A program made the translations under genes and the position numbers. A stretch of DNA of 64,000 bases from Streptomyces chumphonensis (GTDB taxonomy: Bacteria > Actinomycetota > Actinomycetes > Streptomycetales > Streptomycetaceae): positions 1 to 64,000 of the forward strand of contig NZ_JACXYU010000020.1 of NCBI RefSeq assembly GCF_014779715.1, in the 5' to 3' direction. Shown here in pieces: positions 1 to 64,000 of this stretch (position 1 is its first letter; each line of letters begins with the position of its first letter). The notes beneath the pieces were generated by a model. It saw nothing but the letters and a program-made list of their open reading frames with translations, was not told the DNA's origin and ran no database searches.

Positions 1-244
1 TTTACCAGATGTTTTCCGGCCTGTTTTCCCGACCGGTTTCCATCTCGAAGGAGTTGGATTCCCTTTGCCTTTCGGCGGACCCGACCGTAGCAGATCTGCC
101 AGGCCGGGAGTTCCACCCACTGGAGTTCTGCCCTGATGCCGAACGGCATCCGCTTCCCTCTGAGGTGGAGCCGTAAACGTACTGGAGCGGGGCGCCCGGA
201 CGCAAATCCAGGGCGCCCCCTCCGAACCGTTGACTGACGGGACG
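1..244. other. Non-coding left edge, downstream of rnj
   Basis: I see no supportable gene in these 244 bases. The only open frame (minus strand, ending at the window edge) is short, has no ribosome-binding site and no recognisable composition. The stretch is somewhat less GC-rich than its surroundings at its left end. It contains the hairpin at 189-219, annotated separately. In other Streptomyces the next gene on this side is usually ftsK or a neighbour of it, which is not reached here. Confidence 0.5.
189..219 (-). terminator. Hairpin downstream of rnj
   Basis: A 9-bp perfect inverted repeat (ggggcgccc at 189-197, gggcgcccc at 211-219) with a 13-nt loop lies 25 bases past the rnj stop codon. 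There is no U-tract, which is normal for Streptomyces terminators. Function inferred from position and structure. Confidence 0.45.
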
Positions 245-1930
245 TCAGACCTCCACGACGACCGGGAGGATCATCGGCCGACGCCGGTAGGTGTCGGACA
301 CCCACTTGCCGGCGGTGCGCCGCACCAGCTGCTGAAGCTGGTGCACCTCGGCGACACCGTCCTGAGCGGCCTTGGCGAGGGCCTCGTCGAGGCGTGGCGT
401 CAGCGCGCCGAAGTTCGCGTCGTCGATCCCCGATCCCCTGGCCTGGATGTGCGGGCCTCCGGTGATCTTGCCGGTGGTGCTGTCCACCACGACGAAGATC
501 GAGATGAAGCCCTCGTCGCCGAGGATGCGCCGATCCTTGAGCGCGGCCTCCGTGACGTCACCGACGGACAGGCCGTCGACGTAGACGTAACCCGCCTGCA
601 CCTTGCCGACGATGTTCGCCTTGCCCTTGTGGAGGTCGACGACGACGCCGTCCTCCGCGATGACGCAGCGCTCGTGGGGGACGCCCGTCTGGGCGCCCAG
701 TTCCGCGTTGGCGCGCAGATGCCGCCACTCGCCGTGGACCGGCATGAGGTTGCGCGGCTGGCAGATGTTGTAGAAGTACAGCAGCTCGCCCGCCGAGGAG
801 TGTCCGGAGACGTGCACCTTGGCGTTGCCCTTGTGCACCACGTTGGCCCCCCATCGGGTGAGCCCGTTGATCACGCGGTAGACGGCGTTCTCGTTGCCCG
901 GGATGAGCGACGAGGCCAGGATGACGGTGTCGCCCTGGACGATACGGATCTGGTGATCGCGGTTGGCCATGCGGGACAGCGCGGCCATCGGCTCGCCCTG
1001 GGAGCCCGTGCAGACCAGGACGACCTCGCTCTCGGGCAGGTCGTCGAGGGTCTTGACGTCCACGACCAGCCCCGCCGGGACCTTCAGGTAGCCGAGGTCA
1101 CGGGCGATGCCCATGTTGCGCACCATCGACCGCCCCACGAACGCCACCCGGCGGCCGTGCTCGTGTGCGGCGTCGAGGATCTGCTGGATGCGGTGTACGT
1201 GGCTGGCGAAGCTCGCCACGATGATGCGCCGTCTGGCCCGCCCGAAGACCTGGTGCAGGACCTGCGAGATGTCGCGCTCCGGCGGGACGAACCCCGGGAC
1301 CTCCGCGTTGGTCGAGTCGGAGAGGAGGAGGTCGATGCCCTCTTCCCCGAGCCGGGCGAAGGCGCGGAGGTCCGTGAGGCGGCCGTCCAGCGGAAGCTGG
1401 TCCATCTTGAAGTCGCCGGTGTGCACGGCCAGGCCGGCCGGGGTGCGGATGGCGACGGCCAGGGCGTCGGGGATCGAGTGGTTGACGGAGATGAACTCGC
1501 AGTCGAAGGGGCCGATCCGCTCCCGTTCGCCTTCCCGCACCTCCAGTGTGTACGGGCGGATGCGGTGCTCCTGGAGCTTCGCCTCGATCAGCGCGAGGGT
1601 CAGCTTGGAGCCGATCAGCGGAATGTCGGGCTTCTCCCGGAGGAGGAAGGGGACGCCGCCGATGTGGTCCTCGTGGCCGTGCGTGAGGACGATGCCGTCG
1701 ATGTCGTCGAGACGGTTCCGGATGGAGCTGAAGTCCGGCAGGATCAGGTCGATGCCGGGCTGTTCCTCCTCCGGGAAGAGGACGCCGCAGTCGACGATCA
1801 GCAGACGGCCGCCGTACTCGAACACGGTCATGTTGCGGCCGATCTCGCCGAGTCCGCCGAGCGGGGTGACGCGCAGGCCGCCCTTCGGCAGCGGCGGCGG
1901 GGGGCCGAGCTCTGGATGTGGATGGCTCAA
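245..1930 (-). CDS. rnj: Ribonuclease J (metallo-beta-lactamase/beta-CASP RNase)
   Basis: RNase J degrades and matures RNA from the 5' end and cuts internally; it acts in the cytoplasm as part of the mRNA-decay machinery. The 561-residue product has the metal-binding HxHxDH motif (THGHEDH) near residue 82, the N-terminal signature LGGLGEIGRN, and a beta-CASP domain followed by the C-terminal domain, with the family's usual length. I chose the TTG start at 1930 because GAGGAG lies about 7 bases upstream and the protein then begins SHPHPELG, as in Streptomyces homologues; an upstream in-frame ATG at 1972 has no such support. It follows dapA on the same strand with a 105-base gap that contains a hairpin. 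Function is assigned from family knowledge and intact motifs; confidence is high. Confidence 0.95.
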   Translation of the reverse strand: MSHPHPELGPPPPLPKGGLRVTPLGGLGEIGRNMTVFEYGGRLLIVDCGVLFPEEEQPGIDLILPDFSSIRNRLDDIDGIVLTHGHEDHIGGVPFLLREKPDIPLIGSKLTLALIEAKLQEHRIRPYTLEVREGERERIGPFDCEFISVNHSIPDALAVAIRTPAGLAVHTGDFKMDQLPLDGRLTDLRAFARLGEEGIDLLLSDSTNAEVPGFVPPERDISQVLHQVFGRARRRIIVASFASHVHRIQQILDAAHEHGRRVAFVGRSMVRNMGIARDLGYLKVPAGLVVDVKTLDDLPESEVVLVCTGSQGEPMAALSRMANRDHQIRIVQGDTVILASSLIPGNENAVYRVINGLTRWGANVVHKGNAKVHVSGHSSAGELLYFYNICQPRNLMPVHGEWRHLRANAELGAQTGVPHERCVIAEDGVVVDLHKGKANIVGKVQAGYVYVDGLSVGDVTEAALKDRRILGDEGFISIFVVVDSTTGKITGGPHIQARGSGIDDANFGALTPRLDEALAKAAQDGVAEVHQLQQLVRRTAGKWVSDTYRRRPMILPVVVEV

Positions 1931-1948
1931 GAAAGTCTCCTCACCACA

Positions 1949-1980
1949 CGCGCCACGCACCCGACGGGGCACGTGGCGCG
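1949..1980 (-). terminator. Hairpin between dapA and rnj
   Basis: A 9-bp perfect inverted repeat (cgcgccacg at 1949-1957, cgtggcgcg at 1972-1980) with a 14-nt loop lies between the dapA stop and the rnj ribosome-binding site. It could end the dapA transcript or be a structured rnj leader; the sequence does not decide. Confidence 0.35.
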
Positions 1981-2035
1981 CGCGTTGGTCGTGCGGTTCA
2001 GTTGTGTCGCTCTGTGCTGGTCAAGTAGGTGGTGT

Positions 2036-2935
2036 CTACAGCTGTACCCCGCCGGCGGCCAGATCCCGCCTGAGCTGCGCGACCTCTTCGTCCGTCAGCT
2101 CCACCAGCGGCAGGCGCAGCGGCCCGGCGGGCAGGCCCTGGCGGGCGAGGGCGGCCTTGGTCGTGATGACGCCCTGGTTGCGGAACATGCCGGTGAAGAC
2201 GGGCAGCAGCTTCTGGTGGATCTCGGTCGCCTTGGCGACGTCGCCGCTCGTGTAGGCGTCGAGCATCGCGCGGAGTTCGGGTGAGACGACGTGCCCGACG
2301 ACGGAGACGAAGCCGACCGCGCCCACGGACAGGAGCGGCAGGTTCAGCATGTCGTCGCCGGAGTACCAGGCCAGACCGGAGGCGGCGATGGCCCAGCTGG
2401 CGCGGCCCAGGTCCCCCTTGGCGTCCTTGTTGGCGACGATGCGCGGGTGCTCCGCCAGCCGGACGATCGTCTCGGTGTTGATCGGCACGCCCGAGCGGCC
2501 GGGGATGTCGTAGAGCATCACGGGGAGCCCGGTGGCGTCCGCGATGGCCGCGAAGTGACGGTACAGGCCCTCCTGCGGAGGCTTGCTGTAGTACGGCGTG
2601 ACGGCCAGCAGCCCGTGGGCCCCGGCCTGCTCCGCGGCGCGGGCCAGCTCCAGGCTGTGGGCCGTGTTGTTCGTGCTGGCTCCGGCCACGACGTGGGCGC
2701 GGTCTCCGACGGCCGCCACGACCGCCCGCACGAGCTGGGCTTTCTCCGCATCGCTGGTCGTGGGCGACTCACCGGTGGTGCCGTTGACGACGATGCCGTC
2801 GTTGCCGGCGTCCACCAGGTGGGCGGCCAGGCGCTGGGCGCCGTCCAGGTCGAGCGCGCCGTCCGCGGTGAACGGCGTGACCATGGCGGTGAGGACCCGC
2901 CCGAAGGGCGTCTGCGGTGTGGAGGTCGGAGCCAT
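2036..2935 (-). CDS. dapA: 4-hydroxy-tetrahydrodipicolinate synthase
   Basis: DapA condenses pyruvate with aspartate semialdehyde, the first committed step of the diaminopimelate/lysine pathway, in the cytoplasm. The 299-residue protein is a TIM barrel of the NAL/DHDPS family. The Schiff-base lysine is K170 (ANKDAKGD) and the catalytic tyrosine is Y142 (LYDIPGRSG), 28 residues apart as in E. coli; the TTGES motif near residues 53-57 binds substrate. The ATG at 2935 gives the family's usual length; an in-frame extension to 3085 crosses the thyX terminator hairpin and is unlikely. It lies between thyX and rnj, all leftward; dapB, for the next pathway step, is 2.5 kb away. Many actinomycetes have more than one dapA paralogue, so this may not be the only copy. 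Confidence 0.95.
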   Translation of the reverse strand: MAPTSTPQTPFGRVLTAMVTPFTADGALDLDGAQRLAAHLVDAGNDGIVVNGTTGESPTTSDAEKAQLVRAVVAAVGDRAHVVAGASTNNTAHSLELARAAEQAGAHGLLAVTPYYSKPPQEGLYRHFAAIADATGLPVMLYDIPGRSGVPINTETIVRLAEHPRIVANKDAKGDLGRASWAIAASGLAWYSGDDMLNLPLLSVGAVGFVSVVGHVVSPELRAMLDAYTSGDVAKATEIHQKLLPVFTGMFRNQGVITTKAALARQGLPAGPLRLPLVELTDEEVAQLRRDLAAGGVQL

Positions 2936-2995
2936 GGGGTCCACGCTACTCGCAGGTGCGGGTCCGATGCTCCCTCGGGGCGGGGACATGGGGAG

Positions 2996-3033
2996 CCCGG
3001 CACTGCCTGCTCGGGGGTTCAAGCAGTGCCGGG
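2996..3033 (-). terminator. thyX terminator hairpin
   Basis: An 11-bp perfect inverted repeat (cccggcactgc at 2996-3006, gcagtgccggg at 3023-3033) with a 16-nt loop lies 60 bases past the thyX stop and upstream of the dapA start. It most likely ends thyX transcription. Confidence 0.55.
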
Positions 3034-3092
3034 TCCGTGCTGCCAGCGTAGAGGAAGCCCATGAAGTGCCGCAATCCGGACACAACGGACCG

Positions 3093-3815
3093 TTAGGGTG
3101 CGACGCGCCCGTTGGCGTCGAAGGCCGCGTGCGTCAGCGGCATCAGACGCGCCCACTCGGCCTCCATCAGCTCGGCGACCATCTCGATCTCCCGCTGCGG
3201 GAAGGAGGGCACTTTCGCCAGCTCGTGCCGGGTGCGCAGCCCGAGGAAGTGCATGAGTGAGCGGGCGTTGCAGGTGGCGTACATGGACGAGTACAGGCCG
3301 ACCGGCAGCGTCGCCCGGGCGACCTCCCGCGCCACGCCGGAGTCCAGCATCTCGCGGTAGGCCGCGTACGACCGTTCGTAGGCATCACTCATCGTCCGCT
3401 CCACCAGCTCCAGCTGCTCGGGCGTGCCCTGGACGAACTCGTACTTGCCGGGGCGGCCCCGCTGGACGAGCTTCCGCTCGGCGTCCGGAACGTAGAAGAC
3501 CGGCTCCAGCTCGCGGTAGCGCCCACTCTCCTCGTTGTAGCTCCAGCCGACGCGGTGGCGGTGGAACTCGCGGAAGACGAAGAGGGGGGCGCTGACGAAG
3601 AACGTCATCGAGTTGTGCTCGAAGGGGCTCCCGTGCCGGTCCCGCATCAGGTAGTTGATCAGGCCCTTCGAGCGCTCCGGGTCCTTGTCGAGCTCGTCCA
3701 GCGACTGCTCGCCGGCGGTGGAGACCCTGGCCGCCCACAGCACGTCGGTGTCGGCGGCGCTGTGTTTGACCAGCTCGACGGTCATGTCGCTGCGGAAGCG
3801 GGGTTCGTCGGTCAC
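3093..3815 (-). CDS. thyX: Flavin-dependent thymidylate synthase ThyX
   Basis: ThyX makes dTMP from dUMP with methylenetetrahydrofolate and FAD/NADPH, independent of ThyA. The 240-residue protein carries the ThyX signature beginning RHR at residues 86-88, followed by S97 and GRY. By my count there are eight residues between the last Arg and the Ser, one more than the textbook RHRx7S. I chose the GTG at 3815 because GGAAGG lies about 6 bases upstream; the open frame reaches 3902 without a better start. It faces away from a small membrane-protein gene at 4026, leaving a shared upstream region of 210 bases. Family assignment is firm. Confidence 0.93.
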   Translation of the reverse strand: MTDEPRFRSDMTVELVKHSAADTDVLWAARVSTAGEQSLDELDKDPERSKGLINYLMRDRHGSPFEHNSMTFFVSAPLFVFREFHRHRVGWSYNEESGRYRELEPVFYVPDAERKLVQRGRPGKYEFVQGTPEQLELVERTMSDAYERSYAAYREMLDSGVAREVARATLPVGLYSSMYATCNARSLMHFLGLRTRHELAKVPSFPQREIEMVAELMEAEWARLMPLTHAAFDANGRVAP

Positions 3816-4025
3816 CAAGGGTCCTTCCGGGTACGGGGGGCCGGGCGGCGACCAGCCTACGGCCCGGTTCGGACGGTGTTTGCGGCGACCACCCCCGGGC
3901 AAGCAACCTCAGACCGGGCCCGATCGTCCACATGTTTGAGGAAGTCACCCATAATCGGGCACGTGGGCGAGTCACCGGACGTTCAGCCCGTAGCAGCCGA
4001 TCACTTCCAGAAGGAGCGCCTCGCC

Positions 4026-4265
4026 ATGTTCCGTCGCGGAGAGCCCGTGCCGTTCGCCTTCGTCTCCGAGGCCGACGGGTTCCGCTCCAACGTGACGCCG
4101 CCGCCCCGGGAGCGGGCGAGCGCCGGTGAGGTGGCGGGCCGGGTGCTGCTGACACTGGTGGCCGTCGGAGGGATCATAGGCTCGCTCCTCCTGGCCGCTC
4201 CCGCCCTGGACGTGCGGCTGGAGGAGCCTCACGGGCAGCAGCAGGAGGCCACGGAGAACCGCTGA
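4026..4265 (+). CDS. Small single-pass membrane protein, unknown function
   Basis: This 79-residue protein has a cytoplasmic-looking basic/proline N-terminal part (residues 1-37), one membrane segment of about 22 residues (VLLTLVAVGGIIGSLLLAA, roughly 40-60) and a short polar, Gln-rich tail. AAGGAG lies 9 bases upstream of the ATG, which decides the start over an in-frame GTG at 3963. It is divergent from thyX and precedes the PH-domain gene at 4418. I recognise no family beyond a Streptomyces-type conserved hypothetical, and no function can be assigned. Confidence 0.7.
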   Translation: MFRRGEPVPFAFVSEADGFRSNVTPPPRERASAGEVAGRVLLTLVAVGGIIGSLLLAAPALDVRLEEPHGQQQEATENR

Positions 4266-4417
4266 GCCGAGCTCCTGGCCGCGACGCCTGCGACGCCGGG
4301 CGCGCCGGGTCGTGCGCCCTGGGGTGACCGGTCGCACGCGTTCCGGATAATCTCACCCGTCACAGGGCGGGCGCCCCGCCCTGTCGCACTGACCCGGATC
4401 GCGAGCGAGGACCCGTC

Positions 4418-4984
4418 GTGCCCCTGACCTTCCTGTCGGCCGACCATCAGCTGAGTGCTTCCGCGGAGATCTCCGAGGAACCGCTTCCCTACGCCGACCG
4501 GGGGCGCTGGCGCCGCCCCTACCGGCCGGGGCCGTGGCGCGTGGGCGGAGCGGCCCTGCTGCTCCTGCTCGCCGCCTACCTGCTGATCTCCGCCCTCGTC
4601 ATCACGCTCGCCGGCACGCTCTCGGGCGCCGCCGCGTGTCTGGTCGGGGCGGCGCTCCTGCTCACCGTCGCGCTGCGGACGCTGCGGATCGGCATCTGGG
4701 TGAGCGCACACGGCCTGCGTCAGGTGACGCTGGTCCGCACCGTGACGCTCGCCTGGTCGCAGGTCGCGGCCGTCCGCACGGTTCAGCAGCCGGTGCGCTG
4801 GCTCGGGCTGCCGCGCACGGTGCAGGGGCAGGCACTCCTCGTCGAGCGACGTTCCGGGGACCCGCTGCGGGTGCTCGTCACCGACCGCAGCGCCGACTTC
4901 CTCAGCAAGCCCGAGGCGTTCGAGCGGGCGGCGGACGTGCTGGAGGGCTGGGCGGCCGACCACCGGCGCGGTCAGGGCGCCTGA
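4418..4984 (+). CDS. Membrane protein with PH-like domain
   Basis: The 188-residue product has a soluble N-terminus, two closely spaced membrane helices (about residues 44-87: VGGAALLLLLAAYLLIS and ALVITLAG...LLLTVAL), then a C-terminal beta-rich domain (about 90-170) of the kind annotated as a bacterial PH-like domain (WVSAHGLRQVTLVRTVTL, WSQVAAV). The GTG start at 4418 follows GCGAGGA. Its 3' end overlaps that of the opposite-strand gene at 4972 by 13 bases. No enzymatic motif is visible; the role is unknown. Confidence 0.75.
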   Translation: MPLTFLSADHQLSASAEISEEPLPYADRGRWRRPYRPGPWRVGGAALLLLLAAYLLISALVITLAGTLSGAAACLVGAALLLTVALRTLRIGIWVSAHGLRQVTLVRTVTLAWSQVAAVRTVQQPVRWLGLPRTVQGQALLVERRSGDPLRVLVTDRSADFLSKPEAFERAADVLEGWAADHRRGQGA

Positions 4985-5469
4985 GGCTCCCCCGCGCCGC
5001 CCACGTCGGCGGACGGCACGGGCCCGGACCGCTCCGCACGCCGCAGGGCGATCGCGTGCCGCATGGCCTTGCGGGCCCGGGGCGTGTCCCGGGCGTCGTG
5101 GTAGGCGACGGCGAGCCGGAACCAGCTCCGCCAGTCCTCCGGTCGCGCCTCGGTCTCCGCCTGCCGTCGGGCGAAGGCCGCGTCCGCCGAGTCGCGGTCG
5201 ATGCGGCCGCCGGGGGTGCGGGCGAGGTCGTCCTCGGGCAGGCCGCCCTCGGCCTCCAGCTGCCGCGCGAGCTGTCCGGCCGACAGCGCGAAGCGCGTGT
5301 TGTGCCACAGGAACCAGGCACCGATGAGCGGCAGGACGAGCACGGCGGCGCCGAAGGCGACGGTGACCAGCGTGCCCTGCTGGATGAGCAGCACGCCCCG
5401 GCTGCCGACCAGCACGAAGTACACGACGAGGACGGCCGCCAGGACGAAGTACGTGATCTTGGCCCGCAT
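4972..5469 (-). CDS. Membrane-anchored TPR-like protein
   Basis: This 165-residue protein starts with two membrane helices (about residues 5-25 and 32-54) and continues as a soluble helical domain containing a tetratricopeptide-like repeat (WRSWFRLAVAYHDARDTPRARK, about residues 118-139). Such proteins often scaffold complexes, but the partner is unknown. It is 12 bases upstream of dapB's stop side gap, i.e. it follows dapB on the same strand and is probably co-transcribed with it. No catalytic motif is visible. Confidence 0.75.
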   Translation of the reverse strand: MRAKITYFVLAAVLVVYFVLVGSRGVLLIQQGTLVTVAFGAAVLVLPLIGAWFLWHNTRFALSAGQLARQLEAEGGLPEDDLARTPGGRIDRDSADAAFARRQAETEARPEDWRSWFRLAVAYHDARDTPRARKAMRHAIALRRAERSGPVPSADVGGAGEPQAP

Positions 5470-5481
5470 GGGTGGGCCCTC

Positions 5482-7671
<2,190 letters not shown>

Positions 7672-7675
<4 letters not shown>

Positions 7676-9909
7676 TGGGCGTCCGCGGCGGCGTCGGCCT
7701 TCTCGCCGTCGTCACCCTTCGCGCCCTCCTCGTCCTCCAGGACGGGGATGAGGGAGAGCTTGCCGCGCTGGTCGATCTCGGCGATCTCGACCTGGACCTT
7801 CTGGCCCACGCCGAGGACGTCCTCGACGTTCTCCACGCGCTTGCCGCCGGCCAGCTTGCGGATCTGCGAGATGTGCAGCAGTCCGTCCTTGCCGGGGAGG
7901 AGCGAGACGAACGCGCCGAACGTCGTCGTCTTCACGACCGTGCCCAGGTAGCGCTCCCCGACCTCGGGCATCGTCGGGTTGGCGATGCCGTTGATCGTGG
8001 TGCGGGCGGCCTCGGCGGCCGGACCGTCGGCGGCACCGATGTAGATGGTGCCGTCGTCCTCGATCGTGATGTCGGCGCCGGTGTCCTCCTGGATCTGGTT
8101 GATCATCTTGCCCTTCGGGCCGATGACCTCACCGATCTTGTCCACGGGGATCTTCACGGTGATGATCCGCGGGGCGTTCGGGGACATCTCGTCCGGCACG
8201 TCGATGGCCTCGCCCATGACGTCCAGGATGTGCAGGCGCGCGTCACGGGCCTGCTTCAGCGCGGCGGCCAGCACCGAGGCGGGGATGCCGTCGAGCTTGG
8301 TGTCGAGCTGGAGCGCGGTGACGAACTCCCGCGTGCCGGCGACCTTGAAGTCCATGTCGCCGAAGGCGTCCTCGGCGCCGAGGATGTCGGTCAGGGTGAC
8401 GTAGTGCGTCTCGCCCTCGATCTCCTGCGAGATCAGACCCATGGCGATGCCGGCGACGGGCGCCTTGAGCGGCACACCGGCGTTCAGCATCGACATGGTG
8501 GAGGCGCACACCGAGCCCATGGACGTGGAGCCGTTGGAGCCCAGCGCCTCGGAGACCTGACGGATCGCGTAGGGGAACTCCTCGCGCGTCGGCAGGACCG
8601 GCACCAGCGCCCGCTCGGCGAGCGCGCCGTGGCCGATCTCACGGCGCTTGGGCGAGCCGACGCGGCCCGTCTCACCGGTGGAGTAGGGCGGGAAGTTGTA
8701 GTTGTGCATGTAGCGCTTGCGGGTCACCGGGGAGAGGGTGTCCAGCTGCTGCTCCATGCGCAGCATGTTGAGCGTGGTGACGCCGAGGATCTGCGTCTCG
8801 CCGCGCTCGAAGAGGGCCGAGCCGTGGACCCGCGGAATGGCCTCGACCTCGGCGGCCAGCGTGCGGATCTCGGTGACCCCGCGGCCGTCGATGCGCTTCT
8901 TCTCCTTGATGACGCGCTCGCGGACCAGCTCCTTGGTCAGGGACCGGTAGGCGGCGGAGATCTCCTTCTCCCGGCCCTCGAACTGCGGGAGCAGCTTCTC
9001 CGCGGCGACCGCCTTGACACGGTCGAGCTCCGCCTCGCGCTCCTGCTTCCCGGCGATGGTCAGCGCCCGGGTCAGCTCGTCGCGGACGGCGGCGTTCAGC
9101 GCGTCCAGGACGTCGTCCTGGAAGTCCAGGAAGACCGGGAACTCGCCGGTGGGCTTCGCGGCCTTGTCGGCGAGGTCCGACTGGGCCTTGCACAGGGTCT
9201 TGATGAAGGGCTTCGCGGCGTCCAGACCGGCGGCGACGACCTCCTCGGTCGGCGCGCCGGCGCCACCGCGGACGAGCTCGACGGTCTTCTCCGTGGCCTC
9301 GGCCTCGACCATCATGATCGCGACGTCGCCGTCGGGCAGGACCCGGCCGGCCACGACCATGTCGAAGACGGCGTCCTCCAGCTCGGTGTGCGTCGGGAAG
9401 GCGACCCACTGGCCCTTGATGAGGGCGACGCGGGTGGCACCGATCGGGCCGGAGAACGGCAGGCCGGCCAGCTGCGTGGAGCAGGAGGCGGCGTTGATGG
9501 CGACCACGTCGTAGAGGTGGTCGGGGTTGAGGGCCATGACCGTCTCGACGATCTGGATCTCGTTGCGCAGGCCCTTCTTGAACGACGGCCGCAGCGGGCG
9601 GTCGATCAGGCGGCAGGTGAGGATGGCGTCCTCCGAGGGACGACCCTCCCGCCGGAAGAAGGAGCCGGGGATCTTGCCCGCGGCGTACATGCGCTCCTCG
9701 ACGTCCACCGTCAGGGGGAAGAAGTCGAGCTGCTCCTTCGGGTGCTTCCCCGCGGTGGTGGCCGACAGCACCATGGTGTCGTCGTCCAGGTAGGCCACGG
9801 CGGAACCGGCGGCCTGGCGGGCGAGGCGGCCCGTCTCGAAGCGGATGGTGCGGGTGCCGAAGGCGCCGTTGTCGATGACGGCCTCGGCGTAGTGGGTCTC
9901 GTTCTCCAC
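7672..9909 (-). CDS. pnp: Polyribonucleotide nucleotidyltransferase (PNPase)
   Basis: PNPase degrades RNA 3' to 5' by phosphorolysis and in Streptomyces also adds 3' tails. The 745-residue protein has two RNase PH domains with a helical linker, a KH domain (about 575-635, containing [16 protein letters not shown]) and an S1 domain (about 645-720, [13 protein letters not shown] ... DGLLHISQI), then an acidic tail. The GTG start at 9909 follows GAGGAG by 10 bases. It is downstream of rpsO with an intergenic hairpin and upstream of the M16 protease. Length and domain order are typical. Confidence 0.97.
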
Positions 9910-10139
9910 CAGGAATGTCTCCTCGTACGTTCGTCCACCGCGCGTGTCGCGGCGGACTGCGGCAGGTGGAGCGCTCCCTGTGCGGGCCGGTCTTCGATCG
10001 AAGCTCCCGGACGGTCTGCGTCCGTCGTCCGGGGGCCACTACCGAGGACCGGCGTCGTGCGGGCGCGCCCCGCCTCATGCTGTTGTGTCGTTCCCTGGGG
10101 ACAGCCTACAAAGATCGGCCGCCGCGCGGGGTACGACGA

Positions 10140-10172
10140 AGGGAGCGGCCCCCGGTCAGGGAACCGCTCCCT
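10140..10172 (-). terminator. rpsO-pnp intergenic stem-loop
   Basis: A 9-bp perfect stem (agggagcgg at 10140-10148, ccgctccct at 10164-10172) with a possible inner ccc/ggg stem lies 10 bases past the rpsO stop codon. The rpsO-pnp intergenic region of bacteria commonly has such a hairpin acting as partial terminator and processing site; that role here is inferred. Confidence 0.6.
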
Positions 10173-10182
10173 CCCTCATGGA

Positions 10183-10476
10183 TCAGCGCGCGCCGCCCGC
10201 CGCGCCACGGCGGATGCCGAGGCGGTCGACCAGGGCACGGAAACGCTGGATGTCCTTCTTGGCCAGGTACTGCAGCAGCCGACGGCGCTGGCCGACCAGG
10301 AGGAGCAGACCACGACGCGAGTGGTGGTCGTGCTTGTGGGTCTTCAGGTGCTCGGTGAGGTCCTTGATGCGCTGCGTGAGCAGGGCCACCTGGACCTCGG
10401 GGGAGCCGGTGTCGCCCTCCTTGGTGGCGTACTCGGACATGATCTGCTTCTTCGTCGCGGCGTCGAGAGAGGACAC
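10183..10476 (-). CDS. rpsO: 30S ribosomal protein S15
   Basis: S15 binds the central domain of 16S rRNA early in 30S assembly. The 97-residue product contains the family signature ([37 protein letters not shown]). The GTG start at 10476 follows AAGGAG by 5 bases. It heads the rpsO-pnp unit. The reading frame remains open upstream, but that stretch has no ribosome-binding site and overlaps eccD, so it is not coding. Confidence 0.97.
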
Positions 10477-10691
10477 ACGCACTCCTTGTGATGTCATCCT
10501 GCGGATGCAGGGCCGCCGAGTGCCCCTGGTCCACTGCACAGGGGAGCTTCCGGAACTCGGGAGGCTTCGTGGGGCGCGCCGGGCGCCGTCCTCGGATCCG
10601 TGATCCGGAGGGCAGCGCACACAAACGGCCGCCCGTAGCTTACACCCTCCGTGACGCCCGCCCGTCCGGGGCCGGCGCGTCACCGCCCGGG
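10477..10691 (-). promoter_or_regulatory. rpsO upstream region with a likely promoter
   Basis: These 215 bases separate eccD from rpsO. On the minus strand a -10-like TAAGCT (10637-10642) would give a leader of about 160 nt before rpsO. No good -35 is visible. Assignment is tentative. Confidence 0.3.
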
Positions 10692-12167
10692 TCAGCTCGT
10701 CATGGAGCGGGCGGCCTCGTAGACGTCCAGCACGGCGAGGCACAGGGGGGTGAGGGAGAGCAGGACGAGGGCGTCGAAGAGGTCGAGGGACCGGCCCCAG
10801 AAGGGGGTGAGCCCGGTCCTCGGCACGACCAGCCCGATCCCCGTCACGAGCGCCGCCCCCGCGGCGAGCGCCGCCGCGAGCCACAGCGTCCGCACGCCGC
10901 CCCCGTCCTGGGCGAGCGGCGAGTTCAGCGCGAGAGCGAGAACCAGCAGCGTGACGGCGACCAGCCCGGCCGTCAGCGCGCAGGCGATCTGCGACGTGTA
11001 GCGGAACAGGCGGGCGCGGAGCAGCAGCGCCACCCCGGAGACGAGTGCGAGGACCTGGGCCCACACGTCGTCCGAGAAGCCGAGGGTCGCCGCGGCACCG
11101 GCGACGACGAGGGCGCAGCCTCCGACGAGCCCGAGCAGCATCTCGTGGCCTCGGCGCACCTGGCCGGCGACGCGCTCCGGATCGACCGGCCCGGGGTCGG
11201 CGGGCGCGAACGGGTCCTCCCCCGTCACCGCCGTCGCCTCCTGGCTGGGACGCGGCGGGGCGTACCCGATGGGCAGCCGTGCGAAGCGGGCCGACAGGCC
11301 GGGGAGAAAGGCCATGATCCCGATGGCGAAGGGTGCGCAGACGGCGGCGCCCCTCAGGGCGTCCGCGTCGAAGAGGATCATGCCGAAGACGGCGAGGGTG
11401 CCGACCGCTCCCGCGAAGGCCGTGGCGACGAAGGGGGCGTCGCCCCCCGGCATGACGGCGATCAGCAGGGTCGACGCGAGGAGCACGGCCACGCAGCCGA
11501 GCAGGAACTGCAGTCTGCCGATGCCGTGGCCCTCCATCAGCGGCAGCACACCGGAGCCGGCGACCATGGCGTGCGGCAGGGCGGCCAGACCCAGGGCCCG
11601 CCCCGCGGCGCGGTCGTCGTACACCCGGGCCCGGACACCCGCCAGGGCCAGCAGCAGCACGGCCGTGACGGCCGCGACGACACCGGCGGGGCCGTGCATG
11701 TCGTGCCCCGCCGGGTCCGCGAACCAGACGACGCCCGCCATCAGCGTCAGCAGGACGACGCCGCCGACGAGCCCGGCCAGGCGCATGAGCCGGTCGTTCC
11801 AGAGCGTGCGGTCACGGCTGACGGCCGAGGCGACGGCGTCGGACACGTCGTCGAAGACGGCGGGCGGCAGCGACTCCGCGAACGGACGCAGGCTCAGTAC
11901 CTCCCCGTCGAGGACGCGTTGGGCGAGCAGGGAGCGGGAGCTGTCCAGCACCGCCCCGTCCCGACGGACCAGGTTGTACCCGACCGGCGCTCCCGGTGTC
12001 GGGGTCTGCGCGCTCAGCCTCAGGATCTCGGGGTAGAGGTCCGCGAGCGCCAGGTCCTCGGGGAGTGCCACGTCGATGCGGCTGTCCGGCCCGACGATCG
12101 TCACCCGGCAGAACCCCGTCGCGGAGGCGGTCGGCGCAGGGGCCGACGCGCTCGCTGCCGTACTCAT
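10692..12167 (-). CDS. eccD: Type VII secretion integral membrane protein EccD
   Basis: EccD forms the central membrane barrel of the ESX secretion complex. The 491-residue protein has the expected ubiquitin-like cytoplasmic domain (about 20-105, [20 protein letters not shown]) followed by about eleven hydrophobic helices from residue 130 to the C-terminus, with one long cytoplasmic loop near 295-345. It is divergent from eccC and begins the ESX locus. Architecture and context make the assignment firm. Confidence 0.93.
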
Positions 12168-12330
12168 CTCTCGGCCCCCTCATCCCAGTTGCCCACGCGG
12201 CGTGCGACACCCTATCCGGACTCCGCGGGCGGCCCGGCGAGTAGGATCGGCCAGCGCGGAGGGAGACCGCTGCCACGGGGGCGACGGGTCACAGACCGGC
12301 CTCCGTTCGTCATGAGGGACTGATGCGTTC
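12168..12330. promoter_or_regulatory. Divergent eccD/eccC promoter region
   Basis: The 163 bases between the two divergent genes must carry both promoters. On the minus strand TAGGGT (12209-12214) is a reasonable -10 for eccD, giving a leader of about 35 nt; on the plus strand TAGGAT (12242-12247) is a candidate -10 for eccC. Neither has a convincing -35. Confidence 0.35.
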
Positions 12331-15300
12331 GTGAGCCAGATCGTCGTCAAGCGCCCCCCACGGGCACTGCCGCCCGAAGTGCCCGGCGACGACGTGCGTC
12401 TCGAACCTCCACCGGAGCTGCCGCGCGGGCCTCAGGAAGGTGTCCTCATGCAGGTGGTGCCCATGCTCGGCATGGGCGGCTCGGTGGTCTTCTTCTTCAT
12501 GTCGCCGATGCCCTTCATGCGGATCATGGGCGCGGTGATGGCGGTCTCGACGGTCGCGATGGTCGTGTTCACCATCATCCGCTTCCGCCGGGGCACCCAG
12601 GGGCAGATGGCGCAGCTTCGCCGTGACTACCTCAAGTACCTGGCCCAGACCCGGCGTACGGTCCGGCGGAACGCCGCTCGGCAGCGGGACGCGCAGCACT
12701 ACCTCCATCCGGCGCCGGACCAGCTGTGGGCGCTCGTCGCCGAGGGCAGTCGGCTCTGGGAGCGCCGGGCCGGGGACGCGGACTTCGGGCAGGTCCGCGT
12801 CGGGCTCGGGACGCAGCAGCTCGCCTCTCAGCTCGTCGCCCCCGAGACGGCGCCGGTCGACGAACTGGAGCCGTTGACGGCCGGCGCGATGCAGCGGTTC
12901 ATCACCACGCACAGCACCGTCGACGGCCTGCCCATGGCGATCTCCCTGCGCGCCTTCTACCACCTGACCGTCTCCGGCCACTCCGACTCCGTGCACGGCT
13001 CCGTACGGGCGCTCGTCGCCCAGATGGCCGCCCTGCACTCGCCGGACGATCTTCTGGTCGCCGTCGCGGCCGGTGGCCCGGACGCCGCCGAGCGGTGGGA
13101 GTGGTCCAAGTGGCTCCCGCACCTCCAGCTCCCGGGATCGACCGACGGCGCCGGCACACGTCGCATGATCAGCGAGAACCTGATCGAGCTGGAGGAGATG
13201 CTCGGCCCCCGGCTGGAGAACCGGGCACGCTTCCACCCCCAGGGCCGGCCCGTGCCGGACCAACCGCACGTCGTCCTCGTACTGGACGGCTCGACGGTGC
13301 CGCCCACGTCGGTGTTCGCATCCGCCGAAGGGCTTCAGGGGGTGACGGTCGTCGAGGTGGTGGCGGGTGAGCTGAGAGAGCCGCGCGGAGGGCTGTCCGT
13401 CGTCGTCCGCCCACGCGAGCTGCGCATGGAGTCGGCGAACGGCCTCGTCTACGAGGGCGAGCCGGACATCCTGGCGACGGAGCCGGCCGAGGCCCTGGCC
13501 CGCCAGCTCGCCCCGCTGTCGGCGTCCTCGGGCGGGGAGGACGAGGAGCCGCTGCTGGCGAACCTCGAGTTCACCGACCTGCTCGCCCTCGGCGACGCCA
13601 CGTCGGTCGACGTCTCCCGCACCTGGCGGCCCCGCTCCCACGGAGACCGGCTCCGCGTGCCGATCGGCGTCGGCGAGGACGGCCGGCCCGTCATGCTCGA
13701 CATCAAGGAGGCGGCGCAGGACGGCATGGGCCCGCACGGGTTGTGCGTCGGCGCGACCGGCTCCGGCAAGTCGGAGCTGCTGCGGACACTGGTCCTGGGA
13801 CTCGCCGTCACCCACTCCTCCGAGACGCTGAACTTCGTTCTCGCGGACTTCAAGGGCGGCGCGACGTTCGCCGGCATGTCGAACATGCCGCACGTCGCCG
13901 CTGTGATCACCAACCTCGCCGACGACCTCACACTGGTCGACCGCATGGGCGACTCGATCCGCGGGGAACTCAACCGCCGCCAGGAGATGCTGCGCGACGC
14001 GGGCAACTACGCCAACATCCACGACTACGAGAAGGCCCGGGCGGCCGGCGCTCCACTGGACCCGATCGCGTCGCTGGTGATCGTGATCGACGAGTTCAGT
14101 GAACTCCTCACCGCAAAACCCGACTTCATCGACATGTTCATCCAGATCGGCCGCATCGGCCGCTCGCTGGGCGTGCACCTGCTGCTGGCCTCGCAGCGGC
14201 TGGAGGAGGGGCGGTTGCGCGGCCTGGAGACGTACCTGTCCTACCGCATCGGTCTGCGCACCTTCTCGGCCGCCGAGTCCCGCACCGCGATCGGCGTTCC
14301 CGACGCCTACCACCTCCCGTCCGTCCCCGGCTCCGGCTACCTGAAGTTCGGTACCGACGAGATGACGCGGTTCAAGGCGGCCTACGTCTCCGGGGTCTAC
14401 CGGGCGACCGGTTCGCGCCCGGTGGACCCCGGAAGAGGGCCGGCCGTCGACCGACGCCCGGTCCCGTTCACCGCCGCACCGGTGCCCCTCCGGTACGCGG
14501 CCCCGGACCCTCAGGCGCAGCCGTCCGAAGCCGTGGCGCGGACGGAGGACGACGCACTGGCCGACACGGTGCTCGACGTCATCGTCCGGCGCCTCGACGG
14601 CCAGGGGCCGTCGGCCCACCAGGTGTGGCTGCCGCCGCTGGACGAGGCCGCACCGCTCGACGAACTGCTCCCGGGGCTGACCCCGGTGGAGGGGCGCGGG
14701 CTCACCGTCCCCGAGCAACCGCGTCCCGGAGGACTCGTCGTCCCGCTCGGGCTCGTCGACAAGCCGTTCGAGCAACGCCGCGAGGTGCTCTACGGCGACT
14801 TCTCCGGCGCGGCGGGCAACATGCTCATCATCGGCGGCCCCCAGTCGGGCAAGTCGACACTGCTGCGCACGATCATCTCCTCCTTCGCCCTGACCCACAC
14901 TCCGAGCGAAGTGCAGTTCTACGGACTCGACTTCGGTGGTGGCGGGATGTCGGCGGTGTCGGGCCTCCCCCACGTCGGAGGCGTCGCCTCACGGCTGGAC
15001 CCCGAACGCGTCCGGCGAACGGTCTCCGAGGTGGCCGGCGTCCTCGCCCGCCGCGAGGAGTACTTCCGCGCGCGTTCCGTGGACTCCGTCGGCACCTACC
15101 GGCGCCGTCGGGCCCGAGGCGAGATCACCGACCAGCCCTTCGGCGACGTGTTCCTCGTGATCGACGGCTGGGCGAGCTTCAAGCAGGAGTACGACCTGCT
15201 GACCGACGTCGTCACGGACATCGCCGGACGGGGCCTGGGCTACGGCATCCACGTCATCGCCACGTCGTCGCGCAGCATGGAGATGCGACCGGCGCTGAAG

Positions 15301-16305
15301 GATCAGCTCATGAACCGCCTGGAACTGCGCCTGGGCGACACGATGGACTCGGAGTTCGACCGCAAGGTCGCCGCCAACGTGCCCCCCGGCGTTCCAGGAC
15401 GCGGCCAGACCCCGCAGAAACTGCACTTCATGGCGGCGCTGCCGCGCATCGACGGAAGCAGCGACGCGGAGACGCTCTCCGAAGGCACCGAGGCCCTGGT
15501 CACCCGGGTGCGGGACGCCTGGCCGGGCGACCCCGCACCCGCCGTGCGGCTGCTGCCCCGCGACATCCCCGCCCGGCGGCTTCCCAAGGGGAACGAGCAC
15601 CCGGAGCGCGGCGTCGCGTTCGCCCTCGACGAGACCAACCTCGAACCGGTGTACGTGGACTTCGACACCGACCCGTTCTTCCTCATCTTCGGGGAGAGCG
15701 AATCCGGCAAGACGGCGCTCATCCGGCTGCTGGCGAAGCAGATCACCGAGCGGTACACCCCCGACGAGGCCAGGATCGTCGTCGCCGACTACCGGCGCGG
15801 GCTGCTGAACAGCGTCCCCGACTCCCACCTCATCGTGTACGCGGCCATGTCCAACGGTCTGGAGACGCACGTGGCCGCGCTGCGGGACCTGATGGAGAAG
15901 CGCATCCCCCCGGACGACGTCACGCCCCAGCAGCTGCGGGACCGGAGCTGGTGGTCGGGGCCGCGCATCTTCATCGTCGTCGACGACTGGGAGCTGGTCG
16001 CCAACTCCACCGGCAACCCGTTCGCCGCACTCACCGAGCACCTGCCGTTCGCCCGGGACATCGGCGTCCGCTTCATCATCGCCCGCAACGCGTCCGGCGC
16101 CTCCCGGTCCTTCTACGAAGCCTTCATGCAGCGTGTCAAGGAACTCGGCGCCCAGGGAGTCGTCCTGTCCGGAGACCCGATGGAGGGCGACATCCTCGGC
16201 AGCGTCCGCGCCCGGGCCATGCCGCCCGGACGCGGCGTCTTCGCCTCCCGCAAACGCGGTGCGCCGCTCGTCCAGGTCGGCTGGCTGCCGAACAACGAGA
16301 CCTGA
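12331..16305 (+). CDS. eccC: Type VII secretion FtsK/SpoIIIE ATPase EccC
   Basis: EccC is the motor ATPase that recognises and drives export of ESX substrates. This 1324-residue protein is one chain, not split into Ca and Cb. It has two N-terminal membrane helices (about residues 45-90), a DUF domain, then three FtsK-type ATPase domains with Walker A motifs GATGSGKS (about 474), GGPQSGKS (about 834) and GESESGKT (about 1121). The first Walker B is intact (VIVIDEF), while the second and third are VIDGW and VVDDW and lack the catalytic Glu, the usual pattern in which domain 1 does most hydrolysis and the others bind substrate. GTG start with a weak GAGGGA upstream. It faces the esx genes across a strong bidirectional terminator. 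Confidence 0.96.
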   Translation: MSQIVVKRPPRALPPEVPGDDVRLEPPPELPRGPQEGVLMQVVPMLGMGGSVVFFFMSPMPFMRIMGAVMAVSTVAMVVFTIIRFRRGTQGQMAQLRRDYLKYLAQTRRTVRRNAARQRDAQHYLHPAPDQLWALVAEGSRLWERRAGDADFGQVRVGLGTQQLASQLVAPETAPVDELEPLTAGAMQRFITTHSTVDGLPMAISLRAFYHLTVSGHSDSVHGSVRALVAQMAALHSPDDLLVAVAAGGPDAAERWEWSKWLPHLQLPGSTDGAGTRRMISENLIELEEMLGPRLENRARFHPQGRPVPDQPHVVLVLDGSTVPPTSVFASAEGLQGVTVVEVVAGELREPRGGLSVVVRPRELRMESANGLVYEGEPDILATEPAEALARQLAPLSASSGGEDEEPLLANLEFTDLLALGDATSVDVSRTWRPRSHGDRLRVPIGVGEDGRPVMLDIKEAAQDGMGPHGLCVGATGSGKSELLRTLVLGLAVTHSSETLNFVLADFKGGATFAGMSNMPHVAAVITNLADDLTLVDRMGDSIRGELNRRQEMLRDAGNYANIHDYEKARAAGAPLDPIASLVIVIDEFSELLTAKPDFIDMFIQIGRIGRSLGVHLLLASQRLEEGRLRGLETYLSYRIGLRTFSAAESRTAIGVPDAYHLPSVPGSGYLKFGTDEMTRFKAAYVSGVYRATGSRPVDPGRGPAVDRRPVPFTAAPVPLRYAAPDPQAQPSEAVARTEDDALADTVLDVIVRRLDGQGPSAHQVWLPPLDEAAPLDELLPGLTPVEGRGLTVPEQPRPGGLVVPLGLVDKPFEQRREVLYGDFSGAAGNMLIIGGPQSGKSTLLRTIISSFALTHTPSEVQFYGLDFGGGGMSAVSGLPHVGGVASRLDPERVRRTVSEVAGVLARREEYFRARSVDSVGTYRRRRARGEITDQPFGDVFLVIDGWASFKQEYDLLTDVVTDIAGRGLGYGIHVIATSSRSMEMRPALKDQLMNRLELRLGDTMDSEFDRKVAANVPPGVPGRGQTPQKLHFMAALPRIDGSSDAETLSEGTEALVTRVRDAWPGDPAPAVRLLPRDIPARRLPKGNEHPERGVAFALDETNLEPVYVDFDTDPFFLIFGESESGKTALIRLLAKQITERYTPDEARIVVADYRRGLLNSVPDSHLIVYAAMSNGLETHVAALRDLMEKRIPPDDVTPQQLRDRSWWSGPRIFIVVDDWELVANSTGNPFAALTEHLPFARDIGVRFIIARNASGASRSFYEAFMQRVKELGAQGVVLSGDPMEGDILGSVRARAMPPGRGVFASRKRGAPLVQVGWLPNNET

Positions 16306-16408
16306 CGACGGGAGGGGCGTCACGCCCGGAGTGCTGCGCGACGCGCGCTCGGCCTGCGGCTACGCAGGGCAGGGCAGCGGCACCCGGTCCGGCGCCGGCC
16401 GGGTAGAC

Positions 16409-16446
16409 GTGAGGGGGCGGGCCTTCCGGAAGGCCCGCCCCCTCAC
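16409..16446. terminator. Bidirectional terminator between eccC and esx genes
   Basis: Two 19-base arms (16409-16427 and 16428-16446) are exact reverse complements with no spacer, so about 17 bp can pair around a 4-nt loop. It lies between the convergent eccC and the WXG100 gene, close behind the latter's stop, and can serve both. Confidence 0.8.
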
Positions 16447-16464
16447 ACCCCTACGCACGCTGAC

Positions 16465-16752
16465 TCAGAAGTCGAACTGCAGTGAAGCCCTCTTGTCAGT
16501 CCCCTGATAGCCGGCCGTGGAGTTGTCGAGCGCGGTGGCGATGGCGTCGAGCGTCTCCTTGAGACCCTGGACCTCCTGATCCCAGCCCCGCTGCTTGGCG
16601 TGGAAGGCCTCCTTGGCCTCACCGTCCCAACCGGCGACGACGTTCGCCACCCGACCCTGCAGGGTCGTGAGCTGAGTACCGATCTCGCCCGCCGCCTTCC
16701 GGATGTCGCTGGCGGCCGCGGTGACCGTCCCGTACGTGACCTCGATGGTCAT
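16465..16752 (-). CDS. WXG100 protein with YxxxD secretion motif (Esx)
   Basis: A 95-residue helical-hairpin protein of the ESAT-6/CFP-10 superfamily, a likely secreted substrate of the ESX system. The turn motif W-x-G is W42-D-G, and the C-terminal tail holds Y82-QGT-D86, the YxxxD/E export signal of ESX substrates. It follows the other esx gene by 15 bases on the same strand, so the two are probably made as a pair; in this family the partners form heterodimers and usually only one carries the signal. ATG start with a GAGGGGG ribosome-binding site. Confidence 0.9.
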   Translation of the reverse strand: MTIEVTYGTVTAAASDIRKAAGEIGTQLTTLQGRVANVVAGWDGEAKEAFHAKQRGWDQEVQGLKETLDAIATALDNSTAGYQGTDKRASLQFDF

Positions 16753-16767
16753 CGTTCCCCCTCTTCG

Positions 16768-17133
16768 TTACTTGACGGTCGGCGAAGCGTCGATGAAGTC
16801 GCTGATCGGGCTCTGACCCTGGATCTTCTTGAAGTTCTCCATCTGCTCCAACTCGTTCGCGGTGAAGCCGTCCTTGCTCATCTGGAGGGCCTCCTCCATG
16901 AAGCGGAGCTTGTCGTACAGCTTGCGCGCGTACTCGTTCGCCTGACGCTGGAGATGGTTGTAGGCCCCGGCAGCCGACCCCTTCCACCCCGTCTCGATGG
17001 TGTCCACCGCCGCGTTCAGCGCGGAGATGCGACCCTGCAGCGTGCCCTGCATCTCCTCGACGTCCTTGATCAGCCCCGCGAGGTCTCCGTCCTCCGACCT
17101 GAAACCGGTGCCCGGGCTACTTCCCTCGGCCAT
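16768..17133 (-). CDS. WXG100 protein, longer partner without export motif
   Basis: This 121-residue protein has the WXG100 fold with W-K-G in the turn (TGWKGSAAG, about residues 48-56), flanked by amphipathic helices, plus an unusually long C-terminal tail (MSKDGFTANELEQMENF...). No YxxxD/E occurs in the tail, so it probably rides out as the partner of the neighbouring Esx protein. GGAGGAG lies directly upstream of the ATG at 17133; an upstream ATG at 17163 lacks support. It lies downstream of the second mycosin gene. Confidence 0.87.
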   Translation of the reverse strand: MAEGSSPGTGFRSEDGDLAGLIKDVEEMQGTLQGRISALNAAVDTIETGWKGSAAGAYNHLQRQANEYARKLYDKLRFMEEALQMSKDGFTANELEQMENFKKIQGQSPISDFIDASPTVK

Positions 17134-17196
17134 ATGCTCCTCCTCCAGAGCGCGTGGTTGCATGAGCGTTGATTCGAAACGACAGATGCCGGCGGA

Positions 17197-18402
17197 CTAC
17201 CTGCGACGCAGCACCAGGAACCCGATCACTCCCGCCGCGAGCAGGACCACCGCAACCCCCGAGCCGACCAGCAACCCAGTGGGTGGACCGTCTTCGCCTT
17301 GATCAGCGACCTTCACCCGTTCGGATGGCGACTCGTCGCCGTCGGACGACCCGCCCTCCGGCTGCGCCGAGGGTGACGGGGACTCCTCCTGCTTGAGAAG
17401 CGGGTGCTGGTCCGGATCCCCCGGGTCGCCCTCCCCGTCAAGAAGCACCTTCCGAGGCCGGACGGTTCCGTATCCGAGCTTAGTGGTGTAATCACTGCCG
17501 TCAGCGGCCTTACTGGCCGTCTCCATCATCACGCGGAGAACTTGATTTGCAGTCCAGTCCGGGTGCCTCGACCAAATCAGGGCCGCCGAACCAGAGGCAA
17601 TTGCCGTCGCATTACTAGTCCCATTACCAGTACAGTAGCGGGTAAAGTTGGCGTCACACCAATTCGGAATGTCCGACCCCGGGGCCGTTAGATCCGTGTG
17701 ACCGTGCTGAGAATACTGGGCAACTCTGTTTTGCTGAGTCACAGCCCCCACCCCAACGACGTCCGCATAGGAAGCTGGAAACTCTGGATTATTATCCTTG
17801 TCCCCGTTATTTCCAGTGCTTGCAAAAATCAGTTTACCCTTATCGACTGCGTACTCGATTGCCGAATCCAGGGCGCGCGTGGGAGCCGCACTGATTGACA
17901 TACTGATGATGCGCGCATCGCTATCTGCTGCCACTCGCACAGCGTCAGCGACAGGATCCTCGTCACTGTTGCTCCACTCGATCTCTTCTCCCAGAGTTAT
18001 ACTCACACGAAGTGGCAGGATATTCGCTGAAGGGGCCAATCCCCTAATGCCAGCGCCGCTATCAGCTCCAGCGATCAACTCAGCCATCGATGTTCCATGA
18101 CCGGTGTAATCTTTCGTGGCACCGCCAGGGCGGTCAGTGAAATCCACGCCAGGCAGCAGTCGGCCCTCGAGCGCCCCGGTAGAAGTGACGCCGGAATCGA
18201 TAACTGCTACAGTAATTCCCTCACCTCGGCTAATTTGCCACATTTCCTCAGCCTTCATAGGGCCGAGGTACCACTGACGCTCGCTTATGTCGCCAGCAAC
18301 TGCCGCAGGCGCTAGCCAAGCCATCGACCCGATAAAGAGAATCGAAGCGACCAACAGATGAAGACAACGCGGGAATCCCACCGACAAGATGCCACCCTTC
18401 AC
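17197..18402 (-). CDS. mycP: Second mycosin (S8 subtilisin-like ESX protease), low-GC
   Basis: A membrane-anchored subtilisin of about 401 residues. It has an N-terminal signal peptide ending near LAPAAVA, the catalytic triad motifs VAVIDSG (Asp), DYTGHGTS (His) and GNGTSNAT (Ser), a Ser/Pro/Asp-rich linker, and a C-terminal membrane helix (LLVGSGVAVVLLAAGVIGFLV) followed by RRR. Mycosins anchor to and stabilise the ESX complex and cleave substrates. I chose the GTG at 18402 (GGAG 5 bases upstream); a TTG at 18438 overlapping the preceding stop codon is the alternative. Much of the gene is near 47-58% GC with many A/T-ending codons, unlike its neighbours, which suggests acquisition. A canonical mycosin is also present at 20566. 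Confidence 0.88.
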   Translation of the reverse strand: MKGGILSVGFPRCLHLLVASILFIGSMAWLAPAAVAGDISERQWYLGPMKAEEMWQISRGEGITVAVIDSGVTSTGALEGRLLPGVDFTDRPGGATKDYTGHGTSMAELIAGADSGAGIRGLAPSANILPLRVSITLGEEIEWSNSDEDPVADAVRVAADSDARIISMSISAAPTRALDSAIEYAVDKGKLIFASTGNNGDKDNNPEFPASYADVVGVGAVTQQNRVAQYSQHGHTDLTAPGSDIPNWCDANFTRYCTGNGTSNATAIASGSAALIWSRHPDWTANQVLRVMMETASKAADGSDYTTKLGYGTVRPRKVLLDGEGDPGDPDQHPLLKQEESPSPSAQPEGGSSDGDESPSERVKVADQGEDGPPTGLLVGSGVAVVLLAAGVIGFLVLRRR

Positions 18403-18434
18403 CGATTCTCCGCAGTTAAAATTTCTCGCTTGAC

Positions 18435-19928
18435 TCAATCAACCACTGGGGGGACGATTCCTCGCCGCGACTTCCACGTTTCCTCGTCTTCGGTTAGATA
18501 GTTCGACTGGCCGCAGTCCCTTGTAATCTCACGCTTTTCAGCTGCCCCCGAGACCGGCCGATTGACCAAACCCATGCCTCCAGACGTGAAGGACCCGCTA
18601 CGCTGAGCTTGGTTGGCTACACGGGGAGCATCAGAACCACCACCAAGGCTCTGGCGGCGCTTCGCACTATCCGATTCCGCACTTCTGGCAGGCCCAGCCC
18701 CACCAGGCTGTCCGACCATGGGCGATCGCCCCATTGATCCACGTTCAGTTCCAGCCACCGTGCCTTGAGGGATGGATGTGGGAGCGGCAGAAGCCGGACG
18801 GTACGGCATCCCTCCTAGCACCGGATCTGTTCGCCCGGTTCTAGAAGGCAAGTTCGCATGTCGTGCAGGACCCGCAGGAGGAGTGCTACCTACCGACGGC
18901 CCCGGAGGGCGCCCGGCCGAAGCTGGCGTTCCATCGTGGCGTCGTGAGCTGCCACTTGAACCGCCTCCAGTCGAGAAGCTTCGGGTTCGTTGCTCCGGGG
19001 CCCGCTGGGGTGCGATCGCAGGTGGTACAAGAGGCAGGCCGTTCGGCACAGATTGCAGGCCACCGGCCGTCAGGTTAGGAGTAGCGACGAACCTCTCGAC
19101 AGGCGCCGTGGGCATGGGACTCGCGTTGTTGATTTCCGTCACGACGGGCTGCGTCCAACTGGGAGTTTCAGTGGGCCCCTCCCATGAAGGCATCGCCACA
19201 CTGGGTTCCTTGCTACTGGAACCCCCACGAAGGACCTGCTCCGTTGCGGCTTCCGGCGACAGAGCTGCACCGCCGTTCTCCAATCCACCTCTGCCTGACG
19301 AATCTGCCTTCGGCACGCCGACGTCGGGGGGTGGGGCGAAGGTGGGCTCTTCCTGGGCGGCCATGGTGTCGCGGGACACCGTGTAGAAGGAGCTGAGCCG
19401 GTTCATCTGGGTGATGGCTTCCTGGCGGTTCTTCTCCCTCGGGTCCTCCGCCGCGTTCGCCTTCTCGATGTCCATGGGCAGGTACGGGCCCCGCTCGCGC
19501 GGGGGCATCCCACTCTTGACCGACGCCAGACCGATGGAGGCAGCGCGCATCTGGACACCTGCCTGACCGGTGTACGTGGCCAGCTTGAGGGTGTTCTTCC
19601 CCAGGTTGTCCGCCCAGGTGCGGAAGGCGTCCCCCGACTCACCCTCCCAGTCGACGTTGGCCGCGTACTTCTTGATGTCCTCGCCGACGCCCTCGATCGC
19701 GTCCGACGCGCTGGCCAGGGCGTCCGCAGCGGCCTCCAGATCGCCGGGCCTCGCACTCTCGATCATGTCGAGCATGGCGTTCAGCTGGTAACCCTCGAAG
19801 TCCGTCCGCCCGAGTGAGGCGTTGACCCCCGCCCACGTGAAGGCGGCGCGCTGCCGCCGGTTCGTGTCGGTCAGGGACACCTGCAGATTCGCCTGCGTCT
19901 CGTCGAACGAGAACTCGTCGTCACTCAT
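18435..19928 (-). CDS. Large WXG/PPE-like ESX-associated protein with low-complexity tail
   Basis: A 497-residue protein with a helical N-terminal part (about 1-165) that has a W-E-G turn (VDWEGESGDAF, about residues 92-102) like an enlarged WXG100 or PPE domain, followed by a Pro/Ser/Gly-rich disordered region (about 190-460) and a short conserved-looking C-terminus containing Y-LTE-D (YxxxD) and ending PPVVD. This suggests an ESX substrate or secreted partner. The N-terminal half has the local high GC, the C-terminal third is near 50-60% GC, continuous with the second mycosin gene, which starts at or just beyond its stop. I recognise no toxin domain. Function unknown. Confidence 0.75.
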   Translation of the reverse strand: MSDDEFSFDETQANLQVSLTDTNRRQRAAFTWAGVNASLGRTDFEGYQLNAMLDMIESARPGDLEAAADALASASDAIEGVGEDIKKYAANVDWEGESGDAFRTWADNLGKNTLKLATYTGQAGVQMRAASIGLASVKSGMPPRERGPYLPMDIEKANAAEDPREKNRQEAITQMNRLSSFYTVSRDTMAAQEEPTFAPPPDVGVPKADSSGRGGLENGGAALSPEAATEQVLRGGSSSKEPSVAMPSWEGPTETPSWTQPVVTEINNASPMPTAPVERFVATPNLTAGGLQSVPNGLPLVPPAIAPQRAPEQRTRSFSTGGGSSGSSRRHDGTPASAGRPPGPSVGSTPPAGPARHANLPSRTGRTDPVLGGMPYRPASAAPTSIPQGTVAGTERGSMGRSPMVGQPGGAGPARSAESDSAKRRQSLGGGSDAPRVANQAQRSGSFTSGGMGLVNRPVSGAAEKREITRDCGQSNYLTEDEETWKSRRGIVPPVVD

Positions 19929-19946
19929 CGGTTCCTGCCCCCACTG

Positions 19947-20387
19947 CTACAGACCCTGGTTCACGTCGGAGGTGGGCTTGTCGCCGCCTTCCTTGACGGT
20001 CTGATCCTCCTCGTACCGCAGCTTCGCCCGGTCACGAATTTCCCAGAAGCGACGCTTCAGGTCTTCTTCCAGGTTGTCGAAGCCGATGTCGGCGCCGAGG
20101 ACGGCGATGCCCATCGCGTCGATCTGGTCGGTGAACGTCTGCGACAGGGCCGTCAGATGCTCGTGAATCCGCTCGTACTCATAGGAAAGGTCCTCGGCCT
20201 CGCTGAAGCCCGTGCCGTAGGACGCCTTGGGTACCACGGCGTTGGCGCTGATGCTGGTCCTGGACGCGGCGGACTTCTCAAGGTTCTCGATGATGCCGTC
20301 GACGCGCTTCTTGAAGTCCTTCAACGACTCCGCGGCGCGTCTGAAGTCGCTCGGAGTCCCCCCGCCGCCCTGATGGGCGTCAACCAT
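19947..20387 (-). CDS. ESX-locus helical protein, unknown function
   Basis: The 146-residue product is almost entirely predicted helix, rich in charged residues (FKKRVDGIIENLEKS, HEHLTALSQTFTDQID, DNLEEDLKRRFWEIRDRAK), and resembles the size and fold style of WXG100-type proteins, but it lacks the W-x-G turn. It is the first gene of the leftward substrate operon (this gene, the 497-residue protein, mycosin 2, two esx), so it is probably a chaperone, partner or substrate. ATG at 20387 follows a G-rich site. A promoter candidate lies 42 bases upstream. Confidence 0.7.
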   Translation of the reverse strand: MVDAHQGGGGTPSDFRRAAESLKDFKKRVDGIIENLEKSAASRTSISANAVVPKASYGTGFSEAEDLSYEYERIHEHLTALSQTFTDQIDAMGIAVLGADIGFDNLEEDLKRRFWEIRDRAKLRYEEDQTVKEGGDKPTSDVNQGL

Positions 20388-20428
20388 GGCAAGCCCCCCC
20401 TGGCCAACCCCGTTCACGTGTAGTGGTC

Positions 20429-20457
20429 ACTCTATCTCTTTGCGCAGTCGGTTCCAA
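20429..20457 (-). promoter_or_regulatory. Promoter candidate for the ESX substrate operon
   Basis: On the minus strand TTGGAA (20452-20457), a 17-base spacer and TAGAGT (20429-20434) match the vegetative sigma consensus well. The start would be near 20422, a 35-nt leader before the gene at 20387. Confidence 0.45.
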
Positions 20458-20565
20458 CTGCAAGGCAGAGCGTCGGAAATCATAGTGCGCGCCGCTAGTT
20501 GACGCCCCGTAGAGTCTTGTCACAAGTGCAACATCAGCTGACTACGGCGACGTTGGCCGAATCTG

Positions 20566-21807
20566 CTACCCGATCGACGGTTCGTCCTCGGGCCGACGCC
20601 TCCGGTGGTCGCGCACGACGACCGATGTGCCGACCACGATGCCGACGAGGACGGCCCCGGCCAGGAACACGTAGGTGCCCAGACGCTCGTTGCGTTCGGC
20701 GTAGGACTCACCGAGGTGGAGCGGCGCCGCCCGCGGTGCGGGCGCGGGTCGGACGCCATCGTGGGCGACGGGCTTCTCGATCGGCCGGTCGGCCTGGCTG
20801 ACGGCGCGGACCGGGTCGATCACGCCCCAGCCCACGTGGTGGTCGGCGCCGCTGACCGCCCGTTCGGCGGTCTGCTGGATCTGCGCCACGACCTCGTGGG
20901 GCTCCCAGTCGGGGTGCTCGGCCAGGAGGAGGGCCGCGACACCGGCGACGAACGGAGCGGCGAAACTGGTCCCGTTGTCCGCGCAGTGTCCGCCCCCGGG
21001 CACGGTGGAGACGATGTCGACGCCCGGCGCCGCGACACCGACGAACTCACCGCGCTGGGAGAAGAGGGCACGCTCGTTGTTCCGGTCGGAGGCGGCGACG
21101 GCGAGCACGCCGGGAAGTGAGGCGGGGAAGGTGTTCTTGAGTTGGCCGTCCGCCCCGTCGTTGCCGGCGGAGGCCACGACGACGATGTCGGCCGCCAGCG
21201 CCTCGTCGACCGCCGCCTTGAGCGGGTGGTCGTCGGGCAGTGGCTTGGCCGTGTCCTGGGAGATGTTGATGACGTCGGCCTTCTCCCGGATCGCGTGCCG
21301 GATGCCCTGGGCGAGCGTCTCGGTGTTGCCGGCACCGTCGGCGTCGTTCTGGCGGATGGGGATGATCGTGGCTTCGGGAGCGATGCCGACGAACCCGGTG
21401 TCCTCGGCGGGGCGTGCGGCGATGATGCCGGCGACCTTGGTGCCGTGGCCGACGAGGTCGGCGGTCGGGCCCTGGGGTGCGCCGTCACGCTGCTTGTCCT
21501 CGGGGATGAGGTCGGCCCCGGCGGCGACGTCGACGGCGCCCGCGAGCTGGGGGTGCTCGGCGTCGACACCGGTGTCGATGACGGCGACGCGCACGCCCTC
21601 GCCGCGGGATCGGTCCCACAGTTCGTCCAGCAGGACGCGCTGGAGGTACCAGGGCCGGCCCGCGAAGCTCTCGGCGGGGTACGTGCAGGTTCCCACTGCC
21701 GCCAGGTCGGTGCGGGCGCCGGGTTCGGTGGCCTGGGCGGGTGGGCCCGCAAGCGCGCCGAGGCTGAGGGCGAGGACGGGGAGGAGGGTCGCGGGGCGCT
21801 GCATCAT
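20566..21807 (-). CDS. mycP: Mycosin, subtilisin-like protease of the ESX core
   Basis: MycP is the serine protease that caps and stabilises the ESX membrane complex on its outer face. The 413-residue protein has a signal peptide (LLPVLALSLGALAGPPAQA), a catalytic triad in VAVIDTG (Asp), VGHGTKVAG (His) and NGTSFAAP (Ser), and a C-terminal membrane helix (VFLAGAVLVGIVVGTSVVV) with a basic tail. Its ATG at 21807 overlaps the eccB stop as ATGA, so it is translationally coupled to eccB, which marks it as the canonical MycP of this locus. GC is normal, unlike the second mycosin. Confidence 0.94.
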   Translation of the reverse strand: MMQRPATLLPVLALSLGALAGPPAQATEPGARTDLAAVGTCTYPAESFAGRPWYLQRVLLDELWDRSRGEGVRVAVIDTGVDAEHPQLAGAVDVAAGADLIPEDKQRDGAPQGPTADLVGHGTKVAGIIAARPAEDTGFVGIAPEATIIPIRQNDADGAGNTETLAQGIRHAIREKADVINISQDTAKPLPDDHPLKAAVDEALAADIVVVASAGNDGADGQLKNTFPASLPGVLAVAASDRNNERALFSQRGEFVGVAAPGVDIVSTVPGGGHCADNGTSFAAPFVAGVAALLLAEHPDWEPHEVVAQIQQTAERAVSGADHHVGWGVIDPVRAVSQADRPIEKPVAHDGVRPAPAPRAAPLHLGESYAERNERLGTYVFLAGAVLVGIVVGTSVVVRDHRRRRPEDEPSIG

Positions 21808-23324
21808 GCTCCCTGCGGCTGCCGGGCGCTGGTGGTGTCGAGTCGGGGCCCCTTGGGGAGGAACTCGGACCAGTGGGCGGGCACCGGGACCGGTTCGACG
21901 TCCTGGTAGCCGAGACGGAGCTGGGCCTGGTCGACGTCGTCGCCGGTGTTCTGTGGGGCGCCGCCCTCGCTGTCCCCGGTGGTCTCGGCGCCCTGCGCGC
22001 TGCTGTCGGCGTTCGACTGCACGGCGTAGCGCAGTCCGGTGTCGGTGACGAGGAAGGTTCCGCCGGTGGTGGTGTCGGTGCCCTGGAACTGGCGGTACAG
22101 CAGGCCCGAGCCGGGCGTGACGTAGGCGCTGGTGGCGCCGTCGGACACGGGGACGGGGTAGGTGTCGCCGGCCCAGGTGGACAACGTGGCGGAGCCGTCG
22201 TCGTCAACGTCGCGCAGGACGCTGCACACCGTGTCACGGGACGCGTGGTTGACGTGGTCGGGTTCCAGCTCGGGCCAGTCCCGGTCGACGGTGGGGCCTT
22301 CGGAGGCCGGGGCCGCGGTGAACGACTGTGCCGCGACCTCCATGGCCCGGCTCTTCTGGCCCAGTTCGAGGGAGCCCGGGTGGTCGAGCAGGAGACGAGC
22401 GCTGAAGTCGCTGATCGGGACGACCTTGCCGCGCAGGACGACGTAGTGTTGCGGCCCGGAACCGGTGGGAGCGATGAGCACCATCCCGACCCGGTTGGCG
22501 GAGTCGTCCAGCTCGTCCATTCCGGCCGGGGTGCCGAGTCCGTCGGGGAGTTCCGGGAAGGCGATCGGGCTGCCCTCCTGGAAGGTGGCGAGCCAGGTGT
22601 CGGTGACCCGCTGAGGACGACGCCCCTCTCCGACGAGGGAGCGCAGGAGCAGCTCGCTGTCCGCGGTGCCGATCTCGTACCTGCTGCCCCGGGCGTCGAC
22701 GAGGAAGCGCTTCCCCTCCTCGTTCCGCACGTACATCACGTCGTCGCCGGTGAGCCGGTGCTCGCCCTCGACGGCGTCCGCGTCCCGGTCGGCCAGCACG
22801 AAGGTCGCGCTCTGGACCGATCGGTCCGCCGCACCGGGTTGTTCGCACACGGCCCAGCGCTTGGCCGCGCCCGCCTCGCCGGGGTCGGGCAGGCGGTCGG
22901 GTGCGTAGGGGATGCCCACCGTGGGTCCGATCGGGACGTCGCCACCGTCCAGGACGGCTTCGTCGACCTCGACGATCTCGGTCCCTTCGCCGTCCAGCAG
23001 GAGCTTGGCCGACGCGAAGTTGAGGACGGGGTGCAGCTGCGGCTGCCCGTCCGTCTCCAGGACGACGTACCTCGTGGTGGACTCGCTCGCCACGATGACG
23101 TTCTTCCCGGGCTCGTCCCAGCCCTTGGGGACCTTGGGTTTGAACATGCCCCAGGCACCGAACCCCGCCATGATGACGACTCCCACGACGAGCCCGGGCA
23201 GAACGGCCCGCAGGGGTCGCGGTGCCCCCTCTTCCGAACCGGTGGGGGACGGTTGCAGGAAGGACGCGACGGTCCGCTTCTTCGCAAAGGTGTAGGCGTT
23301 GAGTTCGTCGCGCCTGGATGCCAT
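21804..23324 (-). CDS. eccB: Type VII secretion protein EccB
   Basis: EccB is a core ESX membrane component, with a short cytoplasmic N-terminus, one membrane helix and a large extracytoplasmic domain. The 506-residue protein begins MASRRDELNAYTFAKKR, typical of EccB, has the helix at about residues 38-60 (AVLPGLVVGVVIMAGFGAWGM) and the large outer domain after it. It overlaps mycP by 4 bases and diverges from eccE across a 191-base region. Assignment is firm. Confidence 0.95.
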   Translation of the reverse strand: MASRRDELNAYTFAKKRTVASFLQPSPTGSEEGAPRPLRAVLPGLVVGVVIMAGFGAWGMFKPKVPKGWDEPGKNVIVASESTTRYVVLETDGQPQLHPVLNFASAKLLLDGEGTEIVEVDEAVLDGGDVPIGPTVGIPYAPDRLPDPGEAGAAKRWAVCEQPGAADRSVQSATFVLADRDADAVEGEHRLTGDDVMYVRNEEGKRFLVDARGSRYEIGTADSELLLRSLVGEGRRPQRVTDTWLATFQEGSPIAFPELPDGLGTPAGMDELDDSANRVGMVLIAPTGSGPQHYVVLRGKVVPISDFSARLLLDHPGSLELGQKSRAMEVAAQSFTAAPASEGPTVDRDWPELEPDHVNHASRDTVCSVLRDVDDDGSATLSTWAGDTYPVPVSDGATSAYVTPGSGLLYRQFQGTDTTTGGTFLVTDTGLRYAVQSNADSSAQGAETTGDSEGGAPQNTGDDVDQAQLRLGYQDVEPVPVPAHWSEFLPKGPRLDTTSARQPQGA

Positions 23325-23515
23325 GTCCGATCGCCCCTCCTCGCTGACCGGTTCCCCTGCGATCAGCGGTCACAGACTACGACCTCGGCGGCGTGCCCGG
23401 CGCGCGGGTTCTACCCTGTCTGCGGACCGGCCGTGGTGGTCGCTCGGGTAGGGTGAGCCCCCGGTCAGCCGCGTCCGCTGTGCGGTCGCATTCGGACACG
23501 AGGGGGCGTTGGGGA
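23325..23515. promoter_or_regulatory. Divergent eccB/eccE promoter region
   Basis: These 191 bases separate divergent eccB and eccE. Both directions show a GGGTAG element: on the plus strand near 23448-23455 (GGTAGGGT, a common Streptomyces -10), on the minus strand near 23410-23416 (GGTAGAAC). The -35 boxes are not clear. Confidence 0.3.
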
Positions 23516-24838
23516 ATGGGGCGGACCGCCACCCGGACCCGAACCACCGAACGCAGCGGTCCGGAGGGCTCACACGCCTCCCCGTCGCGAGAGCCGGACG
23601 TCCGGCGACGTCGTCAGGTCCCCGTGAGGCCGGTCAGAGTGTCAACCCCGGGGCGTTTCGGGCCTGTTCACCTGTATCAGGTCGTCCTCGTGCAGGTCGC
23701 CGGGTGTCTCGCCCTGACGGGCTGGGTGGTCGGCGGCGTTTTCCTGGTCGCGTGTGGGACAACCGGGGCCGTGCTTCTCGTTCTGACGGTGCGATGGGGG
23801 CGGCGTTCCCTTCCGGAACGGCTGGCGGACGCTGTGGGCTTCCGCCGCCGCGCCAGGGCGGCTGCCGCGGTGTCGGCCCGTCGGGTCCCGCCGGGCCTGG
23901 CGCCGGTCGTCGAGTGCGCGCCCGGGGTGCACACGGCCACGTTCGTTCACCGCGACGGGCGGTCCATCGGCATCGTCGGGGACGCGACGTTCGCGACGGC
24001 CGTGGTCCGTGTGGAGCAGCGGCCGCGGGCGCTGAACGGCAGGTCCGCCGGACAGCCCCTGTCGCTCGGCCTGGTGGCGGACGCGCTGGAGGTGGACGGC
24101 GTCCGGCTGGAGTCCGTGCAGGTGGTGCAGCACACGCAGCCGGCGCCCGCTCCCACGCTGTCGCCCCGTTCGGTGGCGGCGTCGAGCTACGGCCCGCTGC
24201 AGGCGTCCGCCGGGGCACCGGCGGTGCGGGTGACCTGGGTGGCTCTCAAACTGGACCCCGAGGTGTGTCCGGAGGCCGTCGAGGCACGTGGTGGCGGCGT
24301 CGAGGGTGCGCGGCGCGCGGTGGTGCGGGCGGCCGACCACCTGGCCAGCAGATTGGTCGGCGCGGGGTTCCGTGCCACGGTGCTGTCGGAGGACGAGGTC
24401 GTGACGGCGTTGGCCACGTCCGTCGGCGCGGAGGTGTCGGTGGCGGCGCAGGCCGGTGCGCCCGGCCCCCCGCCGGGGCGCCGCACGGCCGAGTCGGTGC
24501 GCCACTGGCGGTGCGACGACCGGTGGCACACGGTCTACGGGGTCGCTGCCTGGCCCGGGATGGGCGTCGGCGGGGTTCCGCTCGCGGACGTCGCCGGGGT
24601 CCTGTCGGCCGTGCCGGCGTCGGCGAGCACGCTGAGCGTCACGCTGGCACCGTGCGCACGGGAGTCGGTCGCGGTGGCGGGCCACGTGCGGATCACCGGG
24701 CGCAGCCCGGAGGAGCTCGTGCCGCTGCGCCGGGGGCTTGAGGAGGCGGCCCGGCGGGTACGCGTCGGCCTGGTCCCGCTCGACCACCGGCAGACGCCCG
24801 GTGTCCTGGCGTCGATTCCCCTCGGAGGGATGCGATGA
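23516..24838 (+). CDS. eccE: Type VII secretion protein EccE
   Basis: EccE is the peripheral membrane subunit of the ESX complex. The 440-residue protein has a basic N-terminus (about 1-55), two membrane helices (about 60-105: LYQVVLVQVAGCLALTGWVV, VFLVACGTTGAVLLVLTV), then a soluble cytoplasmic domain, matching EccE architecture. The ATG at 23516 was chosen because it gives the short cytoplasmic N-terminus; the ribosome-binding site is weak. Its stop overlaps the next gene as ATGA. Confidence 0.85.
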   Translation: MGRTATRTRTTERSGPEGSHASPSREPDVRRRRQVPVRPVRVSTPGRFGPVHLYQVVLVQVAGCLALTGWVVGGVFLVACGTTGAVLLVLTVRWGRRSLPERLADAVGFRRRARAAAAVSARRVPPGLAPVVECAPGVHTATFVHRDGRSIGIVGDATFATAVVRVEQRPRALNGRSAGQPLSLGLVADALEVDGVRLESVQVVQHTQPAPAPTLSPRSVAASSYGPLQASAGAPAVRVTWVALKLDPEVCPEAVEARGGGVEGARRAVVRAADHLASRLVGAGFRATVLSEDEVVTALATSVGAEVSVAAQAGAPGPPPGRRTAESVRHWRCDDRWHTVYGVAAWPGMGVGGVPLADVAGVLSAVPASASTLSVTLAPCARESVAVAGHVRITGRSPEELVPLRRGLEEAARRVRVGLVPLDHRQTPGVLASIPLGGMR

Positions 24839-25536
24839 CGTGGCGTGCGCGAGGGCCACGGCTGGTGCGCCACGCCGTGTCGGCCGAGGAGTGCGACGCC
24901 CTGTCGCTGCCGGTCGGAGACGACGGCGTGGTCGCCGGAGTGGACGCCCGGGGCGCGGCGGCGGTCATCGGGTTCCACCACCCCCGGCCGTTCGACGTGC
25001 TCCTGATCGGGGGGCTGTGGACGGCGCAGGTCCTCGCGCTGCGGCTCGCGGCGACGGGGGCGCGGATCGCGGTGGAAACGGGGCGTCCGCAGGTGTGGGC
25101 GGCGCTGCTGCACGCCGTCGGGGGTGAGGGCGGGACGCGGGGCGCCATGTCGGTGCACGACGTGGGGCGGGTTCCGGTGCTCGGCGCGAGCATGGGCAGC
25201 CCGGTCGTCGTCGTACGGGACTGCGGCATGAAGCCGCCGCGCGGGCGCGTGACGTCCGCACCGTGGCAGTCGGTCCTCACGCTGCTCCCGTACCTCAGCC
25301 CGGCCGCGCGCCGGTTGTCGCGTGGCGCCGCGCTGACGGGCGTCCAGCGGGTGTCGCCGCAGGAGGCGCGGCAGTTGGGCACGGTGTTGGCCCTGTCCGA
25401 GCCCGAGGTCCGTGCGCTGCCCTCCCTGGGCGACGGCGTCACGTTGTGGTGCGCTCCGAAGGACCGTCAGTTCGCGAAGATCGAGGCGACGGACGCCGAG
25501 ACGGGTCTGCTCGGTGTGGCACGGCGTCTGGACTGA
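24835..25536 (+). CDS. ESX-locus protein coupled to eccE, unknown function
   Basis: A 233-residue soluble-looking protein whose ATG overlaps the eccE stop (ATGA). It has alternating strand and helix segments and no membrane helix; the centre (VLLIGGLWTAQVLALRLAATGARIAVETGR) resembles a nucleotide- or ligand-binding Rossmann-like stretch, but no known motif is complete. Tight coupling to eccE suggests a role in the ESX machine, such as a cytoplasmic adaptor. I do not recognise the family. Confidence 0.7.
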   Translation: MTWRARGPRLVRHAVSAEECDALSLPVGDDGVVAGVDARGAAAVIGFHHPRPFDVLLIGGLWTAQVLALRLAATGARIAVETGRPQVWAALLHAVGGEGGTRGAMSVHDVGRVPVLGASMGSPVVVVRDCGMKPPRGRVTSAPWQSVLTLLPYLSPAARRLSRGAALTGVQRVSPQEARQLGTVLALSEPEVRALPSLGDGVTLWCAPKDRQFAKIEATDAETGLLGVARRLD

Positions 25537-25574
25537 GCCGGGCGGCCCCGTGGGGGTACGGCACGGGTGGCGGA

Positions 25575-25597
25575 ACGGGCGACGCGCGTCCGCCCGT
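25575..25597. terminator. Hairpin between convergent genes
   Basis: A 7-bp perfect stem (acgggcg at 25575-25581, cgcccgt at 25591-25597) with further pairing in the self-complementary centre lies between the eccE operon end and the convergent DUF397 gene. Confidence 0.4.
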
Positions 25598-25616
25598 CGT
25601 CCACCGTCCCGGCCGG

Positions 25617-25850
25617 TCAGTGCTTGAGGTCGAACTCGCCGTCGCGGGCGCCGAGTACGAAGGCCTTCCACTCGGCGGCCGTGTAGCGCAGGACGGTGTC
25701 GGGGTCCTTGGAGTTCCGCATCGCCACGCCGCCGCCCGGGAGGTAGGCGATCTCCACCCGCTCGTCGGCGGGGCTGTCGGGTGCGCTGAGCCACTCGACA
25801 CCCGAGATGTCCATGGCGTACAGCTCGTCCTTCTCCTGCTCGGTCGCCAT
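25617..25850 (-). CDS. DUF397 domain protein
   Basis: The 77-residue protein has the DUF397 pattern, ending in a Trp-x-x-Phe segment (AAEWKAFVLGARDGEFD), with a central VAMRNSKDPDTVLRY strand region. In Streptomyces these small proteins usually sit beside an XRE-family regulator and are thought to work with it as antagonists or toxin-antitoxin-like pairs. No such regulator is adjacent here; the neighbours are an ESX gene and a lipoprotein. ATG at 25850 chosen for family length. Confidence 0.8.
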   Translation of the reverse strand: MATEQEKDELYAMDISGVEWLSAPDSPADERVEIAYLPGGGVAMRNSKDPDTVLRYTAAEWKAFVLGARDGEFDLKH

Positions 25851-25962
25851 CTGCGGAGTGTCCCTTCTGCGCTCGGTCATCGCCTCGGCCACCCGCCCAC
25901 GGGCGGTCGCCGCTCGGCCACTCTACGGGGACGGCCGGGGGCCGCGCAGCGTGATGGCCGGG

Positions 25963-26676
25963 TCACTCGGCGGGTGTCGCCTGCTTCTGGAAGTCCTCCA
26001 GCGGGACGAGCAGGGAGTCCGGGGGCATGGTGATGTCGGTGGGTTCACCGAAGGCGTCGAAGGTGGTGGTGCTCGTGCGTCCGCCGCGGTCGGAGACGAG
26101 TTGGAGGATGTAGGGCGTGCCGGAGGCGGCGACCTGGTAGACGTCCGAGCCTCCCGCGCCCTCGACCGTGACGGCCTTCGTGGGTCGGCCGTCGACCTCC
26201 GTGTCCTGGTCCGGGGTGAGCCGACCCGACGGGTCGATGCTGAACATGGCGGTGCACTGCCGGCCGGTGTCGGTGTAGACGAACTTGTCGGCCAGGGCCT
26301 CGGGCACGTCGAGTTGCCGGCCGGACTGGCCGAGGGAGGCCGCGAGCAGTCCGGAGCTGAGGTAGTTGACGCCGTCCTTGCAGTACATCTCACCCGTATA
26401 GGTGCCGGAGGCGACGGTGCGCAGGCCCTTGTCGGGGTCCCAGGTCGTCTCCTGGTCCCCCTCGGCGAAGGCGGTGGTGGTGCCGGAGGAGTGGAAGGTC
26501 GTCGTCCGCATGGCCTCGTTGACCTTCTCGATCAGGGCCTGGGAGGCGGGGTCGCCGCCGGTGGGACCGGCGTCGTCGGGCGTCCGGTCCTGCGACCCCC
26601 CGCACGCGGTGAGGGCGGCGAGCAGGGCTGCGGTCAGGGCGAGCGAGGTGTGGGCTCGGCGAAGGGCGACGGTCAC
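25963..26676 (-). CDS. Putative secreted lipoprotein
   Basis: A 237-residue lipoprotein with a basic n-region, a hydrophobic stretch (TSLALTAALLAALTAC) and a lipobox LTAC-GG, followed by a soluble domain of about 200 residues. The domain resembles the LolA/LppX-like lipoproteins common in actinomycetes (repeated strand pattern TTTFHSSGTTTA..., FDAFGEPTDITMPP at the end). GTG start at 26676 follows GGGAG. A perfect 12-bp inverted repeat lies 27 bases upstream. It is divergent from the MinD/EspI-like gene, so a link to the ESX locus is possible but unproven. Confidence 0.8.
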   Translation of the reverse strand: MTVALRRAHTSLALTAALLAALTACGGSQDRTPDDAGPTGGDPASQALIEKVNEAMRTTTFHSSGTTTAFAEGDQETTWDPDKGLRTVASGTYTGEMYCKDGVNYLSSGLLAASLGQSGRQLDVPEALADKFVYTDTGRQCTAMFSIDPSGRLTPDQDTEVDGRPTKAVTVEGAGGSDVYQVAASGTPYILQLVSDRGGRTSTTTFDAFGEPTDITMPPDSLLVPLEDFQKQATPAE

Positions 26677-26702
26677 GGTGCGGCACTCCCGGGGTCGGCT
26701 GA

Positions 26703-26730
26703 GACGTGGACCGCGCCTGCGGTCCACGTC
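26703..26730 (-). promoter_or_regulatory. 12-bp perfect inverted repeat at the lipoprotein promoter
   Basis: Arms gacgtggaccgc (26703-26714) and gcggtccacgtc (26719-26730) flank a 4-nt loop. On the minus strand TATATG (26733-26738) just upstream is a fair -10, so the repeat would cover the transcription start. It could be an operator or a leader hairpin. Confidence 0.45.
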
Positions 26731-26906
26731 CTCATATACCGGACCCAACGCGCGGGAGGACCGCGGGGTCACGAGGCGGGCCCGGCCTGCCGCACAGCGG
26801 CGCGCGGCGTTTAGGCTGGGGAGGCGTGCGGCTCGCGGGCCGGAGGGAGCCTCGCGACCGGGGGCACCGGTGGCCGGGGTGAGTGACCAGATCAGCAGGA
26901 GGCACT

Positions 26907-29339
26907 GTGAGCAGCGACCGGGACGAGATCCGCGGCGACGGGATCACCCCCGGCGACGAGCCCGAATCGGATCTGGAGAACACGGGCGAGTTCACCATCG
27001 ACTACACGCCGCCGGCCTGGTACACGCAGAACAGCGGCGCGGCGCCCTCCCCGGGGCCCGCAGCGCCCGCGCCGCCCGCACCGGAGTACGGCCGGATGCC
27101 CGCGCAGCCGCAGCGGTACGGACCGGCCGCTCCGCAGAGCGCCGCTCCCCCGCCGACGCCGGCTCCCGCGCCCGCCGAGCCACAGGACGCCGTGCCCGGC
27201 GACCACGGAACCACGCGGCGGCCCGAGCCCGTTGACCCGCCCGCGTCGCCGCCCGCCCCGCCCGTGTCGCCGCCCGCGCCGCCTTCCGTGCCGCCTGCCG
27301 TGCCGGCCCGGCAGGGGCCGCAGGGGGCACCCGAGGACGCGGGGCCGGTGGCCCGCGAGGTGCCGCAGGACGCTCCGCCCGCGCCCGCCGACGCGCCCGC
27401 CCGGCCGACCGACGCGGAGCGGGCGGAGCCCGAGGAGGAGCTCAGCGGGAAGACGATGCGCATCTCCGCGTCCGCGCTGCGCCGGGAGTTCGCCCGGCGG
27501 GACGCGGAACGGGCCGAGCCGGGCGCCGAGGTGGGCCACTCCGTGGAGGGACGGGACCCGAAGCCCGCCGCCGGCGCCGCTGCTCCGGGCAGCGGGGACG
27601 CCGGGGAACAGGCGGTGCCGGAACCGTCCTCCGCGCCCGAGGAGGCCGCCCGGCCGCAGGACGCGCCCCCCACGGCTCCATCGCGCCCGGCGGCTCCCGC
27701 GGCACAGCCCTGGGGGCAGGGGCCGGGCAGCACGCCCGCCGGAGGGACGGCCGCGCCGCTGCCCCCGCTGCCCCCGCAGTACCGGTCGGCCGCTCCCCCG
27801 CAGGGCGCACCGCACGAAGCCGGACCGCCCCCGCCCACCACGCCGCAGGCGGGGCCGGGCTATCCCGCGGCGCCCGCTCCCGGGCCGACCCCTCCGGCGG
27901 CACCGCAGCCGCCCGCTCCGGCGCCGCAGGCCCAGCCGCAGCCGCAGCCGCAGCCGCAGCCGCAGCCGAACTACGGTGGCCCGCAGGGCGGTCAGGGCGG
28001 CGGCTACGGCTTCCCGCCGCCGCAGGCTCGGCAGCCGTACCACCCGGCGCCGCAGCCCCCCGTGCCGCACCAGCAGGGGCCCGCGCCGCAGCCGCCGCAC
28101 GAGCCGGGTCCGAACCCGGCCGCGTCGGCGCCCGGTGACCCGCGCGCGGGGCACTCCTGGCCCGACCCCCGGCAGGCGCACGCGCAGCCGGGCTCCCTCG
28201 GCTACACGGCGTCGGTGGAGCTGAGTTCGGACCGGCTGCTGAACCAGAAGCGCAAGCCCAAGCCGCAGAGCAGCGGGCGGGGCGGCTCCCGCTTCCGGCT
28301 CGGTGCGAAGAAGGAGGAGGCCGAGCGGCAGCGGAAGCTGGCCCTCATCCGCACGCCGGTGCTGTCCTGCTACCGCATCGCCGTCATCAGCCTGAAGGGC
28401 GGCGTCGGCAAGACGACGACCACGACCGCGCTCGGTGCGACGCTCTCCAGCGAGCGGCAGGACAAGGTCATCGCCATCGACGCGAACCCGGACGCGGGCA
28501 CGCTCGGCCGCCGCGTGCGGCGGGAGACGGGCGCGACCATCCGCGACCTGGTCACCGCCATCCCGCACCTCAACAGCTACATGGACATCCGCCGGTTCAC
28601 CTCGCAGGCGCCCTCCGGGCTGGAGATCCTGGCGAACGACGTGGATCCGGCGGTGTCGACGACGTTCAACGACGAGGACTACCGCCGCGTCATCGACGTC
28701 CTCGGCAAGCAGTACCCGATCATCCTCACCGACTCCGGGACCGGGCTGCTGTACTCGGCGATGCGGGGTGTCCTGGACCTCGCGGACCAGCTCATCGTCA
28801 TCTCGACGCCCTCCGTGGACGGCGCCAGCAGCGCGAGCACGACGCTGGACTGGCTCTCGGCGCACGGGTACGGGGACCTGGTGCAGCGCAGCCTGACGGT
28901 CATCTCGGGGGTGCGGGAGACCGGGAAGATGATCCGGGTCGAGGACATCGTGGGGCACTTCAAGACGCGCTGCCGGGAGGTCGTCGTCGTGCCGTTCGAC
29001 GAGCACCTGGCCGCCGGCGCGGAGCTGGACCTCGACATGATGCGGCCGCGCACGCGGGAGGCCTACTTCAACCTCGCGGCGTTGATCGCGGAGGACATCA
29101 CGCGGCACCAGCAGTCGCACGGGCTGTGGACGCAGAGCGGTTCGGCGATGCCACCGCAGGTGGCTCCGCCGCTCCCCGGGCAGGCGGCCCCCTACGGCGC
29201 TCCTCCGCACGCCCCGCAGCAGCACGGCGTTCCGCAGCCGGGGGCCGCGCCCCAGGGCCCGCCGCCCGGCGGGTACGGGTATCCGGGTCAGCCGGGCCCG
29301 GCCCCGGACTGGCAGCAGCGCCCGCCGCACGGCGGCTGA
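26907..29339 (+). CDS. Proline-rich MinD/EspI-like ATPase of the ESX locus
   Basis: An 810-residue protein with a long Pro/Ala/Gln-rich disordered N-terminus (about 1-445), a basic linker and a C-terminal MinD/ParA-type ATPase domain (about 490-740) with deviant Walker [15 protein letters not shown], Walker B-like LTDSG and a [14 protein letters not shown] segment. A second Pro/Gln-rich stretch closes the protein. This arrangement matches the EspI type of ESX-associated ATPase, which in mycobacteria modulates secretion under low ATP. The GTG at 26907 follows AGGAGG by 4 bases, deciding against the GTG at 26883. It is the last gene of the ESX block and converges on ribF. Confidence 0.85.
27933..27968 (+). 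repeat. Hexanucleotide tandem repeat (cagccg)6
   Basis: Six exact copies of cagccg encode a Gln-Pro run in the disordered N-terminus of the MinD/EspI-like protein. Such arrays change length by slippage without shifting the frame. Confidence 0.85.
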
Positions 29340-29372
29340 CCGCCTGCCGCCGGACGGGCGGGCGGCGGCGCG

Positions 29373-30350
29373 TCAGGCCGTCGGGCGGCCCGGAGCGGGC
29401 GGCGCGGTGGCGTCCGCGACGAGGGCGCGGGCCCGGTCGACGTCCTGCGCCATCTGGGCCAGGAAGGCGTCCAGCGAGGGGTAGGTCTCCTGCGGCCGGA
29501 GGTAGGCGAGGAAGTCCACCCCGACGTGCTGTCCGTAGAGGTCGAGGCCGACGCGGTCGATGGCGTAGGCCTCCACCGTGCGGTCCACGCCGTGGAACTG
29601 CGGGTTGGTGCCGACGGAGATGGCGGCCGGCATGGCCTCGTCGCCGACGATCAGCCAGCCCGCGTAGACACCGTCGGCGGGGACGGCGGTGAAGGGCAGC
29701 GTCTCGACGTTGGCGGTCGGGTATCCGAGTTCGCGGCCGCGCTGCGCGCCGCGCACGACGGTGCCCTCCACTCGGTGGGGGCGGCCGAGGACCTCGGTGG
29801 TGGCGGTCATGTCCCCCTCACCGATGAGGCGTCGGGCCAGACTGGAGGAGAACGGCACGCCGCCGCCCGCCTCCCCCTGCACGAAGAGGTCGACGAGCAT
29901 CACGTCGTAGTCGTAGCTCTCGCCGAGTTCGGTGAGGAGGGCGACGTCCCCCGCGGCCCGGTGGCCGAAGCGGAAGTTGGGGCCCTCGACGACGGTTCGG
30001 GCGTGCAGCCGGTCGACGAGGACCTTCACGACGAACTCGGCGGGCGGCAGCTTGGAGAACTCCGTGGTGAAGGGCAGCACCAGGACGGCGTCCACGCCGA
30101 GTTCGGCCATGAGGTCGGCGCGGCGGTCGTGCGGGGCGAGCATCGGCGGGTGGCTGCCCGGCTTGATCACCTCGCGCGGATGCGGGTCGAAGGTGACGAC
30201 GACGGCGGGGACGCCGAGCTCCCGGGCCCGGGCCACCGCCTCGCCGATGATCACCTGGTGTCCTCGGTGGACGCCGTCGTACGAGCCGATGGTGACGACG
30301 CTGCGCCCCCAGTCCTCGGGGATGTCCGCCAAGCCACGCCAGCGCTGCAC
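29373..30350 (-). CDS. ribF: Bifunctional riboflavin kinase/FAD synthetase
   Basis: RibF phosphorylates riboflavin to FMN and adenylylates FMN to FAD. The 325-residue protein has the N-terminal nucleotidyltransferase motif GSYDGVHRGH (residues 22-31; most homologues have Phe for Tyr), and the C-terminal flavokinase domain with GYPTANVE near residue 209-216 and the final ALxxQMxxDVxxAR region. The GTG start at 30350 follows GAGGAG by 9 bases. It follows truB on the same strand, the usual order. No FMN riboswitch is visible upstream. Confidence 0.95.
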   Translation of the reverse strand: MQRWRGLADIPEDWGRSVVTIGSYDGVHRGHQVIIGEAVARARELGVPAVVVTFDPHPREVIKPGSHPPMLAPHDRRADLMAELGVDAVLVLPFTTEFSKLPPAEFVVKVLVDRLHARTVVEGPNFRFGHRAAGDVALLTELGESYDYDVMLVDLFVQGEAGGGVPFSSSLARRLIGEGDMTATTEVLGRPHRVEGTVVRGAQRGRELGYPTANVETLPFTAVPADGVYAGWLIVGDEAMPAAISVGTNPQFHGVDRTVEAYAIDRVGLDLYGQHVGVDFLAYLRPQETYPSLDAFLAQMAQDVDRARALVADATAPPAPGRPTA

Positions 30351-30465
30351 TGTGCCCGCTCCTCGGTGCTGCCGATGTTCCGTCGGGTCCAAGGGTGCCA
30401 TGCGGCGCTCGTGGGCCGCTGCCCGGCACGGTCGGACAAGGATCACACCCCGTGTCGAGCCGGTC

Positions 30466-31401
30466 TCAGGCGAAGACCGCCAGGGACTTCGCGCGCCCTC
30501 GGCGCTCCTCGACGAGCGCGAGGAAGCGTTCGCCGGGGCCGAAGACGGCGACGGGCCCGGCGGGCAGCGGCGGCATGTCGAGCTGGACGCCGTTGCAGAT
30601 GAGCTTGGCCTGCTTCTCCCCGACGTTCCAGCGGGGGAACGCGCGGGTGACCGCCTCGCCGATGGGCAGGACGGTCAGCGTCTGCTGCAGGGCGTCCAGG
30701 GTGTGCGACGCGGCGACGGTGTAGGGACCGACGCGGGTGCGGCGCAGTGCGGTCAGGTGGCCGCCGACGCCGAGCTCGGCGCCGATGTCCCGGGCGATGG
30801 CCCGGACGTAGGTGCCCGAGGAGCAGACGAGGGAGACCAGCAGGTCCTGGACGGGGGTGCCGTCCTCGGCGGTCTCCTGCCGGACGTCGTGCACGGCGAA
30901 GGAGGAGACCGTCACGGGCCGGGCCGCCAGCTCGACGTCCTCGCCCTCGCGGACCCGGGCGTAGGACCGCTTGCCGTTCACCTTCACGGCGCTGACCTTG
31001 GACGGCACCTGCTGGATGTCGCCGGTCTGGCGGGCGACGGCGGCGTCGACGGCGGCGCGGTCGACGCCGTCGGCGGGGGTCGAGTCCGTGGGCTCGCCCT
31101 CGGCGTCGTCCGTGACGGTGGTCTGCCCGAGCCGGATGGTGGCGAGGTACTCCTTCTCGGTGAGGGCCAGGTGGCCCAGCAGCCGGGTGGCCTTGCCGAG
31201 GCCGAGGACGAGGACGCCGGTGGCCATGGGGTCGAGCGTGCCGGCGTGCCCGACGCGGCGGGTGCGGGCGATGCCGCGCATCTTCGCGACGACGTCGTGC
31301 GAGGTGAACCCGGCGGGCTTGTCGACGACGACGAGGCCGTCGGGCGGGGCCGGACGGTCCGTGCGCCCGGCGGCCGCGGGGGTGTCGGGGGTGTCGGTCA
31401 C
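30466..31401 (-). CDS. truB: tRNA pseudouridine(55) synthase
   Basis: TruB makes pseudouridine 55 in the T-loop of tRNAs. The 311-residue protein has the catalytic Asp in GHAGTLDPMATG (D57), the KPAGFTSHDVV start of the domain, and the later family segments RVREGEDVEL and SSGTYVRAIARDIG. The GTG start lies 2 bases past the rbfA stop, so it is in the same operon. The N-terminus has a short Ala/Pro-rich extension. Confidence 0.95.
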   Translation of the reverse strand: MTDTPDTPAAAGRTDRPAPPDGLVVVDKPAGFTSHDVVAKMRGIARTRRVGHAGTLDPMATGVLVLGLGKATRLLGHLALTEKEYLATIRLGQTTVTDDAEGEPTDSTPADGVDRAAVDAAVARQTGDIQQVPSKVSAVKVNGKRSYARVREGEDVELAARPVTVSSFAVHDVRQETAEDGTPVQDLLVSLVCSSGTYVRAIARDIGAELGVGGHLTALRRTRVGPYTVAASHTLDALQQTLTVLPIGEAVTRAFPRWNVGEKQAKLICNGVQLDMPPLPAGPVAVFGPGERFLALVEERRGRAKSLAVFA

Positions 31402-31403
31402 GG

Positions 31404-31919
31404 TCAGACGCCCTCGCCGTGCCGGCTGCCGGGCTCCCCGTCGACGCCGTCCTCCACGGCGTCGCCCTCGGCGCCCTCGGCGTCGTCCGCGCCGTCCTCG
31501 CTGCCGGGCTTGCGGTACGGGTCCGCCTCCCCGGCGAAGCGGGCTCCGGAGGCGGAGGCCCGGACCTGGGCGTCCGACTCCTTGGCGCGGGCGAGGAGGT
31601 CGTCGATGGTGCGGGCGTTCTCCGGCAGGGCGTCCGGGACGAACGTCAGACTGGGCGTGAAGCGGACCCCGGTCTGCCGCCCGACCTCGGAGCGCAGGAC
31701 GCCCTTGGCGGACTCCAGGGCGGCGGCGGAGGCGGCGCGCTCGTCGTCGTCACCGTAGACGGTGTAGAAGACGGTGGCCTCCCGCAGGTCGCCGGTGACC
31801 CGGGTGTCGGTGATCGTGACATAGCCGAGCCGCGGGTCCTTGATGCGCCGTTGCAGTGTCTCCGCGACGACGACCCGGATGCGGTCAGCCAGCTTGCGTG
31901 CCCGCGCGGTGTCGGTCAT
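31404..31919 (-). CDS. rbfA: Ribosome-binding factor A
   Basis: RbfA binds the 30S subunit during late 16S rRNA maturation. The 171-residue protein has the KH-like core ([36 protein letters not shown]..., about 10-120) with the typical [11 protein letters not shown] strand, plus an acidic C-terminal extension of about 40 residues that is longer than in enteric homologues and common in actinomycetes. ATG at 31919. It lies between the DUF503 gene and truB. Confidence 0.95.
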
Positions 31920-32002
31920 GTGATCACTCTTTCCGTTCGGTCAGTTCGTGTGCGTGCCGGGCCGGGCGGGCGGCCCGGCAGGGCGGTCGGGCTGTCGGGC
32001 GG

Positions 32003-32299
32003 TCACTCATCGTCCTCGCCGTGGAAGCGCCGACGTACGGACAGCAGTTCGATCTCGGGCCGGCCGGCCACGAGGCGTTCGCAGTCGTCCATGACCGCGC
32101 CGGCGTGCGCGGCGTCCCCGGAGACGACGGCGAGCCCGATCCGGGCCCGGCGCAGCAGATCCTGGTCGCCGACCTCGGCGACGCTGACGGCGAACCTGCG
32201 CTGGAGCTCCGCGATGATCGGGCGCACGGCGGAGCGCTTCTGCTTCAGCGAGCGGACGTCGCCGAGCAGGAGGTCGAAGGACAGGGTCCCTACATACAT
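32003..32299 (-). CDS. DUF503 (YlxP-like) protein
   Basis: A 98-residue protein of the DUF503 family, which sits between infB and rbfA in many Gram-positive bacteria and has been linked with ribosome assembly. The family pattern is clear: MYVGTLSFDLLLGDVRSLKQKRS at the start, then AVSVAEVGDQDLLRRARIG and an alternating strand-helix fold. The gap to infB upstream holds two strong hairpins, so it may be transcribed partly by read-through or from its own promoter. Confidence 0.9.
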   Translation of the reverse strand: MYVGTLSFDLLLGDVRSLKQKRSAVRPIIAELQRRFAVSVAEVGDQDLLRRARIGLAVVSGDAAHAGAVMDDCERLVAGRPEIELLSVRRRFHGEDDE

Positions 32300-32454
32300 G
32301 CGGTGCGGGTCAGAGCCGACCCGTGAGGCCTCATCCGTTGGTCAACGGTCCGTGCGGAACACCTGAAACCGTACACGCACCCGGGGTGGTGCCTCGACGG
32401 GATATTCGCCGGACGCGCACCGGGGGCGCGGGGTGTGCGGCGGAGGGCCCGGGA

Positions 32455-32485
32455 CCGCCGGCCGAGCGGGTGGCTCGGCCGGCGG
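32455..32485 (-). terminator. Second hairpin downstream of infB
   Basis: A 13-bp perfect stem (ccgccggccgagc at 32455-32467, gctcggccggcgg at 32473-32485) with a 5-nt loop, extendable by three more pairs after one mismatch. It follows the hairpin at 32508-32533 on the infB transcript. Confidence 0.6.
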
Positions 32486-32507
32486 CCCCGGGCCGGTGGC
32501 CGCACCG

Positions 32508-32533
32508 CGCCGGACGCCCCGGGGCGTCCGGCG
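32508..32533 (-). terminator. First hairpin downstream of infB
   Basis: A 26-base perfect palindrome (arms 32508-32520 and 32521-32533, ending ...ccccggggc...) begins 20 bases past the infB stop codon. It is the likely main terminator or attenuator before the DUF503-rbfA-truB genes. Confidence 0.6.
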
Positions 32534-32553
32534 GGTGGGTCACACGCACCACG

Positions 32554-35500
32554 TCACACGCGGGGCTTCTCCCGCATCTCGTAGGTGGCGATGACGTCGT
32601 CGACCTTGATGTCGTTGTAGCTGCCGAGGTTGATACCGCCCTCGAAGCCTTCGCGGATCTCGGTGACGTCGTCCTTGAAGCGGCGCAGGCCCTCGATGTT
32701 GAGGCTCTCCGCGACGACCTTGCCGTCGCGCAGGAGGCGGGCCTTGGTGTTGCGCCGCACCTCGCCGGAGCGGATGAGGACACCCGCGATGTTCCCCAGC
32801 TTGGAGCTGCGGAAGACCTCGCGGATCTCCGCCGTGCCCAGCTCGACCTCTTCGTACTCGGGCTTGAGCATGCCCTTCAGGGCCGCCTCGATCTCCTCGA
32901 TCGCCTGGTAGATGACCGAGTAGTAGCGGACGTCCACGCCCTCGCGCTCGGCCATCTGCGTCGCGCGGCCTTCGGCGCGGACGTTGAAGCCGATGACGAT
33001 GGCGTCGGAGCCGGAGGCGAGGTTGATGTCCGACTCCGTGACCGCGCCGACGCCGCGGTGCAGGATGCGGATGTCGACCTCTTCGCCGACGTCGAGCTGG
33101 AGCAGCGAGGACTCCAGTGCCTCGACGGAACCGGACGCGTCACCCTTGATGATGAGGTTGAGCTGCTCGACCTGGCCGGCCTTGAGCACCTTGTCCAGGT
33201 CCTCCAGGGAGACCCTGCGGGTGCGCTTGGCGAACGCCGCGTTCCGCTCGCGGGCGGCGCGCTTCTCGGCGATCTGGCGGGCGGTGCGGTCCTCGTCGAC
33301 GACGAGGAAGTTGTCGCCCGCGCCCGGGACGTTCGTCAGACCCAGCACCAGGGCCGGCATGGAGGGGCCGGCCTCCTCGATGTTGTTGCCCTTGTCGTCG
33401 AGCATGGCGCGCACGCGGCCGTAGGCGTCGCCCACCACCATCGTGTCGCCGACGCGCAGGGTGCCGCGCTGGACCAGCACCGTCGCCACGGCGCCACGGC
33501 CGCGGTCGAGGTGGGCCTCGATGGCGATGCCCTGGGCGCCCTGCTCCGGGTTGGCCCGCAGGTCGAGGGAGGCGTCGGCGGTCAGGACGACGGCCTCCAG
33601 CAGGGAGTCGATGTGCAGACCCTGCTTGGCGGAGATGTCGACGAACATCGTGTCGCCGCCGTACTCCTCGGCCACCAGCCCGTACTCGGTGAGCTGGCCG
33701 CGCACCTTGGTCGGGTCGGCGCCCTCGACGTCGATCTTGTTGACCGCGACGACGATCGGGACGTCGGCCGCCTTGGCGTGGTTGAGCGCCTCGATGGTCT
33801 GCGGCATCACGCCGTCGTTCGCGGCGACGACCAGGATCGCGATGTCCGTGGACTTCGCACCGCGGGCACGCATGGCGGTGAACGCCTCGTGACCGGGGGT
33901 GTCGATGAAGGTGATCCGGCGGTCCTCGCCGTTGACCTCCGTCGCCGCCTGGTAGGCGCCGATGTGCTGGGTGATGCCGCCGGCCTCGCCCTCGATGACG
34001 TTCGTCTTGCGGATCGCGTCGAGCAGGCGGGTCTTGCCGTGGTCGACGTGACCCATGACGGTCACCACCGGCGGACGGGAGACCAGGGCCTCTTCGCCGC
34101 CCTCGTCCTCGCCGAACTCGATGTCGAAGGACTCGAGCAGCTCGCGGTCCTCCTCCTCCGGGCTGACGATCTGGACGACGTAGTTCATCTCCTCGCCGAG
34201 GAGCGCGAGCGTCTCGTCGGGGACGGACTGCGTGGCGGTGACCATCTCGCCCAGGTTGAACATGACCTGGACCAGCGACGCCGGGTTGGCGTTGATCTTC
34301 TCCGCGAAGTCCGTGAGAGAGGCACCACGCGACAGCCGGACGGTCTCGCCCTTGCCGCGCGGCAGCATCACGCCGCCGATCGAGGGCGCCTGCATCTGCT
34401 CGTACTCCTGGCGCCTCTGCCGCTTCGACTTGCGGCCGCGACGCGCCGGACCGCCGGGACGGCCGAACGCGCCCTGCGTGCCGCCACGGCCGCCGGGGCC
34501 GCCGGGACGACCGGCGAAGCCGGGACGGCCACCGCCGCCGGGACGACCGGCGAAGCCGCCGCCACCGCCACCGGGACCGCCGGGACGACCGGCGAAGCCG
34601 CCGCCACCGGGGCGACCGCCGCCGCCGGGACGACCGCCGGGACCGCCGCCGGGACGACCGCCGCCGGGACCGCCGCGACCGGGGCCGGGACGCGGGCCGG
34701 CAGCGGGACGCTGCGGCATCATGCCCGGGTTGGGACGCGGGCCGCCGGGACGGGGACCGCCCTGGCCGGCACCCTGCGGACGGGGCATGTTGCCGGGGGT
34801 CGCACGGCCGCCGCCGGGGGCCTGCGGGCGCGGGCCCGCCTGGCCGCCGGGGCCGGGACGGGCGCCACCGGGCTTCGGGGCGCCGCCGCCGGGGCGGGGA
34901 GCCTGCGGGCGGGCCATGCCGGTGTTGCTGCCGGAGGTGAAGGGGTTGTTGCCCGGACGGGGACCGGTCGAGCGTCCGCCCGACTTGGGGCCCGAGGCCG
35001 CCGGCTTCGGGGCGCCGGGCTTGGGCGCGCCGGGACGGGCGCCACCGGGCTTCGGCGGCGTCTGACCCGCCGGGGGCGCGGTGAACTCGGGGCGCGACGG
35101 CGCCGGCTTCGGGGCGCCGGGGCGGGCACCGCCGGGCTTGGGCGCCGTGCCGGGCCGGGGCGCGGCGGGACGGCCCGCGTCCGCGGCCGGGCGGGTGGCC
35201 TCGGCGCTGGGGCGCACGGCCTCCTCGGCCGGCTTGGCGGCCTCGGCGGGCTTGACCGGCTCCGGGCCGGGCTTCGGGGCGCCGGGGCGCGGGGCACCCG
35301 GCTTCGGGGCGCCCGGACGGGCACCCGGCTTGGGGGCACCCGGCTTGGGTGCCGCTGATGTGGGGGCCGCCGGCTTCGCGGCGGGCTTCTGCGACTTCCT
35401 GGCGCCGCCGCCGGACGCGTCCAACGCGTCGGTCAGCCTGCGCACCACCGGCGCCTCGATCGTCGAGGACGCCGAACGGACGAATTCACCGAGTTCTTGG

Positions 35501-35571
35501 AGCTTGGCCATGACGACCTTGCTTTCCACTCCAAGCTCTTTGGCGAGCTCGTATACCCGGACCTTAGCCAC
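32554..35571 (-). CDS. infB: Translation initiation factor IF-2
   Basis: IF-2 is the GTPase that places fMet-tRNA on the 30S subunit. The 1005-residue protein starts with an IF-2 N-domain ([21 protein letters not shown]), has a very long Pro/Gly/Ala/Arg-rich low-complexity stretch (about 60-385, with GGRPGG and GAPKPG repeats), then the GTPase domain with GHVDHGKT (about 505), DTPGHEAF and NKID, and the C-terminal domains. The GTG start at 35571 follows AGGAG. Length is typical of Streptomyces IF-2. It belongs to the rimP-nusA-ylxR-infB operon. Confidence 0.97.
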
Positions 35572-35585
35572 TTCGCTCCTTAGAC

Positions 35586-35611
35586 GGTCCGGGGTGGTCG
35601 TCCGCCGGACC
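35586..35611 (-). promoter_or_regulatory. Leader hairpin before infB
   Basis: A 7-bp perfect stem (ggtccgg at 35586-35592, ccggacc at 35605-35611) lies just upstream of the infB ribosome-binding site and could affect its translation. Role inferred. Confidence 0.35.
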
Positions 35612-35631
35612 TTCGCTACTTATGCATGGGC

Positions 35632-35664
35632 GTACTCATCGCGTACTCATCGAGTGCTCATCGC
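35632..35664 (-). repeat. Three tandem 11-bp repeats in the infB leader
   Basis: Three adjacent 11-base units, gtactcatcgc (35632-35642), gtactcatcga (35643-35653) and gtgctcatcgc (35654-35664), lie between ylxR and infB. On the transcript each reads GCGATGAGTAC or a close variant. Function unknown. Confidence 0.7.
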
Positions 35665-35733
35665 AATCTCGACCTACTTCCGACTCGCGAGGTACCTCGT
35701 CCGCACGACCGTCCGCGCGGACCTTTTACGTTC

Positions 35734-36054
35734 TTACGGTGTTGCGTTGTGCTCGGTGTCCCCGGCCTCCCGGGACGCCCGCTCCACGTACCGGCGCAGT
35801 TGCTCCGTTCCGAGCGGACCGGGACCTCCCGTGACCCGGAAGGCCCGCGGGAACGCCCGGCGCCGGAGCGCCAGATCGCAGCAGGCGAGGCTGGGATGCA
35901 GGTACGCACCCCGGCCGGGCAGCGTACCGCGAAGATCGGGGACGCATTCGCCCTCGATCACCACCACACGCAGCAGGTCGGCCTTGGCCGATCGTCCCCG
36001 GCACCCCACGCAGGTGCGCTCGGGGCAGGCTGGGTCACGTGTGCGGCCAGACAC
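35734..36054 (-). CDS. ylxR: YlxR family RNA-binding protein
   Basis: YlxR (DUF448) proteins sit between nusA and infB in many bacteria and bind RNA; a nucleoid-associated or RNase P-related role has been proposed in other species. The 106-residue protein has the signature RTCVGCRGR (residues 13-21), then VVVIEGECVPDLRGTLPGRGAYLHP and a Cys-rich helical part. GTG start at 36054. The gap to infB (162 bases) holds the tandem repeats and hairpin noted there. Confidence 0.9.
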   Translation of the reverse strand: MSGRTRDPACPERTCVGCRGRSAKADLLRVVVIEGECVPDLRGTLPGRGAYLHPSLACCDLALRRRAFPRAFRVTGGPGPLGTEQLRRYVERASREAGDTEHNATP

Positions 36055-36200
36055 CGTCTCAGTCTACCTCCCCGCGTGCGGTTCCCCTTGGCGGGGGGTG
36101 ACGACGCGATAGCGGATACGGACGGCGGAGTGTTCCCCGCCGCCGGGCCCTGCCGGACCGCCTCCGCGCTCGGCGGGGCGGCCCGGTCGGCGGGGCGGCG

Positions 36201-37232
36201 TCAGACGCCGGCCGCCTCCCCCGGAGCCGTGCCGGAGTCCTCACCGGACTCCTCGCCGGGCGTCCGGTCGGGGCGGATGTCGATGCGCCAGCCGGTGAGG
36301 CGGGCGGCGAGCCGGGCGTTCTGCCCCTCCTTGCCGATGGCCAGCGAGAGCTGGTAGTCGGGCACGGTGACCCGGGCCGACCGCGCAACCTCGTCGACGA
36401 CCTCGACGCGGCTCACGCGAGCGGGCGACAGCGCGTTGGCGACCAGCTCGGCGGGGTCGTCCGACCAGTCGACGATGTCGATCTTCTCGCCGTGCAACTC
36501 GGCCATGACGTTGCGCACCCGGCCGCCCATGGGTCCGATGCAGGCGCCCTTGGCGTTGAGTCCCGCACGGGTGGAACGCACCGCGATCTTGGTGCGGTGG
36601 CCGGCCTCGCGGGCGATGGCCGCGATCTCCACCGAGCCGTCGGCGATCTCCGGCACCTCCAGCGCGAACAGCTTGCGCACGAGGTTGGGGTGGGTGCGCG
36701 AGAGGGTGACGGAGGCCCCGCGCACGCCCTTGGCCACCCGCACGACGTAGGACCGCAGCCGGGTGCCGTGCCGGTAGACCTCACCGGGCACCTGCTCCTG
36801 CGGCGGCAGGATGGCCTCCATCTTCCCGATGTCGACCAGGACGCTCTTGGGGTCCTTGCCCTGCTGGACGACGCCGGTCACGATGTCGCCCTCGCGCCCG
36901 GCGTACTCGCCGAAGGTGACCTCCTCCTCCGCGTCCCGCAGGCGCTGGAGGATGACCTGCTTGGCGGTCGTGGCGGCGATCCGGCCGAAGCCCGTCGGGG
37001 TGTCGTCGAACTCGCGGGGCTCCTGGCCCTCGGCGAGGTCGGCCGCGTCCTCCTTGGCCCACACCGTCACGTGGCCGCTGTCGCGGTTCAGCTCGACGCG
37101 GGCGTGCCGACGGCTGCCCTCGGTGCGGTGGTAGGCGATGAGCAGCGCCGCCTCGATCGCCTCGACCAGCAGGTCGAAGGAGACCTCCTTCTCCCGGACC
37201 AGTCCCCGCAGGGCGCTCATGTCGATGTCCAC
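36201..37232 (-). CDS. nusA: Transcription termination/antitermination protein NusA
   Basis: NusA binds RNA polymerase and nascent RNA and sets pausing, termination and antitermination. The 343-residue protein has the N-terminal polymerase-binding domain, an S1 domain (about 110-180, [29 protein letters not shown]), and two KH domains (about 185-325, with [25 protein letters not shown] and [18 protein letters not shown]). It lacks the acidic repeats of enterobacterial NusA, as is normal for actinomycetes. The GTG start is 2 bases after the rimP stop, so the two are coupled; ATG at 37220 is an alternative. Confidence 0.96.
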
Positions 37233-37234
37233 GG

Positions 37235-37786
37235 CTACGCCTCCCCGTCACTCTCGTTGTCGTTGCTGTCGTTGCTGTCGTTGCCGCCCCGTGCCGCGTC
37301 CTCGGGGGCGGCGGGGCGGTTGAACTCGATCTCGACCCGCGCCCTGGCGATCTCGCCGAACTCCACGCGCCGCCGGGTGGGCTTGCGCCCCTTCACTCCG
37401 GGCACCTCCAGGTCGAGGCCGCTCGCGTCGACGGCCAGCAGGCGGGCCGTGAGGTCGCCGCCTTCGTGCAGCCGGGCGGTGATCAGTCGGCCGACGGCGC
37501 GGCGGTAGTGCCGCGGCTCGGTCAGCGGACGGTCGGCGCCGGGGGAGGTGACTTCGAGGACGTAGGGGGCCGAGCCCATCGGGTCGTCCTCGTCCAGGGC
37601 GGCGGAGGCGGCCCGGCTCAGTTCGGCGCAGGCGTCGAGTCGGACGCCTGCGTCGGAGTCCACGACGACGCGCAGGACGCGGCGCTTGCCGGCCGGCGTG
37701 ACGGTGAGTTCTTCGAGATCCAGCCCGCGCTCGGTGACGAGCGGCTCCAGCAGCCCGCGCAGCCGATCGATCTGGGTGGTGCTCAT
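37235..37786 (-). CDS. rimP: Ribosome maturation factor RimP
   Basis: RimP helps assemble the 30S subunit. The 183-residue protein shows the family's N-terminal domain ([17 protein letters not shown] ... [10 protein letters not shown]), the [14 protein letters not shown] motif, and a C-terminal SH3-like domain, followed by an acidic tail with an NDS repeat encoded by a short 9-bp DNA repeat near 37257-37285. It is the first gene of the operon with nusA, ylxR and infB. ATG start at 37786. Confidence 0.93.
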
Positions 37787-38115
37787 CCGGGTGACTCCTC
37801 GGCCGCGTGTGCTGTTGTCAGGGGTGGTTCGGTGACGCTCGGGGGACGCTCGGTGACGGTCGAACGCCGCCGTGACGGCCGGGCCGACCGCCGCGCGCCT
37901 CTCGGCGTGTCCGGCTACAGCCTAGCGCGTCGCGTCGACCGTGCCGGACGCCCGGCGCCGGTCGGGTGCCCGCCCCGCCGCCGCTCGGGTGCCTGCCGGG
38001 GGCACGCCGGGGAGGCCGGTCGGAGCCGGTGGGGGCGCCGGGTACGCTCACGGCACGGTGATCAACTGTTCTGGTCCCGCTCCTCCTGCCGACGATCTTG
38101 CCTGTGGGGTGTCAC
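37787..38115. promoter_or_regulatory. Divergent region between rimP and lipoprotein gene
   Basis: This 329-base stretch has no gene. It must hold the promoter of the rimP-nusA-infB operon: on the minus strand TAGGCT (37919-37924) is a good Streptomyces-like -10 and would give a leader of about 125 nt. On the plus strand TACGCT (38043-38048) is a candidate -10 for the lipoprotein gene. Short direct repeats of the type cggtgacgctcgg occur near 37830-37860. No -35 is convincing in either direction. Confidence 0.4.
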
Positions 38116-38646
38116 GTGGTGCCGCTTCCGCCCGGACCGCCCTCCAGACGCAGCCTCCTGCGCACCGGCGCCGCCGGTCTGACCGGCCTCGGTGCGGTGG
38201 GGGCGCTCGCCCTCACCACCGGCTGCTCGGGCGGGGACCGCGCGGAGCGGGAACGTCGGGCGGCCGAACGCGGTGCCCGGCTGCGGCGCGCGGCGGCGGC
38301 GGACAGCGCCGTCCTGCTGCGCCGGTACGACGCGACGAGCGCCGCCCACCCCGACCTCGCCGCACGGTTGGCGCCGCTGCGGGCGGACGTCCTGCGGCAC
38401 GCCGAGGCGTTCGGCGACGGGCGGCGGGGCGGCCCGGACGCGAGTCCCCCGCCCGGCGCGGAGGTGCCCAAGGAGCGGGCGGCGGCGCTCGCGGAGCTGG
38501 CGGGTGCCGAACGCCGCACCGCGCGGGAGCGGATGCGGGCCCTGGCGGACGCCCCGCCGGAGCTGGCCAGACTGCTGGCGTCCGTGGCGGCGTCCGGCGA
38601 GGTGCACGCGTTCCTGCTGGGCGAGGCGACGGGCGGGGGCGCCTGA
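38116..38646 (+). CDS. Putative Tat-type lipoprotein, unknown function
   Basis: The 176-residue protein has a twin-arginine N-terminus (SRRSLLRTGAAGLTGLGAVGALALTTGC) with a lipobox-like TTGC, then an entirely helical, Arg/Ala-rich domain. It is followed by a DUF4439 ferritin-like gene whose ATG overlaps its stop (TGATG). The pair is conserved in Streptomyces next to rimP, and the lipoprotein's own domain may also be a ferritin-like four-helix bundle. GTG at 38116 chosen; a TTG at 38098 is possible. No metal ligands are proven. Confidence 0.72.
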   Translation: MVPLPPGPPSRRSLLRTGAAGLTGLGAVGALALTTGCSGGDRAERERRAAERGARLRRAAAADSAVLLRRYDATSAAHPDLAARLAPLRADVLRHAEAFGDGRRGGPDASPPPGAEVPKERAAALAELAGAERRTARERMRALADAPPELARLLASVAASGEVHAFLLGEATGGGA

Positions 38647-39134
38647 TGACGGAGACGCGGCGGTCGGAGAAGGAGCACGCGGGCGTGCTGGCGGCGCTCC
38701 AGGCGGCGCTGGCGGCCGAGCACGCGGCGGTGTACGGCTACGGCGTGGTGGGCGCGCGGACGGACGCGGACGGACGCCGGGCGGCGCGGGAGGCGCACAC
38801 CGCGCACCGGGCCCGCCGCGACGCGCTGGCCCGGGCCGTGCGGGAGCTGGGCGGGACACCGACGGCGGCGGCGGCCGGGTACGTCCTGCCGTACGCGGTG
38901 CCGGACGCGGCGACGGCGGCGCGGTTCGCCGCCGAGTTGGAGGACCGGGTCGCCGGGGTGTACGCGGATCTGGTGCGTGCGGGAACCGGGGAGCGGCGGC
39001 GGGAGGCCGCCGGGGCGCTGCGCGAAGCGGCCCTCCGGGCGGCGCGCTGGCGCGGTGGCGGCGTAGCCTTCCCTGGTCTTGCCGAACGCACGGCCGACGC
39101 CCGGAGCGGGGGCGGTGCGGACGGCGGCCGGTGA
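38646..39134 (+). CDS. DUF4439 ferritin-like protein
   Basis: A 162-residue helical protein of the DUF4439 ferritin-like family. The first helix has AALAAEHAAVYGYGVVGAR and the second REAHTAHRARRDAL, giving E..H and H..R/D spacings like a four-helix di-metal bundle; whether metal is bound cannot be seen. Its ATG overlaps the stop of the lipoprotein gene (TGATG), so the two are translated together. Confidence 0.8.
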   Translation: MTETRRSEKEHAGVLAALQAALAAEHAAVYGYGVVGARTDADGRRAAREAHTAHRARRDALARAVRELGGTPTAAAAGYVLPYAVPDAATAARFAAELEDRVAGVYADLVRAGTGERRREAAGALREAALRAARWRGGGVAFPGLAERTADARSGGGADGGR

Positions 39135-39195
39135 CCACCCCGCGGTGGCCCGGCGACGGGCGATTCGACGACCGACGGAAAGGCACCGCCAGCAC

Positions 39196-40101
39196 ATGGC
39201 CTCCGTTCTTCCCCCGCCCCCGCCACAGCGGCTGGTCCGCGCCCTGGGCCCGGACCACCCCTGGCTCGCCGGACTTCCGGCGCTGTCGCAACGGCTGCTG
39301 GAGCAGTGGGAGCTGACGCCGGAGCGGACGGTGCTGCCGGGGGGCCGGACCAGTGTGGTGGTGCTGGTGCGGCAGGCCGACGGCCGTCCGGCGGCGCTGA
39401 AGCTGTGTGCGCCGAGCGGCGCGGGGGCCCGTGCGGAGGCCGCGGCGCTGACCCGTTGGGACGGCCTGGGAGCGGTCCGGTCGCTGCGCTCCGACACGGC
39501 GGCGGGGGCCCTGCTGCTGGAGCGGCTGCACGGGGAGGTCTCGCTGCGGTCGCTGCCCGAGGACAAGGCGATGCTGGAGTCGAGCTCGGCGGTCCGGCGG
39601 CTGTGGGTGCCGCCCGAGGCGGGCGGGTTCGCGTTCACCACGGTGGCCGAGCACACCGGCGCGGAGGTGGAGCGGGTCCTCGGCCGGGCGCCGGACGACG
39701 TCCGTCCGCTGGTGGACGCGGCGCTGGCGGTGCGGGACGAACTGCTGGCCGACGCCCCGGAGGGCGTGCTGCTGCACGGTGACTTCCGGCAGGGCGCGGT
39801 GCTGGCGTCGGACGCCGACCGCTCGCCGTGGCTGGCCGTCGGTCCGGAACCGCTGGTCGGCGAGCCGGCGTTCGACCTGGCCCGGCTCGCCCGCGACCGG
39901 CTGCACGATCTGGTGGCCTCCCCCGGTGCGGCGGCGGCCACGCGGCGGCGCGTGCAGCGGCTGGCCGACTCGTTGGACGTGGACCGGGAGCGGCTGCGCG
40001 GCTGGGCGCTGTACCGGGCCGTGGAGTCGGGCGTGCGGCACGTCCTGGCCGGGGACCGGGAGGACGGCGAGCTGCTGCTGGAGTTCGCGGCCTGGCTGTG
40101 A
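39196..40101 (+). CDS. APH-family phosphotransferase relative, catalytic residues missing
   Basis: A 301-residue protein with the aminoglycoside/hydroxyurea phosphotransferase fold. The region of the catalytic loop reads LLHGDFRQGAVL, so the Asp of HGD is present but the Asn expected five residues on (HGDxxxxN) is Ala. The metal-binding segment, normally IDPxxLVGDPAFDL, reads VGPEPLVGEPAFDL, so the DFG-like Asp is Gly. The ATP lysine region is PAALKLC. It is probably a pseudokinase or a non-phosphorylating ligand-binding protein. The ATG at 39196 has only a weak AAAGG upstream. It follows the DUF4439 gene. Confidence 0.8.
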   Translation: MASVLPPPPPQRLVRALGPDHPWLAGLPALSQRLLEQWELTPERTVLPGGRTSVVVLVRQADGRPAALKLCAPSGAGARAEAAALTRWDGLGAVRSLRSDTAAGALLLERLHGEVSLRSLPEDKAMLESSSAVRRLWVPPEAGGFAFTTVAEHTGAEVERVLGRAPDDVRPLVDAALAVRDELLADAPEGVLLHGDFRQGAVLASDADRSPWLAVGPEPLVGEPAFDLARLARDRLHDLVASPGAAAATRRRVQRLADSLDVDRERLRGWALYRAVESGVRHVLAGDREDGELLLEFAAWL

Positions 40102-40110
40102 CGGGGGTGC

Positions 40111-40653
40111 TCAGCGCCGCAGCCGGCGCAGCGGCAGCGGCGCGCCCATGACGGCGTAGGGCTGTGGTGCGCTGGGGAAGAGGACGCCGCGCGCGAGGTC
40201 GTGGTAGCCCAGCCGCCGGTAGAGGGCGCGCGCCGGGCTCTCGGTGTCGACGGCGGACAGGATCGAGTGCGACTGCGGGGCGTCGTCGGTGAGGGCGGTG
40301 ATGAGCCGCACCCCGAGGCCGTGCCGCTGGTGGGCGGGGTGGACGTGCAACTCCGTGATGGTGAAGGCGTGGTCGAGCCAGGCGTCGGTGCCCGCGCGGG
40401 TCAGGTAGGGCTCCACGACGGTGGACCACCACTGGGTCCGGTCGTTGGGCAGGCCGTACACGAAGCCGACGAGACGGCCCTCGCGGGTGGTCGCCCCGAG
40501 GGCGCGGGCACCGGGCACGGTGAGGTGGCGCAGGACGATGGGGCGGCGGATGCCGATCTCCTCGTCGTTGAGGCCGAACGCCAGCGCCTGGACGGCCAGC
40601 GCCTCGTCCACCCGGGCGGCCAGGTCGAGTGGTCCCACCTCCACGTCTGCCAT
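40111..40653 (-). CDS. GNAT family N-acetyltransferase
   Basis: The 180-residue protein has the GNAT acetyl-CoA binding motif (ITELHVHPAHQRHGLGVRLI, about residues 98-117, with Q/RxxGxG) and the later strand AVDTESPARALYRRLGY. Substrate unknown. There is no ribosome-binding site before the ATG; a -10-like TAGGCT ends 6 bases upstream, so the mRNA is probably leaderless. It is the last gene of the conserved core block; the accessory metabolite cluster begins to its right. Confidence 0.88.
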   Translation of the reverse strand: MADVEVGPLDLAARVDEALAVQALAFGLNDEEIGIRRPIVLRHLTVPGARALGATTREGRLVGFVYGLPNDRTQWWSTVVEPYLTRAGTDAWLDHAFTITELHVHPAHQRHGLGVRLITALTDDAPQSHSILSAVDTESPARALYRRLGYHDLARGVLFPSAPQPYAVMGAPLPLRRLRR

Positions 40654-40659
40654 GGTCAG

Positions 40660-40665
40660 AGCCTA
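40660..40665 (-). promoter_or_regulatory. -10 box of a probable leaderless GNAT transcript
   Basis: TAGGCT on the minus strand ends six bases before the ATG at 40653, so transcription would start at or next to the A of the start codon. No Shine-Dalgarno sequence is present. The -35 is not clear. Confidence 0.4.
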
Positions 40666-40765
40666 CTGGGGGCACGGGCCGCGGTGCGGCCGGCCGGCGC
40701 CCCGGCCGGGGTCCCGGGCCGCTCGGGACGCCGGCGGGCCGCCGGGCGGGGGTCGGCGGGGCGGG

Positions 40766-42295
40766 TCAGCCGTCCGCGGGGGACGTCGCGGGGACGGTGG
40801 GCGCCCCGGCCCAGCGTCGCATGGCGGCGGGCAGTTCGACGGTGGCGCGTTCGCGGCCGCCGGCCCAGGCGCAGTAGCCGTCGGGCCGGACGAGGATCAT
40901 CTCCGCGTCCATCCAGGGCCCCTTGACGCCGCCGATCCTGCCCCGCATCTCCGTCACGAGGTCTCCCCACGGGTCGAGCAGGCCGGAGGGCTGGTTGCCG
41001 CTCTGGTCGACGAGGACGAAGGTGCCCGCGCGCATGTTCTCGAAGAGCCGGTCGCCCTGGGCCGGGCCGGTGCGGAAGGAGAGGTCCGGGACGCGGTGGC
41101 CCGCGGTGCCCTTGGGGCTGCGGGAGTCGGCGGTGGTGGGGTAGGCGGTGGCGATGCCGGAGAGGTGGCCGACGGCGAGTCGGTGGCCCCTGGGGACGCG
41201 GGTGGCCGTGGAGACGCCGACGAGCCGGGCGACGCGGGCGGGCAGGGCGTCGGAGGTCATCATGCGGGTGGCCAGGTCGGTGACCTTGATGACGCCCTGG
41301 GAGACGCGGCGGCGCTCCTCCTGGTAGGTGTCGATCAGCCGGTCCGAGCCCCGTCCCGAGGCCACGGCGGCCAGCTTCCAGCCGAGGTTCACGGCGTCCT
41401 GGATCCCGAGGTTGAGGCCCTGTCCGCCGAGGGGCGAGTGGACGTGTGCGGCGTCACCGGCGATGATCATGCGGCCCCTGCGGTAGGTCTCGGCCTGCCG
41501 TTCCTGGATGCGGAAGCGGGAGGTCCACAGGGGTTCGCTGGGGCGCAGGTCCTTGCCGAAGAGGCGCACGAGGGTCTCGCGGACCTCCTGGAGCGTGACG
41601 GGGTCGTCCGACCAGGACTTGCCGCGGTCGATGACGCCCAGTCGGTACCAGCCGTTGCCGAAGTCGGTGCAGACGACGAGACCGGCCCGGCCGACGTGGA
41701 TGAGCAGTTGCTCGTCGAGCGGCACGCCGAGCTTCACGTCCGCCACGATGATCGTGTACGGGTACATCTCGCCCTCGAAGGCGGCGCCCATGGCGTGGCG
41801 CACCGCGCTGTGCGCGCCGTCGCAGCCGACGAGCCAGGGCGTGCGCTCCTCCCACCGGCGCTCCTCGGACTCCAGCCGGTAGACGACCTCCTCGCCCTCC
41901 TGCCGGCAGCCCGTCAGCTTCACGCCGCGCTCGATGGTCACGCCGAGGTCGCGGGCGCGTTCTTCGAGGATCGCCTCGGTCTCGCCCTGCGGGATGATCG
42001 TGAGCTGGCCGTAGTCGCTGGGCAGGCGGCGGAGGTTGAGCAGGGAGTTGCCCAGGCTGACCCGGACCTGCTTGACGGGGTTGGCCCGCTCCAGGACGGT
42101 GTCGGCCATGCCGCGCGCGCGGAGCACCTCCATGGTGCGGCCGTGCAGGCCGAGCGCCCGGGACTCCTCGGTGCGGTGCGTGCGGCGCTCGACGACCTTG
42201 CAGCGCACGCCGGCGAGGGCCAGCTCGCCCGCGAGGCACAGACCGGTGGGACCGGCCCCCGCGATGACGACCTCGTAGTCACTTCCCGTGGCCAT
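40766..42295 (-). CDS. Class A FAD-dependent aromatic monooxygenase
   Basis: A 509-residue flavoprotein hydroxylase of the PheA/TfdB/Rox type. It shows the FAD Rossmann motif GAGPTGLCLAGELALAG (about residues 11-27) with VVERR at the end of strand 2, the DG motif WLVGCDGAHSAVRHAMG (about 155-170), and the second FAD motif RMIIAGDAAHVHSPLGGQG. These enzymes use NAD(P)H and O2 to hydroxylate phenolic or other ring substrates; some inactivate antibiotics such as rifampicin. The ATG at 42295 follows GAGAGGAG by 7 bases. It is divergent from the ABC operon across a palindromic operator, so it is either a tailoring or a self-resistance enzyme. Confidence 0.88.
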   Translation of the reverse strand: MATGSDYEVVIAGAGPTGLCLAGELALAGVRCKVVERRTHRTEESRALGLHGRTMEVLRARGMADTVLERANPVKQVRVSLGNSLLNLRRLPSDYGQLTIIPQGETEAILEERARDLGVTIERGVKLTGCRQEGEEVVYRLESEERRWEERTPWLVGCDGAHSAVRHAMGAAFEGEMYPYTIIVADVKLGVPLDEQLLIHVGRAGLVVCTDFGNGWYRLGVIDRGKSWSDDPVTLQEVRETLVRLFGKDLRPSEPLWTSRFRIQERQAETYRRGRMIIAGDAAHVHSPLGGQGLNLGIQDAVNLGWKLAAVASGRGSDRLIDTYQEERRRVSQGVIKVTDLATRMMTSDALPARVARLVGVSTATRVPRGHRLAVGHLSGIATAYPTTADSRSPKGTAGHRVPDLSFRTGPAQGDRLFENMRAGTFVLVDQSGNQPSGLLDPWGDLVTEMRGRIGGVKGPWMDAEMILVRPDGYCAWAGGRERATVELPAAMRRWAGAPTVPATSPADG

Positions 42296-42361
42296 GTCGG
42301 CACTCCTCTCTTGAACTGATCCCCCGGTGTGGTCGACCATGTCGGTAACTCATCACGTAAT

Positions 42362-42383
42362 GAACTCTACAGTTGTAGAGTTC
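42362..42383. promoter_or_regulatory. Palindromic operator between monooxygenase and ABC genes
   Basis: Arms gaactctaca (42362-42371) and tgtagagttc (42374-42383) are perfect reverse complements around a 2-base centre. The AT-rich palindrome is typical of a dimeric TetR or MarR-type repressor site and contains TAGAGT on both strands. No regulator gene is adjacent. Confidence 0.6.
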
Positions 42384-42392
42384 TTGCGACAA
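42364..42392 (-). promoter_or_regulatory. Promoter candidate of the monooxygenase gene
   Basis: On the minus strand TTGTCG (42387-42392), a 17-base spacer and TAGAGT (42364-42369) form a good vegetative promoter inside the operator palindrome, giving a leader of about 62 nt. The mirror TAGAGT at 42376-42381 is the matching plus-strand -10 for the ABC operon, with a weak -35. Confidence 0.5.
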
Positions 42393-42509
42393 CAGAACCG
42401 GAACGCGGACCGGCCCGACCGTCCGAACCCGCGACGAGACGGATCGCCGTGCCGCACGGCTGTTTCGCGGCAGTGCCCGACCGGCAGCGGTGACGGAAGA
42501 GGAGACCCC

Positions 42510-43514
42510 ATGACCACGGCCACCACCCCCAGTCCGGAGCCGGCGGCGACGCTCGCCTCCGGTGCGCCCGTCGCCGAACTGGAACACGTCGACCTGGTGT
42601 TCAAGCGGCGTGGAGCCGAGCCGTTCCAGGCCATCACCGACCTGAGCCTGCGCATCGAACCCGGGACGGTCTTCTGCCTGCTCGGACCCAACGGCTCCGG
42701 CAAGACGACGGTGATCAACCTGCTCAGCGGCCTGCTCGGACCGACCGACGGGCGGGTGCGCGTCCTCGGCATGGACCCGTCCCGAGAGCGGAGCAGGCTG
42801 CTGCGGCGTATCGCGCTCGCCCCGCAGGAGACCGCCCTGTACGCGGACCTGACGGGCCGCGAGAACCTCGAGTTCCACGCCGCCTACTACGGGGTGCCCA
42901 GGGCCTCGGCGCGGCGGCGCATCGACACCGTGCTGGAGCTCGTCTCGCTCACCGAGCGGGCCGGGCACCGGGTGGGCACGTTCTCCGGCGGCATGCAGCG
43001 CAGGCTGACGCTGGCCCGCGCCCTGCTGACCGAGCCCGACCTGCTGTTCCTCGACGAACCGACGCTGGGCGTGGACGTCCAGTCGCGCGAGTCCATCTGG
43101 GACCGCGTCCGGGGCCTGGCCGCCGAGGGCCGCAGCGTGCTGCTGACCACCAACTACATGGAGGAGGCCGAACGCCTCGGCCAGCGGGTGTGCATCATCG
43201 ACCGGGGCCGCCGCGTCGTCACGGGCACCCCCGACGAGCTCAAGGCCCTGACGCGGCGGCGGCGACTGGAGCTGACCTACGCCTCCGCCGAGGCCGCCGA
43301 GGCCGCCGAACCGCTGCTGCGCGACGGCTACCAGGTGGGCGCGCACGCGCACCAACTCCTCGTCGAGGTGCCCGAGGACGCCGACCACGTGGCGTTCGTG
43401 CGGTCGGCGCTCGACCGGCTGGACGGCGGGCCGACGCTCGTCGGCTTCCGGTTCAGCGAACCGGGCCTCCAGGACGTCTTCCTCCACTTCACCGGCCGCG
43501 ACCTGCGCGACTGA
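42510..43514 (+). CDS. ABC transporter ATP-binding protein (drug efflux type)
   Basis: The 334-residue nucleotide-binding subunit of an ABC-2 exporter in the DrrA/NodI class. Walker A is GPNGSGKT (about residues 56-63), the signature is FSGGMQRRL (about 157), Walker B is LLFLDEPTLGVD, and the switch region reads LLTTNYMEEAERL. A C-terminal domain of about 90 residues follows, as in DrrA-like proteins. ATG at 42510 follows GGAAGAGGAG. It is the first gene of an operon with two permeases and probably exports the cluster's product. Confidence 0.93.
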   Translation: MTTATTPSPEPAATLASGAPVAELEHVDLVFKRRGAEPFQAITDLSLRIEPGTVFCLLGPNGSGKTTVINLLSGLLGPTDGRVRVLGMDPSRERSRLLRRIALAPQETALYADLTGRENLEFHAAYYGVPRASARRRIDTVLELVSLTERAGHRVGTFSGGMQRRLTLARALLTEPDLLFLDEPTLGVDVQSRESIWDRVRGLAAEGRSVLLTTNYMEEAERLGQRVCIIDRGRRVVTGTPDELKALTRRRRLELTYASAEAAEAAEPLLRDGYQVGAHAHQLLVEVPEDADHVAFVRSALDRLDGGPTLVGFRFSEPGLQDVFLHFTGRDLRD

Positions 43515-43553
43515 GCAGCGAACCGGCCGCCGAACCGAGAACCTGGAGGACCC

Positions 43554-44687
43554 ATGTGGAGTGCGATCCGCGCCATGGTGCGCAAGGACCTCACCCTCTC
43601 CCGCAGAAGCCCCGTCTTCGTCGTCATCACCGTGCTCGTACCGCTGGTCTTCGTCTCGCTGTACGCGCTGCTCGTCACCGTCTCCACCACCTCCCCCGTC
43701 GCCGTCGCCCAAGAGGGCGGCGGGCCGCACAGCGAACGTCTCCTGCAGATCCTGCGAACCATGCACAACACCGACGGGGAACTGTTCGAGATCCGCACGA
43801 CGGACCCCGGGGATGCACGCGCGATGTTCGCCGCCGGGGAGGTCGGCGCCGTGCTGACGATCCCCGCCGACTTCGACGACCGGGTGTCGGCCGGGGTGCC
43901 CGTCGAGGTGCCCCTGCGCGTGTACAACATCAACGCCGACGGCACGAAGAACTTCGAACTGCGCGCGGAGGGCGCGGTACGGGAGTTCGCCCGGGACACG
44001 GGCGGAGGGGTGCCCGTCACGGCGGTCCGCGAGAACAGCCACTTCCGCGAGGACATGGGCACCAGCGCCTACCTGGGCACGGCCCTGCTCGTGTTCGCCG
44101 TCCTGTACGCCTCGATGGTCAACACCGGGACACTCGTCGCCCGCGAGTGGGAGGACCGGACGGCCAAGCCGCTGGTGCTCTCCCCGGTGGGCAACGCCCC
44201 CCTCCTGGGCGGGAAGTGGCTCAGCGCCGGCGTCCAGACGCTGGCCGGGACGGTGCTCGTCCTGGCCGGGCTCGCCTGGCTGCTGGACTTCCCCGCGCTC
44301 TCGCTCGGCGCCGCCAGCTGGCTCGGCCTGTTCGTGCTCTTCGCCTACGGCAGCGCGCTCGGAACGCTCCTGGGCGTCACGCTGCGCCGCTCGCTGCCGC
44401 TCGTACCGCTCTGCGTCGTGCTGGCGATCGTCCACTTCTTCCTCAGCGGCTACGAGTCCTACCTGCGCGGCTTCGCGCACGGCGGCGCGGTCGAGTGGCT
44501 GTGGGCGAGCACCCACTGGTGGCCGACGGCGGGCCTGACCCAGGACCTCCGGCTGGACGCGACCGGACTCGGCGACGGCGGCACGGACTGGGCCGCGCTG
44601 GGCGGCACCGCCGGGATCGCGGCACTGCTGACTCTGCTCGCGGTGGTGCGGATGCGGCGTCAACTGCGCTTCACCCAAGGCCAGTGA
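43554..44687 (+). CDS. ABC-2 type permease, first
   Basis: A 377-residue membrane subunit with one N-terminal helix, a long extracytoplasmic domain (about residues 45-170) and five C-terminal helices (from about 175), the YhgE/YbhS-like ABC-2 arrangement. GGAGGA lies directly before the ATG. It lies between the ATPase gene and a second permease of the same layout; the two probably form a heterodimer on the ATPase. Confidence 0.9.
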   Translation: MWSAIRAMVRKDLTLSRRSPVFVVITVLVPLVFVSLYALLVTVSTTSPVAVAQEGGGPHSERLLQILRTMHNTDGELFEIRTTDPGDARAMFAAGEVGAVLTIPADFDDRVSAGVPVEVPLRVYNINADGTKNFELRAEGAVREFARDTGGGVPVTAVRENSHFREDMGTSAYLGTALLVFAVLYASMVNTGTLVAREWEDRTAKPLVLSPVGNAPLLGGKWLSAGVQTLAGTVLVLAGLAWLLDFPALSLGAASWLGLFVLFAYGSALGTLLGVTLRRSLPLVPLCVVLAIVHFFLSGYESYLRGFAHGGAVEWLWASTHWWPTAGLTQDLRLDATGLGDGGTDWAALGGTAGIAALLTLLAVVRMRRQLRFTQGQ

Positions 44688-44707
44688 GAGGAACGACGGA
44701 GGCTGTG

Positions 44708-45820
44708 ATGAACGAGATGATCCGGGGCGCGCTGGCCGCCCACCGGCGCAACGTGAGGCTGCTGCGCCGCCGGCCCGACCTGGTGGCGCAGGGCGTCCTC
44801 GTCCCGCTGGTGGTGCTGGTCCTGTGCGCCATTCTCTTCGGCTCCTGGGGCGACCGCTGGCCGGTGGGTGTGATCGACCGGGCGGACGACGCGAGGTCCG
44901 CGGCCATCACGGACTCCCTGGCGCAGTCCCGGTCCAACGTCGATCTGTACTTCGAGACGATCGAGGACGACCCGCGCGCCGCTCGGGAGATGCTGGAGGA
45001 CGGCCGCCTCCAGCTGGTGATCACCATTCCGGAGGACGTGGCCACGACCAACGAGGTGCGGATCTCCACGTACAACGTGAACACCGACGCGACGAAGAAC
45101 CTGCGCTTCCGGGTGGACGACGCGCTCAACATCCACGACGAGGTGCGCGGGGCGCTGCCGGCCACCGTGGACCTGCGGACCGTCGCCGAGGAGGACGTCA
45201 CCCGGGCCGCGTTCATCGCGGGCGGCGTGCTGCTCCTCGCGCTGCTGCTCGGCTCGATGCTGCTGGCGGCCAACGTGTTCGCCGTCGAGGAGGAGGGGCG
45301 CACGGCCAAGGAACTGCTCATGTCGCCCTTCGGGGCCGCGCCGGCGGCCCTGGGGTGCGTGCTCACCGCCACGCTGCTGGCCTACCTGAGCGCGGTACCG
45401 ACCTATCTGACGGGGCTGCTGCTGTTCGGGTTCACCCCGGACGTGGGCTCCCTCGTCCTCGTCCTGCTGTTCATGCTGCCGCTGCTGGTCGCGGCGGCCG
45501 GGCTCGGCGTCCTGCTGGCCCAGCTCCTGCGCCAGCACCGCGCGGTCCAGCCTCCGGTCATCCTCGTGGCCATCGCCACGTTCTTCGTGGGCGGCGGGTT
45601 CGTCAGCGTTCCCGGCATGCCCCCGACGGCCCGGACCATCGCGCAGTGGTGGCCGCCGTCGCGGGTCTTCGAGTGGAGCAACCCGGTGCTGCACGACTTC
45701 GCCGGTTCCTACACCGCCGGCCAGTGGGCGTGGGGCGGCGCGTTCGCCCTGCTGGGGGTCGCGGGCGCGTACTGGGCCGGCCGCCGCGAGCTGGCCGCGC
45801 CCCGGCGGGGCGGGCAGTAG
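44708..45820 (+). CDS. ABC-2 type permease, second
   Basis: A 370-residue homologue of the preceding permease with the same plan: one N-terminal helix, an extracytoplasmic domain (VDLYFETIEDDPRAAREMLEDG... in both, aligned), then about five helices. The ATG at 44708 follows GGAGG by 5 bases; a GTG three bases upstream is possible. The two permeases share the NINADGTKN/NVNTDATKN segment, so one arose from the other by duplication. It ends the operon; a 20-bp terminator follows. Confidence 0.88.
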   Translation: MNEMIRGALAAHRRNVRLLRRRPDLVAQGVLVPLVVLVLCAILFGSWGDRWPVGVIDRADDARSAAITDSLAQSRSNVDLYFETIEDDPRAAREMLEDGRLQLVITIPEDVATTNEVRISTYNVNTDATKNLRFRVDDALNIHDEVRGALPATVDLRTVAEEDVTRAAFIAGGVLLLALLLGSMLLAANVFAVEEEGRTAKELLMSPFGAAPAALGCVLTATLLAYLSAVPTYLTGLLLFGFTPDVGSLVLVLLFMLPLLVAAAGLGVLLAQLLRQHRAVQPPVILVAIATFFVGGGFVSVPGMPPTARTIAQWWPPSRVFEWSNPVLHDFAGSYTAGQWAWGGAFALLGVAGAYWAGRRELAAPRRGGQ

Positions 45821-45837
45821 CGGCCGGCGCCGCGTGG

Positions 45838-45880
45838 GCCGAGGGCCCGGTCCGGGGGTGCCCCGGACCGGGCCCTCGGC
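45838..45880 (+). terminator. 20-bp perfect terminator after the ABC operon
   Basis: Arms 45838-45857 and 45861-45880 are exact reverse complements with a 3-nt loop, 17 bases past the permease stop. It separates the ABC operon from the antiporter operon. Confidence 0.8.
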
Positions 45881-45988
45881 GTGCCGGCGCGGCTCGCGTC
45901 ACCTGCACTGGCCGTCCACCGGGCTTCTAGCGTGCTCGCCCAAGCTGCTCCGGAGCATCGCGTCACGCCTGAACGACGGAGGACAGCC

Positions 45989-47350
45989 GTGAGCAGTCCG
46001 GAACACGCGGAGTGGATCGCCGCCACCGCCCTCGGGGGGATCGCCCTCGTGCTGGCCGTGGGGGCGGGCTTCGCGGCGCTGGCGCGCCGACTCGGACAGC
46101 CGGCCGTCATCGGCGAGATCACCGCCGGGATCTGTCTCGGCCCGAGCGTCCTCGGGCTGCTCCCCGGCGACCTGCCGGCGCTGTTCTTCCCGGTCGACGT
46201 GCGCCCCTATCTCGGCGTCGTCGCTCAAGTGGGCCTGCTGCTGTTCATGTTCACCATCGGCTGGGAGTTCGACCACACCTCCCTGCGCGACCGCCGTCGC
46301 ACGACCGGGACGGTGTGGCTGGGCGGCGCCCTCCTGCCGATGGCGCTGGGCGTGGGCCTGGCCGCCCTCCTCTTCGGCGCGCACGACACCGTGAACGGCG
46401 AGAGCGTCCGGTTCCTGGACTTCGCCCTGTTCCTGGGCACGGCCGTCTCGATCGCCGCCTTCCCGGTCCTGGCCCGGATCATCACCGACCAGCGGCTGCA
46501 CCTGAGCCGGGTGGGCAACCTGGCCCTGGCCCTGGCCGCGCTGGACGACGTGCTCGCCTGGTGCCTGCTGGCCGTGGTCGTCGCCCTGATCACCGCCTCG
46601 GGCGCGGCCGGGTTCCTCGGCGTGCTCGGCTGGGGAGCCCTGTACGTCGTCGTCATGCTCGCGCTCGTGCGGCCGGTCCTGGCGGCCCTCGCGGCGCGGG
46701 CCACCGCCTCGGCGGCACCCTGGCTGGCCATGCTCGCCGCCGCCGGGGCGCTGGGCTCGGCCTACGTCACCTCGAACATCGGGCTGCACGCGATCTTCGG
46801 CGCGTTCTTCTTCGGCCTCGTCATGCCGCGCAAGGACCCGCAGCTGCTGCTGCGGCGCACCACCCTCCTGCCGCTGGAGCACGTGAGCAAGCTGCTGCTG
46901 CCGCTGTTCTTCGTGGTCACGGGGTTGTCGGTGGACCTGACGGCCATGACGGGGCAGGGCGCGGTCCACATGGTGCTGATCATCGTGGTGGCCTGCGTCG
47001 GCAAGCTCGGCGGTGTGCTCCTGTCGGCCCGGATGACCGGCATGAAGTGGCGGGAGTCGACCGTGCTCGGCCTCCTGATGAACACCCGGGGGCTGACGGA
47101 GCTGGTGATCCTCAACGTGGGGCTGTCCCTCGGTCTGCTGAGCACCGAACTGTTCACGGCCATGGTGATGATGGCGCTGGTCACCACGGCCATGACCGCT
47201 CCCCTGCTGTCGTGGCTGCTGCGCCGCGTCGGTGCCGGCGGTCCGACGGCCGGTGGGGCGCCGGTGCCGCTCCCGGCGCCGCCGGGCCCCCCGGCGGGCG
47301 CGGCCTCCCTCGTCGGCGGCGGGCCGTCCGGCTCCCAGCGCACCCCCTGA
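45989..47350 (+). CDS. CPA2 family cation/proton antiporter
   Basis: A 453-residue membrane protein with about thirteen hydrophobic helices and the CPA2 (KefB/NapA-like) features: RLGQPAVIGEITAGICLGPS near the start, GTAVSIAAFPVLARI in the middle (CPA2 ion-site region), and ALAALDDVLAWCLLA containing the DD pair. It would exchange Na+ or K+ for H+; in metabolite clusters such antiporters are seen as export or self-protection genes. GTG at 45989 follows GGAGGA. It heads the operon with ACAD, adenylation and reductase genes. The C-terminus is Pro/Gly-rich. Confidence 0.88.
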   Translation: MSSPEHAEWIAATALGGIALVLAVGAGFAALARRLGQPAVIGEITAGICLGPSVLGLLPGDLPALFFPVDVRPYLGVVAQVGLLLFMFTIGWEFDHTSLRDRRRTTGTVWLGGALLPMALGVGLAALLFGAHDTVNGESVRFLDFALFLGTAVSIAAFPVLARIITDQRLHLSRVGNLALALAALDDVLAWCLLAVVVALITASGAAGFLGVLGWGALYVVVMLALVRPVLAALAARATASAAPWLAMLAAAGALGSAYVTSNIGLHAIFGAFFFGLVMPRKDPQLLLRRTTLLPLEHVSKLLLPLFFVVTGLSVDLTAMTGQGAVHMVLIIVVACVGKLGGVLLSARMTGMKWRESTVLGLLMNTRGLTELVILNVGLSLGLLSTELFTAMVMMALVTTAMTAPLLSWLLRRVGAGGPTAGGAPVPLPAPPGPPAGAASLVGGGPSGSQRTP

Positions 47351-47369
47351 ACGCAGCGGAGGAGAGACC

Positions 47370-48518
47370 GTGGAGTTCGACTGGTCCGAGCGGCAACGTG
47401 CCCGCTACCACGACACCTTGACGGCCGTACGGGACGCCTTCCCGGAGGACGGGACAGCGGCCGGGGCGGCCTCGGCGACCTACGACCGCAAGGACTGGCT
47501 GCTGCTCGGCCGGCTGGGCCTCCTCGGCCTGTCCGTGCCGACCCGGTACGGCGGCGAGGGGCTCGGGGCCCTGGACACCGCGCTCCGGGTGGAGGCGTTC
47601 GGGCGCGGCTGCCACCGCACGGGACTGGTCTTCGGCGCGAGCGCGCACCTGTTCGCCTGCGCCATGCCCGTCGTCGACTTCGGCTCCGAGGAGCTCAGGG
47701 AGCGCGTCCTGCCCGGCATCTGCCGGGGCGAGCTCATCGCGGGGAACGCGATGACCGAGGACGGCGCCGGGTCGGACGTCTCCCGGCTCGCCGTCACCGC
47801 CCGGCCGGTCGAGGGCGGCTGGGTGCTGAACGGCGCCAAGAGCTTCGTCAGCAACGGCCCGGCGGCCGACCTCTACGTCACCTACGCCACCACCGACCCC
47901 CGGGCGGGACATCTGGGGGTGACCGGGTTCGTCGTGGACCGCACGGCCGCCGGGGTGAGCGCGAGCGGGCCGATGGGCAAGATGGGGCTCACCCAGTGCC
48001 CGGCCGGGACGGTGGAGTTCACCGACTGCTTCGTGCCGGACGCCGCCGTCCTCGGGGAGCCGGGCCAGGGCGGGGCCGTCTTCCAGCACTCCATGGGCTG
48101 GGAGCGGGCGTGCCTGTTCGCGGGCTACGTCGGCCTGGCCGACCGGCTGGTCGAGCGGTGCGTCGAGCACGTCCGCGCCCGGCGGCAGTTCGGCCGGCGC
48201 CTGGCGGAGTTCCAGGCCGTCTCGCACCGGATCGCCGACATGAAGCTGCGGGTGGAAGCGGCCCGGTTGCTGCTGTACCGCGCCTGCTGGGAGATGGAGC
48301 GGGGCCGCCCGGCGACCCTCTCCGTCGCCCTGTCGAAGCTCGCCGTCTCCGAGGGCGTCGTCCAGGCGGCGCTGGACGCCGTGCGCACCTTCGGGGGGCG
48401 CGGCTACCTGACGGCCGGGGGGATCGAGGCGGCCCTGCGGGACGCGGTGCCCTCGGTGCTCTTCTCCGGCACCTCCGACATCCAGCGGGAACTCATCGCG
48501 AGGGAACTGGGCCTATGA
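47370..48518 (+). CDS. Acyl-CoA dehydrogenase homologue (prolyl-carrier oxidase type)
   Basis: A 382-residue FAD enzyme of the acyl-CoA dehydrogenase family. The C-terminal signature LFSGTSDIQRELIARELG lacks Glu at the medium-chain catalytic position, but the alternative base is present in SMGWERACLF (E245), as in isovaleryl-type dehydrogenases and the prolyl-carrier oxidases such as PltE and CloN3. These oxidise prolyl-S-carrier to pyrrolyl-S-carrier. Its stop overlaps the adenylation gene's ATG (ATGA). GGAGGAG lies before the GTG at 47370. Context makes the pyrrole role probable. Confidence 0.88.
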   Translation: MEFDWSERQRARYHDTLTAVRDAFPEDGTAAGAASATYDRKDWLLLGRLGLLGLSVPTRYGGEGLGALDTALRVEAFGRGCHRTGLVFGASAHLFACAMPVVDFGSEELRERVLPGICRGELIAGNAMTEDGAGSDVSRLAVTARPVEGGWVLNGAKSFVSNGPAADLYVTYATTDPRAGHLGVTGFVVDRTAAGVSASGPMGKMGLTQCPAGTVEFTDCFVPDAAVLGEPGQGGAVFQHSMGWERACLFAGYVGLADRLVERCVEHVRARRQFGRRLAEFQAVSHRIADMKLRVEAARLLLYRACWEMERGRPATLSVALSKLAVSEGVVQAALDAVRTFGGRGYLTAGGIEAALRDAVPSVLFSGTSDIQRELIARELGL

Positions 48519-49981
48519 CACTGCACGCTCTCCTGACGGCCTCGGCCCGGCGGAACCCGGAGGCCGTGGCCGTGCACGGCCCCGAGGGGCCGGTGCGCTA
48601 CGGCGCACTGGACGCGTTGGCCGACCGCTTCGCCGCCGCCCTGACGGCCCGGGGCGTGCGCCCCGGCGATCGAGTCGTCCTGTGGAGCCACAAGGGCGTC
48701 CGGACGATCGCCCTCATGCAGGCGGCGCTGCGCACGGGCGCCGTCTACGTCCCGGTGACCGGCTCCAACCCGCCCGCACGCCTGGCGCGCATCACCGCGA
48801 GCGCGCGGCCCGCGCTGGTCGTCGCGGACGAGGAGGCGGCGCGGCGACCCCGTCCCGACGGGGACGACACCCCGCTGGTGACCTTCTCCGAGCTGCTCGC
48901 CGAGGCCCGGGAGGGCGCCCGCGTCACCCCGTACGACGCCGGCCCGGACGAGCCGGCGTACATCCTCTACACCTCCGGATCGACCGGGGAGCCGAAGGGT
49001 GTGTGCATCAGCCACCGCAACGCCCTGGCCTTCGTGGAGTGGGCCGTGGCGGAGCTGGCCCTCGGGGCCGACGACCGGCTGTCCCAGCACGCGCCGTTCA
49101 CCTTCGACCTCTCCGTCTTCGACCTGTACGGTGCCTTCGCGGCCGGCGCCTCGGTGCACCTGGTGCCGCAGGAGATGGCCTACGCGCCCGCCCAGCTCGT
49201 CCGGTTCCTCCACGAGCGGGAGATCACCGTCTGGTACTCCGTTCCCTCGGCCCTGAGCCTGATGATCCGCGAGGGCGGGCTGCTGGAGGGGGAGCCGCCC
49301 GCCGCGCTGCGGGCGTGTCTCTTCGCCGGTGAGCCGTTCGCCCCGCACCACGTGCGGGAACTGCGGGCCGGCTGGCCGAAGGTGCGGCTGCTCAACTGGT
49401 ACGGGCCCACCGAGACCAACGTCTGCACCTCCTACGAGGTCACCGACGCCGACCTGGAGCGCACCGGCGCGCTCCCCATCGGTGCCGCGTGCTCCGGTGA
49501 CGAGGTGCTGCTCGACCCGCCGGGGGCCGAGGAGGGCGAGGTCGTCGTGAGCGGCCCGACGGTGATGCTCGGCTACTGGGGCCGCGAGCCGCACCGGGGC
49601 CTCTACCGCACCGGCGATCTCGCCCGCCGGGACGCGGACGGACAGCTGAGCTACGTCGGCCGCCGGGACCAGATGGTCAAGATCCGCGGTCACCGGATCG
49701 AGCTCGGTGAGATCGAGGCGGCCGTCGGTTCGCTGGACACCGTCGCCGACGTGGCGGTGCTGGTGGTCGGCGTGGGCCTGGAGGCCGAGTTGCACGCGGT
49801 GGTGGTGCCCGCCCCCGGCGAACGCCCGTCCCTGCTCCACGTCAAGCGCTGCTGCGCGGAAAGGTTGCCGACCTACATGATCATCGACAGGCTCCACCTC
49901 CAGGAAGACCTCCCGCGAACCGCCAACGGGAAGCTCGACCGTCCGCTGATGACCACCCAGATCGAGTCCGGGGAGCTGTGA
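48515..49981 (+). CDS. Stand-alone adenylation protein, probably L-proline specific
   Basis: A 488-residue amino-acid adenylating enzyme that would load an amino acid onto the free carrier protein. The core motifs are present: ILYTSGSTGEPKG (A3), NWYGPTETNV (A5), YRTGDLARR (A7), RGHRIELGEIE (A8) and PRTANGKLDR with the catalytic Lys (A10). My hand alignment to the GrsA positions gives the specificity residues D-L-F-Y-L-A-W-V-C-K; eight of ten agree with the proline code DLLYLALVCK that I recall for PltF and RedM. There is no attached carrier or condensation domain. It overlaps the ACAD gene before it and the reductase gene after it. Confidence 0.9.
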   Translation: MTLHALLTASARRNPEAVAVHGPEGPVRYGALDALADRFAAALTARGVRPGDRVVLWSHKGVRTIALMQAALRTGAVYVPVTGSNPPARLARITASARPALVVADEEAARRPRPDGDDTPLVTFSELLAEAREGARVTPYDAGPDEPAYILYTSGSTGEPKGVCISHRNALAFVEWAVAELALGADDRLSQHAPFTFDLSVFDLYGAFAAGASVHLVPQEMAYAPAQLVRFLHEREITVWYSVPSALSLMIREGGLLEGEPPAALRACLFAGEPFAPHHVRELRAGWPKVRLLNWYGPTETNVCTSYEVTDADLERTGALPIGAACSGDEVLLDPPGAEEGEVVVSGPTVMLGYWGREPHRGLYRTGDLARRDADGQLSYVGRRDQMVKIRGHRIELGEIEAAVGSLDTVADVAVLVVGVGLEAELHAVVVPAPGERPSLLHVKRCCAERLPTYMIIDRLHLQEDLPRTANGKLDRPLMTTQIESGEL

Positions 49982-50541
49982 TGAACGCCCAGAACCTGAT
50001 GACCGAAGAGCTGGTCGCCGAAGAGCTGGCCTCCGTCGACCTCCAGACGTTCCGCCAGGTCATGGCCTCGTTCGCCAGTGGCATCACCGTCGTCACCACG
50101 GTGGACGGCGCGGGCACCCCGCGTGGGCTCACCTGCTCGGCGTTCTGCAGCGTCTCCGTCGACCCGCCGCTGCTGCTGTCCAGCATCGCCAGCCGCAGCG
50201 GCTCGCTCCAGGCGATACTGGAGCGCGGCCGGTTCGCGGTGAACATCCTCAGCGCGCGGGACGAGAAGACCTCTCAGGTCTTCGCCTCCGGCACCCAGGA
50301 CAAGTTCAGCCGGGTGCGGTGGGAGCCGGGCGCGACGACCGGAATGCCGGTGCTGCTGGGCACCACCGCGCACGCCGAGTGCGAGCTGGACAGCGTCGTA
50401 CGGGCCGGTGACCACACCCTGCTGCTCGGCCGGGTCGTGGCCGGTGACGCGGGCGTCGACACCCTCCCGCTGACCTACTGGCGCAGCGACTACGCGCGAC
50501 TGGCCCCCGGCGCCCGGACGACCCACCCGGTCGCGGTGTAG
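49981..50541 (+). CDS. Flavin reductase (HpaC/FMN-binding split barrel)
   Basis: A 186-residue flavin:NAD(P)H reductase-like protein (FRQVMASFASGITVVTT, GLTCSAFCSVSVDPPLLL, RFAVNILS, GRV near the end). It would supply reduced flavin to the cluster's FAD-dependent halogenases, which cannot reduce their own flavin. The ATG at 49981 shares its A with the adenylation stop (GTGATG); the GTG at 49978 is an alternative start. It ends the operon before a long bidirectional terminator. Confidence 0.9.
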   Translation: MNAQNLMTEELVAEELASVDLQTFRQVMASFASGITVVTTVDGAGTPRGLTCSAFCSVSVDPPLLLSSIASRSGSLQAILERGRFAVNILSARDEKTSQVFASGTQDKFSRVRWEPGATTGMPVLLGTTAHAECELDSVVRAGDHTLLLGRVVAGDAGVDTLPLTYWRSDYARLAPGARTTHPVAV

Positions 50542-50600
50542 CCGACGCGGGGACGCCGTCCTCCGCGACCCGGCCTTCCGGGCCCCGGGGGACGGCGGGA

Positions 50601-50646
50601 CGTGCGGGGAGGGCGCCACCCGGCCGGGTGGCGCCCTCCCCGCACG
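50601..50646. terminator. 23-bp perfect bidirectional terminator
   Basis: Arms 50601-50623 and 50624-50646 are exact reverse complements, the longest perfect palindrome I found in the window. It lies between the convergent flavin reductase and carrier-protein genes, 12 bases past the latter's stop. Confidence 0.85.
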
Positions 50647-50658
50647 CGGTGGGGCCGC

Positions 50659-50970
50659 TCAGAGGGCGACGCCGTAGGGCGCCAGCGCGTACCGGCGCGC
50701 CAGGTACGCGCCCAGCTCGGCCAGGCCGGCGCGGTGGCGCAGCATCTCCCGGCCGAGTTCCTGGCCGAGCCACGCCTCCAACTCGCCCGCCAGCACGACG
50801 GCGTCCACCGAGTCGATGTCGAGTTCGTCGAGGTGGCGGTCGACGGGCACCTGCTCGGCGGGGACGTCGAGCAGGTGGGCGACCCGGGCGACGAGCCACT
50901 CCAGCACGGCCTCCTCGGTGACCGGGTGCCGCGCGCTCTCCTGCGCCGGCGGGGTCTGCTGCACGTCCAT
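50659..50970 (-). CDS. Free acyl/peptidyl carrier protein
   Basis: A 103-residue carrier protein. The phosphopantetheine-attachment serine is in DELDIDSVDAVVL (Ser54); most carriers have Leu after this Ser, here it is Val. The helical pattern VLEWLVARVAHLL ... LAGELEAWLGQELGREML is typical. It is the only free carrier visible and so the likely partner of the adenylation protein and ACAD, though its position downstream of the degenerate halogenase gene would also suit an acyl carrier for a polyketide step. ATG at 50970 follows GAGAGGAG. Confidence 0.85.
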   Translation of the reverse strand: MDVQQTPPAQESARHPVTEEAVLEWLVARVAHLLDVPAEQVPVDRHLDELDIDSVDAVVLAGELEAWLGQELGREMLRHRAGLAELGAYLARRYALAPYGVAL

Positions 50971-51134
50971 GCGGTGTCTCCTCTCGTTGCGGCGGCCCGG
51001 GGCGGGGCGGGCGTCGCAGGGGCCGGCTGCTCCCGGCGGCCGCCACGCGGGCGGCCGTCCCCGCCGTCCTCGGCGTGGACGGGCATGCTCCACCCCTCCG
51101 TGCGCGGTCGGTGCGTGCGGTGCGGTGCGGCGGC

Positions 51135-52796
51135 TCAGCGGCTGGAGGCCGAGGTGACGGAGGTGACGTTGTCGCGGGTGAGCAGGCGCCGGAAGTCCGC
51201 GGGCGCCTTCGTCTTCACCCACAGCAGCATCCGCAACCGCTTGGGGAAGGTGAAGTGGTAGACGCGGGCCGCGGGGTCGCCGAAGGCGTACAGCGGCGGC
51301 ACGAACGGGGCCCGGCGCAGGTCCGCGAAGATCGCCGCAGCGGCGGTGGCGGCGTCCCGGCGGCCCTCGCGCACCTGGGCGATCGTCTCCAGGCTCCGGC
51401 CGACCAGTTCGCGCAGGCCCTCGGGGGCGTGGAACCAGATGCCGCCCAGCTCGAAGCGCTCGACGGGTGCCCAGCTCCCGGACTGCTCGCAGTCGAGGCG
51501 GGCGCGCTTGAGCGACAGGTCGGCGAGGATCTGCCACAGCAGCCACACGCGGGAGAAGGCGTTCCACAGCCGGAAGTCGCGGCAGGCGGTGCGGGCGGCG
51601 GCCAGCAGCCGGTCGTTCCACGCGCCGAGCTCCTCCTGGAAGCGGGCCACCCGGGCGAACGGCTCGGGGGCGAAGTCGTCCCGGCGCACGGCCGTGATCA
51701 GCGGGCCGGCCAGCGCGTGGACCAGCTCGGCCGCCGTCGTCACGTCGCGGGAGAGGAACAGGTCGGTGCGCGCGGCGGAGCGTTCGAGCGCGAACCAGCG
51801 CTCCCCGTGCGTGCGGGCGGCGGTGCGCTGCGTCGGCACGTGGGCCGTCCACGGCCGCACCGGGGACGCGGTGTCGAACTGGCGCGCCAGGTCGGGGTAG
51901 CGCTCGACGACGGAGCGGAAGGCCTTCTCCGGGTCGTCGGGCAGCTCGGCGGCGACCTCGGGGTCGACGCTGAGCGTGACGGACGTCAGCGGGTTCTCCC
52001 CGGCCCGGTGGTTGCCGAAGTGCGCCAGCTGGAGCCAGCCGCCGTCGAAGAGGTGGTGGACGGTGCCCTCGGACCAGGGGGTCGCCTTCGGGTGCCGGTG
52101 CGGGGGGACGACGTCCTCGAAGGGCGTCACGCCCCGCAGGTGCGCCGTGTAGCTCACCGAGCGGTGGGTGAGCCGGGGCTCGGCGTCGTCACCGCCCGCG
52201 CGGCGCACCAGCGGCGAGGCGTCGCCGGAGCAGTCCACGAGGTAGCGGGCGCGGTACGTGCGGCCGTCGGAGGCCCGGACCTCTCCCCCGTCGGGTCCGG
52301 CCTCGGCGTCGGTGAGGGTGACGCCGCGCGGGACGAGGGCCGCACCGTGCCGGGCGGCGATCCGCAGCGCGTGGGCGTCCACCTCCGGGCGGTACGGGTG
52401 CCACTCGGCGTGCTCGCCGGGCACGTTGAACTGGACGCTCTCGGCCGGGTCGTGGCGGCGCCCGGCGTGGTGGTGGAGGAAGCCCAAACTCTTCTTGACG
52501 CCACTGGTCCGCCGCACCTCCTCCGGCAGGTCGGAGAAGAGGCCGAACGCGGCGATCTCGGGGACGTCGAAGCGCTTGGCGAGCAGCAGGAAGACCTCGG
52601 CCGTGTAGGGCACGGTCGTCTCGCCGGAGGGAGCGCGGCGGTCGTCCTCCGCGCCGACGAGCAGCACGCGCACGCCCTGCCGGGCCAGCACCGCGCCCAG
52701 CAGACCGGCGGCGAGCGTCCCGCCGAGCACGGCGACGTCGTACCGTTCGGCGGGATCGGCGGCCCGGCCGGCGTCGGTCGGGGGTGCAGGAGTCAT
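51135..52796 (-). CDS. Degenerate flavin-dependent halogenase homologue
   Basis: A 553-residue homologue of the two halogenases at 54887 and 56646 that has lost the cofactor and active-site motifs. The FAD Rossmann motif GxGxxG is GGTLAA (residues 25-30), the acidic residue at the end of strand 2 is Gly48, WxWxIP is WLQLAH (about 252), and the segment AGFxDxLFSRGLSNT is AARTDLFLSRDVTTA. The lysine (VKKSLGF, K101) is kept. This resembles PltD of the pyoluteorin cluster, a halogenase-like protein known to lack the nucleotide-binding site. The frame is fully intact, so it is probably a non-catalytic partner or a repurposed protein, not a decaying pseudogene. It precedes the carrier protein on the same strand. 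Confidence 0.88.
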   Translation of the reverse strand: MTPAPPTDAGRAADPAERYDVAVLGGTLAAGLLGAVLARQGVRVLLVGAEDDRRAPSGETTVPYTAEVFLLLAKRFDVPEIAAFGLFSDLPEEVRRTSGVKKSLGFLHHHAGRRHDPAESVQFNVPGEHAEWHPYRPEVDAHALRIAARHGAALVPRGVTLTDAEAGPDGGEVRASDGRTYRARYLVDCSGDASPLVRRAGGDDAEPRLTHRSVSYTAHLRGVTPFEDVVPPHRHPKATPWSEGTVHHLFDGGWLQLAHFGNHRAGENPLTSVTLSVDPEVAAELPDDPEKAFRSVVERYPDLARQFDTASPVRPWTAHVPTQRTAARTHGERWFALERSAARTDLFLSRDVTTAAELVHALAGPLITAVRRDDFAPEPFARVARFQEELGAWNDRLLAAARTACRDFRLWNAFSRVWLLWQILADLSLKRARLDCEQSGSWAPVERFELGGIWFHAPEGLRELVGRSLETIAQVREGRRDAATAAAAIFADLRRAPFVPPLYAFGDPAARVYHFTFPKRLRMLLWVKTKAPADFRRLLTRDNVTSVTSASSR

Positions 52797-52930
52797 CGCC
52801 TGTGTCCTTCCGGCATGCGGCTGCGGCGGTCACGGGCCGCCCGCCGCGATCGCCGCGTGGGCCGCGGGGCGGGCCCGTGGATGACGCTAGGCGCCGGGGG
52901 TCGGGGCGGCCTCGACGGTGGCTGGAACGC

Positions 52931-52966
52931 GCCCCTGCCCCGGTCGGCGGTGACCGGGGCAGGGGC
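52931..52966 (-). terminator. 15-bp terminator after the MFS gene
   Basis: Arms gcccctgccccggtc (52931-52945) and gaccggggcaggggc (52952-52966) with a 6-nt loop start 18 bases past the MFS stop. They separate the PKS-halogenase-MFS unit from the degenerate halogenase and carrier genes. Confidence 0.75.
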
Positions 52967-52984
52967 TGCGGGCGGAGCGCCGGG

Positions 52985-54745
52985 TCAGGCGCCGCCGGGC
53001 GTGATCCGCGCGGGCTTGACCTTCGGCAGGGCGAGGACCAGCAGGAAGCAGAGGGTGAAGACTCCCAGCTGCCAGCCCAGGGCGCCCTGGAAGCTCCGGC
53101 TGAAGTTCTCCTTGCGGGCCTCCGGCGCGGCCTCCACGAGGACCGCCGTGCGCACCTGTTCCGTCACCTCGGGCGGCAGCGGCAGCTGTTCGGCCTCCCG
53201 TTCGACCCGCTCGCAGCTCGGCGGGACGGCCGTGAGGTCCTTCTGGTTCGTGCGGTCCTCGAAGCAGGTCTCGAAGCCGGCGACGACCTGTTCCGAGCGT
53301 TCCGGCGGCAGTCCGGCGGCGGCCAGGTCCTGCCGTAGCCGCGGCTCCACCGTGGCCAGGGAGTCCCCGGCGTTTCCGGCGATGAGGTTGGCGAAGAGGA
53401 TGCCGATGACCGCGATGCCGACGGCGATGCCGACCTGCTGCGTCGTGGCGATGACGCCGGAGGCGGAGCCCGCGTCGCCGGACCTGATGCCCTCCAGGAT
53501 GATGCCGGTGATCGGCGCGACGACCAGGCCGGTGCCGGCGCCGCCGACCATGAGCGCCGGGACGAGGTACCAGCCCCGCAGGTCGGTGCCGGCCCAGTGG
53601 AGCGTCAGGATGACGCCGCCCATGCCGGTCACGAGGAGCGCGGTGCCCAGGGCCAGCGTCCAGGTGCCGAGCTTGCGCACGACGACGTTCGAGCGCGCCG
53701 AGCCGATGGCGATGAGCAGGGCGAAGGCCAGCGTGACCGCGCCCGCGGAGACGGCGCTGTACGCGAAGCCGATCTGCAGGGTGATGAACAGCGTCATGAA
53801 GAACGACGGGATGCCGGTGAAGAAGACCAGGCTGATCAGCAGACCGACGGTGAAGGACCGCTCCTTGAAGAGCGTGACGGGCACCAGCGGCGACGCGTCG
53901 GGGTCGGCCGTCCGGCGCCTCTCCACCCACGCGAACCAGGCCAGGACGAACGGCCCGGCCGCCAGCATGGCCAGGCTCCAGGCCGGCCAGTCGTGCTCGC
54001 GGCCCACGACCAGGGGCAGGATGAGCAGGAAGAGCCCGGCGGTGACGATCAGCGCACCGGTGACGTCCAGCCGCGTCCTGGTCTCGGCGGAGGACTCCCG
54101 CAGGCGGGCGGCGCCCAGCCCGAGGGCGAGCAGGCCGATGGGCACGTTGACGTAGAAGATGGACCGCCAGTCGCTGCCGGCGATGTCCAGCTCGATGAGC
54201 CAGCCGCCCAGGACCGGTCCGAGGACGGTGGCCAGGCCGATGGAGGCGCCGTAGAAGGCGAGCGCCTTGGGCTTCTCCCTGCCGAAGAACGTGACCTGGA
54301 TGATCGACAGGACCTGCGGGAACATCAGTCCGGAGAAGAGTCCCTGGAGGACCCGGGAGAGGACCAGGAAGTCGGCGCTGGTGGCCGCCCCGCACATGAC
54401 GGAGGCGCAGGTGAAGCCCAGCATGCCGATGAGGAACATCCGCTTGCGGCCGTAGATGTCGCCCAGTCGGCCGCCGGTGATCAGCATGCAGGCGAAGGCG
54501 AGGGCGTACACGGCGACGACGAGCTGGACGTCGGCGAACGAGGCCCCGAGGTCCGCCTGGATCGAGGGGATCGCCACGATCGTGATGGTGGTGTCCAGCA
54601 GCTGCATGAACACGGCGGACAGCACGATCACGAGGATCAGCCAGCGGCCCGGGACCGGCGGTGCCTGGCCCTGCGCGGCGTCGGGCGCCGGTGCGGTGTC
54701 GGGGGCCGGGGGACGCGTCGGCCCGGGCCCGGTGGAGACACTCAT
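52985..54745 (-). CDS. DHA2 family MFS drug exporter
   Basis: A 586-residue major-facilitator protein with about 14 membrane helices. The DHA2 motifs are visible: LDTTITIVAIPSIQADL at helix 1, GGRLGDIYGRKRMFLIGM after helix 2, and LGPVLGGWLIE (motif C) in helix 5. An unusually long extracytoplasmic loop with two Cys (FETCFEDR, PPSCERVE, about residues 500-560) precedes the last helix. ATG at 54745 follows AAAGGA. It sits between two halogenase genes and probably exports the product. Confidence 0.93.
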   Translation of the reverse strand: MSVSTGPGPTRPPAPDTAPAPDAAQGQAPPVPGRWLILVIVLSAVFMQLLDTTITIVAIPSIQADLGASFADVQLVVAVYALAFACMLITGGRLGDIYGRKRMFLIGMLGFTCASVMCGAATSADFLVLSRVLQGLFSGLMFPQVLSIIQVTFFGREKPKALAFYGASIGLATVLGPVLGGWLIELDIAGSDWRSIFYVNVPIGLLALGLGAARLRESSAETRTRLDVTGALIVTAGLFLLILPLVVGREHDWPAWSLAMLAAGPFVLAWFAWVERRRTADPDASPLVPVTLFKERSFTVGLLISLVFFTGIPSFFMTLFITLQIGFAYSAVSAGAVTLAFALLIAIGSARSNVVVRKLGTWTLALGTALLVTGMGGVILTLHWAGTDLRGWYLVPALMVGGAGTGLVVAPITGIILEGIRSGDAGSASGVIATTQQVGIAVGIAVIGILFANLIAGNAGDSLATVEPRLRQDLAAAGLPPERSEQVVAGFETCFEDRTNQKDLTAVPPSCERVEREAEQLPLPPEVTEQVRTAVLVEAAPEARKENFSRSFQGALGWQLGVFTLCFLLVLALPKVKPARITPGGA

Positions 54746-54886
54746 CTTCCATTCCTTTCGCGTTGCCGGGGCGGCGCCGCGCACCCGCTCGGGGACGCGG
54801 CGCCCTCCGCCTGCTCGGGCCGGGTCGCCCCGGGTGGGCCCTGCCGGGCCCGGTGGCGCGCCCACGGAACGCGCCGAGAGGACGCC

Positions 54887-56557
54887 CTAGAAGATGCGGC
54901 GGCCCTTCGCCTTCGCCTTCAGCGCCTCGATGCCGGTGCCGAACATCAGTCGCCGCACCGCCGGGTCGCCCTCCCTGCGCGCCCAGCCGATGGTCTTGCG
55001 GAGGACCTTCGGCGTGGGGTGCAGGAAGCGCTGGTCGCGTTCGGCGAACCCGAAGTGCTTGGGCACGTACGGTGCCCGGGCGATGTGGTCGTAGATGGTG
55101 TCGGCCGCCTCTCGAGCCGTGCTCTTGCCCGACTCGAAGGCGTCGCACCGCTCGACCATCTCGTCGTACAGGCTCTTGTAGCCGTCGTGGTTCGGCCAGT
55201 ACAGGCCCAGGTGGGGGACGTCCTCGGCGTGCTTGAAGTGCTCGTCGCGGCCGTCCTTGAGGTACTTGGTGAGCGCCGACTGGAGGTGGAAGGTGCCCGC
55301 GTTGGCACCCCAGGCCCAGACCCGGAAGACGGCGGTCCACAGGTCGTAGTCGTCCCACGAGATGTACGCGGCGTTGACGAGGCTGTCGTTGTAGTCGAAC
55401 AGGCCCTGCTGGAGGCGGTCGACGTAGTCGAAGCGCTCCTGGGAGAAGTCGTCGTCCTTGACGGCGTCCAGCAGGCGCCAGGACAGCGTGTTGATGGCCT
55501 CGGCCGTGTTGGACAGGCCGCGGGAGAAGAGGGGGTCGATGAATCCGGCCGCGTGCGAGAGGAGGAACCACCGGTCGCCCGAGCAGCGCGTGGAGGAGTA
55601 CTGCAGCCGTCCGGTGGAGACCCACTCGCGCATCGGCTTGGCACCCTCGAACTGCCGGGCGACGTCCGGGAAGCGCTGCGCGTAGTGGTGGAACTCCTCC
55701 TCCGGCGTCATGTTCCCGGCCTTGGGGTACGTGCGCGGGTCGAGCGTGAGCCCGACGCTGCACAGCGGGTTCCTCGACCACGGGTGGTTGTCGAAGCCGA
55801 TGACCCAGAACCAGCCGCGCCGGAACATGTGGTGGACGGTGCCCTCGTACCAGGGCACCGGCGGGGTGTTCTCCGGGGAGTGGTGGAACAGGGTGTCGGT
55901 GGGCGGGACGTCGATCATGTGGTTCCAGATCGACCGCGAGTGGTGCTTGAAGCGGCAGGTCTCCTCACGCAGCCCGAACTTCTCCGCCAGCGGTGAGCGG
56001 TAGCCGCTGGCGTCGACGACGTAGCGGGCCCGGTACTGCTCCCCGGCCGCGGAGCTGAGCGTGACGCCGCCGCCGTCGAAGTCGACGTCCTCCACGCGGA
56101 AGTTGACGCGCGGCACGCAGCCGTACTTCACGGCCGTGTGGTACATGTACGCGTCGATGTCCTGGCGGTAGAGGTGGCTGGCCTCGTGCAGCAGACCCGG
56201 GGTGTCGAACTGGTTCACCTCGCGCGGGTCCTGGGGCCGGCCCTCGTGGTGGAGGAGGAAGCCGAAGTGCTTCTTCACCCCGAACTTGGGGCCGAGGACC
56301 TTGGTGCTGTTGGTGAAGGTGGCGAGCGTCTTGATCTCGGGCACGTCGTAGCGCTCGGAGATCGTGCGCAGGGCCACGAGGGTGTAGGGGATGGTGGACT
56401 CGCCGATGGCGAACTTCGGGTGCGAGGCCGCATCGATGAGCAGCACCTTGGCGCCGTTGCGGGCGAGGATCGCCCCCAGCATGGAACCGGCGATACCGGA
56501 GCCGAGGATGGCGACGTCGAAGGGCTGTGCGGGGTCGGGGTTCGGTTGCTCGTGCAC
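54887..56557 (-). CDS. Flavin-dependent halogenase, first active-type copy
   Basis: A 556-residue FADH2-dependent halogenase. The FAD motif is GSGIAG (residues 19-24) with LLIDA at strand 2, GESTIPY follows, and the catalytic-lysine segment is FGVKKHFGF (K95/K96). The tunnel motif WxWxIP reads WFWVIG (about 248), with Gly for Pro. AGFIDPLFSRGLSNT is intact. Such enzymes chlorinate pyrrole or phenol rings, often on a carrier protein. GTG start at 56557 follows AAGGAG. It lies between the other active-type halogenase and the MFS gene. Substrate and halide not provable here. Confidence 0.92.
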   Translation of the reverse strand: MHEQPNPDPAQPFDVAILGSGIAGSMLGAILARNGAKVLLIDAASHPKFAIGESTIPYTLVALRTISERYDVPEIKTLATFTNSTKVLGPKFGVKKHFGFLLHHEGRPQDPREVNQFDTPGLLHEASHLYRQDIDAYMYHTAVKYGCVPRVNFRVEDVDFDGGGVTLSSAAGEQYRARYVVDASGYRSPLAEKFGLREETCRFKHHSRSIWNHMIDVPPTDTLFHHSPENTPPVPWYEGTVHHMFRRGWFWVIGFDNHPWSRNPLCSVGLTLDPRTYPKAGNMTPEEEFHHYAQRFPDVARQFEGAKPMREWVSTGRLQYSSTRCSGDRWFLLSHAAGFIDPLFSRGLSNTAEAINTLSWRLLDAVKDDDFSQERFDYVDRLQQGLFDYNDSLVNAAYISWDDYDLWTAVFRVWAWGANAGTFHLQSALTKYLKDGRDEHFKHAEDVPHLGLYWPNHDGYKSLYDEMVERCDAFESGKSTAREAADTIYDHIARAPYVPKHFGFAERDQRFLHPTPKVLRKTIGWARREGDPAVRRLMFGTGIEALKAKAKGRRIF

Positions 56558-56645
56558 GGGGGTCTCCTTGGAGCCGTCCGGTCGGTCGGTGGTGGCGGGT
56601 GCCGTGTCCGCGCGGGGGCGGGAGTGGTCCGGTGGGGGCGCCGGG

Positions 56646-58409
56646 TCACTTGGGCAGGGGCACCCGCAGCGGCCTACCGATGACCGGCCAGCGCGCGACG
56701 ATGTGCTTGAGCTCCTCGGCGAGGTCGAACTCCTCGCGGTCGAACCGCTTGCGGATGAAGAGGGTGAGCCCTTCGTGGACGAGTTCGCCGATCTCCACCG
56801 GCGCGTTCCGCTTCGCCCATTTGAGGGTGTCGACGATCTTCATCGTGGAGGCGTCGGTCCAGTGGTTGTCCGGGTCGGCGAGGCCGAAGGCGGGCGGGAC
56901 GAAGTCCGCCGCGCGCAGCATCTCCATCATCTCGTGGGCGGCGGCGCGTGCGGGGAGGTCACCGGCGTGCACGGACCGCGTCAGCTCGCTGACCCGCTTG
57001 AGCAGTTCGCGGGCGGGCGCGTAGTCGGGGATGGCGCCGTCGGGTGCCTGCCGCTCCAGCCGGGCGAGGACCGAGGGGTCGTGGCTGTCCAGGAAGCGGG
57101 CGTAGGCGCGGTTGATCTCGAAGGTGGCGAGGATCTGCCCCAGGGACCAGATCCGGAACCAGGCGTTCCACAGGTGCCAGTCGCTGAACGAGGTGTACGC
57201 GTTGGCGACGAGGTCGTCGTTGAAGTCCAGCAGGCCCTGCTCCAGCTCCTGGACGTACGCGAAGCGCTCGACGGAGAAGTCGTCGTCCTTGATGGCGTCC
57301 AGCAGCCGCCAGCCGAGGGCGTGGATGATCTCCATCGTGTTGGACAGGCCCCGGGAGAACAGCGCGTCCACGAACCCGGCGGCGTGCGAGGTGAGGCACC
57401 AGCGGTAGCCGACGGTCTGCTTGGACGAGTACTGGAGCCGGCCGGTGCTCACCCAGTCGCGCACCGCGCGGGCTTCCCTGAACTGCGGCTCGATGTCCGG
57501 GTACTTGGCGATGAAGCGGCGGAACTCCTCCTCCGGGGAGCAGTCCGGCCGGGGGTGCTTGCGCGGGTCGAGGTTGAGCCCGACGCTGCACAGCGGGTTG
57601 GTGGCCCGGGGGTGGTTGTCGAAGGGGATGACCCACATCCAGCCACCGTCGAAGAGGTGGTGCAGCGTGCCCTCGCTCCACGGGCTGGGGTTGTTGTGGA
57701 CGCCCTTGGGCACGGTGCCCTCGTAGGGCTTCACGCCGACCATGTGGGTGAACAGCGACCGCGAGTGGTGCCGCAGCCGACTCGGGTCCTCCCGCAGGTC
57801 GAACTTCCGGGCGATCGGCGAGCGGTGCCCGCTGGCGTCCACGACGAACCTCACCCGCACCGGGTCGCCGCTCCCCGCGAGGACGGTGACGCCCTCGTCG
57901 TCGATCTCGACGTCGTCGACCCTGGTCTGCTGCCTGACGTGGGCGCCGTACTTGACGGCCACGCCCAGCATCCAGGCGTCGGTGTCCTGCCGGAAGAAGT
58001 GGTTCTCGGTGTGGGTGATCTTGGGGATGGGGAACTCGCTGGTCTCCAGCGGGTTCTGCTTGGCGTTCTCCCGGTGGTAGAGGAATCCGAAGTTCCGCTT
58101 GACCCCGCAGTTGGTGGAGATCTTGGCCTGGGTGGCTTCGAAGGTGGTCAGCCACTTGATCTCCGGCACCCCGTACCGTTCGCTGACCAGCCGCATCATC
58201 ATCGAGGTGTAGGGGATCGTGGACTCGCCGATGGCGAAGCGCGGGTGCGACCCGGCGTCCAGGATCAGCACCTTCGCGCCGTTCTTGGCCAGGCAGGCCG
58301 CCAGCGTGGACCCGGCCAGGCCCGAGCCGAGAACGGCCACGTCGTACTGCGGTCGGTCTCCGGAGCTCGCCGGTCGGGGTTCGGTGGTCGTGCGTCGGCT
58401 GGGGGCCAT
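56646..58409 (-). CDS. Flavin-dependent halogenase, second active-type copy
   Basis: A 587-residue halogenase closely related to the one at 54887. It has GSGLAG (residues 28-33), LILDA, GESTIPY, the lysine segment CGVKRNFGF (K104) and a complete WMWVIP (about 256). In the later motif AGFVDALFSRGLSNT, Ala replaces Pro. The C-terminus is about 30 residues longer than in the other copy. ATG at 58409 follows GAGGAG; an upstream ATG at 58469 overlaps the PKS leader and is less likely. All active-site elements are present, so this is the best candidate for pyrrole halogenation. Confidence 0.93.
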   Translation of the reverse strand: MAPSRRTTTEPRPASSGDRPQYDVAVLGSGLAGSTLAACLAKNGAKVLILDAGSHPRFAIGESTIPYTSMMMRLVSERYGVPEIKWLTTFEATQAKISTNCGVKRNFGFLYHRENAKQNPLETSEFPIPKITHTENHFFRQDTDAWMLGVAVKYGAHVRQQTRVDDVEIDDEGVTVLAGSGDPVRVRFVVDASGHRSPIARKFDLREDPSRLRHHSRSLFTHMVGVKPYEGTVPKGVHNNPSPWSEGTLHHLFDGGWMWVIPFDNHPRATNPLCSVGLNLDPRKHPRPDCSPEEEFRRFIAKYPDIEPQFREARAVRDWVSTGRLQYSSKQTVGYRWCLTSHAAGFVDALFSRGLSNTMEIIHALGWRLLDAIKDDDFSVERFAYVQELEQGLLDFNDDLVANAYTSFSDWHLWNAWFRIWSLGQILATFEINRAYARFLDSHDPSVLARLERQAPDGAIPDYAPARELLKRVSELTRSVHAGDLPARAAAHEMMEMLRAADFVPPAFGLADPDNHWTDASTMKIVDTLKWAKRNAPVEIGELVHEGLTLFIRKRFDREEFDLAEELKHIVARWPVIGRPLRVPLPK

Positions 58410-58499
58410 GGGCGGGTCTCCTCGATGTCCTCGGTGCGTCGGTGCGGCCGTGCCGGGTGCCGGTGACACGGATGGTCCTCGCTCCCGCTGGAGGCGGGC

Positions 58500-61400
58500 T
58501 CAGGGCGCGGTGGGAGACGGCAGGTAGCCGCTGTCGACCATCCACGCGAAGTAGGTGCGCAGCAGCGCGGCGTCCAGGGCGGGGCAGTGGGGGCCGGTCG
58601 TCCGCAGGGCGTCCTCGACGTGGTCCGTGCGGTAGTCGATGGCCTCCTCGCCGCCGACGACGAACTCCTCGACGACGCCCATCACCGGGTGCAGTTCGTT
58701 CTCCCGGACGGCGTAGGAGTCCTGGAGCGCCCTCCACCAGTCCTCGACCGGCACGGTCTCGACCGTCCAGCCGAAGTCCGCCATCGCCTCCAGCAGGTCG
58801 GTGAAGGGGAGTTTGGCCCGGTTGACCAGGTGGTAGGTGCGGCCGAAGTCGTGCGGTTCGCGGGAGATCCGCACCAGGGCGCCGGCCACGTAGTCCACCG
58901 GCGTCATCTCCACCTCCAGGTCCAGGGCCGGCGCCGTGCCCAGCTGGAGGCAGCCCTTGATGACCCGGGTGGTGAAGTGGGTGGTCAGGCAGGCGCCGGT
59001 ACGCGAGTCCCCCAGCACCCGGCCCGGCCGGTGGACGTCGACGGGGATGCCGCGTTCCCCGGCCAGCTCCATCATCCGCTCGGCCGCCCACTTGGTCTGC
59101 ACGTAGCCCGTGACGAGCTTTCCCGCGCCGAGGATGTCGTCGTCCTCGCGGACCACGGTCCGTCCGTCGGCGGGCAGGCCCCAGATCCCGTACGTCGACA
59201 CGTGGGTGACGGGCGAGAGCGGGCCGTGGCAGGCCAGCCGCAGGATCTCCGCGCAGCCCGTCAGGTTCGCGGCCCGCAACTGCTCGTAGGTGTAGGAGAA
59301 GTTGACCCAGGCTCCGTTGTGGTAGATGGCGTCGAGCTGTTCGCCGAGCGCCTCGAACCGCTCGCGGTCCAGGCCGAGCAGCGGCTTGCCGAGGTCGCCG
59401 GGGACGACGGCGATGCGGACGTCGGCGTCCGGGCGCCAGGGGAGGTACCGCTCCACGTTGCGCCGGATGCGGGCCAGCCCCTCGGCCTCGTCGGCGCACC
59501 GCACCAGGCAGTGCACGGTCGCCCGGGTGGTGGCCAGCAGCTCGTCCAGCAGGTAGGCGCCGACGAAGCCGGTGGCGCCGGTGAGCAGGACCCGGTCGGG
59601 GTCGGTGTAGCCCTGCCGGAGCGGGCCGGCGGGGCGGATGTCCGGATCGAGGGTCACGTCCTCGGCGATCCGCGCGGGATCACTCATGGCGGACGCGTCC
59701 GGTCCCGCCCCGGCGTCGCCGGAGGTGCCGAGCTCACCGGCGAGCAGCTCCGCCCAGTCCTCCAGGGTGGAGCGCTCGAAGAGCTGGTTCGGCCGCAGGC
59801 TGACCCGCAGTTCCCGCTTGCAGCGCTTGACGACGTCCATCACCATCAGCGAGTCCAGCCCGTGGGCCATGACGTCGGCGGCGGGGTCGACGCGGTCGGG
59901 GTCGACGCCGACGATCTCGCCGAGCACCTCGCGCAGGAACCCGACGAGCCGCGCCCGCAGCTCCTGAGGACCGGCGGCGGCGAGTTCGGCCGGCAGCGCG
60001 GACTCCTCGCCGTCGAACGCCTCGGCGGTCTCCAGCTCGCGCAACATCGGGCGTTCGACGCGGGCCTCCATGACCGGCTTGTACACCGCCCAGTCGGCCG
60101 CGCACACCACGGCCTGCGGGGCGTCACCGGCCAGCAGCATCCCCAGCAGCCGCAGACACTGCGGTGCGGACAGCGTCCGCAGGCCCGTGGAGGTGAGGAA
60201 CTCCAGGACGTCCTCGCCGAAGAGCGCGGAGGGCAGCTCCCACGGGCCCCAGCTCACCGTCAGCGCGGCGGCCCCCCGCGCCCGGCGGTACTCGGCGAGG
60301 CCGTCCAGGAAGGCGTTGGCGGCCGCGTAGCTCGTCAGGTGCTGCGAGCCCCAGGTGGCGGCGATGGAGGAGAAGCCCAGGAAGAAGTCCAGCTCCAGGT
60401 GTTCGGTGAAGTGGTGCAGGAGCCAGCCGCCGACGACCTTCGGCCGCCAGACGGCGTCGTACGCCCGTGGGTCGCCCACCGGGACGTCGCGCAGGAACTG
60501 CGGTTCGGACACGCCGGCGGCGTGGACGACGCCGGCCAGCGGGGTGGCGCCGAGCACGAGCCGGTCCACGATGTCGCGGACCTGGTCCGGGTCGCCGACG
60601 TCGGCGGCCACCACCTCCACCTGGACACCGGTGGCCTCCAGAGAGCGCACGACGGCGACGCGCTCGCGCACGGCGGCCTCCAGCCCCGGCCGGTCCCAGT
60701 CCGCGCGAGGCGGCAGCGGGGTGCGCCCGAGCAGCACCAGCCGGCCGGCGCCCTGGTCGGCGAGCCAGCGGGCGACCGTTCGGCCGATGCCGCCGAAGGC
60801 CCCGGTGATCAGGTAGCCCGCGTCGGGCCGGACGACGGGCGTGCGGCGCAGCTCCTGCGGGGTCGCGCCGCCGCGGCGCACGCGGGCCACGTGGCGCCCG
60901 TCGGCGCGCAGCGCCTGCTGGTCCTCCGCCGCCGCGTCCCACAGCGCGGCGACGAGCGCGTCGGCCTCGCCCGGCGGGGGCTCGCTCGCCGGGGGCAGGG
61001 GAGCGAGGTCGACCGCACCGCCCCAGTGGTCGGGGTGTTCCAGGGCGATGACGCGGCCGAGGCCCCACAGCGTGTGCGCGAAGGGGTTGGTGACGGCGGG
61101 CGGGCCGTCCCCGGCGGCCGCCCCGGCGCCGGCCGGGACGCTTCCGCGCGTGACGAGGGCCACCGTCGTGCGGGCGTGGTCGGGGCGCTGAAGCAGTTCC
61201 TGCACCAGGGCGACGGCCGTCAGTTCCGTCCGGTCCCGGTAGGCCGTGAGCGACTCCGGGTCCGCGACGGTGACGTCCGGCGCGTCGACGCCGCTGAGCA
61301 GCACGACGCGGCCGGGCGTGCCCGGCGTCAGGTCCTCGCGCCAGTCGTCCAGCAGCGCGCCGAGGGCCGCGGTGTCGGGGCGCAGCGCGTCCGCGTCGGC

Positions 61401-64000
61401 GACGCGGCAGGCGGCGCCCCGGGCCCGGAGTGCGGACGCCAGGACGGGGGCGAGGCCGGAGCGGTCCGGGAGGAGCAGCACGGACTCCCCGGAGAGGTCC
61501 TGCGGGGGCGGCGGCGGTGCGGCCTGGTCCCAGCACACCGTCAGCAGCAGGTCCTCGGGGCGGCGCCAGGGCGCCGGGCGCGGTGCGGCGGCGGCCGGGT
61601 GCATGACGTGCAGCTCCCGGATGCCGCCGATGACCGCGCCGTCCTCGGCGAAGAACTCCACCTCCCCGACGACGGTGCCCGCCTGCTCGGGCGTCCCGGC
61701 GCGGCGGTGGGCGGTGGCCCGCACGTAGCGGACGCCCTCGGGGGCGCTGCACCAGGCGTCGGTGATCTTGACCCCGTACCCCGGGGCGTGGCCGGGCCGC
61801 TCGGGGGCGACGTCCCACGAGAGCGCGGCCACGGAGGCGTCCAGGACCTCCACGAGCGGGTGGTCCCGCTCCTCGCGCTGCTGCGGGCCGAGGGCCACGA
61901 GCACCCCGGGGGCGTCCCCCCGGTGGGCGCCGGTCACCGCGCCGGCCAGGGCGGCGGACATCGACGCGGTCTCGTAGCGGACCGGCTCGCCGTAGCGTTC
62001 GGCCTGGAGCCAGGCCATCGGCTCGGGGCTGTGCCGGCGTCCGGCCGGGCGGCGGCGCAGCAGGCCGCGGGCGTGGCGGCGCCACGGGGCGGCGGCCGCC
62101 TCCTCGGTCGGCGAGAGGCTGTGCCAGGCGAAGGCCACGTGGCCGTCCTCGGCGCTGGGCGCGAAGATGACGTGCAGGACGCGGCCGTCGCCGTCCATCG
62201 GGACGCGCTCGTGGATCTCCAGGCTCTCCAGGCACGACCAGCGGCCGCCGACGGCGTCGCCCGCGGCGGTCCTGGTGACGCCGGCGAGCACGCCGAGCGG
62301 CAGGTAGCGGTCGCCGTCCTCGTCGGTGCGGATGTACTTCTCCCAGCGCGGGTCGTCCAGCGCGACCTCGTAGGTCGGCGCGGCGCCGGGCATGCGCACC
62401 CCGACGCCGGGCACCTCGGTGCCCGTCCGGGGCGCGGGCGGGGCGGCCGCGCGGTCGCCGGTCCCCGCCCGACCCGCGGTCCCGCCGCCGGGCTGCGGGA
62501 ACCAGTAGGACTGTCCGCGCCACACCGTGGGCGGCAGCGGGACGCGGCGCGGGGTGCGGCCCGCGTGCACCTCCCGCCAGTCCACGGTCGCGCCGCGCTG
62601 GTGCAGCACGCCGAGGGCGCGCCGGACGGTGAGCCGGTCCCCCGGCCCCTTGCCGGGCCGGGTCAGGGAGGGCACCCAGACGCACTCCGCGTCCCCCAGC
62701 GCGGACCGGCCGAGGCCGCTGAGGACGGGGGCCGGGCCGACCTCCAGGAAGGTGCGCACACCGGTGGCGTGCAGGGCGCCGACACCGTCGTGGAAGCGCA
62801 CGGCGCCCGCCGCGTGCCGGACCCAGTAGTCGGCGCCCAGCTCCTCGGCGGTCCACCGGGCGCCGGTGACGTTCGAGTACAGCGGTAGGGCGGGCGGCCG
62901 GTAGGTCACGGACTCGGCCACGGCGCGGAAGGCGTCCAGCATCGGGGCCAGCAGCGGGGAGTGGAAGGCGTGGGAGACCTTCAGCGGCGTGCTGCGCACC
63001 CCCTGGTCGGCCAGGGCCCGGCGGACGGCGGCCAGGTCGGCCTCGGCGCCGGAGAGGGTGACGGCGGCCGGGCCGTTGACGGCGGCGACGGAGAGCGTGT
63101 CGGGGTACGCGGCGACGGCGGCGCGTGCGGTGGCCTCGTCGCAGAACACGGCGGCCATGGCGCCCCCGGCGGGGAGGTCGGCCATCAGCGCGGACCGGGC
63201 GGCGACCAGCCGCACGGCGTCCGGCAGCGAGAACACCCCCGCGACGCACGCGGCGGCGATCTCCCCGACGCTGTGGCCGAGCAGCCCGGCCGGGCGCAGC
63301 CCCCAGGACTGCCACATGCGTGCGAGCGCGTACTCGACGGCGAAGAGGGCGGGCTGCGTCCAGCGGGTGTCGTCGATGACGTCCGCCCCGCCGTCCTCGC
63401 CGTTCCCGCTCCCGGCGTCCGGCCAGATCACGGTGCGCAGGGAGCGCCCGTCGCCGACGCCCTGCGCGTCGAACAGCGCGACGCAGGCGTCGAAGGGCTC
63501 CCGGAAGGCGGGTTCCTCGGCCAGCTCCCGTGCCATGCCCGCGTACTGGGCGCCCTGGCCGGTGAACAGCCAGCCCGCCCTGCGGTACCTGTGCACCGGC
63601 AGGGTGGTGGCGACGACGCGGTGGTCCCGCTCACCGCGCAGGTGGGCGTCCAGGGCGTCGGCGAGCGCGTCGAGGCCCTCGGCGGCGACGGTCAGGCCGC
63701 GGGCCTGCCGGGAGCGGGCCACCTGCGTCGTCCAGCAGACGTCCGCCGCCCGCAGGTCGGGCGTGCGCCGCAGGTGGCGGGACCACTCGCCGGCCACCTC
63801 GGTGAGTGCCTCGGCGCTGTGCGCGGACAGCACCAGCACCTCGGGGTCGCCGGAGGCGTCGCCACCCTCGGAGCCGTCGGGACCGTCGGGACCGTCGGAG
63901 GGGGTGGGCCGCGGGACGGGCGGGGAGCTGATGACGGCGTGGGCGTTGGTGCCGCTGGCGCCGAAACTGCTCACCGCGCCGATGCGCGGGCGTCCGTCGG
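58500..64000 (-). CDS. Type I polyketide synthase with terminal thioester reductase, 5' end missing
   Basis: The gene enters from the right edge inside the ketosynthase (GAVSSFGASGTNAHAVI near 63975). Domains in order: KS end; AT with GQGAQ (near 63555), GHSVG (63285) and the malonyl-type HAFH (62970); a DH-like domain in which HxxxGxxxxP reads TDEDGDRYLP (62325), so the catalytic His is Thr; a KR with TGAFGGIG (60805) and Ser/Tyr/Asn of the active site (SYAAANAF near 60320); an ACP with GLDSL (59860); and a thioester reductase with TGATGFVG (59580) and YVQTK (59095). The KR should be active and the product released reductively as an aldehyde or alcohol. No thioesterase or ER. It heads the unit with two halogenases and the MFS gene. 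Confidence 0.95.
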   Translation of the reverse strand, partial: DGRPRIGAVSSFGASGTNAHAVISSPPVPRPTPSDGPDGPDGSEGGDASGDPEVLVLSAHSAEALTEVAGEWSRHLRRTPDLRAADVCWTTQVARSRQARGLTVAAEGLDALADALDAHLRGERDHRVVATTLPVHRYRRAGWLFTGQGAQYAGMARELAEEPAFREPFDACVALFDAQGVGDGRSLRTVIWPDAGSGNGEDGGADVIDDTRWTQPALFAVEYALARMWQSWGLRPAGLLGHSVGEIAAACVAGVFSLPDAVRLVAARSALMADLPAGGAMAAVFCDEATARAAVAAYPDTLSVAAVNGPAAVTLSGAEADLAAVRRALADQGVRSTPLKVSHAFHSPLLAPMLDAFRAVAESVTYRPPALPLYSNVTGARWTAEELGADYWVRHAAGAVRFHDGVGALHATGVRTFLEVGPAPVLSGLGRSALGDAECVWVPSLTRPGKGPGDRLTVRRALGVLHQRGATVDWREVHAGRTPRRVPLPPTVWRGQSYWFPQPGGGTAGRAGTGDRAAAPPAPRTGTEVPGVGVRMPGAAPTYEVALDDPRWEKYIRTDEDGDRYLPLGVLAGVTRTAAGDAVGGRWSCLESLEIHERVPMDGDGRVLHVIFAPSAEDGHVAFAWHSLSPTEEAAAAPWRRHARGLLRRRPAGRRHSPEPMAWLQAERYGEPVRYETASMSAALAGAVTGAHRGDAPGVLVALGPQQREERDHPLVEVLDASVAALSWDVAPERPGHAPGYGVKITDAWCSAPEGVRYVRATAHRRAGTPEQAGTVVGEVEFFAEDGAVIGGIRELHVMHPAAAAPRPAPWRRPEDLLLTVCWDQAAPPPPPQDLSGESVLLLPDRSGLAPVLASALRARGAACRVADADALRPDTAALGALLDDWREDLTPGTPGRVVLLSGVDAPDVTVADPESLTAYRDRTELTAVALVQELLQRPDHARTTVALVTRGSVPAGAGAAAGDGPPAVTNPFAHTLWGLGRVIALEHPDHWGGAVDLAPLPPASEPPPGEADALVAALWDAAAEDQQALRADGRHVARVRRGGATPQELRRTPVVRPDAGYLITGAFGGIGRTVARWLADQGAGRLVLLGRTPLPPRADWDRPGLEAAVRERVAVVRSLEATGVQVEVVAADVGDPDQVRDIVDRLVLGATPLAGVVHAAGVSEPQFLRDVPVGDPRAYDAVWRPKVVGGWLLHHFTEHLELDFFLGFSSIAATWGSQHLTSYAAANAFLDGLAEYRRARGAAALTVSWGPWELPSALFGEDVLEFLTSTGLRTLSAPQCLRLLGMLLAGDAPQAVVCAADWAVYKPVMEARVERPMLRELETAEAFDGEESALPAELAAAGPQELRARLVGFLREVLGEIVGVDPDRVDPAADVMAHGLDSLMVMDVVKRCKRELRVSLRPNQLFERSTLEDWAELLAGELGTSGDAGAGPDASAMSDPARIAEDVTLDPDIRPAGPLRQGYTDPDRVLLTGATGFVGAYLLDELLATTRATVHCLVRCADEAEGLARIRRNVERYLPWRPDADVRIAVVPGDLGKPLLGLDRERFEALGEQLDAIYHNGAWVNFSYTYEQLRAANLTGCAEILRLACHGPLSPVTHVSTYGIWGLPADGRTVVREDDDILGAGKLVTGYVQTKWAAERMMELAGERGIPVDVHRPGRVLGDSRTGACLTTHFTTRVIKGCLQLGTAPALDLEVEMTPVDYVAGALVRISREPHDFGRTYHLVNRAKLPFTDLLEAMADFGWTVETVPVEDWWRALQDSYAVRENELHPVMGVVEEFVVGGEEAIDYRTDHVEDALRTTGPHCPALDAALLRTYFAWMVDSGYLPSPTAP

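Follow-up and report, generated by a model that had tools for sequence, protein, structure and literature searches.

The pyoluteorin pathway of Pseudomonas protegens includes PltD, a halogenase homologue reported to be without the flavin motifs, which is encoded in a cluster combining pyrrole genes with a type I polyketide synthase (PKS) that carries a ketoreductase (KR) in its last module. Loss of pltD is described as abolishing pyoluteorin (PMC9395707), and PltD is named in PMC12670696 as the enzyme of Yi et al. (2022), the title of which assigns a “nonfunctional halogenase” the role of an aromatizing dehydratase. In the later account of Yi and Agarwal (PMC10204065), the tetraketide is reduced by the KR of PltC and off-loaded by PltG, after which dehydration and aromatisation of the product follow. 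A second candidate of this type is McsG, encoded in the pyrrolomycin-type mcs cluster of Micromonospora sp. RB23, which has five annotated halogenases. McsG is described, like PltD, as being without key motif residues (PMC12670696), but elsewhere in the same paper the motifs are said to be present in every one of its halogenases. Finally, the pyrrolomycin (pyr) cluster itself stems from Streptomyces vitaminophilus (PMC12670696), a synonym of Wenjunlia vitaminophila in the NCBI taxonomy.

Here we describe a gene of Streptomyces chumphonensis that is probably an actinobacterial orthologue or close relative of PltD, and that, judging from its residues and its neighbours, appears to have lost the flavin site, to have kept the catalytic lysine and the C-terminal region, and to act now as an aromatizing dehydratase. 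Such an enzyme is reportedly conserved in other pyrrolic polyketide clusters. The gene lies in a stretch of 64,000 nucleotides, referred to as the window, the positions of which are also those of the contig. The following features of the window make up the locus:

47232..48518, plus strand: prolyl-carrier dehydrogenase, PltE/RedW/PigA-like (NF053553, 436 bits, and NF045652, 394 bits, both below the cut-offs)
48515..49981, plus strand: stand-alone amino-acid adenylation enzyme (TIGR01733, above cut-off); a PltF-like proline ligase by context only
49978..50541, plus strand: flavin reductase (PF01613)
50659..50970, minus strand: carrier protein (PF00550), PltL-like by context
51135..52796, minus strand: halogenase homologue without flavin motifs, 553 amino acids, proposed aromatizing dehydratase (open reading frame and translation)
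52985..54865, minus strand: MFS drug exporter (TIGR00711, 213 bits, below the cut-off of 230)
54887..56557, minus strand: motif-intact halogenase, phenolic type by similarity (GSGIAG, GVKKH, WFWVIG)
56646..58469, minus strand: motif-intact halogenase, phenolic type by similarity (GSGLAG, GVKRN, WMWVIP)
58500..64000, minus strand: terminal PKS module, reaching contig position 65327 (its part inside the window holds AT, KR, ACP and a thioester reductase)
58878..59585, minus strand: terminal thioester-reductase domain (PF07993, 2.4e-60)
60237..60818, minus strand: ketoreductase domain (PF08659, 6.7e-55)

On the minus strand, two PKS genes (contig 71533 to 58500), two halogenases, the exporter, the halogenase homologue and the carrier protein thus form one row, alongside which the dehydrogenase, the adenylation enzyme and the flavin reductase are encoded on the plus strand. 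The true start of the dehydrogenase may lie inside the frame 47232..48518. The first PKS gene (PKS1; contig 65330-71533, L004:5330-11533) yielded two KS, two AT and two ACP matches, and the KS of the terminal module was judged by its similarity to PKS1. A profile search of the terminal module for the dehydratase (DH) family found none. The gene sits with pyrrole-starter genes, among them the adenylation enzyme, the proline specificity of which is assigned by context, and with a type I PKS that ends in a module with a KR and without a DH. A further, shorter halogenase at contig 73247-74590 (PF04820, 7e-32) is by context a PltA-like pyrrole halogenase. AT domains are expected to carry the motif GHSxGE; the second AT of PKS1, as read by eye, has GAGVGE and may be degenerate. 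Near the cluster, window positions 40766-42340 encode an FAD-dependent aromatic-ring hydroxylase, a 66-67% identical counterpart of which occurs among the halogenases of three other clusters (L034, L045 and L048); it may tailor the cluster product.

The PltD system, likened here by its published description, differs in its pseudomonad host and in that the PKS of the window, an actinobacterial one, ends in a thioester reductase. The mcs authors propose release by a thioesterase (PMC12670696), and McsG resembles the window protein in motif loss as described. In W. vitaminophila, the PltD-like gene (L043:9959-11629) is 71% identical to the window protein and resides in a matching cluster. Both clusters comprise the starter genes, the carrier, the exchanger, the PltD-like gene, two halogenases, both PKS genes, a TetR gene and a pyrrole-type halogenase, and their KR and reductase domains are each 75% identical. 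By this shared gene content (L079, L085, L086) the cluster appears to be of the pyrrolomycin type.

The frame of the halogenase homologue runs on the minus strand from an ATG at 52796 to a TGA ending at 51135, with zero internal stops over 553 codons, as the initial annotation had stated without giving the strand. A G+C content of 0.75/0.53/0.97 at codon positions 1/2/3 is a normal coding profile, that of a real gene in this genome. The protein is 34 and 37% identical to its motif-intact neighbours at 54887-56557 and 56646-58469, and a search of the whole genome with it (E 1e-3) returned three matches, namely itself and these two. Four sites distinguish it or tie it to the halogenases:

52707..52724, minus strand: degenerate dinucleotide motif GGTLAA, residues 25-30 (alignment against relatives)
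52494..52496, minus strand: retained catalytic lysine K101 (GVKK), equivalent to PltM K87 (alignment)
52029..52031, minus strand: Q256, replacing the second Trp of WxWxIP (alignment)
51744..51782, minus strand: residues 339-351, with R339, R343 and D351 where PltM has Q321, F325 and G333 (alignment read by hand)

Three features mark a functional flavin-dependent halogenase: GxGxxG, which here reads GGTLAA; WxWxIP, which reads WLQLAH; and the catalytic lysine, which is present as K101. All the motif readings made at first sight proved accurate (GGTLAA, Gly in place of the strand-2 acid, WLQLAH, a broken AGFxDxLFSRG segment and the lysine), and the comparison with PltD drawn from them was apt. 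WLQLAH occupies residues 254-259, and the broken segment reads AARTDLFLSRD at 341-351. The strand-2 acid needs a narrower statement: it is Gly48 in the window protein, but 15 of the 25 intact members of the clade introduced below retain Asp. A group defined by loss of this acid was accordingly discarded.

The best solved relatives by sequence are PltM (6bza) and tetracycline 7-halogenase (7xgb), to which the window protein is alike over most of its length (E 8e-57 and 3e-82, respectively). The lysine is common to all three proteins, but the two solved enzymes keep the flavin motifs and the window protein does not. K101 aligns with chain residue 107 of solved PltM, which equals Lys87 if the chain bears a 20-residue tag, a numbering supported by the K87A and S404Y primers listed in PMC6424973. 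Halogenation by PltM is shown in the same paper, which describes Q321 and F325 as flavin contacts (PMC6424973). In the hand-read alignment these two positions correspond to R339 and R343. Since the flavin-contact positions are taken by charged residues and the lysine is kept, the flavin site was replaced while the lysine stayed.

Relatives of the protein were collected by several scans. Among 295 genomes of the genus, intact close relatives (48-69% identity) occur in four besides the window's own (G159, G276, G069 and G212), a copy in G062 stops early near the C-terminus, and a copy in G124 is broken over two frames; these numbers are minima, as four candidates per genome were scored. A scan of 394 genomes of the class added one new member with the same motifs (G578, 72%) and a Frankia copy also found in the scan of named genomes. 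The latter used the peptide patterns GETTVPYT and VxFxVPxEH and yielded 23 loci, all actinobacterial, including W. vitaminophila; residues 58-65 and 121-129, conserved partly by construction through these patterns, were given no weight. Plasmid matches (14 records) are at most 36.4% identical, and one of them, from Azotobacter, adjoins PrnB, was therefore taken as PrnC-type, and served as a distant row in the tree.

The tree comprises 68 of 104 aligned proteins; the 36 rows dropped are 33 near-copies or close relatives (three intact clade members among them), two locus-edge duplicates and one partial row. Its 23 members of the clade, 22 of them intact and one a degraded orphan from Streptomyces sp. 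yr375, form one branch with a support of 100/99, apart from 42 motif-intact relatives, and hence the flavin-free form did not arise recently from the present halogenases of the window. The nearest pairing of the window protein within the branch is weakly supported (88/51). The clade covers at least three named families in the tree, plus records from Frankia and Catellatospora. Degraded copies from G156 and G179 with a His at position 101 adjoin it, and a second G156 copy lies elsewhere on a long branch; long branches (L080, the orphan) and odd composition (the orphan and three extra copies) make the placement of these flagged rows less sure.

The clade carries a residue signature. All 25 intact members have Q256, R339, D351, S428, K430, Y513, F515 and R520, each of which is present in no more than 10% of 71 relatives with intact motifs, called active here by motif alone; the positions were chosen after viewing the alignment. 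R343 is present in 24 of the 25, and K101 is kept throughout both groups (71/71 and 25/25). The yr375 orphan was left out of this count, the PrnC-type row was left out of the active set, and the broken G124 copy is in neither. The pyrrole-PKS clusters of G156 and G179 contain three degraded copies (L072:5221-6702, L072:13732-15303 and L073:6946-8535) that differ at the lysine motif: two read GVHRT, and the third, on a very long branch, reads GVARS, with Ala. The two relatives with His101 keep R339, D351, K430 and Y513 and belong to KR-bearing clusters, for which reason the lysine may be dispensable in some such enzymes.

Taken together with the cluster, this pattern makes it most likely that the window protein does the job of PltD on a polyketide of the pyrrolomycin type. 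From the gene content and the alignment we infer a reaction, its catalytic residues, an order of steps and a product class as follows. A proline-type unit would be activated, oxidised to a pyrrole on the carrier protein and chlorinated, and the pyrrole unit would then be extended by three PKS modules. As the last module has a KR and is without a dehydratase domain, a hydroxyl should remain on the ring after release. Its removal as water, and thereby aromatisation of the ring, would fall to the PltD-like protein; candidates for acid/base catalysis are K101 together with Q256, R339, R343 and D351, the newly acquired polar residues. The aromatised ring would subsequently be chlorinated by the two phenolic-type halogenases.

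A refinement compatible with this dehydratase assignment concerns the substrate, and we would put its chances somewhat below even. In clusters with a terminal reductase, chain release by the PKS may be reductive and yield an aldehyde; the PltD-like enzyme of this pyrrolomycin-type subclade would then work on an aldol ring derived from that aldehyde, might also close the ring, and would remove one or two waters, so that its substrate would differ from that of PltD and would have changed once, with gain or loss of the reductase. Reductive release would imply an aldehyde, an aldol ring, two waters to lose and a single ring hydroxyl. Pyrrolomycins have a single ring hydroxyl, and pyrrolomycins and marinopyrroles have one ring hydroxyl fewer than pyoluteorin.

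The distribution of the reductase domain is consistent with such a change. Of the 26 genomes that carry an intact clade gene, 15 have a match of at least 65% identity, which in 14 of them shares the contig of that gene. No match at that level was found in the other 11; three of these have matches of 39-42%, either on a different contig or at a distance of roughly a million bases. With 24 rows scored, the reductase state needs one change on the tree, and the reductase-positive rows form, together with one orphan, one branch (97/91). The stand-alone thioesterase gene of this genome's cluster is an N-terminal remnant, which matches residues 11-66 of 240, lies between PKS1 and the regulator and revealed no serine motif in the stretch read; the other thioesterases of the genome are on other contigs. 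The remnant occupies contig C13:71720-71887, beyond the window (L004), where PKS1 and the TetR gene flank it; at the corresponding location W. vitaminophila has a much longer thioesterase match (residues 10-225 of 240; L086:4630-5277). Against reductive release stand the published proposal that a thioesterase releases the chain (PMC12670696) and the presence of stand-alone thioesterases in reductase-positive clusters too. Thioesterases occur in both kinds of cluster and were rejected as a marker of the reductase-free ones. Among the paper titles listed in a literature search, none concerned reductive release in pyrrolomycin clusters, which does not imply its absence from print.

Linkage to the pyrrole pathway recurs in other genomes of the clade. 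In a set of 24 genomes that excludes the window's own, the adenylation gene (E 1e-100) was found wherever the clade gene is intact (22 of 22; one shared contig in 20, different contigs in G305 and G308) and in neither of the two that hold a degraded orphan. Within the genus it occurs in 23 of 295 genomes, comprising 5 of 5 with an intact copy versus 18 of 290 others (P 2e-6, or 2e-5 without the window's genome). A KR was found in 21 of 21 clade loci with the last PKS module in view, out of 25 loci. G186 harbours a related pyrrole-PKS cluster with a terminal reductase (L075/L076, G186:C43, about 327900-330700), in which a KR was looked for and none found; the cluster nevertheless contains an odd halogenase-like gene with GSGLIA, without the lysine and without WxW. 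The link to the KR is thus not absolute, and a strict tie of the gene to this domain is weakened.

In all 22 intact loci of the named-genome scan, motif-intact halogenases lie at most 10 kb away, an arrangement that would also suit a non-catalytic scaffold, one to which a partner halogenase or the carrier-bound substrate would bind. The initial annotation had suggested such a binding role, and it is in keeping with a protein that lost its flavin motifs while its sequence match to solved halogenases extends to residue 540. Yet none of the 25 intact members departs from the lysine or from a set of new polar residues, a constancy beyond what a scaffold would need, and an enzymatic role, that of an aromatizing dehydratase, has been reported for the counterpart PltD (Yi et al. 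2022), which leaves the suggestion, as worded, outdated and unsupported. We regard a pure scaffold as improbable.

It is very unlikely that the protein is a halogenase, or a flavin enzyme of another kind, with residual weak or transient binding of FAD. The Pfam Trp_halogenase profile scores the protein just above its cut-off (22.8 versus 21 bits; 56.6 and 52.3 bits for the two neighbours), part of the clade has the strand-2 Asp, and FAD is described as dissociating even from PltM (PMC6424973). These traits are set against losses at the flavin site that run through the clade: residue 27 is Gly in 71 of 71 motif-intact relatives and in 0 of 25 intact members, position 256 is Trp in all of the former and Gln in all of the latter, Arg occupies the two flavin-contact positions (25/25 and 24/25), and the glycine at 351 has become Asp (25/25).

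The dehydratase reading also fits the way in which the gene has been maintained. We counted dN/dS by a simple modified Nei-Gojobori method for pairs picked by hand, some of them overlapping; the count ignores codon bias and is therefore meaningful only between groups. The ratio amounts to 0.09-0.52 (median 0.31) in 14 clade pairs, 0.16-0.51 (median 0.41) in 7 pairs of motif-intact halogenases and 0.53-0.77 in 4 comparisons with orphans; the contrast between clade and orphans is slight at the edge (0.52 for the highest clade pair, 0.53 for the lowest orphan value). Within the same genome pairs, the clade gene and its active neighbours gave 0.41 versus 0.51 and 0.38, 0.44 versus 0.26 and 0.43, 0.33 versus 0.41 and 0.47, and 0.21 versus 0.16. 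The clade gene is hence under purifying selection, like motif-intact halogenases and with the flavin motifs gone, which bears out the early view that it was retained for a non-redox role. Frameshifts and relaxed selection among homologues, named at the outset as evidence to the contrary, are confined to two orphan copies and do not extend to the rest of the clade. Positions 101, 339, 351, 430, 513 and 515 of the yr375 orphan (L038/L056) read N, P, E, R, R and C, respectively, and no pyrrole-PKS cluster was found near either orphan in the stretches read. That the gene is a pseudogene on its way out, its frame open by chance, has a negligible probability and, at the level of the clade, is rejected. 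Degradation does affect two orphan relatives, but 25 intact members across families, a dN/dS as in motif-intact halogenases, a strict signature and the cluster linkage contradict it.

The reported case of a halogenase turned dehydratase thereby gains a defined clade of actinobacterial proteins that share a residue signature, and for which the orphans from yr375, stripped of signature residues, and from G124 (L040), which is frameshifted, are useful natural controls. If the proposed change of substrate is true, two dehydrations would account for the one ring hydroxyl by which pyrrolomycins and marinopyrroles fall short of pyoluteorin. The clade also offers a testable rule that connects the release domain of the PKS with the subclade of the enzyme and with the pattern of ring oxygens in chlorinated pyrrole antibiotics.
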